From contig JAUZRV010000090.1 in NCBI GenBank assembly GCA_030950105.1, forward strand, positions 1 to 40,833: DNA of 40,833 nt. Direction: 5' to 3'. The translations under genes and the position numbers were made by a program. Positions 1-40,833 of the stretch are shown piece by piece. Position 1 is the stretch's first letter. Each line of letters starts with the position of its first letter. Under the pieces are notes generated by a model, which worked only from the letters and a program-made list of their open reading frames with translations, did not search any database and was not told the origin of the DNA. This stretch comes from Rhodobacterales bacterium (GTDB lineage Bacteria > Pseudomonadota > Alphaproteobacteria > Rhodobacterales > Rhodobacteraceae).

Positions 1-81
1 CATCTCGCCAAGAAAAAACTCGCGCTTGGTCCGCTTCTTCTTGTAGGCCTGCTCAAGTGACGAAAAACTCTGCTGTTTCAA
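1..81 (-). CDS. IS5-family transposase, N-terminal fragment (runs off left edge)
   Basis: About 27 codons are visible. The translation starts M-K-Q-Q-S-F-S-S-L and then has the basic block KKKRTKREFFLARM, which matches the characteristic N-terminus of IS5-group DDE transposases (a K/R-rich segment, then FL-x-R/E-M). No ATG is present. The TTG at 79-81 (minus strand) follows a GGGAG ribosome-binding site by about 8 bases and is the best start; an in-frame TTG two codons upstream (85-87) is an alternative. The DDE catalytic residues lie off the window. The start lies about 65 bp inside the terminal inverted repeat, as usual for this group. Confidence 0.72.
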   Translation of the reverse strand, partial: MKQQSFSSLEQAYKKKRTKREFFLGEM

Positions 82-148
82 TGCCAATTCTCCCGTAAGT
101 GCTGCCAGAATTATAGCACGGAAATCAGGGCTTTGTTCAGAGATTTCC
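1..148 (-). mobile_element. IS5-family insertion sequence, left-edge fragment with one terminal inverted repeat
   Basis: Read on the minus strand from about 148, the sequence begins GGAAATCTCTGAACAAAGCC and continues CTGAT. From memory this closely resembles the terminal inverted repeat of E. coli IS5 (GGAAGG, then GAACAAG, then CCCTGAT). It leads into the first codons of an IS5-type transposase. The bases next to the end contain CTAG, which fits the YTAR-type 4-bp target duplication of IS5-group elements. The other end and the second target copy lie outside the window, so neither the duplication nor intactness can be confirmed. The exact boundary is uncertain by 1-2 bases. Confidence 0.75.
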
Positions 149-181
149 TAGCTATTCATCAACGAACAAGGGACATATGCG

Positions 182-484
182 ATGCGCCGGATTTTGGTGG
201 TTTTTTTCCTCACAGCCATGGTAATGCTGTTTATTTTTAACAGCGCCGATTGGTATGCAAAAAATGCGGCCTTACCAAGGTATTGCGAAAACCCAACGCA
301 AGCTGTTGAAATTGTAAAAGAAATCCTAACCAGCGAAACGCCGGGCGAGGGTAAGAAAAGGCGGCCATACATTGTGGCCGCCAAACTCATTTTTCTTGTC
401 CCGCAAGACCAAGGCGAAACGATGCCTGATTACCTCAATCGCTTGCGGGATAGAATATCAGAGTCTTGTGGGGTCGCTTATTGA
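182..484 (+). CDS. Small conserved-looking hypothetical protein with N-terminal membrane segment
   Basis: 100 residues. The N-terminus MRRILVVFFLTAMVMLFIF is a short positive stretch followed by one hydrophobic helix, so the protein is probably anchored in or exported across the inner membrane. The rest (ADWYAKNAALPRYC, then KKRRPYIVAAKLIFLVPQ) is charged and soluble, with two cysteines. A plausible site AAGGGA lies about 10 bases before the ATG. I recognise no functional domain; the sequence resembles small uncharacterised proteins I recall from Rhodobacterales. It runs towards flgI and the two stops are 5 bp apart. An IS5-type element ends only 33 bp upstream, so its native promoter may have been displaced. 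Function unknown. Confidence 0.6.
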   Translation: MRRILVVFFLTAMVMLFIFNSADWYAKNAALPRYCENPTQAVEIVKEILTSETPGEGKKRRPYIVAAKLIFLVPQDQGETMPDYLNRLRDRISESCGVAY

Positions 485-489
485 ACGGA

Positions 490-1593
490 TCAATGCACTA
501 CAAATTCTGCATGCAACGCACCCGCTGCTTTGATACTTTTCAAGATGTCGATCATATTGCGTGGTGACACGCCCAGCGCGTTCAACCCTGCCACCACCTC
601 GGAGAGCGAAGTGCCCTCCGGGATTTCGGCCAGACCGATCCCTTCTTCTTCTGTGATATTTGCATTGGTGCGCGGCACCACAACAGTGGCCCCGTCGGTA
701 AATGGATTCGGCTGCACAACAATGGGTGCTTCCTCAATTCTCAGGGTCAGATTACCTTGAGAAACCGCGACGCGCGAGATGCGCACATCTTCGCCCATAA
801 CAATCGTCCCGGACCTTTGATCCACCACCACGCGCGCACGACGTTCAGGCCGCACAAGAATATTTTCAATCCGCCCCAAAGCATGGGCCGGAGATGCCAA
901 TCGAGTCGCCCCAATATCCAAGCTTACCGTGCCGGAATCGAGCATAACCGCAACGGCACGGCCAAATTTATTGTTGATCGCCTGTTCAATACGCCCCGCC
1001 GTCGTGAAATCCGGCTCCCTAAGGGCAAGCCGAACCGTGGTCAGCGACCCAAAATCAAAATCTATTTCTCGCTCAACCCGCGCGCCGGAAGGAATTACCC
1101 CCGAGGTTGGCACGCCTTGAACCACGCCGCCACCATCCCCTTCGGCAGAGGCCCCCCCGGCAATAATCGTTCCCTGTGCCACCGCATATATTTGACCATC
1201 GGCAGCGTTCATTGGCGTCATAATCAACGTACCCCCGAGCAGGCTTTTGGCGTCTCCAATGGCCGAAACAGTGATGTCGATCCGCCCACCAACGCGGGCA
1301 AACGCAGGCAATGTAGAGGTCACAAAAACGGCAGCAACATTTTTTGGCCGGAACTGTTCACCAGTTACATTGACCCCCAACCGCTCTAGGATATTGGTCA
1401 TGATTTCTTCGGTAAACGGGGCATTTCGCAACCCGTCGCCGGTGCCATTCAGCCCCACAACCAACCCGTAACCAATCAAATCATTGCCCCGAACTCCGTC
1501 AAATTCCACCAAATCCTTTATGCGAATCGGGCTGGCCTGAAGGATCGCCGGGAGCAGGCACAAAATCAGAAAAATACTGCGGAAAAATGTCAT
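490..1593 (-). CDS. flgI: Flagellar basal body P-ring protein FlgI
   Basis: 367 residues, the usual FlgI length. FlgI polymerises in the periplasm into the P-ring, the bushing that surrounds the flagellar rod in the peptidoglycan layer. The N-terminus MTFFRSIFLILCLLPAILQA is a Sec signal peptide, followed directly by the family hallmark SPIRIKDLVEFDGVRGNDLI and GYGLVVGLNGTGDG. The C-terminus keeps the conserved VVAGLNALGVSPRNMIDILK and IKAAGALHAEFVV. Its ATG overlaps the flgL stop by 4 bp (ATGA), indicating translational coupling. It is the last visible gene of the motB-flgE-flgK-flgL-flgI run. The L-ring gene flgH and chaperone flgA are not in the window. Confidence 0.97.
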   Translation of the reverse strand: MTFFRSIFLILCLLPAILQASPIRIKDLVEFDGVRGNDLIGYGLVVGLNGTGDGLRNAPFTEEIMTNILERLGVNVTGEQFRPKNVAAVFVTSTLPAFARVGGRIDITVSAIGDAKSLLGGTLIMTPMNAADGQIYAVAQGTIIAGGASAEGDGGGVVQGVPTSGVIPSGARVEREIDFDFGSLTTVRLALREPDFTTAGRIEQAINNKFGRAVAVMLDSGTVSLDIGATRLASPAHALGRIENILVRPERRARVVVDQRSGTIVMGEDVRISRVAVSQGNLTLRIEEAPIVVQPNPFTDGATVVVPRTNANITEEEGIGLAEIPEGTSLSEVVAGLNALGVSPRNMIDILKSIKAAGALHAEFVVH

Positions 1594-2600
1594 CTCAGGA
1601 AATCCACCAATGATAAGCGCGACAAGCGCACGGTGACGGCATAAAGGCTCTCTAGTTGAAATTGCACAGTTTCCAGTTTGGTCGCCGTATCATAAGGATC
1701 AACTCCGAGAAGTTCTCCTCGCGCATATTCCAGGCTGGTTTTTTCCGCAGCAATGCGCGTTACGCTTTCGTCTATTCGGGCCTCGGTAAATCCCAAATCG
1801 GCACGGATCGAGATGATACCATTTGTACTTGTGAGCAACTTCTCACCCGCGCCAAGCAGCAAATCACCCTTCATTGCCGCCGAATACCCAAGCGTCGGAT
1901 CCGACGCCAACGCAGCAATTGCGGTTTGTTTGAGCATGTCACGAAACACCTGATCGTCGGCGCGAATATCCAGATCGACCGATTCACCTTCGCCGAGTTG
2001 TATAGGCGACATGCTTTGTGTGGCACCTGTATAGGCCAATGTTTCAAAGGACCCGCCCGGCGCATCAAACCAAACGTCCACTGCTGTTTTTATTCCACTT
2101 AATGTCACTTCTCCCGCAACGGCCGTGCGCAGGGACGACAACATATCCTCGGAAGAAACCAGAGCAGATGAATCGACGGCCACGCCCGAAAACAATGCGC
2201 GCCCTGCAACAGAGGTGTTTAGAGATGTCACCAGAGACGCCATTTGCGATCGCGCATCGGCGGAAACCGTGTCATACACCGAGACCAAATTTGTATTGGT
2301 CGTCGCAATAAGAGAGCCGGCCAAATCAGACACAACATCTTGCACTCTGCCCAATGTATTTTGCATGGTGTCGGTGAACAATGTTGCCTCGCTTGTGGCG
2401 GTATCAAATCCATCCAGAACCTCGAGACCATGTTCGATATCGGACAAATAGGAATAATTTCCAGACAAGTGATCGGCAACGTTCGCGGTGCGCCCACTCG
2501 CCAGTTCCTGGGTAAGTTGGTTCATCTGCTGTTTAAGTTGCACATTCTGGCGTTGCAGCATGTAAGTCTGCGCCATATCTCCAATTGTGAGCATTGTCAT
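1590..2600 (-). CDS. flgL: Flagellar hook-filament junction protein FlgL
   Basis: 336 residues. FlgL (HAP3) joins the hook-associated zone to the flagellin filament outside the cell and is secreted by the flagellar type III system, so it has no Sec signal. The N-terminal flagellin-like helix is visible (MLTIGDMAQTYMLQRQNVQL then LTQELASGRTANVADHLSG). The C-terminal helix ends LSRLSLVDFLR, typical of FlgL. The central part is variable, as usual. A GAGG ribosome-binding site lies about 9 bases before the ATG. It starts just after the flgK stop and overlaps flgI by 4 bp. The assignment over flagellin itself rests on length, position after flgK and the C-terminus. Confidence 0.93.
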   Translation of the reverse strand: MTMLTIGDMAQTYMLQRQNVQLKQQMNQLTQELASGRTANVADHLSGNYSYLSDIEHGLEVLDGFDTATSEATLFTDTMQNTLGRVQDVVSDLAGSLIATTNTNLVSVYDTVSADARSQMASLVTSLNTSVAGRALFSGVAVDSSALVSSEDMLSSLRTAVAGEVTLSGIKTAVDVWFDAPGGSFETLAYTGATQSMSPIQLGEGESVDLDIRADDQVFRDMLKQTAIAALASDPTLGYSAAMKGDLLLGAGEKLLTSTNGIISIRADLGFTEARIDESVTRIAAEKTSLEYARGELLGVDPYDTATKLETVQFQLESLYAVTVRLSRLSLVDFLR

Positions 2601-2603
2601 AGT

Positions 2604-4058
2604 TTATAACCTCAGCAGTGTTTGCATCATTTCATCAACCGTTTCGATCATGCGCGCATTGGCGGCATAGGCCTGTTCGATCAACATAAGCCGTTGAATT
2701 TCATAGTCGGAATCAACCCCATCCGAGAGTTCTTGAGACTTTAATTCATCAAGGCGTGCGGTGGCAAAAGACAGACTGTTTTCACCAATTTGCCGACTTG
2801 ATCCGACCTGCGACAGCAGGCTTGCACTAAGATCCGCAGCCGAGCGGGACGCACTACCAAACCCACCCGAGGCCGGCACGCGCAATACATTGACCGCCCC
2901 ATACATAGATTGGAGAAGGGTGGCATCGCCCACCGGGCCGGGGACCGCCGCCCCAATACCATCGCGCAAACGCCAAACGCCGCCGCCGGCATCGGGATCA
3001 ACAAGCGCGTTGATCGAAAGACGCCCTGACAATCCAACTTCGTTGAGAGGGTCAAAGAACGCACCTTGATCGGTGAACAGCCCCGGATCAGCCGCCCCAA
3101 GAGTGGGGTCAACGGTAGCATCCTGATAACGTTCCACCAGATCGCGCGCGACACCATCAATTTGCGTTTGCACTTCTACGCCGGTTTCATCACGGATTTT
3201 GAACAAAGCCCCCAGACTTCCCCCTCTGATCGGGCTGGTGGCCGAATCTGTTCTTACCGGAATTCCGTTGATTGTAAGGCCCGAAAGCATGCCATTGGCC
3301 TGTGTCATATGCGGCACGATCACATTCGTCGTGGTGAAATCGAGCGTCGCCGCGGTGCTATCTACCAAAATTGCGCCACCGGGGGTGAACAATGCGACCG
3401 CTCCACGGTCCCTTGGCACTTCGCGAATTGGAACAATCTGCCCAATTTCGTCAATCGTGCGCTGGCGCAAATCCTGAAGGGACGCCGTTTCTTTGCCCTG
3501 AACCTGTGCCGAGGAAATTCGTATATTCAAATCACGCACTTCACCCAAAGCGGCGTTTAGCCGATCCACCGACGATGCGATGTCACGGTCGGCCTCCACC
3601 CTGAGCTCCTGAACACCGTCAGAAACCCGATTAAGAGTGTTCGACACATCCTGAGCACGCAGAAAAACATTATTTAATCGCTCGTTCAAATCTGGCCGAC
3701 TGGCCGCTTCGACCAGAGAAGATTCAAAGTTCGCCAACCCGGCAGACAGGGAATGATTGTCTTCCGGTGTGCCCAACAATCCCTCGACTCGCTTTAAAAA
3801 ATTGTTGTTGGTCTGCGCATTTGCAAAATCTGCGTCGGCAAATCGCCGGTCGGAAAGAAGCGCGGGATCGACGTTGCGAATAATCCCGTCAATGGCGACA
3901 CCACCGGTGCTTCCGGCAATTCGCGACGAGAGTGAAACTTCGCGCCGCCCATATCCGTCGGTCAATACATTGGCCAGATTGGAAGACACTACTTCCGCGG
4001 ATCGTGCGGCCGTCGTGAGGCCGGTAAGCGCGTTTGACAAGGCACCCGAAATGCTCAT
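2604..4058 (-). CDS. flgK: Flagellar hook-associated protein 1, FlgK
   Basis: 484 residues. FlgK (HAP1) forms the first hook-filament junction ring. The N-terminus has the rod/hook family signature (MSISGALSNALTGLTTAAR, then SSNLANVLTDGYGRR). The C-terminus has the matching helix EIQRLMLIEQAYAANARMI followed by ETVDEMMQTLL. Both ends form the D0 coiled coil. An AAAGGAAA site precedes the ATG. It lies between flgE and flgL on the same strand. A strong hairpin in the 57-bp gap upstream may reduce its expression relative to flgE, which fits a few copies of FlgK against many of FlgE. Confidence 0.95.
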   Translation of the reverse strand: MSISGALSNALTGLTTAARSAEVVSSNLANVLTDGYGRREVSLSSRIAGSTGGVAIDGIIRNVDPALLSDRRFADADFANAQTNNNFLKRVEGLLGTPEDNHSLSAGLANFESSLVEAASRPDLNERLNNVFLRAQDVSNTLNRVSDGVQELRVEADRDIASSVDRLNAALGEVRDLNIRISSAQVQGKETASLQDLRQRTIDEIGQIVPIREVPRDRGAVALFTPGGAILVDSTAATLDFTTTNVIVPHMTQANGMLSGLTINGIPVRTDSATSPIRGGSLGALFKIRDETGVEVQTQIDGVARDLVERYQDATVDPTLGAADPGLFTDQGAFFDPLNEVGLSGRLSINALVDPDAGGGVWRLRDGIGAAVPGPVGDATLLQSMYGAVNVLRVPASGGFGSASRSAADLSASLLSQVGSSRQIGENSLSFATARLDELKSQELSDGVDSDYEIQRLMLIEQAYAANARMIETVDEMMQTLLRL

Positions 4059-4082
4059 GAGGTTTCCTTTCTGGAAAAATTA

Positions 4083-4107
4083 CGGGAGGGTCTTATTCAC
4101 CCTCCCG
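4083..4107 (-). terminator. Hairpin between flgE and flgK, possible partial terminator or mRNA processing site
   Basis: CGGGAGGGT and ACCCTCCCG form a perfect 9-bp GC-rich stem around a 7-base loop. On the minus (coding) strand it is followed by TAATTTTT, a T-rich tract typical of intrinsic termination. It lies between the flgE stop and the flgK ribosome-binding site. Because flgK-flgL-flgI follow on the same strand, partial read-through or RNA processing is more likely than full termination. Confidence 0.65.
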
Positions 4108-4115
4108 AGGAAAAT

Positions 4116-5417
4116 TTATCGTTTGATATTTGTAGTTTCTTGCAACATTTCATCCACCGTCTGAATGACTTTGGCGTTGGATGAATAGGCCCTCTGGGTC
4201 TGAATCATTGCGGTCAATTCACCCGCAACATCGGTTGCCGATTCTTCACGCGCAAAGGCCACGATATCGCCGGTTGGCCCATCACTTGCATCCCATAGGA
4301 AATAGGACCCGCTTTCAGGCGAAGGGATATATGTCTGAAAATCAAGGGCGACCATCCCGTTGGGGTTGGGCAAATCTACCAGCGGAATTTTATAGATCGT
4401 CCGCGTGATACCAGTATCAAAAAATGCATGCACATATCCGTTTGCGTCGACTTCAACACCCGTAACATTGCCCACTGGTGATCCGTCTTTGGTGATCTTG
4501 ACCGGCGCAAAACTATCGGACAACTGGGTCAAACCATTTGATTGCCCAAGCAAACCGATGTCGATTTCCATCGGGCCGCCGGCAACATTGACGATAAGCC
4601 CACCGGTCGCCGGATCATAGGCCCCGCCACTTGTTGTTGTCACCGACAAAAGCGTGCCGCCCGCTGTCCGGCTATCTTCGAATGTGAGAACATATTCACC
4701 AATAATCGCAGTGCCCGTCGCCGAATCTCGGATCGTCATTGTCCATTCATTCGAGGATCCGGTGCCTGGAACTGTTGGCGTAAACTCGACCTGAATACTC
4801 TCGGAGGTGCCGAGGTTATCATAATATTCCACCGACAAGTCTTGCGCGAGGCCGGCAGATCCTGCTTCTGTATCAGTCGCGGGTAAGTTCACACCCAGCG
4901 CCATATTGGTCGTCGGTTCACCAAAAAACTGATTCACATTGATTTGAACCGCTTCAAGACCATCGCTGGTATCGCGGGGATACGATGGAATGGTCCCGTC
5001 GGAATTGGCCGGCCAACCAAGCAACACAAGGCCCGATTCAGAAGCTAGATAGCCATCCGCATCGGTCCGGAAGGACCCGGTTGTTGTCAGATACATATTG
5101 GGGGCCCCATTGCCGACCGTAACCTGGCTTTGCTGGGCGACCGGCAACATACCGCGCCCTCGCACGGCCAAATCGGTTGGGTTGGCTGTGGAGACCAACG
5201 GGCCACGCTGATCAATAAGGCGTTGCGTCGTTGTGCGCACCCCGCCCGCAGAATAGCTGCCTCCTGTTGAGGAAATAACCATCGAATGAAAATCCGCCTC
5301 CATCCTTTTATATCCAAAGGTAGAGGAGTTTGCGATATTGTCCGAGATTGTCGCCAATCGTGTCGCGTTTGAACTCAAACCCGCCACGCCGGCATTAAGA
5401 GCGGAAGAAATTGTCAT
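4116..5417 (-). CDS. flgE: Flagellar hook protein FlgE
   Basis: 433 residues from the chosen start. FlgE polymerises into the hook, the universal joint outside the outer membrane. The N-terminus MTISSALNAGVAGLSSNATR, then ATISDNIANSSTFGYKR, and the C-terminus ELTAMIQTQRAYSSNAKVI then QTVDEML are the conserved terminal helices of hook proteins. An upstream in-frame ATG would add 19 residues that do not fit the family; the start at 5417 has an AAAGG site at good spacing and gives the standard N-terminus. The middle (residues about 75-330) is the variable surface region, rich in G, T and D. A hairpin follows the gene before flgK. Confidence 0.95.
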   Translation of the reverse strand: MTISSALNAGVAGLSSNATRLATISDNIANSSTFGYKRMEADFHSMVISSTGGSYSAGGVRTTTQRLIDQRGPLVSTANPTDLAVRGRGMLPVAQQSQVTVGNGAPNMYLTTTGSFRTDADGYLASESGLVLLGWPANSDGTIPSYPRDTSDGLEAVQINVNQFFGEPTTNMALGVNLPATDTEAGSAGLAQDLSVEYYDNLGTSESIQVEFTPTVPGTGSSNEWTMTIRDSATGTAIIGEYVLTFEDSRTAGGTLLSVTTTSGGAYDPATGGLIVNVAGGPMEIDIGLLGQSNGLTQLSDSFAPVKITKDGSPVGNVTGVEVDANGYVHAFFDTGITRTIYKIPLVDLPNPNGMVALDFQTYIPSPESGSYFLWDASDGPTGDIVAFAREESATDVAGELTAMIQTQRAYSSNAKVIQTVDEMLQETTNIKR

Positions 5418-5516
5418 AGATACGCCTTTCTGCTGCATCGACCTATTCGTCAGACACAGAGATACGGACAGCAACTTAACAGGCAGCTAACATATAAAAT
5501 GCGTTCTATTTCGTAT

Positions 5517-6371
5517 CTATTTTTCTGAGCGCAGCAAAATCACCTCAATCCGGTTATTGCGGACGGCCATTGGATTGCGCACGACAGGCTTGCGATCGGC
5601 ATGTCCGGTTACACGCTGAATACGGGCAAAGGACATTCCTTGCTCTTGCAGCAATACCCGCATTTGATTGGCGCGTTCGGTTGACAGACGCCATACTGGG
5701 TTACTCTCCAATACCACGGGCCGCGCTGTGACATAGCCAGCAACTGCAACACTGTTTTCAACAACATTTGTCACATTGGCGATCATGCGTGCCAAATCTT
5801 CGAGCAATACAGTTGGCTCATTGGTGTTGTCGCGAAAGAGTTCGGCACCCGGAAGATCAAACAATTCAATCACCAGCCCTTCGTCCGTCACCCGAGTGAC
5901 AATATGCCTTAATATTTCTTTGGCGACATCGCTTTCGCCGGCGCGCCCTAACAAAGCACTTTCCATAGCTTTGAGTTCGACGTCTTCTTTGGCCCGCTCT
6001 GCACCTTCATTTCCATCAGAAGAAACCCCGGTCTGGCCTTGGGCCTCGCGGGCTTCCGCTGGCCGTTGCGCCGAAGCACCTGTGCCGTTCTGGGGCAGGG
6101 TTTCCTCACTGAACACACTGTCCCCACCAAAGGCCCCCTCACCACCGCCGGATACCCGACTGATTGCCACCGTGGGGCTAAAATAATCCGCCACACCTTT
6201 ACGTTGTTTTTCTGTCGTCGCGTTCAACAACCACATCAATAGAAAAAAGGCCATCATAGCGGTCACAAAGTCGGCATACGCCACTTTCCAGGCCCCACCA
6301 TGGTGCCCGCCGCCTTGGATTACTTTTTTTCTCTTGATGATGATTGGCGCTACATTGCTTTGCGCAGCCAT
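5517..6371 (-). CDS. motB: Flagellar motor stator protein MotB
   Basis: About 284 residues. MotB forms the stator with MotA and anchors it to peptidoglycan. The N-terminal cytoplasmic segment (IIIKRKKVIQGGGHHGGAWK) leads into one membrane helix, AYADFVTAMMAFFLLMWLL, with the conserved proton-binding Asp in the YADFVTA motif. After a long acidic linker, the C-terminal OmpA-like peptidoglycan-binding domain is seen (WRLSTERANQMRVLLQEQG, RIQRVTGHADRKPV, RNNRIEVILL). Two GTG codons lie just upstream in frame; the ATG at 6371 is preferred because AGGTGG upstream can act as its ribosome-binding site. motA is not in the window. It heads the flagellar run on this strand. Confidence 0.93.
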   Translation of the reverse strand: MAAQSNVAPIIIKRKKVIQGGGHHGGAWKVAYADFVTAMMAFFLLMWLLNATTEKQRKGVADYFSPTVAISRVSGGGEGAFGGDSVFSEETLPQNGTGASAQRPAEAREAQGQTGVSSDGNEGAERAKEDVELKAMESALLGRAGESDVAKEILRHIVTRVTDEGLVIELFDLPGAELFRDNTNEPTVLLEDLARMIANVTNVVENSVAVAGYVTARPVVLESNPVWRLSTERANQMRVLLQEQGMSFARIQRVTGHADRKPVVRNPMAVRNNRIEVILLRSEK

Positions 6372-6430
6372 CTCCACCACCTATTTAATTCACCCAAGGC
6401 AAGATCTAGCAGGCAGGTGTTACAGCGGCC

Positions 6431-6453
6431 TTAACAATTACAGTTGTCGTTAA
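6431..6453. promoter_or_regulatory. Palindromic AT-rich site upstream of motB
   Basis: In the 137-bp gap before motB, ACAA and TTGT form an inverted repeat separated by 6 bases, flanked on both sides by TTAA. TTAA half-sites occur in CtrA boxes of alphaproteobacteria, but the spacing here (15 bases) is not the classical 7. It is a candidate operator for the motB-flg operon only. No clear sigma-28 or sigma-54 promoter was recognised by eye. Confidence 0.25.
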
Positions 6454-6508
6454 TGTGTTCGCAATATGTGTTGCGCGCCGAACGGTGGGCTTGCCGCAAT
6501 TGCCGCGA

Positions 6509-6853
6509 TCAATTCACCACCCGAATAAGTTTGCGTTCCAGAACCCGCAGCACCGATTTAAGATCGTGACCGCGCTTCAACACCTGTCCGTCGGCCCCGA
6601 TCAATGCATATTCTTTTTGCTTGGCGCGCAATTTCGGGCATTTCTCGATTCGGTAAAGCGGATGTTCGGCGGTGCGGCGAAAAATCGAAAAAACCGCCAT
6701 ATCCCGCAGTAGGGAAATCCCGTAATCGCGCCATTCATCGGCGGCAACCATCCGCCCGTAAAGCGACATGATCAGGTTTAATTCACCGCGCTGAAACGCC
6801 ACTTGGGCAGGGATATTGCGAGGTTGAATAGAGGTCGGGGGTTGAAGGGTCAT
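6509..6853 (-). CDS. DUF2794-family protein
   Basis: 114 residues. The sequence matches my recollection of the DUF2794 family, short soluble proteins found widely in alphaproteobacteria: QVAFQRGELNLIMSLYGRMV then AADEWRDYGISLLRDMAVFS, followed by a basic patch (RIEKCPKLRAKQKEYALIG) and a C-terminal helix rich in K and R. There is no signal peptide or membrane helix. The biochemical function is not known. It lies 31 bp beyond the folC stop on the same strand and may be co-transcribed with accD-folC. No strong ribosome-binding site is visible before the ATG. Confidence 0.8.
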   Translation of the reverse strand: MTLQPPTSIQPRNIPAQVAFQRGELNLIMSLYGRMVAADEWRDYGISLLRDMAVFSIFRRTAEHPLYRIEKCPKLRAKQKEYALIGADGQVLKRGHDLKSVLRVLERKLIRVVN

Positions 6854-6884
6854 AAGACGATGCTGCCGCTATTGGCGGCTTAAA

Positions 6885-8156
6885 TCAACCGTTTTGTTGC
6901 AAGACATTTCCGGCAAGATATAGCGACCCACAGATAAGAACCCGCGCAGCGGGCGTTTCGGACAATATCTTTGCAAGGGCCGCATCAACACTTGGCGCGG
7001 TGTCGGCCGGTAAATCAACGGAAACCGCCATAGCGGCGGTTTGATCGGCGGGCAATGTATTGGCCTCGCCGGGGATGGAGACCGCCGTCAGGCCTTGGAC
7101 AACAGCCGCCAAGGGGCGCAGATATCCGGCGATGTCTTTGGTATTCAACATCCCGCAAATCAAATAGGTCGGGCGCTCCGGCAGGGTTTTTAGATGCGCC
7201 GCAATCGCCGCCCCCGCCGCCGGGTTATGCCCACCATCAAGCCAGATTTCGGCCCCTTTTGCCGCCGCAACCAACGGGCCGGTTTTGAGGCGCTGCATAC
7301 GCGCCGCCCATGTGACATTTTCCATCGCCGCTTCGCATGCGGCGTCACCGTGCCCAAGCGCGCGCAGGGCCGCAATCGCCGCGCCTGCATTTTCGATCTG
7401 ATGCGCACCGGGCAATGCGGGCAATGGCAAATCAAGCAATCCGGTTTCGTCCTGAAAAATCAATCGCCCGCGTTCTTCCCAAACATGCCATTGCTGTCCA
7501 TGTGCGATCAACGGCGCCCCAAGACGTGTGGCGGTGGCTTCGATCACCTCCATCGCGTCGTCGGGTTGCGGGCCAACCACGCAAGGCACCCCGCGTTTGA
7601 TAATCCCCGCCTTGTTTTTCGCAATCTCGGCCAGAGTTTCCCCAAGAAATTGCGTGTGATCAATTGAAATCGGGGTGATAATGGTCAACGCCGGCTTGGG
7701 CACAACATTGGTCGCGTCCAATATCCCGCCAAGGCCAACCTCGAGCAAGGTATAATCGGCGGGTGCGCGCGCAAACGCCAGCAGCCCCGCGATGGTGGTG
7801 ATCTCGAAATAGGTGATCGTCTGATGGTCATTGGCGGCGTAACATTCATCCAGAATGGCGCTTAGCGCGTCCTCGGAAATCAATTCACCCGCCAGCCGGA
7901 TACGTTCGTGAAACCGCGCCAAATGCGGCGAGGTATAGGCATGCACGCGTTTTCCCGCCCCCTCGAGACCGGCGCGGATCATCGCCTGCGTTGACCCTTT
8001 GCCGTTGGTGCCCGCGATATGGATCACCGGCGGCATCTTGTCTTGCGGGTTGTCCAACGCGGCCAACAACCGCCAAACGCGGTCAAGCGTGAGATCAATG
8101 ATCTTCGGGTGCAGCGCCATCATTCGTTCAAGAATGACATCCGATGTTACGGTCAT
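6885..8156 (-). CDS. folC: Bifunctional dihydrofolate synthase / folylpolyglutamate synthase
   Basis: 423 residues, the normal FolC length. It ligates glutamate to dihydropteroate and extends the polyglutamate tail of tetrahydrofolates in the cytoplasm, using ATP. The Mur-ligase-like P-loop is clear: VIHIAGTNGKGSTQAMIRAG. Other family motifs are YTSPHLARFHERIRL, TYFEITTIAGLLAF, LLEVGLGGILDATNVV, ISIDHTQFLGETLAEIAKNK and the C-terminal domain IWLDGGHNPAAG. The ATG overlaps the accD stop by 4 bp, so the two are translationally coupled, a common arrangement in bacteria. Confidence 0.96.
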   Translation of the reverse strand: MTVTSDVILERMMALHPKIIDLTLDRVWRLLAALDNPQDKMPPVIHIAGTNGKGSTQAMIRAGLEGAGKRVHAYTSPHLARFHERIRLAGELISEDALSAILDECYAANDHQTITYFEITTIAGLLAFARAPADYTLLEVGLGGILDATNVVPKPALTIITPISIDHTQFLGETLAEIAKNKAGIIKRGVPCVVGPQPDDAMEVIEATATRLGAPLIAHGQQWHVWEERGRLIFQDETGLLDLPLPALPGAHQIENAGAAIAALRALGHGDAACEAAMENVTWAARMQRLKTGPLVAAAKGAEIWLDGGHNPAAGAAIAAHLKTLPERPTYLICGMLNTKDIAGYLRPLAAVVQGLTAVSIPGEANTLPADQTAAMAVSVDLPADTAPSVDAALAKILSETPAARVLICGSLYLAGNVLQQNG

Positions 8157-9085
8157 TTTTTGGCGGTCTCGTCAGGTGTTTCCACCTTTTCGGTTTCGGC
8201 CTCGGTTGGCGCGGGCAAATCCCCCATCACTTCGGGCGGCAGACCAAGCAACATACGCACAATCGTTATCAATTCTGCGCGCATTTCGGTGCGTTTGGTA
8301 ACACGATCCAACATCCCGTGATCAAGCAGATATTCCGCCCGTTGAAACCCTTCGGGCAGCTTTTCACCGATGGTTTGTTCAATCACCCGCGTGCCGGCAA
8401 AGGCAATCAACGCGTTTGGTTCGGCAATCTGGATATCGCCCAGCATCGCATAAGACGCGGTAACGCCGCCCGTTGTCGGGTGGGTCAGAACCACAATATA
8501 AGGCAATCCCGCCTCGCGCAGCATTTGCACCGCTACCGTCGTGCGCGGCATTTGCATCAGGGCCAATATGCCTTCCTGCATCCGCGCGCCACCGGCGGCA
8601 GAAAAAAGGACAAACGGACGTTTAAGTTCCACGGCGCGCTGCGCCCCGGCAACAATTGCATTGCCGACATTCATGCCCATAGAACCGCCCATAAAGGAAA
8701 AATCCTGAGCCGCGGCAACAATCGACGTGCGCCCGATATCGCCTTCAACCACCAGCATGGCATCTTTTTCGCCGGTTTTCTTTTGCGCGATTTTCACCCG
8801 TTCGGGATATTTCTTCTGATCCTTGAACTGAAGCGGATCGGCAATCGCTTCTGGTGTTTCGACCTCGGTGAAGATCCCGCCATCAAACAGCGCCTCCATG
8901 CGGGCCCTCGGCGTAATCGCCATATGATGCCCGCAATCGGTGCACACATTGAGGTTATCGCTTAGCTCGCGGTGAAACAACATGGTGCCACATTCGGTGC
9001 ATTTGGTCCAAAGATTGTCCGGTGTTTCACGACGCGAAAAGATCGAATTGATCCGCGGGCGCACATAATTGGTGATCCAGTTCAT
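8153..9085 (-). CDS. accD: Acetyl-CoA carboxylase carboxyltransferase subunit beta
   Basis: About 310 residues. AccD with AccA transfers the carboxyl group from biotin to acetyl-CoA, making malonyl-CoA for fatty acid synthesis. The start MNWITNYVRPRI is the usual AccD N-terminus with a GAGAGGAAAG site upstream; a longer in-frame extension of 9 residues is not supported. A C4 zinc ribbon is seen (CTECG, then CTDCG 18 residues later). The crotonase-fold core has DFSFMGGSMGMNVGNAIV and the oxyanion motif AAGGARMQEGILALMQM. Malonyl-CoA is also the extender of the polyketide synthase in this window, but the link is only general metabolism. Confidence 0.96.
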   Translation of the reverse strand: MNWITNYVRPRINSIFSRRETPDNLWTKCTECGTMLFHRELSDNLNVCTDCGHHMAITPRARMEALFDGGIFTEVETPEAIADPLQFKDQKKYPERVKIAQKKTGEKDAMLVVEGDIGRTSIVAAAQDFSFMGGSMGMNVGNAIVAGAQRAVELKRPFVLFSAAGGARMQEGILALMQMPRTTVAVQMLREAGLPYIVVLTHPTTGGVTASYAMLGDIQIAEPNALIAFAGTRVIEQTIGEKLPEGFQRAEYLLDHGMLDRVTKRTEMRAELITIVRMLLGLPPEVMGDLPAPTEAETEKVETPDETAKK

Positions 9086-9163
9086 CTTTTTCTTTCCTCT
9101 CCATCGGCACATTGAGGTATGTTGATTTTCAAATAAGCCGCCCGCGCGGCAATTGCAATCAAA

Positions 9164-10117
9164 CTAGCGCCGTAAAGCCAGTCTTGCCGTCAACCACATC
9201 ACGCCAATCACCGCGATTTCCGTCACCAGAGCAGCCGTGAGCAACGGCCCGTCACCTGCGCCCGAAAAAACGCCGCTATCGGGGACCTCTGGAAACAGTA
9301 TCAGCGCCAAGCCGGAATCAGGGCCGCCTTGGGTGCCAAACAGCAGAAATGCATAAACATTATTGGCTAAATGAAACGCCACCGCCGCCCCGATGTTTCC
9401 GGTGCGGCCGGTCAAATCCGACGCGGCAAGCCCAAAGAAAAACGCCCAGATCACATATTGCATGCTTTGCTGATCGGTGGTGCCATTGTCAAAATGCGAC
9501 AGGGCAAACAGGATATTGGGCACAACCAGCCATACAATCGGGTTGCCAAATCGTGCCGCTATTTGCTGTTGAATATACCCGCGATAGAATATCTCCTCGG
9601 CGCTGGCTTGAATCAGCAGCGCCAACAGCGAAAGCGGCAGCAACGCCCCCCACAAAACCGGGCTGCGCCATTCCACAGTGGGCGGTAGGCGCCACCACGG
9701 CGGCAGCACCTCGATCGCCACGAAAAGCACCACCATCATTGGCAAAACAACACGAAAATGGCGTAGGGCCGTCATTGGCGGGCCGATCAACGTGAAAAAA
9801 CCGCGCCCATGGCGGATTCGCACCACAATAACCACGCTTAAAGTCAATAAAGCAAAGCTGAAAAGCTGCAACATCAGGCCCGCAGTGGTGTCGCCGCGAA
9901 GCACCGTCATCGCAAAATCATCCGAGAAAAACCCTATGGCACGATGCATCAGGCCAAGCAGGAAACCGTTGAGCAATTCAACGAAAAACAGCCCGAGGAC
10001 AAGCGCGCTCAAATGCGGATTATTGCGCGCAACAGCGGCAAATGCCACATGGGCACCATAGGGCGAGGTCGCGTTGGAAGGGAGGGCTGAGTTGCGGTGA
10101 TCAGGCTGCATTTTCAT
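9164..10117 (-). CDS. CPBP-family intramembrane glutamic endopeptidase (CAAX-protease-like)
   Basis: 317 residues with about eight hydrophobic segments, so an inner-membrane protein. The catalytic signature of the CPBP/Abi (Rce1-like) family is visible near the middle: SAEEIFYRGYIQQQIAARF (EExxxR), then ILFALSHFD (a conserved His) and FHLANNVYAFLLF (a second His motif). Family members cleave or bind within the membrane; bacterial substrates are mostly unknown. A single gene, 78 bp upstream of accD and divergent from the FetAB-like pair, with a 180-bp gap between. No obvious ribosome-binding site precedes the first ATG; a second ATG two codons on is possible. Confidence 0.88.
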   Translation of the reverse strand: MKMQPDHRNSALPSNATSPYGAHVAFAAVARNNPHLSALVLGLFFVELLNGFLLGLMHRAIGFFSDDFAMTVLRGDTTAGLMLQLFSFALLTLSVVIVVRIRHGRGFFTLIGPPMTALRHFRVVLPMMVVLFVAIEVLPPWWRLPPTVEWRSPVLWGALLPLSLLALLIQASAEEIFYRGYIQQQIAARFGNPIVWLVVPNILFALSHFDNGTTDQQSMQYVIWAFFFGLAASDLTGRTGNIGAAVAFHLANNVYAFLLFGTQGGPDSGLALILFPEVPDSGVFSGAGDGPLLTAALVTEIAVIGVMWLTARLALRR

Positions 10118-10214
10118 AGGCTAACCGCGCAATCGCCGGACTACAATGACAGTCGTTCAAAGGAAATCTACGGTATTTTTAACTTGCTTTTCCCCGACCT
10201 GCGGCGTCCAATCA

Positions 10215-10270
10215 TCAAATGAATACGGGCGCATGCGACCCTTACGCGTTCTGTTCGTCGTATCATTTGA
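10215..10270. promoter_or_regulatory. Imperfect inverted repeat upstream of the FetA-like gene
   Basis: TCAAATGAATACG (10215-10227) and CGTATCATTTGA (10259-10270) are inverted copies differing by one bulged base, separated by 31 bases that include the palindrome CGCATGCG. The right arm is followed by GAAAATTTTT and then the fetA start at 10298. It could be a 5' leader hairpin, an operator or a terminator-like structure for incoming transcription. No known riboswitch class was recognised. Confidence 0.35.
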
Positions 10271-10297
10271 GAAAATTTTTATGTTAAATGCAAGAAT

Positions 10298-10894
10298 ATG
10301 CTAACCGTAAAAGCCCTCACGCGCCTGACAATTGGCCCGGTTGATTTGTCGGTTACCGACGGAGAATGTGTCGCGATCACCGGACCATCGGGCGCTGGGA
10401 AATCGGTGCTTTTGCGGGCCATTGTCGATCTTGATCCCAACGAGGGACAGGTTTCGATTGGTAAAATTTCACGCGAAAACACGCCGGCACCGGAATGGCG
10501 CAGCCATGTTGCCATGCTGCCGGCCGAGAGCGGATGGTGGGATGACAATGTCGGCGCGCATTTCAAAAACCCCAATAAAATAACGCCAAAATTGACCGAA
10601 GTCGGCCTTTCGGATGCGGCGATGGGGTGGGAGGTTGCGCGACTTTCCAGTGGGGAAAAACATCGGCTCGCGTTGTTGCGGTGTCTTGAAAACGACCCCG
10701 AGGTTCTGTTGCTGGACGAGCCGACAGCCGCGCTTGATCACGATACCACATTGCAGGTCGAGGCCCTGTTGCGCAAGGAATTGGAACGCGGCACCTCGAT
10801 CGTAATCGTGACCCATGACACCGCACAAGCAACGCGTTTGGCGGATCGGCGGTTGCACCTTGAAGGCGGGAAATTGGGCGAGGTGGCACCATGA
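10298..10894 (+). CDS. fetA: ABC transporter ATP-binding protein, FetA/YbbL-like
   Basis: 198 residues, a short ABC ATPase. The Walker A motif GPSGAGKS, the signature LSSGEKHRLALLR, Walker B VLLLDEPTAALD and the switch histidine in VIVTHD are all present, so it should hydrolyse ATP. The partner directly downstream is a FetB-type permease overlapping by 4 bp (ATGA), which identifies the pair as FetAB-like. In E. coli FetAB is an iron exporter linked to peroxide resistance; the substrate here is inferred from homology alone. Expression may be influenced by the inverted repeat in the leader. Confidence 0.85.
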   Translation: MLTVKALTRLTIGPVDLSVTDGECVAITGPSGAGKSVLLRAIVDLDPNEGQVSIGKISRENTPAPEWRSHVAMLPAESGWWDDNVGAHFKNPNKITPKLTEVGLSDAAMGWEVARLSSGEKHRLALLRCLENDPEVLLLDEPTAALDHDTTLQVEALLRKELERGTSIVIVTHDTAQATRLADRRLHLEGGKLGEVAP

Positions 10895-11697
10895 ACAGTT
10901 ACCTGACGCTGACCTATTTTGACGTGCTTCTGGCTACCGGATTTCTGATGCTGAACGGCGCTTTATCGCTCTGGCTTAACCTGCAACTGGAGCGGAAATT
11001 ATTGATCGCGGCGCTGCGCATGGTGGTGCAATTACTGCTGGTCGGGATGCTTCTCAAGAGCCTGTTTTCCATTCTTTCCCCGTGGCTTACGCTGCTTGTG
11101 GCCGTGGCGATGGTGCTGTTTGCGGGGCGCGAAATCTGGGCACGACAGGACCGGCGATTGCGCGGTTTCTGGGGGTATGGTCTTGGCGCCGGAGCGATGG
11201 GGTTTGCCGGTGCAGGTGTCACGGTTATTGCGCTGACCACCATGGTCGGGCCGGACCCGTGGTGGACGCCGCGCTATGCCTTGCCGATGCTCGGGATGAT
11301 CCTTGGCAACACCATGACAGGGGTGAGCCTCGCGCAGGATACATTGCACGGGGCCGCAGCGCGTGAACGGGTGGCCATCGAGGCGCGGATACTGCTTGGG
11401 GCCAACCGGATGGAGGCGATGTTGCCGGTGGTTCGGCGTGCGCTTCGGGCCGGATTTATTCCTGTTATCAATGGCATGGCCGCCACCGGCATCGTGTCAT
11501 TGCCGGGTATGATGACCGGGCAAATTCTATCGGGTGTGGATCCAAACGAGGCGGTAAAATATCAATTGCTGATAATGTTTCTGATCTCAGGCGCCACCGG
11601 CCTCGGGGTCTTGCTTGCCACGTTCGGGTCGATCTGGCGATTGAGCGATAGCAGACATCGTTTGCGCCTTGATCGGTTGACGAAACCAAAGGGTTAA
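10891..11697 (+). CDS. fetB: ABC transporter permease, FetB/YbbM (UPF0014) family
   Basis: 268 residues with about seven hydrophobic helices, an inner-membrane permease. Family features visible are ALSLWLNLQLERKLLIAALR near the N-terminus, the central MLGMILGNTMTGVSLAQDTL, and the C-terminal segment FIPVINGMAATGIVSLPGMM then TGQILSGVDPNEAVKYQ. It is translationally coupled to the ATPase gene by a 4-bp overlap. Together they would form a half-size exporter working as a dimer. It is convergent with the first glycosyltransferase of the polysaccharide locus, 176 bp away. Confidence 0.87.
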   Translation: MNSYLTLTYFDVLLATGFLMLNGALSLWLNLQLERKLLIAALRMVVQLLLVGMLLKSLFSILSPWLTLLVAVAMVLFAGREIWARQDRRLRGFWGYGLGAGAMGFAGAGVTVIALTTMVGPDPWWTPRYALPMLGMILGNTMTGVSLAQDTLHGAAARERVAIEARILLGANRMEAMLPVVRRALRAGFIPVINGMAATGIVSLPGMMTGQILSGVDPNEAVKYQLLIMFLISGATGLGVLLATFGSIWRLSDSRHRLRLDRLTKPKG

Positions 11698-11784
11698 GGC
11701 GGCGGGCGACGAGGATTTGGCAATTTCCGCGCATCGGCGGGTTTTGGGCCTGTTAACAAGGGGTTTGGCGGATTATCAGGGCGA

Positions 11785-11803
11785 ACGGCGGTCATATCGC
11801 CGT
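11785..11803. other. Small hairpin in the gap between two convergent genes
   Basis: ACGGCG and CGCCGT form a 6-bp stem around a 7-base loop in the 176-bp gap between fetB and the minus-strand glycosyltransferase. Neither side carries a T-run, so it is only a weak bidirectional terminator candidate. Nothing else coding was seen in the gap. Confidence 0.25.
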
Positions 11804-11873
11804 GATTGATGCCGACCCCATGTTGCGCGCGAAACATTTGCGTTGGTCCGTTGATGGGTTGGCGGTTTGCCCC

Positions 11874-13118
11874 CTAAAGGCGATCAATTTGGCGAGTGAG
11901 GGACAGGATGGTTTGCGCCCCGACCCTGGAATCAAATCCGGACACGATGCGCGCACGGCCGGCCACACCCAAGGCGCGGGCCTTGTCGGGCGAGGTGACG
12001 ATAGACGTGATCGCTGCGGCCAAGGCATCGGGATCTTTGGGGGCGACCAATATGCCGTCGATGCCGTCGTTGATCAGTTCGGGCACGCCACCCGCGTTGG
12101 TGCCGATGGTGGGCACGCCGCAACTCATCGCTTCCATATAAGCGACGCCAAGGGGTTCGTGCCAACTCGCCAACACGAATATATGGGCGCGCAACAGGTG
12201 GTCGCGCACCGCATCATTGCTTATGGCACCAAGAAGCCGCACGTGGTTTTGCAGGTCAAGATCGGTCAGCAAAGCGGCGAGCGTTTGATGATAGCCCTGC
12301 CCGCCATCGTCGTCTTCACCAGCGATATCAAGTTGGACATCTATGCCCTGGCCGACCAGAAGACACACCGCGTGAAGTAAATCCTGATGGCCCTTGACGA
12401 TATTCAAACGGCCACAAGTGAACAACCGGAGGGGTGTGTTTTTAACGGCAGGCTCGTAGGGCGCCGGGCGTTTGAGGGCATCGGTGTCGACACCCATCGG
12501 TTGAATTTCGATCAGGGCGGGAAGTGCCGCGCCAAGATCACTGTCCATTTCAATCAACAGGCGCTGGGTGATGATGGTGGCAAAACTCGCCCCGCTCCAT
12601 TTAAGATATTGCCCGCTGCCATAATCGGACAGCGGGCCGTGGAGTGTCAGACTATAGGTCAGGTCGCCCAATTGGCAGGCAAGCGCGGCAATCAGGGCCG
12701 CACGCCCACACGAATGAACATGCACATGGCGGATACCGCGCGCGTGGCATTGGCGGTGCAACCGATCGGCCGCGGCGGCACAAATCGCGAGATCTTTGGC
12801 AAAATCCATGCCGGAACGACGCAATTCCCCCCACCAGAAGCGCGGCGAAATCCGCAACAGGGTGCGCAGGGCCGCCAACGGTTTGATCGCGCCAAGATAA
12901 TCGGTGCGGGCAATCGCGGCGTCCGACCAATCATGCGAAATTAACCCCGCATGGGGCATACGGGTCGAAAATAGCGCAATCGGCGTGCCCATATCTTCGG
13001 CGGCACATATTTCGCGCCAGAAGAAGATATGCGTCTGCCCCGGGAATTGCGGTATCAAGTAGCCAAGAATGGGGGCGTTAGAGGCGGTTACAGAAGGGGT
13101 TTCGGTGGGTTTGGGCAT
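11874..13118 (-). CDS. GT4-family glycosyltransferase
   Basis: 414 residues from the chosen start MPKPTETPSVTASNAPILGY. The reading frame is open for another 103 codons upstream, but that part has no glycosyltransferase character. The N-terminal half has the GT-B acceptor-domain look (IPQFPGQTHIFFWREICA, HVHVHSCGRAALIAALA, TYSLTLHGPLSDYG). The C-terminal half has the donor-site motifs RLFTCGRLNIVKGHQDLLHA and the EX7E signature in SWHEPLGVAYMEAMSCGVPT then IGTNAGGVPELI. It transfers a sugar from a nucleotide-sugar to a growing lipid-linked glycan at the cytoplasmic face; the sugar cannot be told from sequence. It is divergent from the next GT2 gene and opens the polysaccharide locus. Confidence 0.88.
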   Translation of the reverse strand: MPKPTETPSVTASNAPILGYLIPQFPGQTHIFFWREICAAEDMGTPIALFSTRMPHAGLISHDWSDAAIARTDYLGAIKPLAALRTLLRISPRFWWGELRRSGMDFAKDLAICAAAADRLHRQCHARGIRHVHVHSCGRAALIAALACQLGDLTYSLTLHGPLSDYGSGQYLKWSGASFATIITQRLLIEMDSDLGAALPALIEIQPMGVDTDALKRPAPYEPAVKNTPLRLFTCGRLNIVKGHQDLLHAVCLLVGQGIDVQLDIAGEDDDGGQGYHQTLAALLTDLDLQNHVRLLGAISNDAVRDHLLRAHIFVLASWHEPLGVAYMEAMSCGVPTIGTNAGGVPELINDGIDGILVAPKDPDALAAAITSIVTSPDKARALGVAGRARIVSGFDSRVGAQTILSLTRQIDRL

Positions 13119-13244
13119 TTGATATATCTTGCCAGATCCGTTTTGATTTATGGTTAATGCCAAAGGGCGTTCTATCCCCACTATCACCCGCTCGGGCAAA
13201 TTCCGAGAGGGGTCGGCAAATGGACAGGTAAAACAGGTGCTGAA
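13119..13244. promoter_or_regulatory. Divergent intergenic region at the left of the polysaccharide locus
   Basis: 126 bp between two divergent glycosyltransferase genes, so it must hold promoters for both directions. It contains an AT-rich stretch (GATATATCTT, TTGATTTATGGTTAATG). No confident -35/-10 pair or operator palindrome was recognised by eye. Confidence 0.4.
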
Positions 13245-14072
13245 ATGATAAGCGTGATTATACCGGCACATAACGAAGCGGCGTTGATTGGCCAATGTAT
13301 CGGGGCGGTGTTGGCGTCCCGCGATGTTGATGCGGTGGATATCATCGTGGTGGCCAACGGGTGTCAGGACGCTACCGTTGCCATTGCAATTGATTGTCAG
13401 GCCGCTGTCGAGGCGCGGGGGTGGCAATTACAGGTGCTTGATCTGGCGTCTGGGGGCAAGCTTGGCGCGTTGAATGCGGGCGACGCCGCGGCGAAATCGG
13501 GCAATCGCGTGTATCTTGATGCCGATGTGGTGATGAGTGCGGATTTATTGGCGCAGCTTGAACAGGTTCTTGAACAGGAAACGGCGGTTTATGCCAGTGG
13601 GAAATTGCAGATTTCTCCCCCCCAAAACAGGATCAGCCGCGCGTATCGGCGGATCTACCAACGGGTGCCGTTTATGCGGTTCGGGGTGCCGGGGGCCGGG
13701 TTGTTTGCGGTGAACGCCGCGGGGCGGGCGCGGTGGCGGGAGTGGCCGGATATAATATCGGATGATACATTTGCGCGCCTTATGTTTGCCCCGGATGAAC
13801 GGATCGGGGTTGCGGCGACCTATCAGTGGCCGATTGTCGAAGGGTTGGCCAATCTGGTGGCGGTGCGGCGGCGGCAAAACACCGGCGTGGCCGAAATTGC
13901 GCAGAATTACCCTGAGTTGTTAAAGAACGACGACACGCCAAAAATCGGGTTTTCGGGCGTTTTGAAATTGGCGTTAAGCGATCCTTTGGGGTTTTTGACC
14001 TATGCGGGGGTAGCGGTGATTGTGAAGATGACCAAATCGCAGGGCGGGACCGATTGGAGGCGCGGAAGATGA
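13245..14072 (+). CDS. GT2-family glycosyltransferase
   Basis: 275 residues. The N-terminus MISVIIPAHNEAALIGQCI is the classical GT-A nucleotide-binding start, and the metal-binding D-x-D is seen as YLDADVVMS. Further family signs are GVPGAGLFAVNAAGRARW and SDDTFARLMF. The C-terminus ends with one hydrophobic helix (PLGFLTYAGVAVIVKMTK), perhaps a membrane anchor. It is likely to add one sugar residue of the repeat unit. The gene is coupled to the flippase gene downstream by a 4-bp ATGA overlap. The site before the ATG (ACAGGTG) is weak. Confidence 0.87.
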   Translation: MISVIIPAHNEAALIGQCIGAVLASRDVDAVDIIVVANGCQDATVAIAIDCQAAVEARGWQLQVLDLASGGKLGALNAGDAAAKSGNRVYLDADVVMSADLLAQLEQVLEQETAVYASGKLQISPPQNRISRAYRRIYQRVPFMRFGVPGAGLFAVNAAGRARWREWPDIISDDTFARLMFAPDERIGVAATYQWPIVEGLANLVAVRRRQNTGVAEIAQNYPELLKNDDTPKIGFSGVLKLALSDPLGFLTYAGVAVIVKMTKSQGGTDWRRGR

Positions 14073-15442
14073 TGCGGGCGATTATGCGGGGCGACGGTCT
14101 TCGGGCGCGGATATTGCGCAGTTCCGGTCTCACGGTGGTGGGGTATGGCACGTCACAGGTTTTGCGGCTTGCGTCGAACCTCGTGTTGACGCGGATATTG
14201 TTTCCCGAGGCGTTTGGGGTGATGGCGTTGGTGTCTGTGTTCATGATGGGGTTGAACATGTTTTCCGACCTCGGCATCGGCCCCTCGATCCAGCAGAACA
14301 AGCGCGGCGATGACCCCGATTTTCTAAACACCGCGTGGACGATACAGGTCATTCGCGGCGGCATTTTATGGGCGGTGGCGACGGCATTGGCGTTTCCGAT
14401 GGCGTGGTTTTACAACGCACCGGAATTGGCGCAATTGCTGCCGGTGGCATCGTTGACGTTGTTGATAACGGCGTTCAATCCGACCCGGTTGGAAACCGCG
14501 AACCGCCATTTATTGTTGGGGCGGGTCACGGTTATCGACATGGCCACGCAGGTCGTCGGCATCACCAGCGCCGTCGTTTTGGCATGGTTGTTGCAATCGG
14601 TCTGGGCGTTGGTATTTAGCGGCATCATCGGCGCGCTGGCACAGCTTTTTCTGTATAATCGGTTCCTGCCGGGGATGAAAAATAGGTTTCGCTGGGAAGG
14701 ACCGGCAGCACATGAATTGATCCGGTTCGGCAAGTGGATTTTCCTAAGCACAATCGCCGGTTTCGCGCTGTCGCAAGGGGACCGGATCGTGTTGGGGAAA
14801 TTTCTGCCGCTCGAGGTGCTCGGGGTTTACAATATTGGCTATTTTCTGGCGAGTTTTCCATTGCTTTTGGGCGGGGTCGTGATCCGGCGGGTCCTGATCC
14901 CGCTCTACCGCGAAAAGCCGCCGGCACAGTCGCGGGAAAATTTCGCCAAGCTGCAAAAGATGCGGTTTGTGATGACCGGATTGGTGTTTTCACTGGTGTT
15001 TGTGTTTGCGGTTTCCGGCGTGGCCCTGGTGCAGGTCATGTATGACGCGCGGTATGCGATGGCGGGCGCGGTTGTGGTGGTGATCGCGGTGGCCCAATTG
15101 CCGCAAGTCATTGTTTTAACATATGATCAGGCGGCATTGGCAGCGGGGGATTCCAAGCGGTTTTTTGTGCTCGCGGCGACACGGGCGGCGTTGATGATTG
15201 CCGGATTATTGATCGGAATTCAGTATTTTGGCCTGTTCGGGGCGTTGGTTTCGCAAGGGATTGCCATGATCGCGGCCTATCCTGTGGTGGTCTGGCTTGC
15301 GCGCAAACAGGGGGCATGGGACCCGCTGCATGATCTGGTTTTTGCGGGTATTGGTATCGGATTGGGGGCTGTTGCGGTCTGGTTCAACTACGGGGCAATC
15401 GGGGGGGCGGTCGCGGAATTATCTGCCCTGAAATGGCCATAA
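14069..15442 (+). CDS. Wzx-type polysaccharide flippase (MOP superfamily)
   Basis: 457 residues with about twelve hydrophobic helices along the whole length, typical of Wzx/lipopolysaccharide flippases that move undecaprenyl-linked repeat units across the inner membrane. Family-like motifs are TVVGYGTSQVLRLASNLVLT and RILFPEAFGVMALVSVF, with FSDLGIGPSIQQN next. The start at 14069 is chosen because GGAGG lies 8 bases upstream and the ATG overlaps the preceding stop; a TTG 15 bases earlier is inferior. Its presence with a Wzy-like protein and a priming transferase points to Wzx/Wzy-dependent polymer assembly. The specific repeat unit is unknown. Confidence 0.88.
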   Translation: MMRAIMRGDGLRARILRSSGLTVVGYGTSQVLRLASNLVLTRILFPEAFGVMALVSVFMMGLNMFSDLGIGPSIQQNKRGDDPDFLNTAWTIQVIRGGILWAVATALAFPMAWFYNAPELAQLLPVASLTLLITAFNPTRLETANRHLLLGRVTVIDMATQVVGITSAVVLAWLLQSVWALVFSGIIGALAQLFLYNRFLPGMKNRFRWEGPAAHELIRFGKWIFLSTIAGFALSQGDRIVLGKFLPLEVLGVYNIGYFLASFPLLLGGVVIRRVLIPLYREKPPAQSRENFAKLQKMRFVMTGLVFSLVFVFAVSGVALVQVMYDARYAMAGAVVVVIAVAQLPQVIVLTYDQAALAAGDSKRFFVLAATRAALMIAGLLIGIQYFGLFGALVSQGIAMIAAYPVVVWLARKQGAWDPLHDLVFAGIGIGLGAVAVWFNYGAIGGAVAELSALKWP

Positions 15443-15529
15443 AACCACCATTCTAAGGGTGCGATAGACCGCTAGTCTTTGTGTGAAATGACCGGAGGAA
15501 GCTGCTCTTGCGGTCTTTGGGATGTGAAT

Positions 15530-18500
15530 ATGGGTAACCAAGCAAACGCCGAACCAATCGGTGAAAATGACATAGCAATCGTTGGAATGGCCGCGCACCT
15601 GCCGGGTGCCGCGTCCATTGCGCAATTCTGGGATAACCTGCGCAGCGGCACCGAATCCATTTCGGTGCTAAGCGATGAAGAATTGCGCGCCGCAGGGGAA
15701 GACCCCGGCAAAATCCATCACCGCAATTATGTGCGCGCTGCTGCGATGCTCAAGGAATTTGACCATTTTGATGCCGATTTCTTCGGGTTTTCCCCGAAAG
15801 AAGCCGCGATTATGGACCCGCAGCACCGGCAGTTCCTGGAAGTGGCATGGGAAGCGTTGGAAAACGCCGGTCATCCGCCGGAAAATTTCGCGGGGCCGAT
15901 CGGGGTTTATGCGGGCTGTGGCATGGGCAGCTATTTCTATTTCAATATCTGTTCCAACCCCGATCTGGTGGCGGATGTGGGGATGTTTTTGCTGCGCCAC
16001 ACCGGCAACGACAAGGATTTTCTGGCCACCCGAGTGAGCCATATGTTTGACCTCAAAGGGCCAAGCATCAACATGCAAACCGCGTGCTCAACGTCGTTGG
16101 TTGCGACCCATTATGCGTGCAAGGCGTTGCTGGATGGCGAATGTGATATGGCGTTGGCCGGAGGTGTCACAATCGAGATGCCGCACGGGCGCGGGTATAT
16201 ATTTGAAGACGGTGAAATATTATCACCGGACGGGCATTGCCATGCGTTTGATCACCGCGCCGAAGGCACGGTTTTTGGGTCCGGCGCGGGGGTTGTGGTT
16301 CTGCGCCGTCTTGGGGATGCGATGGCCGATGGCGATCATATCTGGGGTGTAATCAAGGGCAGCGCGGTCAATAATGATGGCGCGGCCAAGGCCGGATATC
16401 TGGCCCCGAGTGTCGACCAACAAGCCGCCGCAATTGCCGAGGCCCACGCCATGGCGGGCGTTACCGCCGATACGATTGATTATGTCGAATGTCATGGCAC
16501 CGGCACCTATTTGGGCGATCCGATCGAGGTTGCCGCCCTGACCGAAGCATTTAGCGAAACCACCAACGACACCGGATTTTGCCGCATCGGGTCGGTGAAA
16601 ACCAACATCGGGCATACCGATACGGCGGCGGGTGTGGCCAGTTTGATCAAAACCACGCTATCGTTACATCATGGGGAAATTCCGCCCAGTTTGGGGTTCG
16701 AAAAACCCAATCCGGTGATTGATTTTGAAAACAGCCCGTTTTCGGTAAATGCCGCGTTGCACGCGTGGACATCGCACAAAGGGCCACGCCGTGCGGGGGT
16801 GAATTCCCTCGGGGTTGGCGGCACCAATGCCCATGCGGTGCTTGAACAGGCACCAGCGCGCGCCGCGTCGGACGAGAGCGATTGGCCGTTTCAAATCCTG
16901 TGCATATCAGGGCGCAACAAAGCCGCGCTTGACGCCAATTCGGCGGCTTTGGCGGCACATCTGCGCGCCCACCCAGAACAACCGTTGGCGGATGTGGCGT
17001 GGACATTAAAAGTGGGCCGTCGCGGATTTGAAAAACGTCGGGCTTTGGTGGCAGAGTCCCACGAAGAAGCCGCGGCATTATTGGAAAACGGCAACATCCG
17101 GCGGGTGTTTGACCATAGCGTTGTTGGCAACGCCCCAGAGGTGGTTTTCATGTTCCCCGGTGGCGGCGCGCAATATGTCGGCATGGCGCGCGATCTCTAT
17201 GATACAGAGCCGGTTTTTGCGCAATGGATGGATCGTGGTTTTGCCTATCTCGAGGGGAAAATCGACTATGATTTGCGTGCGCTCTGGTTGGCGCAAGACG
17301 CGGTCGCCGATGGGGCCGCCGGAGACGCCGAGGAGCGGTTAAAACGTCCGTCGGTGCAGTTGCCGTTGATCATGATGGTCGAATATGCGCTGGCGCAATT
17401 GTGGATGTCGTGGGACGTGCAACCGGCGGTTCTCGTCGGTCATAGCATGGGCGAAAATACCGCTGCGTGTTTGGCCGGCGTGATCGGTTTCGAGGATTGT
17501 ATCGGGTTGGTTCTGCTGCGTGGACAATTGTTTGATACGGTACCTGCGGGCGGCATGTTAAGCGTGGCCTGCCCATTGGATGAATTGCGCGCATTTATCG
17601 GGGACGACCTTGATATTGCCGGGGTAAATGCGCCGGATTTGACGGCTATTTCCGGCCCGCAATCGGCGTTGGATGCCTTGGCCGCGACCCTTGATACCAA
17701 GGACATTTCATATCAACGCATCGCGATTGATATCGCCGCACATTCGCGCATGTTAGAGCCGATTTTGGCGCGTTTTGGCGATTACTTGCGTGGTATTCAA
17801 CTGGCGCCACCGCGCCTGCCGTTTGTGTCAAATCGCACCGGTGAATTGATCACCGACGCGCAGGCCACCGATCCGCAGTATTGGGTCGAACACTTGCGCG
17901 GCACGATATATTTTGCCGATTGCATCACCACATTGGCCGCCAATCCACAGCGGATTTATGTCGAGATGGGACCGGGCAAAGCATTGTCATCATTGACACA
18001 AATGCACGGCGCCGTGCCATCTGGTCAAGTGTTTAGCGTGCTGCGCCACAGGGACGAAAACATCGAGGATGACCGGTATTTCCTGGGGATACTGGGGCGG
18101 TTATGGGCGACGGGGGTAGAGGCCGATTGGGGCCAATATTGGGGCGATGCCAAACGCCAAAGGGTGCCGTTGCCAACCTATGCATTTCAGCGCACGCGTT
18201 ATTTCATTGAACCGGGCAAAGCGATTGTAAGTAGCGCGGCGTTTTTGAGTCGCAAGCAAGACCTGTCGGATTGGGGCAGTCAAATCCATTGGCGGCCACG
18301 CCTTGCCGATTGCGATTTTGACCTTGAGACCGAAATGGATCGGGTGGCGCAGCAAAGTTGGTTGGTTTTCATGGATCGTGGCGGTCTTGGCGCAGAGATT
18401 GCGCGACGATTGCGCGGTGCCGGTCATCCGGTGACCGAGGTGCGCAGCGGCGATGCCTTTGGGAAAATCAGTGGGAAATCCGGCGAAGACGGGTATGTTA

Positions 18501-21500
18501 TTGCCCCCGAACACGGGCGCGCGGGGTATGACCAATTGGTGCAGGATCTTGTGGCGCGCGGGCGGGTGCCGACGCGGATTGTCAATCTCTGGCTCTATAC
18601 CGGCAGCAAGGATTTTCGCGCAGGCAGCAACGTTTTCCACCGCAATCTTGAACAGGGGTTTTATAGCCTGCTGTTTTTGGCGCAGGCGATTGCGGACGAA
18701 AACCTGCCGGTGCCGCTGCATATTACCAACATCACATCGGGTGCGATGCAGGTGCGCCAAGAGGCGTTACCTTATCCCGAAAAGGCCACCGCTATTGGTC
18801 CGTTGCGGGTAATTCCGCGCGAATTTCCGGGGGTGACCTGTAGTGCATTAGATGTGGAGCCGCCGAAGAATACCAAGGGCGCGATGGGGCCGCTTGCCCT
18901 GCGGGTTCTTGAGGATTTATTGGCAACGCCACGCAATGTGATTGCCGCGCTACGCGGTGATAAACGGTTTGAACAGGAATTGCGCGCGGTTGAATTGGGT
19001 GGGGTTGAAGGGGATAAAACCCCGCCATTGATCCGCGAAAACGGGACCTATTTGATTACGGGTGGTTTTGGCGGGATTGGTTTGACCATCGCAGAGCGCC
19101 TCGTGCGGGATCATCAGGCGCGCATTGTGTTGGTGTCGCGGGGCGGCTTGCCAGAGCGCGAAAAATGGAACGCACATCTTGCCACCCACGCCAGAAATGA
19201 TTCCGTTTCGGCGCGGATTCGGGCGGTTCAAGCGCTCGAAGATGCGGGCGGCGAGATCATGGTTGCAAGCGCCGATGTGAGCAATATTGCCGACATGCGC
19301 GCCGTTGTGGATCAGGTAAACCAACGGTTTGGCGCGATCAACGGCGTGATCCACGGCGCGGGCACGATTGACGATGCACCGCTGTTGGCAAAATCCCTGA
19401 CGTCGATTGAAAACGTATTCACGCCGAAATTGCACGGCACCGAAGTGATTGATCAATTGTTCCCTGACGGCACGCTTGACTGGTTGGTTTTGTTTGCCTC
19501 GACGAGCACGATCACCGCGCCCGCCGGACAGGTCGATTATGTCGCCGCCAATGAATTTCTCAACGCCTATGCCAAATCGCGCACGGGCGGAAAAACCCGC
19601 GTGATGGCGATCAACTGGGGTATCTGGAACGAGGTCGGCATGGCGGCGCAGGCGGTGGCGGCACGCGATTGCGCCGATGCCATCGAGGCCCCGATAGCGA
19701 TCAATATGCCGCTGCTTGACGAGGCCGGATTTGATGGTGCGGGCAACCGAATTTTCAACACAGTTTTGCGAACCGACCGCTGGGTTCTGGATGATCACCG
19801 GACCAAGGACCGGAGCGCGATTTTGCCGGGCACCGGATACCTTGAATTGGCTGCCGAGGCGCTACGTGGAAACGGCGAAAATACCGCGTTTGAAATCCGC
19901 GATCTGCTATTTTTACGCGCCCTCAAGGTGCCGGATGATGGCGCGGTTCATATGCGCGTTCGGTTGGCGCGGGGTGACGAAGGATACCGTTTCGAAGTAT
20001 TCACCAAACAGGATATTGACGGGCGCACGGGGTATTTGTTGCACGCTGAAGCGACCCTTGTGTTGGAAGATTCCGCGCAGCCAGCGGCCTTGGATATCGC
20101 GGCGATCCTTGACGATTGCCCTTTGCGGGAACATGGCGAGGGCGCGCCACTTCGATCCCCGCAAGAGGCGCATCTTGCGTTTGGGCCACGGTGGCGGGTG
20201 TTGAACAAAACCGCGATTGGCGCGACACGCGGCGTGGCGCATTTGTCGTTGCCACCGGTCGCCGCCGGTGATCCGGATGACGGGTATCTGTTGCATCCGG
20301 CCTTGATGGATCTGGCCACCGGATGGGCGATGCACCTGATCGAGGGATACGAGGCGACACACCTCTGGGTTCCGGTTTCTTACAGCAGTATCAAGGTGTT
20401 GCGCCCGCTTCCGGCGCAGACTGTTTCCGTGGTGGAAGGTGTTGGTCGCAATCAACAAGGCGACGAGACCGCGATTTTTGACGTCGATATCTGCGACAGT
20501 GACGGCGCTATTTGTGTTGCGGTGCGTGGATTTTCTATCCGCCGCCTCGACAACGCCAGCGGTCTATCGCAGACGCCGGCAATCACCGCACGCGATGTTG
20601 AATTTGACGCGGATAATACCGCCGCGCAACCCCTGTCGGCGGCAGAAGAACGCCTGCGGCATAATCTGTCGCAAGGGATCAAACCCAAGGAAGGTGCCGA
20701 GGCATTTTTGCGCGCGCTGGCCACAGATCAGGCGCAGATATTTGTGTCGTCCCTGGATATGGGCGCGTTGATTGAACAGGCCGACGCAGGTGGAGCAAGT
20801 GATGAAACTGCGGGCCAGACGTTTGAGCGGCCTGAATTGGACACCGATTATGTCGCGCCGGAAAATGATATTGAACGCACTTTGGCCGGTTTCTGGCAGG
20901 GGTTGCTCGGGGTTGATCAAGTCGGCACCAAGGACAGTTTTTTCGATCTGGGCGGACATTCCCTAATTGCGGTGCGCCTGTTTGCGATGGTGAAAAAGGC
21001 CTATCGGATCGAGTTTCCGATTTCGATCCTGTTCGAGGCCCCGACCATTGCCCAATGCAGTGCGTTGATTGCCGAACAAATTGGCGGCGCAACCGATAGC
21101 GGTGACGCGCCAGAAACATCCGGCGGGACACCCAAAACCCCGACGCGGCGGTTCAAACATCTGGTGCCGATGCATCAAGGCGAAGGCGGGACGAAAACGC
21201 CGTTTTTCCTTGTGGCAGGGATGTTTGGCAATGTGTTGAACCTGCGCCATCTGGCCCATCTTGTCGGGGCGGATCGACCGTTTTACGGGCTTCAGGCGCG
21301 CGGCCTTTATGGCGATGATGCACCGCATGAAACACTACCCGAGGCGGCGGCCGATTACATTGCCGAAATGCGTCAAGTGCAACCAAATGGTCCCTATCTG
21401 TTGGGCGGGTTTTCCGGGGGCGGCATCACCGCCTATGAAATCGCGCATCAGCTTGAGGAGCAGGGCGAAAGCGTTGCTTTACTGGTGATGCTTGATACGC

Positions 21501-21973
21501 CGTTGCCGCGGCGCCTGCCGCTTTCACGCAGCGACCGGATGTCGATCCAGTGGCAAGAGCTTAGGAAAAAAGGCATCGGGTATCCGGTGATCTGGGCGCG
21601 CAATCGTATCCGTTGGGAAATCGCCAAGCGCCGCAAGATAGACATTGGCGCGGCCAGTTGTCAGCAGTTCCATAACGCCGAAATCGAGGCGGCGTTTTTG
21701 CGCGCGGTGGCCGGTTATCCGATCAAGGGTTGGTCGGGGCGTGCGTTGTTGTTGCGGCCAAAACAGATCGGGCATTGGACGGTTGGCGGCGGTCGGTTGA
21801 TCGACAGCCAGCGCGCCTATGTTTTGCCCGATAACGGGTGGAACGGGTTGATCGAGGGCGGCATCGAGGTGATCGAAGTGCCCGGTGATCACGATTCTAT
21901 GGTGTTGGAGCCAAATGTGCGGGTTCTGGCGGCACAGATGAAGCGCCATATTGAGCAGGCGGAAGTATCATGA
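15530..21973 (+). CDS. Type I polyketide synthase, one module: KS-AT-KR-DH-ACP-TE
   Basis: About 2147 residues. Ketosynthase (about 10-430): Cys186 in TACSTS, His322 in ECHGTGT, His362 in KTNIGHTD, complete triad. Acyltransferase (about 535-850): Ser639 in GHSMG; the later motif AAHSRMLEP is neither the malonyl HAFH nor the methylmalonyl YASH form. Ketoreductase (about 920-1370): TGGFGGIG, Ser1324, Tyr1337 and an IDD motif suggesting B-type stereochemistry. Dehydratase fold (about 1405-1690): His1423 in DDHRTKD, LPGTGYLE, FGPRW and Asp1594 in HPALMD. ACP: Ser1811 in LGGHSL. Thioesterase: Ser1962 in GFSGG, His2121 in PGDH. The KR precedes the DH, opposite to the usual order. The start is uncertain: ATG 15488 and TTG 15479 are in frame upstream; 15530 gives the usual KS N-terminus. 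It is coupled to the next gene by ATGA. Confidence 0.95.
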   Translation: MGNQANAEPIGENDIAIVGMAAHLPGAASIAQFWDNLRSGTESISVLSDEELRAAGEDPGKIHHRNYVRAAAMLKEFDHFDADFFGFSPKEAAIMDPQHRQFLEVAWEALENAGHPPENFAGPIGVYAGCGMGSYFYFNICSNPDLVADVGMFLLRHTGNDKDFLATRVSHMFDLKGPSINMQTACSTSLVATHYACKALLDGECDMALAGGVTIEMPHGRGYIFEDGEILSPDGHCHAFDHRAEGTVFGSGAGVVVLRRLGDAMADGDHIWGVIKGSAVNNDGAAKAGYLAPSVDQQAAAIAEAHAMAGVTADTIDYVECHGTGTYLGDPIEVAALTEAFSETTNDTGFCRIGSVKTNIGHTDTAAGVASLIKTTLSLHHGEIPPSLGFEKPNPVIDFENSPFSVNAALHAWTSHKGPRRAGVNSLGVGGTNAHAVLEQAPARAASDESDWPFQILCISGRNKAALDANSAALAAHLRAHPEQPLADVAWTLKVGRRGFEKRRALVAESHEEAAALLENGNIRRVFDHSVVGNAPEVVFMFPGGGAQYVGMARDLYDTEPVFAQWMDRGFAYLEGKIDYDLRALWLAQDAVADGAAGDAEERLKRPSVQLPLIMMVEYALAQLWMSWDVQPAVLVGHSMGENTAACLAGVIGFEDCIGLVLLRGQLFDTVPAGGMLSVACPLDELRAFIGDDLDIAGVNAPDLTAISGPQSALDALAATLDTKDISYQRIAIDIAAHSRMLEPILARFGDYLRGIQLAPPRLPFVSNRTGELITDAQATDPQYWVEHLRGTIYFADCITTLAANPQRIYVEMGPGKALSSLTQMHGAVPSGQVFSVLRHRDENIEDDRYFLGILGRLWATGVEADWGQYWGDAKRQRVPLPTYAFQRTRYFIEPGKAIVSSAAFLSRKQDLSDWGSQIHWRPRLADCDFDLETEMDRVAQQSWLVFMDRGGLGAEIARRLRGAGHPVTEVRSGDAFGKISGKSGEDGYVIAPEHGRAGYDQLVQDLVARGRVPTRIVNLWLYTGSKDFRAGSNVFHRNLEQGFYSLLFLAQAIADENLPVPLHITNITSGAMQVRQEALPYPEKATAIGPLRVIPREFPGVTCSALDVEPPKNTKGAMGPLALRVLEDLLATPRNVIAALRGDKRFEQELRAVELGGVEGDKTPPLIRENGTYLITGGFGGIGLTIAERLVRDHQARIVLVSRGGLPEREKWNAHLATHARNDSVSARIRAVQALEDAGGEIMVASADVSNIADMRAVVDQVNQRFGAINGVIHGAGTIDDAPLLAKSLTSIENVFTPKLHGTEVIDQLFPDGTLDWLVLFASTSTITAPAGQVDYVAANEFLNAYAKSRTGGKTRVMAINWGIWNEVGMAAQAVAARDCADAIEAPIAINMPLLDEAGFDGAGNRIFNTVLRTDRWVLDDHRTKDRSAILPGTGYLELAAEALRGNGENTAFEIRDLLFLRALKVPDDGAVHMRVRLARGDEGYRFEVFTKQDIDGRTGYLLHAEATLVLEDSAQPAALDIAAILDDCPLREHGEGAPLRSPQEAHLAFGPRWRVLNKTAIGATRGVAHLSLPPVAAGDPDDGYLLHPALMDLATGWAMHLIEGYEATHLWVPVSYSSIKVLRPLPAQTVSVVEGVGRNQQGDETAIFDVDICDSDGAICVAVRGFSIRRLDNASGLSQTPAITARDVEFDADNTAAQPLSAAEERLRHNLSQGIKPKEGAEAFLRALATDQAQIFVSSLDMGALIEQADAGGASDETAGQTFERPELDTDYVAPENDIERTLAGFWQGLLGVDQVGTKDSFFDLGGHSLIAVRLFAMVKKAYRIEFPISILFEAPTIAQCSALIAEQIGGATDSGDAPETSGGTPKTPTRRFKHLVPMHQGEGGTKTPFFLVAGMFGNVLNLRHLAHLVGADRPFYGLQARGLYGDDAPHETLPEAAADYIAEMRQVQPNGPYLLGGFSGGGITAYEIAHQLEEQGESVALLVMLDTPLPRRLPLSRSDRMSIQWQELRKKGIGYPVIWARNRIRWEIAKRRKIDIGAASCQQFHNAEIEAAFLRAVAGYPIKGWSGRALLLRPKQIGHWTVGGGRLIDSQRAYVLPDNGWNGLIEGGIEVIEVPGDHDSMVLEPNVRVLAAQMKRHIEQAEVS

Positions 21974-22989
21974 GCCGGAAACCTACACTTCTTACCATTA
22001 TATTGAATTATAAAACCGCCGACATGACCCTTGATGCGATGGCGGCGGCATTGCGGGAAATGCAGGACCTGAACGGGCGGTTGATTGTGGTGGATAATGA
22101 TTCACAAGACGGATCGTTCGAGCAGTTGACGCAAGAGGTCGCAGCGCGTGCATGGGCGGGTGTCGAGGTGGTGCAATCGGGGCATAATGGCGGGTTCGGT
22201 GCGGGTAATAATGTCGGGGTTTTGGCGGGATGCGCCGATGAGATACCGGATTATATTTATATCCTCAATTCCGATGCGTTTGTTGATAAAGGCGCGATTT
22301 CGGCCTTGGTTGAGGCGCTTGAAACCAATCCCGATGCGGGGTTTGCGGGCAGTTATATTCATGGGCCAGAAGGCGATGCCCATATGACCACGTTCCGGTT
22401 TCCAAGCATCTTTAGCGAATTTGAAGGCGCGGCGCGGTTTGGGCCGATCAGCCGCCTGTTGGCGCAATACCGCGTGCCGTTGGGGGTGCCCGATACCACG
22501 CAAGAGGTTGATTGGCTGGCTGGGGCAAGCATGATGATGCGCACCTCGGTTCTTCGGGAAATTGGCCTGTTTGACGAACAGTTTTTTCTATATTTCGAGG
22601 AAACCGATTTATGTAGGCGGGCCGCACTTGCCGGTTATCCGACGTTGTTCGTGCGCGAAAGCGAAGTAACCCATATCGGGTCGGTATCGACGGGTATGAA
22701 AACCTGGACACGGATGCCGGATTACTGGTTCAAATCGCGGCAATATTACTTCACCAAAAACCATGGGGCGGTTTACGCGTCTATGGCCACCGTAGCCCAT
22801 GTTGCGGGCGGTGTGTTGTGGCGAATACGCGCCCTGATACAGCGCAAACCACAGGCCGACCCTGATCATTTCTTACAAGACCTTGTTTTTCATAATTTGC
22901 GCGCGACCCCCACCAATACAGGGGGCAAAACGGGCTGTAAAATCCCACAAATCCCACCTGTTTCTCACACGATAGGAGAAGTCCAATGA
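21970..22989 (+). CDS. GT2-family glycosyltransferase (rhamnosyltransferase-like) between the PKS and NRPS genes
   Basis: 339 residues. The N-terminus TLLTIILNYKTADMTLDAM, the segment VVDNDSQDGSF, the metal motif LNSDAFVD and the C-terminal catalytic region DEQFFLYFEETDLCRRAALA match the WbbL/rhamnosyltransferase-like GT2 group. Both ends overlap their neighbours by 4 bp (ATGA), so it is translationally coupled between a polyketide synthase and an NRPS. That arrangement suggests it acts on the same product, for example glycosylating the acyl or peptidyl unit or the glycan that receives it. Donor and acceptor cannot be read from the sequence. The last ~25 residues are low in family similarity. 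Confidence 0.87.
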   Translation: MSRKPTLLTIILNYKTADMTLDAMAAALREMQDLNGRLIVVDNDSQDGSFEQLTQEVAARAWAGVEVVQSGHNGGFGAGNNVGVLAGCADEIPDYIYILNSDAFVDKGAISALVEALETNPDAGFAGSYIHGPEGDAHMTTFRFPSIFSEFEGAARFGPISRLLAQYRVPLGVPDTTQEVDWLAGASMMMRTSVLREIGLFDEQFFLYFEETDLCRRAALAGYPTLFVRESEVTHIGSVSTGMKTWTRMPDYWFKSRQYYFTKNHGAVYASMATVAHVAGGVLWRIRALIQRKPQADPDHFLQDLVFHNLRATPTNTGGKTGCKIPQIPPVSHTIGEVQ

Positions 22990-25900
22990 CCCATTTTACC
23001 AGCCTGATAATTGGCGATGGTCCGCTGCTTGTTCAATGTGCCGAGCGCCTGTTGGCGCAGGGCAATACGATTGCATGTGTGGTCACGGGAAACGCAGAAA
23101 TTGCAGCGTGGGCAACCGGCAATGCGCTTCGGGTTGAGGCGTCTGGCGCGGGGTTGGAAAACCGGATCAAAGACGTGCAGGCTGATTGGTTATTGAGCAT
23201 TTCAAACCTGTCGTTGATCCCCGATGCGGTGCTGTCCAAGGCCGCGCGCGGGGCGGTGAATTTCCATGACGGACCGTTGCCGCGCTATGCCGGTCTGAAC
23301 GCGCCGCTATGGGCCTTGATGAACCAAGAGAGCCGCCACGGCGTGAGCTGGCATATGATTGAAGGCGGTATTGACGAGGGCGATATTGTCGAACAGCGGA
23401 TGTTTGACCTTACCCCCGACGACACCGCGTTAAGCGTGAATACCAAATGTTACGGGGCCGCCATCGAAAGTTTCGAGGCGGTGTTGGCGCAATTGGAGAG
23501 CGGTGTTTTGAAACGCACCAAGCAAGATTTGGGCCAGCGCAATTATTGCGGCGGGAACGACCGGCCAGACGCGGCGGCGCGGCTTGATTTCGGGCGACCA
23601 GCAGCGCAATTGGTGGCGTTGGTGCGCGCCCTTGATCATGGTGGTTACGAAAACCCTCTGGCGATTTCCAAGATCGAAATTGACGGGAAAATCGTTCTGG
23701 TTGGCGCGGCGGACGTGGTGCCGGTTTCCGGTGTTGCCCTGCCCGTTGGCAGCGTTATCGACAGCACCCCAAACACGGTGACCGTCGCCACATCGGAGCA
23801 GTCGATTCACCTGTCGGATTTGCGCGATATGGCCGGTGATCCCTACCGTGTGGACATAGCCAGCGGTGCGGTTTTGCCGTCCCTCACCCCCGCCGAGACC
23901 GAGGCGTTAACCGAAAAAATGGCCCAAGTGGCCAAGCGCGAAAACCATGTTCGGCGGGTTCTCAAATCTTGGGATAACGGTGGCCTGCCGTTGATCGAGG
24001 CGGCAGATGGTCCTGCCTCGTATCAGCAAACCAAAGTCACGTTCAATACTGCGATAAAGGGCGCAGATATGCCGGCATTGATTGCGGCGTTTGTTGCCCG
24101 GCAAAACGATGCGACGCATGCCTCGATTGCGCTTGATACCGGCGGAGATTACGACAGATATTTAAGCAATTGGGCACCGTTGCGGTTTGACGCGGCGCGC
24201 GATGATTTTGCGGCACAGGTTGAAACGGCCCAAAACCACGGTGGCTTTGCACGTGATTTGATCCTGCGCACCCCAGATATTTCCCTTACGCATCCCGCCA
24301 TTGGCATCACCCTGCGTGGCGGCGCGATGACCGGCTGCGCGCTCACGTTCGATCTGTCCGCTGGTGTCACCTTGCATTGGGACAATGCGCGGATTTCACA
24401 AGCCGCCAGCGATCTGATCGTGGCGCGGTTACTGGATTTTACCGAGGCCGCACGGCATGGCGCGCGCCCGTTTGCCGATTTGCCGCGCCTGCCCGCATCC
24501 GAACGCGAGATGATTGTGGATACGTGGAACGCGACCGGTGTCGATCACGCGCAAACCTGCGTGCATCAGGAATTTGAAGCGCAGGTTTTGCGCACCCCCG
24601 ATGCGATTGCCGTGGTTTTTGAAGCCGAAACCCTGACCTATGCGGCGCTTAATGCGCGCGCCAACAAGGCGGCGCATATCCTTGTGGAAATGGGGGTGCG
24701 GCCCGATACGCTCGTCGGGCTTTATATGGGGCGCTCGGTCGATCTTTTGGTGGCAGCACTTGCCATTCAAAAGGCGGGCGGGGCCTATGTGCCGCTTGAT
24801 CCGGCCTATCCGCGCGACCGGATTGCGCATTACATCAAAGACAGCGCGGCGTCAGTGATTGTGACCCAAACCGCGCTTGCCACAGATCTATCGGCGCAGG
24901 GTGCGGCGCTGTTGGTGATTGACCAAGACGCACGCATTGATGGCGCAAAAACCGACAATATCAACAGTGGTGTGACCCCCGAAAACCTCGCTTATGTGAC
25001 CTATACTTCCGGGTCGACGGGCGTGCCAAAAGGCGTGATGGTGGAACATCGCAATGTCGGCAATTTCTTTGCCGGTATGGACGCGCGCATTGATCACAAT
25101 GACAATAGTGTTTGGCTTGCCCTGACCAGCCTGTCGTTCGACATTTCGGTGCTTGAATTGTTTTACACCATCGCACGCGGTTTCAAACTGGTGATAAGCA
25201 GCGACGAAAGCCGCACGTTGGTATCGGGGGACGGGTCGGGTGTTTTGACAAAATCCGACCGTCACCTTGATTTTAGCCTGTTTTATTGGGGCAACGACGA
25301 TGGCCCCGGACCGCGAAAATACAAAATGTTGCTCGATGGGGCGCGGTTTGCCGACACCCACGGATTTAGCGCGGTTTGGACGCCGGAACGCCATTTCCAC
25401 GCATTTGGCGGGCCTTATCCAAATCCTTCGGTCACCGGAGCCGCCGTCGCGGCGGTAACCAGCAATATCGCCGTGCGATCAGGAAGTTGCGTCGCCCCGC
25501 TGCATCATCCGGCGCGTATTGCCGAAGAATGGGCGGTGATTGACAATCTGACCAACGGGCGGGCCGGTCTTGGGATCGCGTCCGGTTGGCAACCCGATGA
25601 TTTTGTGTTGCGCCCCGAAAATACACCGCCAAATAACAAGCCGGCGATGTATGAAACCATTGAAACATTGCGCAAATTGTGGCGCGGTGAAGCAGTTGAA
25701 TTCCCGCGTGAAGACGGCACCATGCACGCTGTTTTGACCCAGCCAAGGCCGGTTTCAAAGGAATTACCGATCTGGGTGACCACGGCGGGCAATCCCCAAA
25801 CATGGGTCGAAGCCGGTGAATTGGGCGCCAATGTATTGACACACCTGTTAGGGCAAAGCGTCGCCGAAGTGGGCGGTAAAATCGAACTCTATCATCAGGC

Positions 25901-27566
25901 GCTGCGGGATAACGGGCATAATCCCGACGATTTCACCGTGACGTTGATGCTGCATACATTTGTCGCCAATGATCGAGAAAAGGCGCGCGAAATTGCCCGT
26001 GGTCCGATGAAGGATTATATGCGGTCTGCCGCCGGTTTGATCAAACAAAGCGCGTGGGATTTTCCGGCGTTCAAACGGCCCAAAGGCGTTAAAAACTCGT
26101 TCGAGCTTAATCTTGATTTGCTCAGCGGAGAGGAGCTTGAGGCCATTCTTGATTTCGCGTTTGAACGCTATTTCGAGGATTCCGGCATGTTTGGCACGGT
26201 TGAGGATTGTCTTGCACGGTGTGAGCAACTCAAACGGATCGGCATTGATGAAATCGGGTGTTTGATTGATTACGGCATCGCGCCAGAGGCGGTTATGGAG
26301 GCGTTGACGCCCTTGGCCGAGATATTGAAACGGACCAATGAAGCCGTTGAAATTGCGCCGGATGATTTTTCGATCGCGGCCCAGATCCACCGTCACAAAG
26401 TGACCCATTTACAATGCACACCGTCAATGGCGCGCATGTTGGTGATGAGCGACGAAGCCGGTCAGGCCCTGCATCATGTGGATCATTTGATGATCGGCGG
26501 CGAGGCATTTCCCGGTGGTTTGGCGCATGATCTGCGCGCGCTGACCAATGGGCGGATTGAAAATATGTATGGGCCTACGGAAACCACCATCTGGTCGTCC
26601 ACCGAAGCCGTGGAAAGTGAAAGCGGTCTGGTGAATATTGGCCGGCCCATCGCCAACACGCAATTCTATGTTCTGGATGAAAATCGCGAAATTGTGCCTG
26701 TCGGCGTTGCCGGTGAACTCTATATCGGGGGGGCCGGTGTGACGCGCGGATATTGGCAGCGCGACGAGATGACCAATGAGCGTTATGTTCCCAATCCGTT
26801 TGCCAAAGGTGGGCGGTTGTATCGAACGGGTGATCTTGTGCGCTGGCGCAGCGACGGAAAAATCGATTTCCTCGGGCGGCTTGATCATCAGGTCAAATTG
26901 CGCGGCCATCGTATCGAAGTTGGCGAAATCGAGAGCCGTCTTGATGCGATAAACGACATTGATCAAGCGGTTGTTATTCTGCGCGAAGACACGCCCGGAG
27001 ACATGCGGTTGGTGGGCTATTTGCGCGGCGATGAAACGGTTTCCGAGGGCGATATTCGCGCGCAATTGGCACACCATTTGCCCGCGCATATGATGCCGGC
27101 GCATTTTGTGTGGTTGGCGCAATTCCCGTTGACGCCGAACAAGAAAATTGACCGCAGCGCGCTCCCTGCGCCGCAGCGTGCGGTGGTGCCGGTGGAGGAT
27201 GTTGCCCCGAATTCAGGCCCTGTTTCCGGCCATGAGGCACAGATTGCCGATATCTGGACCCGCATACTGGGTGTCGGAAAAATCGGGGCGCGCGACAGTT
27301 TCTTTGATCTCGGCGGTCATTCGTTACTGGCGGTTCAGGCGCATCGTGAAATCCGCGAGGCCCTTGGGGTTAAACGGTTAAGCATCACCGACATTTTCCG
27401 GTTTCCGGTGTTGGGCGACCTGTCGGGGCGCGTTGACAAATTGTTGGGCGGCACATCACAACCACCCCAAAACGCGCCAAAACAGCAAGAAAAAGCCGCC
27501 GCGCGCAATGACGCGATGTCCAAACGCCGTGCCATGCGCGCCGCGCGGCAAAAACAAACCTCGTGA
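22986..27566 (+). CDS. NRPS with formyltransferase, interrupted glycine-type adenylation domain (luciferase-like monooxygenase insert) and carrier domain
   Basis: 1526 residues. Residues 1-190: formyltransferase fold with catalytic Asn92, His94 (VNFHDGPLPRYAG) and Asp133, as in methionyl-tRNA formyltransferase. About 190-330: its C-terminal subdomain. About 330-520: looks like the C-terminal part of a condensation domain plus the linker LPASEREMIVDTWNAT, but no HHxxxDG exists. Adenylation domain from about 525: YTSGSTGVPKG and FDISVLELF. About 750-1120: FMN-dependent luciferase-like monooxygenase of the MupA/Atu3671 type (TIGR04020). Then adenylation resumes (MYGPTETTIW, GELYIGGAG, YRTGD, NKKIDR). 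Carrier: Ser1446 in LGGHSLL. Pocket residues read D-I-L-Q-M-G-M-I-W-K, near the glycine code. No thioesterase; the C-terminal tail is basic. A strong TAGGAGAAG site precedes the ATG. MtaG and MelG of myxothiazol/melithiazol are known glycine modules with a monooxygenase insert. Confidence 0.95.
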   Translation: MTHFTSLIIGDGPLLVQCAERLLAQGNTIACVVTGNAEIAAWATGNALRVEASGAGLENRIKDVQADWLLSISNLSLIPDAVLSKAARGAVNFHDGPLPRYAGLNAPLWALMNQESRHGVSWHMIEGGIDEGDIVEQRMFDLTPDDTALSVNTKCYGAAIESFEAVLAQLESGVLKRTKQDLGQRNYCGGNDRPDAAARLDFGRPAAQLVALVRALDHGGYENPLAISKIEIDGKIVLVGAADVVPVSGVALPVGSVIDSTPNTVTVATSEQSIHLSDLRDMAGDPYRVDIASGAVLPSLTPAETEALTEKMAQVAKRENHVRRVLKSWDNGGLPLIEAADGPASYQQTKVTFNTAIKGADMPALIAAFVARQNDATHASIALDTGGDYDRYLSNWAPLRFDAARDDFAAQVETAQNHGGFARDLILRTPDISLTHPAIGITLRGGAMTGCALTFDLSAGVTLHWDNARISQAASDLIVARLLDFTEAARHGARPFADLPRLPASEREMIVDTWNATGVDHAQTCVHQEFEAQVLRTPDAIAVVFEAETLTYAALNARANKAAHILVEMGVRPDTLVGLYMGRSVDLLVAALAIQKAGGAYVPLDPAYPRDRIAHYIKDSAASVIVTQTALATDLSAQGAALLVIDQDARIDGAKTDNINSGVTPENLAYVTYTSGSTGVPKGVMVEHRNVGNFFAGMDARIDHNDNSVWLALTSLSFDISVLELFYTIARGFKLVISSDESRTLVSGDGSGVLTKSDRHLDFSLFYWGNDDGPGPRKYKMLLDGARFADTHGFSAVWTPERHFHAFGGPYPNPSVTGAAVAAVTSNIAVRSGSCVAPLHHPARIAEEWAVIDNLTNGRAGLGIASGWQPDDFVLRPENTPPNNKPAMYETIETLRKLWRGEAVEFPREDGTMHAVLTQPRPVSKELPIWVTTAGNPQTWVEAGELGANVLTHLLGQSVAEVGGKIELYHQALRDNGHNPDDFTVTLMLHTFVANDREKAREIARGPMKDYMRSAAGLIKQSAWDFPAFKRPKGVKNSFELNLDLLSGEELEAILDFAFERYFEDSGMFGTVEDCLARCEQLKRIGIDEIGCLIDYGIAPEAVMEALTPLAEILKRTNEAVEIAPDDFSIAAQIHRHKVTHLQCTPSMARMLVMSDEAGQALHHVDHLMIGGEAFPGGLAHDLRALTNGRIENMYGPTETTIWSSTEAVESESGLVNIGRPIANTQFYVLDENREIVPVGVAGELYIGGAGVTRGYWQRDEMTNERYVPNPFAKGGRLYRTGDLVRWRSDGKIDFLGRLDHQVKLRGHRIEVGEIESRLDAINDIDQAVVILREDTPGDMRLVGYLRGDETVSEGDIRAQLAHHLPAHMMPAHFVWLAQFPLTPNKKIDRSALPAPQRAVVPVEDVAPNSGPVSGHEAQIADIWTRILGVGKIGARDSFFDLGGHSLLAVQAHREIREALGVKRLSITDIFRFPVLGDLSGRVDKLLGGTSQPPQNAPKQQEKAAARNDAMSKRRAMRAARQKQTS

Positions 27567-28261
27567 GTGAACGGCCCGATATCACCGCATTTGTGCAATC
27601 CCTGACTGGATCGGGGGTTGCCGTCGCGGCGATGGACATCGGGCACACAAAAGGCGCGCTTTTCCCGCAAGAACGCGCCGCTATTGCCCGGGCGACAAAC
27701 GCGCGCAAACAGGAATTTGCCACAGGTCGCGAGGCGGCGCGCCTTGCCATGCGTCGCCTTGGGGTCACGCCCGCGGAAATCCCGATGGGCGCCGACCGAG
27801 CGCCGGTTTGGCCCAAGGGATTGCGTGGCAGTATTTCCCATAGCGGTGACATTTGCGTGGCCGTCGTCTCCCGTTCCGACGTGTTTCAATCGGTTGGTAT
27901 CGATATCGAAACGGACACGCCGCTTGACGATGATCTTCTTGATACGATTTGCACCGACACCGAACAACGTTGGCTGCTAAAACAAGACGCCAACGCCCGC
28001 GGAAAATTGGCCAAATTGATATTTTCAGCCAAAGAATGTGCCTATAAGTGCCAATACCCGCTGTCATTAGAGGTGATTGATTTTATGGCGTTTGAAATTT
28101 CCCTCAACCTTGGAAATCACCGATTTGATGCCTGTTTCACCCGTCAGATTGGCCCGTTTGCCGCAGGAACGCGGTTTTTGGGGCACTATGGCGCGGCGTT
28201 CGGATCGTTCGCGACCATAATATGCCTGCCTGCCCCCAAAATCGCCACATTTCGCGATTAA
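27563..28261 (+). CDS. 4'-phosphopantetheinyl transferase, EntD/Sfp type
   Basis: 232 residues. It activates carrier proteins by moving phosphopantetheine from coenzyme A to their conserved serine. Motifs visible are the GSISHSG block (about residues 89-95), the Mg-binding VGIDIETD (about 112) and FSAKECAYKCQYP (about 154). The GTG start overlaps the NRPS stop by 4 bp (GTGA). The targets are expected to be Ser1446 of the NRPS and Ser1811 of the polyketide synthase. Having its own transferase supports an independent, functional assembly line. It is the last gene of the four-gene coupled set; a 91-bp gap follows. Confidence 0.93.
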   Translation: MSERPDITAFVQSLTGSGVAVAAMDIGHTKGALFPQERAAIARATNARKQEFATGREAARLAMRRLGVTPAEIPMGADRAPVWPKGLRGSISHSGDICVAVVSRSDVFQSVGIDIETDTPLDDDLLDTICTDTEQRWLLKQDANARGKLAKLIFSAKECAYKCQYPLSLEVIDFMAFEISLNLGNHRFDACFTRQIGPFAAGTRFLGHYGAAFGSFATIICLPAPKIATFRD

Positions 28262-28352
28262 CCAATTCTCTAAACACATTTAGGCGAATCGTAACCGCCT
28301 TGGTCGTAAATAGAAGCACGCGAGAATCGTGTGTCTTAGTCGGAGTATTGGT

Positions 28353-29621
28353 GTGGAGAAATTCCTGCCCCTAAGCGAACTTATCGCGGCCTTTCGGCGG
28401 CATGTGATGATGTTTGCCGTCATCGTTGTGCTTGGGATGGTTGTTTCGGTTGTTTACGCGCTGAATCAGCCGCGCATTTACCAGACGACGGCCATGATTC
28501 AGGTGCTGCAACCAACCATCGCCAACCCACGCGATAGTGGCACATCTTCCGCCCCTACCTTGCAGCTTTTGCAGGTGGTTGAGCAGCGCCTCATGACGCG
28601 TGACAATCTTATCCGGATGATCGAAAAACACGGGCTATATGCCAATCCGCCAAACATCCCCATGGCGGATAGGGTGCTCAAGCTACGGCTGGCAACGCAG
28701 GTCGAAATGATTGTCGACCCGAATTTGCGCTGGCGGTCCGATATTTCACCCACGGCTCTTTTGGTCCGCGTTTCCGATGGTGATCCGGCGTTGGCCGCGA
28801 TGCTCGCCAACGAATTTGTTGCAAGCATCATTGAGCAAAACCGCCAAAGCCGCGCCGATCAAACGGGCACCGCGCTCGCCTTTTTTGAAAGCGAGGAACA
28901 GCGTGTAGGACGTGAAATTGCGCGACTGGATGCCCAGATCGTGGCGTTCAAGGAGGCAAACGCCGACTTGCTACCTGACGGATTGGCAGCGCTGCGCGTG
29001 CAGCTTGCCACATTGGAGGAAACCCGCCTCGAACTTGAAAGCCAAATAGCCGAATTGAACAATGGCACCGCGAACGGGGCAACCGCCGTGGTCAACAAAC
29101 GGTTGGCGCAGCTTGGTGTTCAATACAATCTCATCGAGCAGCGACGGCAATCAATTATCAATCTGATTAACCAGGCCCCACAAGCGGAACGGCAACATTT
29201 GGTTTTGACCCGAAAATTGCAACAATTGACCGACCAATTTGAAGTGATCAACCAAAGCCGCGCCAAGGCCAAAATGGATCAAATGCTTGAGGCGGGACGC
29301 CAAGGAGAAAACTTCAAGGTTCTGGAAACCGCCCTTGTTCCGGTGCATCCGATCGCACCAAATCGCAAAAAAATTGCAATGACCGGCAGCGCCGCAAGTG
29401 TGGTTCTGGCGTTAGCCCTCATTTTACTGCTTGAAATGCGAAAGCCGGTAATTCGGACGTCGGCCCAATTGGAGCGGCGGTTGAATTTACGGCCCGTTGT
29501 GGCAATTCCAACGCTCACACCTATATCGAAAAGTGGGTTTGCCCGTTTGAAAACCGGAGCCTTTATGGCCCTTGGTGGAATATTTATCGCTCTGGTTATG
29601 GTGTTTGTCTTCTCATCCTGA
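28353..29621 (+). CDS. Wzz/GumC-type polysaccharide chain-length (co-polymerase) protein, no kinase domain
   Basis: About 422 residues. Two membrane helices (residues about 22-40 and 345-365, with a third at the extreme C-terminus about 400-420) flank a large periplasmic region with long coiled-coil stretches (REIARLDAQIVAFKEANADL, LEETRLELESQIAELN). This is the Wzz/GumC/ExoP topology. The PxxPxxPxxxxA-like segment before the second helix is seen as VPVHPIAPNRKK. There is no C-terminal Walker-type tyrosine kinase (Wzc BY-kinase). The GTG at 28353 is chosen because CGGAG lies 7 bases upstream; a GTG 24 bases earlier is open. It probably sets chain length together with the Wzy-like protein. Confidence 0.87.
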   Translation: MEKFLPLSELIAAFRRHVMMFAVIVVLGMVVSVVYALNQPRIYQTTAMIQVLQPTIANPRDSGTSSAPTLQLLQVVEQRLMTRDNLIRMIEKHGLYANPPNIPMADRVLKLRLATQVEMIVDPNLRWRSDISPTALLVRVSDGDPALAAMLANEFVASIIEQNRQSRADQTGTALAFFESEEQRVGREIARLDAQIVAFKEANADLLPDGLAALRVQLATLEETRLELESQIAELNNGTANGATAVVNKRLAQLGVQYNLIEQRRQSIINLINQAPQAERQHLVLTRKLQQLTDQFEVINQSRAKAKMDQMLEAGRQGENFKVLETALVPVHPIAPNRKKIAMTGSAASVVLALALILLLEMRKPVIRTSAQLERRLNLRPVVAIPTLTPISKSGFARLKTGAFMALGGIFIALVMVFVFSS

Positions 29622-29695
29622 GGCTCAAACTTTGAATTCTGAACAGACCTAGGCCGAACGCGCGCCCCCGCGTAATGACGGATGAAATTGCTTGG

Positions 29696-29722
29696 TGCGC
29701 TAGAATCCGTGATTCTGGCGCA
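29696..29722. other. Strong 12-bp stem hairpin downstream of the Wzz-like gene
   Basis: TGCGCTAGAATC and GATTCTGGCGCA pair over 12 bp (one T-G wobble) around a 3-base CGT loop, 75 bp after the Wzz-like stop. No T-run follows on either strand, so a classical intrinsic terminator is not supported. It could be an mRNA 3'-end stabiliser, a Rho-assisted terminator, or a small repeat element copy. Confidence 0.5.
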
Positions 29723-29982
29723 GGGCATCGCGAAAACACACCCCGAAATTCGACAACCTCGAATCACCTCAAGTGAGGCGTGCACCACAGCCGTGGAAAC
29801 AATAGACCCAATTTTACCAACTTTTTCGAAAGTTTAGAAACAAGCGCGCAACCCATGGGTGTGCGAAGCTCCAAATAATTAACCAATTTACTCTCTGTTA
29901 AAATATAAAGTCTATAAAAAACAGACCATTAGCAATAAGCATCGAATTGTCGCTATGGATTTTTTGTCCAAATTAGGCCAAA

Positions 29983-29995
29983 TATTGTCACAATA
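29983..29995. promoter_or_regulatory. Perfect 13-bp palindrome TATTGTCACAATA, candidate operator
   Basis: TATTGT-C-ACAATA is symmetric over 13 bases around a central C and sits in the AT-rich part of the leader, about 205 bp upstream of the ExoY-like ATG. This is the size and symmetry of a dimeric repressor or activator site. It does not match an FNR/CRP or Fur consensus that I can recall. Confidence 0.35.
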
Positions 29996-30028
29996 AAGTC
30001 TCAATTAGGAAACTACCGCTGCTGCTAC

Positions 30029-30063
30029 CGGGTGAGCGTTACCCGAAAATTCTGGGGAATTTT
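30029..30063. promoter_or_regulatory. Tandem hairpins in the ExoY-like leader
   Basis: Two inverted repeats adjoin without a gap: CGGGT/ACCCG (stem 5, loop 7; 30029-30045), then AAAATTC/GAATTTT (stem 7, loop TGGG; 30046-30063). On the plus strand the second stem ends in TTTT. The pair resembles a terminator or attenuator-type structure in a long 5' leader. It might alternatively be protein-binding sites. Confidence 0.4.
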
Positions 30064-30199
30064 GAATCGCAAATGAGAGGAGTTGATTGGCGCCCGCCCG
30101 TCAGGTCCAATTTTGCCCGCCCTTTTTGGCGGAATAATTTGCTGTGCCTGGCAATGTTCTCAGGTTCACTTGTCGTCCGCTTGTCGGAAGGGTTTCAAT

Positions 30200-30865
30200 A
30201 TGTCGTTTTACTCAAGTAGAGATTTCGCAAATAATCTTGTCATAAATGCGGCTGTATCGGGGCTTTACCGCGATCATGCCAAACGCGCTCTCGATTTTTG
30301 TCTTGCATTGCTGCTTGCTCCTGTTGCCGTTCTTTTGCTGGCACCGCTTGCCGCTTTGGTTGCGCTTGATGGCACATCGCCGTTTTATTGGCAAAAACGC
30401 GTCGGTTTGCGCGGGCGTGAATTCTATATGCTGAAATTACGCAGCATGGTGCCAAATGCGGATGCTTTGCTTGTTGCCTATCTCGCCGAAAATCCAGAGG
30501 CACAGCGCGAATGGGATTTCCATCAGAAACTAAAGCATGATCCGCGCATTACCCGAATTGGCCGATTTATCCGCCGCACATCTCTTGATGAATTGCCGCA
30601 ACTTTGGAATGTTTTCACCGGTGAAATGTCGTTGGTAGGCCCGCGCCCGATCATGTGCGACCAACGCGAGATTTACCCCGGTTCCGCTTACTATCTGATG
30701 CGCCCCGGCATTACCGGTCTCTGGCAGGTTTCCGATCGCAACGAATGTAGCTTTGCCGAGCGCGCCATTTTCGACACTAAATATCACCGTCAAATGTCAT
30801 TTATGGCAGATATTTCGGTGATTTCACGCACCGTTGGTGTCGTTTTCCGCGCAACGGGTCACTAA
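30200..30865 (+). CDS. Polyprenyl-phosphate sugar-1-phosphate transferase (ExoY/WcaJ-like priming enzyme)
   Basis: 221 residues. It should start glycan synthesis by moving a sugar-1-phosphate, often galactose or glucose, onto undecaprenyl phosphate at the inner membrane. Signs: KRALDFCLALLLAPVAVLL (membrane helix), SPFYWQKRVGLRGREFYMLK then LRSMV, and the conserved SLDELPQLWNVFTGEMSLVG, PRP and PGITGLWQVS. The short form lacking the large N-terminal membrane domain is typical of ExoY. The ATG at 30200 has GGAAGGG upstream; a TTG at 30083 would add 39 residues of unlike sequence. Its end overlaps the convergent glycosyltransferase by 4 bp. Confidence 0.93.
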   Translation: MSFYSSRDFANNLVINAAVSGLYRDHAKRALDFCLALLLAPVAVLLLAPLAALVALDGTSPFYWQKRVGLRGREFYMLKLRSMVPNADALLVAYLAENPEAQREWDFHQKLKHDPRITRIGRFIRRTSLDELPQLWNVFTGEMSLVGPRPIMCDQREIYPGSAYYLMRPGITGLWQVSDRNECSFAERAIFDTKYHRQMSFMADISVISRTVGVVFRATGH

Positions 30866-32025
30866 TTCACGTCATTTTTTGATCGCATCCCGGACATAAG
30901 GGCCATTACCCGTTCACCCCATGCTGTCCAGTTCAATGTGGTTTGGTAATATTGGCGCGCAGATTTGCGCAGCTCCGAATATCGCGTAGGTGTGCCAAGA
31001 TAGGATTGCAGGCAATTGGCAAAATCGTCTGCCGTTGCCGTGGCTTCAAGGGCATGACCGTTCACCCCGTCGATGACCGGAATCCCGCCCAATTTCAAAC
31101 AAATCGACGGCAGCCCATAAGCGGACGCCTCGCAGAACGCGAAACCATAGGATTCAAAGGACGGCATTACCAGAAAATGCGCGGCCCGAAACAGGGCTTC
31201 GAATTGGGCAAATTGTGTCGGGTCGGATTTGTCCAATGACGGATAGACCGTCATTGCATCATTGGTATGGAACGGCGGTGGAACGCAGCCAATGACTGAT
31301 AAATGCGCGTTGATCCCGCGTTTTCGCAAGGCGACCAAGGTTTCAAACACCAGCGGCCCGCCTTTTGCGAACCAGTCCCGACCAACCAAAAGGAGATGAA
31401 GCCCATCTTTGGTCGGTGGCGGGCTTGTGTTTTGTTCGGCGGGATTTGGAATATTGGCCCCCCACGGCACCACCAACGATTTTCCCGCCTCAAGCCCATA
31501 AACGCTATCTGCGCGATCTTTTTGCCAAGCTGACGGCCAGAGATTGAGGTCGCAGGATTGAAAAATTCTGGTTTCGGCACGCGTTATCATTGGATCAAAC
31601 CGGCGCGACACTGCATTGGATTTGAACGCCTGCCCGATGGCCGATTGCCGATAAACCGTTGGCGTCGCGTCGGCTGTAAACACCTGAAGCGTGTGTTTTG
31701 GCCGTTTCACATGCGCCAAGGATTGGAAACTATAAGGGCAAAACAACACATCATATTGCGTTGCCTTCAACAGTTTTGAAACGCCGCGCCCGATAATCCG
31801 CGACAATAGCAAATGCGCCCGCCACCTTGCACGAAGATTGATCGAATCCGGCATCCGATGGATCATTCTGCGCAATGGTTCGGCGACAAACCAAGAGGGG
31901 GTTATGATATCAATTTCCGCGCCTTGTTGGCGCAACGCATTGTAAATACGCGCATTTCCACCCGAGTAGGTCCACCCTTCAAGCGGTGACAAGTCACAAA
32001 GATACGCGATTTTCAATTTGGTCAT
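30862..32025 (-). CDS. GT4-family glycosyltransferase
   Basis: 387 residues, GT-B fold. The N-terminal domain begins LKIAYLCDLSPLEGWTYSGG then NARIYNALRQQG. The C-terminal donor domain has LLLVGRDWFAKGGPLVFETL and the EX7E-like signature FESYGFAFCEASAYGLPSIC followed by LKLGGIPVIDG. It likely transfers one sugar of the repeat unit. It is on the opposite strand from its neighbours: its stop overlaps the stop of the ExoY-like gene by 4 bp, and it is divergent from the Wzy-like gene. That places it under a separate promoter in the 215-bp gap at 32026-32240. Confidence 0.87.
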   Translation of the reverse strand: MTKLKIAYLCDLSPLEGWTYSGGNARIYNALRQQGAEIDIITPSWFVAEPLRRMIHRMPDSINLRARWRAHLLLSRIIGRGVSKLLKATQYDVLFCPYSFQSLAHVKRPKHTLQVFTADATPTVYRQSAIGQAFKSNAVSRRFDPMITRAETRIFQSCDLNLWPSAWQKDRADSVYGLEAGKSLVVPWGANIPNPAEQNTSPPPTKDGLHLLLVGRDWFAKGGPLVFETLVALRKRGINAHLSVIGCVPPPFHTNDAMTVYPSLDKSDPTQFAQFEALFRAAHFLVMPSFESYGFAFCEASAYGLPSICLKLGGIPVIDGVNGHALEATATADDFANCLQSYLGTPTRYSELRKSARQYYQTTLNWTAWGERVMALMSGMRSKNDVN

Positions 32026-32051
32026 CCCGGGTTCGTCATCTCAATATCATT

Positions 32052-32079
32052 CGCCGCAAGAAATCACCCCTTTGCGGCG
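32052..32079. promoter_or_regulatory. 8-bp stem hairpin in divergent promoter region
   Basis: CGCCGCAA and TTGCGGCG are perfect inverted copies separated by 12 bases. They lie 27 bp upstream of the minus-strand GT4 start and about 160 bp upstream of the Wzy-like gene. The site could be an operator shared by the two divergent genes or part of the 5' leader of the GT4 mRNA. The rest of the 215-bp gap shows no gene. Confidence 0.35.
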
Positions 32080-32240
32080 GTTTCAAGACCGGCGGCAATT
32101 TTGGCCTTGAGGGCACAGTAACGAATTGATTTCACGGTATTTCGCCGATTTTTACGGAAGGTTACGACAGCCGGGATATTGATTGATATACCTTACGGAA
32201 CAACCCCGACTATCGCCCCACAAGGATCACCAGCACCAAC

Positions 32241-33644
32241 ATGCCCAATACGCTCGCCTATATTATGTTGCTGATCTGGCCGATTGTGACCTATTTGCTG
32301 TTTCGCTATCTACCACGGTCGCGGGCGTTGGTGTGGACGGTGTTGACCGGATATCTTTTGCTGCCGCCGCTGCCCGCAGCCATTGATTTCCCGCTGTTCC
32401 CACCGTTGAACAAAGACGTTTTGCCAAATTTTTCGGCCTTTATTATTTGCCTTTTGTTCCTGCCAAAATTTCCGTCATTGATCCCGCGTTCACCAATTGC
32501 ACGCCTGTTAATCGCGGTTTTTGTGCTTACCCCGATCGCCACAGTTCTGGGCAATAGCGAGCCGATAACATTTGTTGACGGGGCATTGCCGGGCCTGCGC
32601 ATTTTTGATGCCGTCGCGATGGTGATCAATCAATTCATCCTGTTGCTCGGTTTTTTGTTGGCGCGCTCCATCCTGCAAACGCCCGAGGCGCAGCGTGATT
32701 TATTGGTGGCGCTATTGCTCGGCGGGTTGGTATATTCGGTGCCGATGTTCATCGAAATCCGGCTTTCGCCGCAATTGAATCTGTGGGTTTACGGCTACTA
32801 CCAACACCTGTTTGAACAGAGTATTCGCGGTGATAGTTTCCGCCCGCAAGTCTTCCTGTTTCACGGAATTTGGGCGGCATTTTTCACCATGACGACCGTG
32901 GTTGCCGGTTTTGCATTGGCCCGTCAAAGCAAAACGTTCGTGCGCCAGAGATATCTCGTTTCGGCGCTTTATCTGGTCGTTTTATTGGTCCTGTGCCGGA
33001 CATTGGGCGCGCTTATATATGGTATTGCCCTTGTGCCACTGGTTATCCTTGCCGGCAACAAAACCCAGATCCGCATAGCGACGGTCTTGGCCACGCTTGC
33101 CCTGCTCTATCCCACCTTGAAAAGTGCCGATTTGGTGCCGACAAATGCGATGCTTAACGCCGCCGAAAGCATAAGCCCCGAACGCGCCCACTCTCTTAAA
33201 TTCCGGTTTGATAACGAGGATTTATTACGCAATCGCGCCAATGAAAAGCCGCTATTCGGGTGGGGATCATGGGGGCGCAATCACGAACATAATCCTGTGG
33301 ATGGCACCATCACCACCGTGTCTGACGGGCGTTGGATTATCACGCTCGGGGTGTTTGGCTGGGTCGGATTTCTGGCCGAATTTGCCCTGCTTGGTTTGCC
33401 GATTTTCCTGCTTTGGCGCGAGGTGCGTCACCTGCCAAGTTCCAAAATATCCCCGTTTTTGGGGCCGCTGGTCCTTCTTCTCGCGATTAATCTTGTGGAT
33501 TTGATCCCCAACGCGACGCTAACCCCGCTGACTTGGTTGCTTTCGGGGGCGTTGCTTGGCCATGCTGAATTGCTCGCCCGTCAACGCCGCGGGGGAACCC
33601 AAGGGAGGGAAGATCGCCCACCCCGCCACCGGACGGTGATCTAG
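32241..33644 (+). CDS. Wzy-type polymerase / O-antigen-ligase-like membrane protein
   Basis: 467 residues with roughly ten to twelve hydrophobic helices. Wzy polymerases and WaaL ligases share this topology and a large periplasmic loop; here the loop appears to lie around residues 300-370, with DNEDLLRNRANEKPLFGWGS then WGRNHEHN, close to the PLFGWG motif seen in the Wzy_C family. It would link repeat units flipped by the Wzx-type protein. Polymerase and ligase cannot be separated by sequence, but Wzx, Wzz and a priming transferase nearby favour polymerase. The gene is followed after one base by the next glycosyltransferase. Confidence 0.82.
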   Translation: MPNTLAYIMLLIWPIVTYLLFRYLPRSRALVWTVLTGYLLLPPLPAAIDFPLFPPLNKDVLPNFSAFIICLLFLPKFPSLIPRSPIARLLIAVFVLTPIATVLGNSEPITFVDGALPGLRIFDAVAMVINQFILLLGFLLARSILQTPEAQRDLLVALLLGGLVYSVPMFIEIRLSPQLNLWVYGYYQHLFEQSIRGDSFRPQVFLFHGIWAAFFTMTTVVAGFALARQSKTFVRQRYLVSALYLVVLLVLCRTLGALIYGIALVPLVILAGNKTQIRIATVLATLALLYPTLKSADLVPTNAMLNAAESISPERAHSLKFRFDNEDLLRNRANEKPLFGWGSWGRNHEHNPVDGTITTVSDGRWIITLGVFGWVGFLAEFALLGLPIFLLWREVRHLPSSKISPFLGPLVLLLAINLVDLIPNATLTPLTWLLSGALLGHAELLARQRRGGTQGREDRPPRHRTVI

Positions 33645-33645
33645 G

Positions 33646-35094
33646 GTGGCGGGGGCAACAAAACCACGGGTGTTGATTATCGCCGAGGCCGCCAATCCCG
33701 AATGGGTAAGCGTGCCGTTGATCGGCTGGTCACTAGCGCAGGCATTGGCCAAAATCACCGATGCCCATATCGTCACCCAGATCCGTAATCGTGACGCATT
33801 TTTGCGGGCGGGCCTGACGGAAGGGCGCGATTTCACCGCCATAGATTCTGAGGCCTTCGCCCGCCCGTTGTGGAAAATCGGCACCCTGTTGCGCATGGGC
33901 GAGGGCAAAGGATGGACCGCACTGCAAATGGTTTCGGCGCTGTCCTACCCCTATTTTGAACGGCTGGTTTGGAAAAAATTCGGGGCGGACATCCAATCGG
34001 GCAGCTATGATATTGTGCATCGTATCACGCCATTATCGCCAACGATAAACAGCCCACTGGCCGCCAAATGCGCGCGTGCGGGGGTGCCGTTTGTCCTTGG
34101 GCCGCTTAATGGCGGGGTGCCGTGGCCCAAAGATTTTGATGCCGAGCGGCGCGCCGAACGGGAATGGTTGTCCTATGTGCGCGGGGCCTACAAGGCGTTG
34201 CCGGGTCGCAAATCCACCCTGAAACATGCTGCGGCGATTATTGTCGGGTCGCGCCATACCGAAGGTGAAATCCCCGCCCGGCACCGCGAAAAATGCGTTT
34301 ATATACCGGAAAACGCGATTGATCCGGCGCGTTTTTCACGGATTTCATCGCCGCAATCCGGCCCGTTACGCGCCTGCTTTATTGGCCGGATGGTCCCCTA
34401 TAAAGGCCCCGATATGTTGCTTGAGGCGGCGGAGCCGTTGTTGCGTTCTGGACGTCTTGAAATAGATATGATTGGCGATGGGCCGATGATGGACAGGTTG
34501 AAAACCCTTGCCAAAAGCACCGCCGGAAATGTGCATTTTCATGGCTGGTGCGCCCACGAAAAGGTGCAGAATATCGCCGCGAATTGTCAACTGTTCGCCT
34601 TTCCGTCAATCCGCGAATTTGGCGGTGGTGTTGTGCTTGAAGCGATGGCACTGGGCCTTACCCCGTTGATTGTCGACTATGCCGGACCGGGGGAATTGGT
34701 GGATAAAACCACAGGATTCAAAGTGCCGATGGGATCGCGCGCCGACATCATTTCGGCGTTTCGAAAATCGCTTACCGATATTGTGGAAAGTCCTGAAATG
34801 TTGACCCGAACCGGCAAGGCATCAAAGGCGCGCGTGCAGGATTATTTCACATGGGACAAGAAAGCCGCGCAAATCGACGAGGTTTATAGCTGGATCACAA
34901 ACGCCGGTAATAAGCCCGATTTTTTTCTAGATTTCGCGCGCCGGAATACCGACCACCGTTGCCCCGGCGGGCACGTCGCGTGTCACCACCGCATTGGCCC
35001 CGATCCGCGCATTGTCGCCGATGGTCAACGGCCCGATAATTTTGGCACCGGCCCCGATATCGACATGGCCGCCCACCACAATTGCATCCGATAA
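33646..35094 (+). CDS. GT4-family glycosyltransferase with anomalous C-terminal extension
   Basis: 482 residues as read; about 427 would be normal. GT-B signs: RVLIIAEAANPEWVSVPLIG, the donor domain ACFIGRMVPYKGPDMLLEAA and EX7E in REFGGGVVLEAMALGLTPLI then VDYAGPGELV. Residues after about 427 are antisense to the acetyltransferase gene at 34927-35430 and look like no known domain. At 34920-34926 there is a run of seven T. With six T the frame would read ...GAT TTT TTC TAG and stop at 34930, leaving a 4-bp tail-to-tail overlap with the next gene. The extension may thus come from a one-base indel, natural or from sequencing. The GTG start lies one base after the Wzy-like stop, with no strong ribosome-binding site. 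Confidence 0.85.
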   Translation: MAGATKPRVLIIAEAANPEWVSVPLIGWSLAQALAKITDAHIVTQIRNRDAFLRAGLTEGRDFTAIDSEAFARPLWKIGTLLRMGEGKGWTALQMVSALSYPYFERLVWKKFGADIQSGSYDIVHRITPLSPTINSPLAAKCARAGVPFVLGPLNGGVPWPKDFDAERRAEREWLSYVRGAYKALPGRKSTLKHAAAIIVGSRHTEGEIPARHREKCVYIPENAIDPARFSRISSPQSGPLRACFIGRMVPYKGPDMLLEAAEPLLRSGRLEIDMIGDGPMMDRLKTLAKSTAGNVHFHGWCAHEKVQNIAANCQLFAFPSIREFGGGVVLEAMALGLTPLIVDYAGPGELVDKTTGFKVPMGSRADIISAFRKSLTDIVESPEMLTRTGKASKARVQDYFTWDKKAAQIDEVYSWITNAGNKPDFFLDFARRNTDHRCPGGHVACHHRIGPDPRIVADGQRPDNFGTGPDIDMAAHHNCIR

Positions 35095-35430
35095 CGTGAC
35101 CTGATGGAAAATCATCACATTTGCTCCGATCACCACGTCGGGATGGATGATAATCCCCGTCGGGTGTGGCAACCGAAGACCCCCACCAATTTCCATATGC
35201 AGGTGTATTTCGCTCTGGGTGATCAGCGACCAAAACCCGTGCACCAGAACCCAGTATTTCGCCGCAATCGCCCCGATCATCCCACCCTTGGCGCGCGCCG
35301 CCTGATAACGGCGAATCGCGCGGATCAATTTCGGGCCGGAATCGCGAGGCCCGCGAATATTTTCGCGTTGCCAATCGGGGATTGTGGCACTTACGTTATC
35401 GTCGGTTTCCAAATTCCGCCTCCTGAACAA
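34927..35430 (-). CDS. Hexapeptide-repeat acetyltransferase, serine acetyltransferase (CysE)-like
   Basis: 167 residues. The C-terminal half is a left-handed beta-helix built from hexapeptide repeats (HPDVVIGANVMIFHQVTLSD, GHVDIGAGAKIIGPLTIGDN, ARIGANAVVTRDVPAGATVV), ending VGIPAREI. The N-terminal half is helical. Short CysE-like enzymes in polysaccharide loci usually acetylate sugars or glycosyl units with acetyl-CoA rather than make cysteine. The gene is antisense to the tail of the GT4 gene. It is divergent from the OafA-type gene with a 131-bp gap, which should hold both promoters; I saw no clear sites in that gap. Confidence 0.87.
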   Translation of the reverse strand: MFRRRNLETDDNVSATIPDWQRENIRGPRDSGPKLIRAIRRYQAARAKGGMIGAIAAKYWVLVHGFWSLITQSEIHLHMEIGGGLRLPHPTGIIIHPDVVIGANVMIFHQVTLSDAIVVGGHVDIGAGAKIIGPLTIGDNARIGANAVVTRDVPAGATVVGIPAREI

Positions 35431-35561
35431 ACAGATGCCGTAATTGTGTCGTTAAAACGGGGCGTGGGCAAGAGGTGACACATCGCGACCCGTCGCAATT
35501 GCAACCTTGACGCTTTGCCCGCAACCGCGCGTTATGAAACGCAGCAACAATAGGCCGAAAC

Positions 35562-37529
35562 GTGACATACCGTAGGGAAATTGATGGGTTGAGAAGCATC
35601 GCGGTGATGTCCGTGGTGCTGTATCATTTCGGCCTGCCGGGCCTGTCGGGGGGATTTGTCGGCGTTGATATTTTCTTTGTCATCTCCGGTTTTTTGATCG
35701 GCGGTATCCTGTGGGGCGAATTTATCAACACCGGCCACCTGTCGTTAAAGCGCTTTTACATCCGCAGAATCCGCCGCCTCGCACCGGCATATGTGGCCAT
35801 GGCAGTGGTAAGCTTTGCCGCCGCATGGGTCGTTCTTTTACCGTTTGAATTTCGCGAATTTGGCAAGGGGCTTATCGCCGCCACTCTTTATCTTGCCAAT
35901 GTCCTGTTTTACCGGCAATCCGGTTATTTCGATACTGGCGCCGAAGACAAGGTGTTCCTGCACACTTGGTCGTTATCGGTTGAGGAGCAATTTTATATAG
36001 TGTTGCCGGTGCTGTTGCTGCTTCTGGCGCGCAATCGGTCGCTGGTGATCGCGGTTCTTGGCGGCCTGTTTATGGCGTCCCTCACCGCGAGTATTGTCGC
36101 CACCCCGAGCAATCCAACCGCCGCATTTTATCTATTTCAATATCGCGCCTGGGAACTTCTTGCCGGGGTTTTACTGGCCATTTACGGCCACCAAACCACA
36201 AGCCATTGGCGGTTTCATGGCGCGCTGTCGTGGGGGGGGATCGCCCTCGTTCTCGGCAGTGTCGTGTTCATTTCTGCCGATCGCGGATTTCCGGGGTATC
36301 AGGCCCTGTTTCCAGTGGCGGGCACAGTTTTGATCCTGCTCAACGGGCGTGACGATAATCTGATCAACCGGCTATTGTCGGCGCGTATTCCGGTTGCGAT
36401 TGGCCTGATTTCTTATTCCCTTTATCTGTGGCATTGGCCGGTTCTGGTGCTGTCGCGGTCGTATTTTGACGGCTATCACGGCGTCGTCGAACCGGCGTTC
36501 TGGGTGACGGTTTCCCTGTTGCTTGCAACGCTGTCATGGCGATTTGTCGAGCGGCCGTTTCGCGGGGCGGCAATGCCGTCGGCGCGTGCGGTGTTTTCCA
36601 CCGCCGGTTTGGCCTCTTTCATGCTTTTGGCGCTTGGGTCGGGCGTTTACCTTACCCAAGGTGCGCCCACCCGTTTCGATCCGCAAGTGCGGGTGCACAT
36701 CAATGCCTCTGCCGATTTTCTACAGGATTTTAGCCGCTGTAAAATCGCCGCTTCCGGTCCTTTTGCGGGATTGGAAACCTGCCCGATTGGTCCGGAAAAC
36801 GCCACGCCAGAAGTTCTGATTTGGGGCGATTCCCATTTGCGCGCCTTTTATGAAGGCATCGCACAATTGGCACGCGAAACGGATGTGCCAGCACTGGTTA
36901 TCTGGCACGCCGGTTGCCCGCCTCTTTTCGGGGTGCAAAAGCGCGAAACCGCCGCCACCCCTGCCGAGGATGCCGCCTGTAATGCCGCCAATATCACCCT
37001 GCAATCGGCGCTGACGGACACCCCCGATATCAAACGTATCCTGCTTGTCGGGCGCTGGTCCTATTATGCGCAAGGCAGCGGGTATGGTATTGATAGTGCG
37101 AATGAAATCACCCTCTCCGGTCAGGATTTCGCAACCGCCGCAACCGCAACCATCAACAATCTGTCGCGCCGGTTTGACGAGGTGTTCGTTCTGCGCCAAG
37201 CGCCGGAAATTCCGCAGTATGATTCACGGGTTGTTGCGCGCCGCCTTGCCCATGGGGATTTAACCGAAGCGGGTGCATTGGCCGAAATTACCACGGTTTT
37301 GCGGGCGGATTTGCAAGCGCGTGTTGCCTTGGGCGAGGCCCCGTTTCGCGCGCTTGATGGCAAAAACATGACGTTCCTCGACCCTTGGCCAATGCTTTGT
37401 GATACCACACAATGCAGCGCGATTCAGGACGGACAAGGCATGTATTTTGACAATAATCACATCACAAACACTGCCGCCCGCCGGTTGCGCGGATTGTTTT
37501 TGCCGATCTTTGAGGGCGCAAAACCATGA
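35562..37529 (+). CDS. OafA/YrhL-type acyltransferase with C-terminal SGNH domain
   Basis: 655 residues. The N-terminal part (about 1-350) is an acyltransferase-3 membrane domain with about ten helices and the family start REIDGLRSIAVMSVVLYHFG, then FVGVDIFFVISGFLIGG and RFYIRRIRRLAPAY, and WSLSVEEQFYIVLPVLLL. The C-terminal periplasmic domain (about 400-655) is SGNH-like: IWGDSHLRAFYEG holds the catalytic Ser and Asp block, and FDNNHITNTAARRL supplies the late His. Such proteins O-acetylate or O-acylate surface polysaccharides. The GTG start (GTG-ACA-TAC) fits the family N-terminus. It overlaps the oxidoreductase gene by 4 bp, so OafA, GMC and SDR genes form an operon. Confidence 0.93.
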   Translation: MTYRREIDGLRSIAVMSVVLYHFGLPGLSGGFVGVDIFFVISGFLIGGILWGEFINTGHLSLKRFYIRRIRRLAPAYVAMAVVSFAAAWVVLLPFEFREFGKGLIAATLYLANVLFYRQSGYFDTGAEDKVFLHTWSLSVEEQFYIVLPVLLLLLARNRSLVIAVLGGLFMASLTASIVATPSNPTAAFYLFQYRAWELLAGVLLAIYGHQTTSHWRFHGALSWGGIALVLGSVVFISADRGFPGYQALFPVAGTVLILLNGRDDNLINRLLSARIPVAIGLISYSLYLWHWPVLVLSRSYFDGYHGVVEPAFWVTVSLLLATLSWRFVERPFRGAAMPSARAVFSTAGLASFMLLALGSGVYLTQGAPTRFDPQVRVHINASADFLQDFSRCKIAASGPFAGLETCPIGPENATPEVLIWGDSHLRAFYEGIAQLARETDVPALVIWHAGCPPLFGVQKRETAATPAEDAACNAANITLQSALTDTPDIKRILLVGRWSYYAQGSGYGIDSANEITLSGQDFATAATATINNLSRRFDEVFVLRQAPEIPQYDSRVVARRLAHGDLTEAGALAEITTVLRADLQARVALGEAPFRALDGKNMTFLDPWPMLCDTTQCSAIQDGQGMYFDNNHITNTAARRLRGLFLPIFEGAKP

Positions 37530-39094
37530 CCGGAAAACCTCCGAAAATATGGGATGTGATCGTAATCGGCACCGGCATGGGGGGCGGCACTATCGGGCGT
37601 CGTTTGGCCGAATCCGGGCTGTCGGTGTTGTTCCTTGAAAAAGGTCCAAAAGGCGCGCGCGGGGAACAACAGGCCCTTGATGGCGAGATGTTTGATCCGG
37701 TTGCGCGGCGTGTGCGCGGGTATTGGCCAACGCCGGTAAAGGCCGACATAGACGGGCAGGATGTTGAGTTTTTCGCCCCTCTTGGGGCCGGTGTGGGCGG
37801 ATCATCGGTGTATTATGCCGCCACATTGGAACGCCCCGAACGGCATGATCTTGAAACGACCCCAACCATGGCGCACCCCACTGCCGGGTGGCCGGTGGAT
37901 TACGACACATTCCGCCCCTATTTTGCACAGGTAGAAGCGCAATATTTCGTCAATGGTGACGAAGATCCTCTCTATCAGGATGGGCCGTCAAACCTGCGCC
38001 CAGCCCCCCCGATTGCGGCGCAAGATCGCGTGCTTTTGGATGCTTTGGCCGAGACGGGCCTGCACCCTTATCAGGCGCATATGGCCGTGAAAAATGTCGA
38101 GGGATGCCAGCAATGCCTTGGCCATAAGTGCCCGCGAAAGTGCAAGATGGATGGGCGGTCTGCGGGGGTGGAACCGGCCCTTGAAACCGGCCACGCCACG
38201 TTGATCGACAATTGCGACGTGACCGCATTGCGCGGCACAAAAACCGCCATCACCCACGTCGAAACACGGCGCAACGGCGCCGCGCAAACCTATCACGCCA
38301 AGGTGTTTGTATTGGCGGCCGGCGCGCTTAATTCGCCGCGCCTGTTGCTTGCATCAACCGCGCCGCAATGGCCGCAGGGGTGCGCCAATGCATCGGGCAA
38401 CGTCGGACGCAATCTTATGTTTCACCTGACCGAAATGTTTGCAATTTTCCCACGTAACGGCCCACCCGGAACGTCCAAGGCATTGGGGTTGAGGGATTTA
38501 TATACCGATAACGGCGCCCGTCACGGCATGGTGCAGGCGATGGGAATCGAAGCATCATATGGTGAAATCGTGCATTACCTCAATCTGATGTTTGATCGCT
38601 CGCCTTTGCGGGCGGTGAAATTCCTGCGCCAATTCACCCGTATTCCTGCCATGATCGCGGTCAAAATATTTGGCCGCGCCAAAGTATTTGCGGGCATATT
38701 GGAAGACCTGCCCTATCGCGGCAACCGTGTGCAATCGGACCCTGAAAACCCTGACATCATCAAGATCACTTACCGGTTTGCGCCTGAGTTACTGGCCCGT
38801 AGGCGCGCATTTCGCAAGCGCATCAAATCGGCGTTTCGCGGGCAACGGGCGGTGTTTCTTGGCGCGCAACCCGATCTTAATTTTGGCCATGCCTGTGGCA
38901 CACTATGTTTTGGCGACGACCCCGAAACCAGCGTGTTGAACAGCGATTGCCGCGCCCATGGAATCGACAATCTCTATGTTGCGGATTCATCATTTATGCC
39001 AACGTCTTTCGGGGTCAATCCGAGCCTGATGATCGCGGCAAATGCGATGCGTGTCGGGGATCGTATCGTTGCCAAATTGGGAGAGAGCAAATGA
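37526..39094 (+). CDS. GMC-family FAD-dependent oxidoreductase
   Basis: 522 residues. The FAD-binding start VIVIGTGMGGGTIGRRLAES, the segment LGAGVGGSSVYYAATLERPE, the AAGALNSPRLLL motif and the C-terminal VADSSFMPTSFGVNPSLMIA with ANAMRVGD are GMC family hallmarks. A cysteine group CxxCxxxxCxxxC lies at residues 194-206; a comparable Cys cluster occurs in some GMC sugar and polyol dehydrogenases. It is likely to oxidise a sugar or alcohol using FAD. Its position between an acyltransferase and an SDR, with 4-bp overlaps on both sides, suggests that the pair remodels a sugar hydroxyl of the polymer or its precursor. No signal peptide is seen. Confidence 0.9.
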   Translation: MTGKPPKIWDVIVIGTGMGGGTIGRRLAESGLSVLFLEKGPKGARGEQQALDGEMFDPVARRVRGYWPTPVKADIDGQDVEFFAPLGAGVGGSSVYYAATLERPERHDLETTPTMAHPTAGWPVDYDTFRPYFAQVEAQYFVNGDEDPLYQDGPSNLRPAPPIAAQDRVLLDALAETGLHPYQAHMAVKNVEGCQQCLGHKCPRKCKMDGRSAGVEPALETGHATLIDNCDVTALRGTKTAITHVETRRNGAAQTYHAKVFVLAAGALNSPRLLLASTAPQWPQGCANASGNVGRNLMFHLTEMFAIFPRNGPPGTSKALGLRDLYTDNGARHGMVQAMGIEASYGEIVHYLNLMFDRSPLRAVKFLRQFTRIPAMIAVKIFGRAKVFAGILEDLPYRGNRVQSDPENPDIIKITYRFAPELLARRRAFRKRIKSAFRGQRAVFLGAQPDLNFGHACGTLCFGDDPETSVLNSDCRAHGIDNLYVADSSFMPTSFGVNPSLMIAANAMRVGDRIVAKLGESK

Positions 39095-39858
39095 CCGAAA
39101 ATCCGAAAACACTTGCCAATGGCGTGGCGGTTGTGACCGGCGCGGGGTCGGGCTTGGGGCGCGCCTTGGCGATTGAATTGGCCAGTTCTGGCATGAAAAT
39201 CGTCGGTTTTGGTCGGCGTAAAGAGGCGCTTGATCAAACTGCCAACATCATCGGACCGCAGTTCACGCCGATGGTTGTTGATGTGGCAATCCCCGATGAG
39301 ATCAACGCCGCATTTGACGAGATCGCCAAAATCGGGCCGGTTACTATTTTGATCAATAATGCCGCCGTTTTTCCGCGTCGGGATTGCCTTGAAGAAACCG
39401 CCGAGAGTTTTATGCACACGATCAATATCAATCTTGGTGGCACGTTTGCCTGCACCCGCGCCGCGCTTCAAACCATGACCAAGGACGGGTTTGGGCGGAT
39501 TGTGAATATTTCAAGTTTTGCCGATATTGCGCCGATGCCCGCCGCAAGCGCCTATAGCGTATCCAAAGGGGCAGGCCGGATTTTGACGCGCGCCCTTGTG
39601 GCCGATCTAGGCGATCGTTTCCCCGATATTGTGATAAGCACCTGGATGCCCGGAATGTTGGCCACGCAAATGGGGGTGGCCAATGGCCTTGCGCCGGAAG
39701 TGGCCGCCAAATGGGGGGCGAAATTGGCGCTGTGGCATGACCGGTCGTTGAACAATGCGGTGTTTGAAATGAATGTAGAAATTCTATCGCCAAGGTCGCT
39801 AAAGCGGCGGATCAAAGACAAGGTCCTTGGTAAAACGCCGATTCCGCGGGTGTTATGA
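39091..39858 (+). CDS. Short-chain dehydrogenase/reductase (SDR)
   Basis: 255 residues, the classical SDR length. NAD(P) site VVTGAGSGLGRALAIELA; NNA motif ILINNAAVF; catalytic Ser in NISSFAD and Tyr/Lys in AYSVSKGAG. The ATG at 39091 overlaps the GMC stop by 4 bp and follows a GGGAGAGAG site; the open frame reaches further upstream into the GMC gene, but that part is out-of-family. It probably reduces a keto group, perhaps that formed by the GMC enzyme (a two-step epimerisation is one possibility; this is inference). The C-terminus (SLKRRIKDKVLGKTPI) is basic. Its stop overlaps the convergent gene by 6 bp. Confidence 0.92.
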   Translation: MTENPKTLANGVAVVTGAGSGLGRALAIELASSGMKIVGFGRRKEALDQTANIIGPQFTPMVVDVAIPDEINAAFDEIAKIGPVTILINNAAVFPRRDCLEETAESFMHTININLGGTFACTRAALQTMTKDGFGRIVNISSFADIAPMPAASAYSVSKGAGRILTRALVADLGDRFPDIVISTWMPGMLATQMGVANGLAPEVAAKWGAKLALWHDRSLNNAVFEMNVEILSPRSLKRRIKDKVLGKTPIPRVL

Positions 39859-40608
39859 GGATCGCCTTTGTAAAAAGGCGGCAATCGTGTGGCGCGGCAA
39901 TATCCAGATGCAGGCGGCATAACGTTTAAACAGACGGCGCGGATTTAATAGCAAACGCCACGCCCATTCCATCGCAATGGCGCGCACCCATTTTGGCGCA
40001 CGCACCTGCACGCCGGCCAAAAAATCAAGGCCGGCCCCGATGGACACAAAGCCGACATTTGGCGACATCTTGCGCCCGCGCGCCCCAAACTGTTCCTGCT
40101 TCGGAGCGCTAAGAGCCAGAAAACAAAGACCAATATCGGCATTATTCAAATCATCAAAAATCTTTTCGGCATCTTTGCCTTCGGGATCAAACCCGAAGGG
40201 TGGTGCAATTTCGGTTTTGATTTTCAAACCGGGGGCTTCACGCAATAATACCTCTGCCGCTGCGGACAAGACCGATTCTGTGCTGCCGACCAATGCGGTA
40301 TTAACGCCGTTTTTTGCCGCCAGCTGCGCCATCGGAATCACCAGTTCCGACCCCGGTATCAGAGCCACAGGTTTTCCGGCAAGACGCGACAACCACACAA
40401 TCGGGTTGCCATCGGCAACCACAAAATCCTGCGCACGATAGGCCGCGCGGAACGTCGCATTACGCGAAAGAATAACCAGATGATCAAGATTGAGCGTCGC
40501 CAGAGCAAAGCCGGTTTGATTGGCAAATCGCGCCCCTATTTCGCGCCATAATTGCGCCTTTTGCGTAATATTGACCGCGATTTCATCCGCGCCGAAATTG
40601 AAATTCAA
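39853..40608 (-). CDS. WecG/TagA/CpsF-family glycosyltransferase (GT26)
   Basis: About 251 residues. Family signs: TLNLDHLVILSRNATFRAAY, DFVVADGNPIVWLSRLAGKP, then IPGSELV, ALVGSTESVLSAAAEVL, and the C-terminal block LCFLALSAPKQEQFGARGRK, GAGLDFLAGVQVRAPKWVR, WAWRLLLNPRRLFKRY. These enzymes add ManNAc, ManNAcA or glucose-type residues early to the lipid-linked glycan at the inner membrane. The TTG at 40608 is preferred because AAGGAGAG lies just upstream; an ATG 45 bases earlier lacks a good site. It faces the SDR gene tail to tail. Confidence 0.92.
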   Translation of the reverse strand: MNFNFGADEIAVNITQKAQLWREIGARFANQTGFALATLNLDHLVILSRNATFRAAYRAQDFVVADGNPIVWLSRLAGKPVALIPGSELVIPMAQLAAKNGVNTALVGSTESVLSAAAEVLLREAPGLKIKTEIAPPFGFDPEGKDAEKIFDDLNNADIGLCFLALSAPKQEQFGARGRKMSPNVGFVSIGAGLDFLAGVQVRAPKWVRAIAMEWAWRLLLNPRRLFKRYAACIWILPRHTIAAFLQRRSS

Positions 40609-40745
40609 AATGCTCTCCTTGCGCGGCTTTTTAGGTCTATCTGTGCCTAGCATATCATTTCATCACTGACACACTGAAATCGGGTTAACGATGAATCAGG
40701 GCGATTTACTGAAGGTTAGAAAGTTGTTGCAAATCATAGGGGTAT

Positions 40746-40790
40746 ATGAATCTTTGTTCTGAACGTCAGGCCCGGAGGTTATTATCTTGA
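40746..40790 (+). other. Possible 14-codon leader ORF overlapping the right-edge gene start
   Basis: ATG at 40746 opens a 14-codon frame (MNLCSERQARRLLS) whose TGA overlaps the TTG start of the gene at 40787 by three bases. No good ribosome-binding site precedes it. It may be a translational-coupling leader or only chance. Confidence 0.2.
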
Positions 40791-40833
40791 TTTCAGTTCG
40801 ATCAGTTTTACGTCAGGTTCCTGATCCGCGCGG
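40787..40833 (+). CDS. Start of an unidentified gene running off the right edge
   Basis: A TTG at 40787 follows GGAGG (40774-40778) by 8 bases, an excellent ribosome-binding site, and opens an uninterrupted frame to the window end, reading M-I-S-V-R-S-V-L-R-Q-V-P-D-P-R. Too little is present to name a family. Its place beside the polysaccharide genes suggests a further locus gene. The 178-bp gap before it (40609-40786), divergent from the WecG-like gene, should hold the promoters; no clear -35/-10 pair was fixed. Confidence 0.45.
   Translation, partial: MISVRSVLRQVPDPR

Follow-up and report, generated by a model that had tools for sequence, protein, structure and literature searches.

The window analysed here is a stretch of 40,833 nucleotides, one contig of a Rhodobacterales bacterium genome assembled in 350 contigs. 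On its forward strand, a single open reading frame at 22986-27566 encodes an NRPS protein of 1526 amino acids. Profile searches (Pfam and NCBIfam) recovered the domain order that an earlier sequence-only reading had proposed: formyltransferase (F), C-terminal half of a condensation (C) domain, first part of an adenylation (A) domain, FMN luciferase-like monooxygenase (TIGR04020), second part of the A domain, and carrier (PCP). The profile bounds were residues 56-155 for Formyl_trans_N, 197-287 for Formyl_trans_C (weak), from 530 for AMP-binding, 773-1088 for Bac_luciferase (E 1e-50), 1126-1393 for the second part of the A domain and 1419-1482 for PP-binding. The protein ends after the PCP and a basic tail, with no thioesterase (TE). 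We rejected an origin by chance or artefact, given the one open frame, a TIGR04020 match far above the cut-off and conservation in many genera. The parts of the protein are as follows.

22986..23570, + strand: formyltransferase catalytic domain, residues 1-195 with N92, H94 and D130 (PF00551; Fmt/ArnA fold by AF2 and Foldseek; triad in 18/19 other genera)
23571..23900, + strand: formyltransferase C-terminal subdomain, residues 196-305 (weak PF02911; full Fmt-like fold)
23901..24545, + strand: C-terminal half of a condensation domain, residues 306-520, without HHxxxDG (hhalign; conservation)
24558..25211, + strand: adenylation domain, first part (A1-A4), residues 525-742 (PF00501; A3/A4 motifs)
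25272..26324, + strand: FMN luciferase-like monooxygenase, residues 763-1113, between A4 and A5 (TIGR04020; PuwE 6ket match)
26364..27164, + strand: adenylation domain, second part (A5-A10), residues 1127-1393 (profile match; alignment)
27240..27431, + strand: peptidyl carrier domain, residues 1419-1482, with S1446 (PF00550; DLGGHSL kept)
27432..27563, + strand: conserved basic C-terminal tail (ARxDAMxxRRAMRAxR), a possible docking element (alignment)

The NRPS gene belongs to a cassette with the order PKS-GT2-NRPS-PPTase. Around it, the window holds a Wzx/Wzy-dependent polysaccharide set: Wzx, Wzz, an initiating transferase, glycosyltransferases and Wzy, the last of which we putatively assigned from its 11 TM segments and its position.

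14054..15442, + strand: Wzx-type flippase (PF13440)
15530..21973, + strand: type I PKS, KS-AT-KR-DH-ACP-TE, proposed acceptor of the glycyl unit (likely ATG start at 15530; mechanical ORF start TTG at 15479)
21970..22989, + strand: GT2 glycosyltransferase, overlapping both PKS and NRPS by ATGA (syntenic in 19/19)
27563..28261, + strand: Sfp-type phosphopantetheinyl transferase (PPTase), overlapping the NRPS by GTGA (profile match)
28329..29621, + strand: Wzz-type chain-length protein (PF02706)
30083..30865, + strand: Bac_transf initiating phosphoglycosyl transferase, WbaP-like (PF02397; TIGR03022 partial)
32241..33644, + strand: putative Wzy-like multi-membrane protein, 11 predicted TM segments, no family match
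39853..40653, - strand: WecG/TagA/CpsF glycosyltransferase (profile match)

The N-terminal formyltransferase carries the catalytic N-H-D triad N92/H94/D130, which the alignment showed in 18 of 19 other genera. G126 has lost the triad and can therefore do without formylation. The segment that follows had been described as a condensation-like remnant, and profile comparison agreed: hhalign matched it to the C-lobe only of true C domains with 98.1% probability (controls ≤1.5%). We relied on profiles here because Foldseek on a model of F plus remnant listed formyltransferases only, F dominating the search. The remnant is the fastest-evolving part of the protein (27% mean identity), and HHxxxDG was missing from every F-containing relative examined. 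In addition, no condensation domain was found anywhere in the 99.6%-complete genome by a search that does ring in control genomes. Since the remnant lacks the catalytic lobe, nothing upstream would feed the NRPS. With only a C-lobe present and no C domain in the genome, we rejected the idea that the NRPS extends a chain received from the PKS, and we tentatively regard it as a chain-initiating module, as part of the overall explanation given below.

The monooxygenase lies between A4 and A5, as claimed, following SFDISVLELF (717) and preceding NMYGPTETT (1193). The pocket also reads as it had been aligned by hand, as the glycine-type D-I-L-Q-M-G-M-I-W-K, and the code found across 19 other genera, DILQ[M/L/F/Y]GMIWK, varies at position 299 only, the K517 position not being readable in the shortened ORF of G009. 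The insert scored 470 bits against TIGR04020 (MupA/Atu3671; cut-off 244), covering profile positions 1-340 of 341, and it is the most conserved domain of the NRPS (75%), with 109 residues invariant across the family. Its closest solved structure is the PuwE monooxygenase (6ket; 44% identity, E 5e-102). AlphaFold models matched Fmt/ArnA (2fmt, 1fmt) for the formyltransferase, the GrsA A domain (1amu, TMt 0.89) for the A domain and PuwE (TMt 0.89) for the monooxygenase. We found neither a non-glycine code nor a lack of conserved FMN-site residues, the two outcomes named earlier as speaking against that reading. From the code, the A domain is predicted to load glycine. The insert shares its fold and invariant residues with the family, and its fold with PuwE; it is predicted to carry out FMN-dependent hydroxylation alpha to the thioester, the position hydroxylated by the cited relatives (PMC10204066, PMC4219810, PMC8739492, PMC12971057). 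The earlier proposal of a formylated, alpha- or N-oxidised glycyl unit was kept in part: formylated, oxidised glycine is the likely product of the module, and N-oxidation finds no support in the cited TIGR04020 chemistry, which is alpha-hydroxylation.

The PKS active-site residues are intact across the family. The AT motif, IAAHS, does not match the signature for malonyl or that for methylmalonyl, which leaves the extender uncertain. The genome encodes a second type I PKS. On Rhodobacterales DNA the PKS gene precedes the NRPS gene, the reverse of the direction that we propose. Nevertheless, the assembly line most likely runs from NRPS to PKS, because the genome has no C domain, the only TE of the pair is on the PKS, NRPS-first pairs occur elsewhere, and a fusion exists in Streptomyces. 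The NRPS gene lies directly upstream of a KS-AT-KR-DH-ACP-TE gene in Acanthopleuribacter, Salinivenus, Comamonadaceae, Sphingobium, Terricaulis, Ruegeria HKCCA6707 and G424, so that the NRPS-first pair spans several other orders and phyla. In the 4096-aa Streptomyces protein, an F-A-PCP module is fused to KS-AT-DH-ER-KR-ACP-reductase, and in G689 the PKS is followed by a further A-PCP-TE. The two enzymes have co-evolved: monooxygenase and KS distances correlate with r = 0.91, and with r = 0.89 across orders (0/2000 permutations each).

The NRPS protein is conserved in about one third of the sampled genera of the family. The sequence-only reading had not brought in this conservation, the cassette, the PKS as likely acceptor or the polysaccharide setting. 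PKS, GT2 and NRPS are syntenic in 19/19 further genera, with the PPTase detected in 15 and Wzz in 17 of these 19, and in all 19 syntenic genomes the cassette lies within a Wzx/Wzy-type polysaccharide locus. In 20/20 genomes a WecG copy was found no more than about 18 kb from the NRPS, and WecG is single-copy in 16. We checked the linkage in genomes with long contigs as well. It recurs, with different gene orders, in Rhizobiaceae, Phyllobacteriaceae, Sphingobium and a Myxococcota MAG, and genes for a flippase, polysaccharide export or a sugar transferase adjoin the cassette in the PGAP-annotated records of Ruegeria conchae, Aminobacter MSH1 and Shinella. For L106, L095, G424 and G689, relatives that fall outside the polysaccharide clade, our queries found no polysaccharide genes in the stretch examined, and the enzyme pair can therefore also work elsewhere.

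The same four genes make up a roseobacter cluster (Martens 2007) that later papers present as an orphan secondary-metabolite cluster with an uncharacterised product (PMC4337385, PMC5014874), and a full-text literature search found no functional study of it. To that description we add the F/monooxygenase anatomy, the NRPS-to-PKS order and the polysaccharide locus. Characterised systems share individual features with the module. As the sequence-only reading had noted, MtaG and MelG (myxothiazol, melithiazol) also have a glycine A domain with an inserted monooxygenase, which PMC10204066 places at a4/a5; those modules are terminal, with a C domain upstream and a TE downstream, whereas the NRPS here is F-initiated and has neither an active C domain nor a TE. 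Both MtaG/MelG and SolF make alpha-hydroxyglycine (PMC10204066). Module 4 of SolF (solanimycin) combines a glycine A domain with a flavin monooxygenase insert and keeps alpha-hydroxyglycine in the chain, but it is an internal module with a C domain and its insert lies between a8 and a9. The initiation module of LgrA (linear gramicidin) likewise has a formyltransferase N-terminal to A and PCP, but uses another amino acid, has no monooxygenase and is not described as carrying a condensation remnant after F. PuwE (puwainaphycin) makes a 2-hydroxyacyl group, giving 3-amino-2-hydroxyacyl (PMC4219810), and its monooxygenase is placed between PKS and NRPS modules, not within an A domain. In CongA/OzmO (conglobatin, oxazolomycin), an F-A(Gly)-PCP loading module hands a formylglycine starter to a PKS (PMC4504003), as we propose here; unlike our module, it has no monooxygenase, and a separate cyclodehydratase makes the oxazole. 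We rejected conglobatin-like oxazole formation, as no cyclodehydratase was seen among the annotated window genes.

Our best explanation, which we put forward tentatively, is that the initiation module makes N-formyl-alpha-hydroxyglycyl-S-PCP, which would undergo one PKS round to give an acyl decoration of a surface polysaccharide. Glycine would be activated by the A domain and loaded onto the PCP, the inserted monooxygenase would hydroxylate the alpha-carbon of the glycyl thioester, and the formyltransferase would cap the nitrogen with formyl from formyl-tetrahydrofolate, stabilising an otherwise labile carbinolamine. The N-formyl-alpha-hydroxyglycyl group would next pass to the KS of the PKS, whose gene lies two genes upstream, and one malonyl-type extension with reduction and dehydration would yield a formamido-hydroxy-butenoyl-type acyl on the ACP. 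The PKS thioesterase would release or transfer it and, with the GT2 enzyme, the acyl unit may reach a repeat unit or precursor sugar of the surrounding Wzx/Wzy polysaccharide.

The same module and PKS could instead make a small molecule, secreted free or glycosylated, that acts as a signal, metal ligand or antibiotic, with the polysaccharide genes as mere neighbours or GT2 glycosylating the product. Traditionally, the cassette has been counted among secondary-metabolite clusters (PMC4337385, PMC5014874), its PKS ends in a TE, and relatives exist outside the polysaccharide clade. We nonetheless consider this rather unlikely in view of the linkage to WecG-type, often single-copy genes, the recurrence of that polysaccharide setting in other lineages under different gene orders, and the lack of a dedicated small-molecule exporter adjoining the cassette within the window. 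The universal linkage to the polysaccharide locus in the 20 genomes would also suit a product that acts in polysaccharide export as a special lipid, either as carrier or as anchor. RkpA-type synthases of rhizobial capsule loci are proposed to make such a lipid. However, a PKS of one module that lacks an ER and starts from formylglycine should give a short polar acyl, not a lipid, unless it iterates, and an undecaprenyl-type Bac_transf initiator is present, making this explanation improbable.

Two further alternatives concern the chemistry of the glycyl unit. Given the insert position and glycine code shared with MtaG/MelG, whose carbinolamide undergoes cleavage (PMC10204066), the hydroxylated formylglycyl thioester might collapse to a glyoxylyl thioester (plus formamide) as the real building block. 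We think this has little chance of being correct: MtaG/MelG are terminal and fed a peptidyl chain, whereas the NRPS here has no functional C domain and no TE; a conserved formyltransferase would serve no purpose if the nitrogen were lost; and solanimycin B shows that a carbinolamide can be kept (PMC10204066). Terminal amide formation, considered as the module's main role, was rejected as well. Formyltransferase and flavin monooxygenase occurring together could further suggest N-hydroxylation to N-formyl-N-hydroxyglycine, a hydroxamate metal ligand on the polysaccharide, and N-hydroxy-N-formyl groups are classic iron ligands; but this is very improbable, as the nearest relatives and cited family members (the four papers given above) oxidise the alpha carbon.

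We consider it possible, with more doubt than conviction, that a surface polysaccharide widespread in Alphaproteobacteria carries a covalently bound acyl unit from an NRPS-PKS assembly line starting with N-formyl-alpha-hydroxyglycine. For the roseobacter cluster, a widely conserved assembly line in an abundant marine group whose product these accounts leave uncharacterised (PMC4337385, PMC5014874), our analysis puts forward a defined building block, the direction in which synthesis would run and the surface polysaccharide as the place where the product would go. If true, the formyltransferase-monooxygenase glycine module would be on offer for engineering, and the acyl unit would be a new polymer substituent, which would explain why searches for free small molecules would miss the product. 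In that case, an assembly line normally assigned to secondary metabolism would serve cell-envelope polymer biosynthesis across orders.

Profile searches and AlphaFold models confirmed the anatomy proposed by the sequence-only reading, namely a single ORF encoding a formyltransferase (F), a condensation-like remnant, an adenylation (A) domain split by a monooxygenase (MO) and a carrier (PCP), in this order:

22986-27566, + strand: NRPS, single ORF, 1526 aa
NRPS residues 1-305: formyltransferase
NRPS residues 525-742: adenylation, part 1
NRPS residues 763-1113: luciferase-like monooxygenase (NCBIfam TIGR04020; 470 bits, cut-off 244)
NRPS residues 1127-1393: adenylation, part 2
NRPS residues 1419-1482: carrier

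No thioesterase was found by profile search of the 1526-aa protein, and residues 306-520 had no Pfam match. A profile of this region from the Rhodobacteraceae aligned, at 98.1% probability, with true condensation domains over their C-terminal half, beginning past the HHxxxDG region (control profiles, ≤1.5%). Thus, the condensation-like remnant is genuine; it has no catalytic lobe, and the formyltransferase occupies the place of that lobe. The model of residues 1-520 (pLDDT 91) matched Fmt and ArnA. That of residues 515-1485 (pLDDT 79) matched the GrsA adenylation domain (TMt 0.89), indicating a predicted adenylation fold that is intact around the insert, as well as the PuwE monooxygenase 6ket (TMt 0.89, 44% identity); PuwE was also the best PDB match by sequence (E 5e-102). 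The basic C-terminal tail (27432-27563) carries the motif ARxDAMxxRRAMRAxR, which almost every genus retains where the C-terminus is complete, and could be a docking helix; the linker before it is variable.

Across the window and 19 other Rhodobacteraceae genera, the pocket code was DILQ[M/L/F/Y]GMIWK, with an invariant M at position 322 (position 517 and the carrier were read in all but G009, whose ORF is truncated). In a wider set, C-domain modules from myxobacteria and other groups shared GM(I/V)W in their MO-bearing A domains. The carrier serine was kept wherever a carrier exists, and the formyltransferase N-H-D triad in 18/19 other genera. In the exception, the G126 ortholog (L035), the catalytic His and Asp are gone and all remaining domains are intact, making it a natural test of the need for formylation. 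Mean identity to the window was highest for the MO (75%), which indicates that selection is strongest on the oxidation step, followed by the carrier (67%), the A parts (61%), the formyltransferase (51%) and the remnant (27%).

This NRPS is not a one-off: TIGR04020 scored above cut-off in 143 of 397 Rhodobacteraceae genomes (one per genus), almost all in frames of ~1500-1600 aa. The PKS/glycosyltransferase/NRPS/PPTase cassette to which it belongs has already been described, with an uncharacterised product, in 28 of 57 roseobacter genomes (PMC4337385; PMC5014874); we found no functional study of it in the open-access literature. Consecutive genes of the four-gene cassette share 4 bases in the window (ATGA, ATGA, GTGA). 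Elsewhere, a separate multi-module NRPS/PKS cluster of another Rhodobacteraceae genome (G144, L031-L032) has a related F-A(MO)-PCP module directly before a PKS, and a Burkholderiales MAG (L109:9983-14590) encodes a stand-alone F-A-PCP-PCP-TE protein without monooxygenase.

Although the PKS gene lies ahead of the NRPS gene on the DNA, five lines of evidence indicate that the NRPS acts first. It starts with a formyltransferase and lacks a functional condensation domain; a PF00668 search of the whole genome (99.6% complete) gave zero condensation domains, with matches in control genomes. The only thioesterase is on the PKS (KS-AT-KR-DH-ACP-TE), whose catalytic residues are intact across the family. 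The NRPS gene is directly upstream of a same-type PKS in Acanthopleuribacter, Salinivenus, Comamonadaceae, Sphingobium, Terricaulis, Ruegeria HKCCA6707 and G424, and genome G689 has an additional A-PCP-TE after the PKS. In addition, F-A-PCP is fused ahead of a PKS in one 4096-aa chain of Streptomyces zagrosensis (L113:10001-22291; F-A(methyltransferase)-PCP-KS-AT-DH-ER-KR-ACP-reductase), apparently placing an N-formyl-N-methyl amino acid starter on the PKS. As the fifth line, MO and KS sequence distances were correlated (r = 0.91 over 49 loci, 0.89 in the cross-order subset; 0/2000 permutations reached either value), showing joint inheritance, which plain vertical descent would also give; the correlation is more telling because gene order takes three forms. 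A second type I PKS in the same genome (L187, at least 1966 aa, on a short contig) is a possible alternative partner. As for the cassette PKS, its AT motifs IAAHS and GHSMGEN (17438-17764) are nearly invariant across genera and match neither the malonyl nor the methylmalonyl signature, so the extender is uncertain and possibly unusual.

Among relatives of the MO, glycine alpha-hydroxylation next to the thioester is known from SolF, MtaG/MelG and a stand-alone skyllamycin enzyme (PMC10204066); the PuwE monooxygenase hydroxylates the alpha carbon of a fatty acyl thioester chain (PMC4219810), and other relatives act likewise on polyketides (PMC8739492). The carrier-bound product is most likely N-formyl-alpha-hydroxyglycine. 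A carbinolamine with a free amine would be expected to fall apart, and the formyl cap would protect it. One cycle of extension by the PKS, with its KR and DH acting, would give a 4-formamido-4-hydroxybut-2-enoyl-type group, which the PKS thioesterase, helped by the linked GT2 glycosyltransferase, may move onto a sugar or repeat unit, a transfer that we infer from gene linkage. The sequence-only interpretation is partly supported, its module chemistry being plausible; the larger story is a PKS initiation module inside a surface-polysaccharide locus. The window carries several glycosyltransferases and the following genes:

14054: Wzx flippase
28329: Wzz
30083: WbaP-like initiating transferase
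32241: Wzy-like protein, 11 TM segments
35562-39858: AT3-SGNH acyltransferase, GMC oxidoreductase and SDR genes
39853: WecG-type transferase

In certain relatives (G173, G351, G318, L091), the AT3-SGNH/GMC/SDR set also adjoins the cassette. Flagellar genes (FlgI, flagellin-like, FlgK, FlgE, MotB-like) occupy the left end of the window (490-6380) on the opposite strand. All 19 other genera have PKS, GT2, NRPS and WecG genes together, accompanied by Wzz in 17, PPTase in 15, and Wzx and Wzy-like proteins in 14 each. Of the 20 genomes searched, 16 had a single PF03808 (WecG) match, and all 20 carry a copy within ~18 kb of the NRPS; by our estimate, ~1% of 36-kb segments drawn at random from a 4-Mb genome would include this gene. 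Flippase, export or sugar-transferase genes adjoin the cassette in Ruegeria conchae, where a dTDP-rhamnose operon is also present, Aminobacter sp. MSH1 and Shinella zoogloeoides, and polysaccharide genes are also present at the Sphingobium, Agrobacterium AGB01 and Myxococcota MAG loci. In a tree of A plus MO sequences, F-containing modules formed one group (53 rows, SH-aLRT 97, including L094, cut short by its contig end). An inner group of 43 rows (SH-aLRT 99) joined Rhodobacterales with Agrobacterium, G649, G542 and the Myxococcota MAG, with polysaccharide context in all members with enough flank; the polysaccharide-linked Sphingobium fell outside it. The system is made of known parts in a new variant arrangement, and offers a good chance to settle the product of an orphan cluster.
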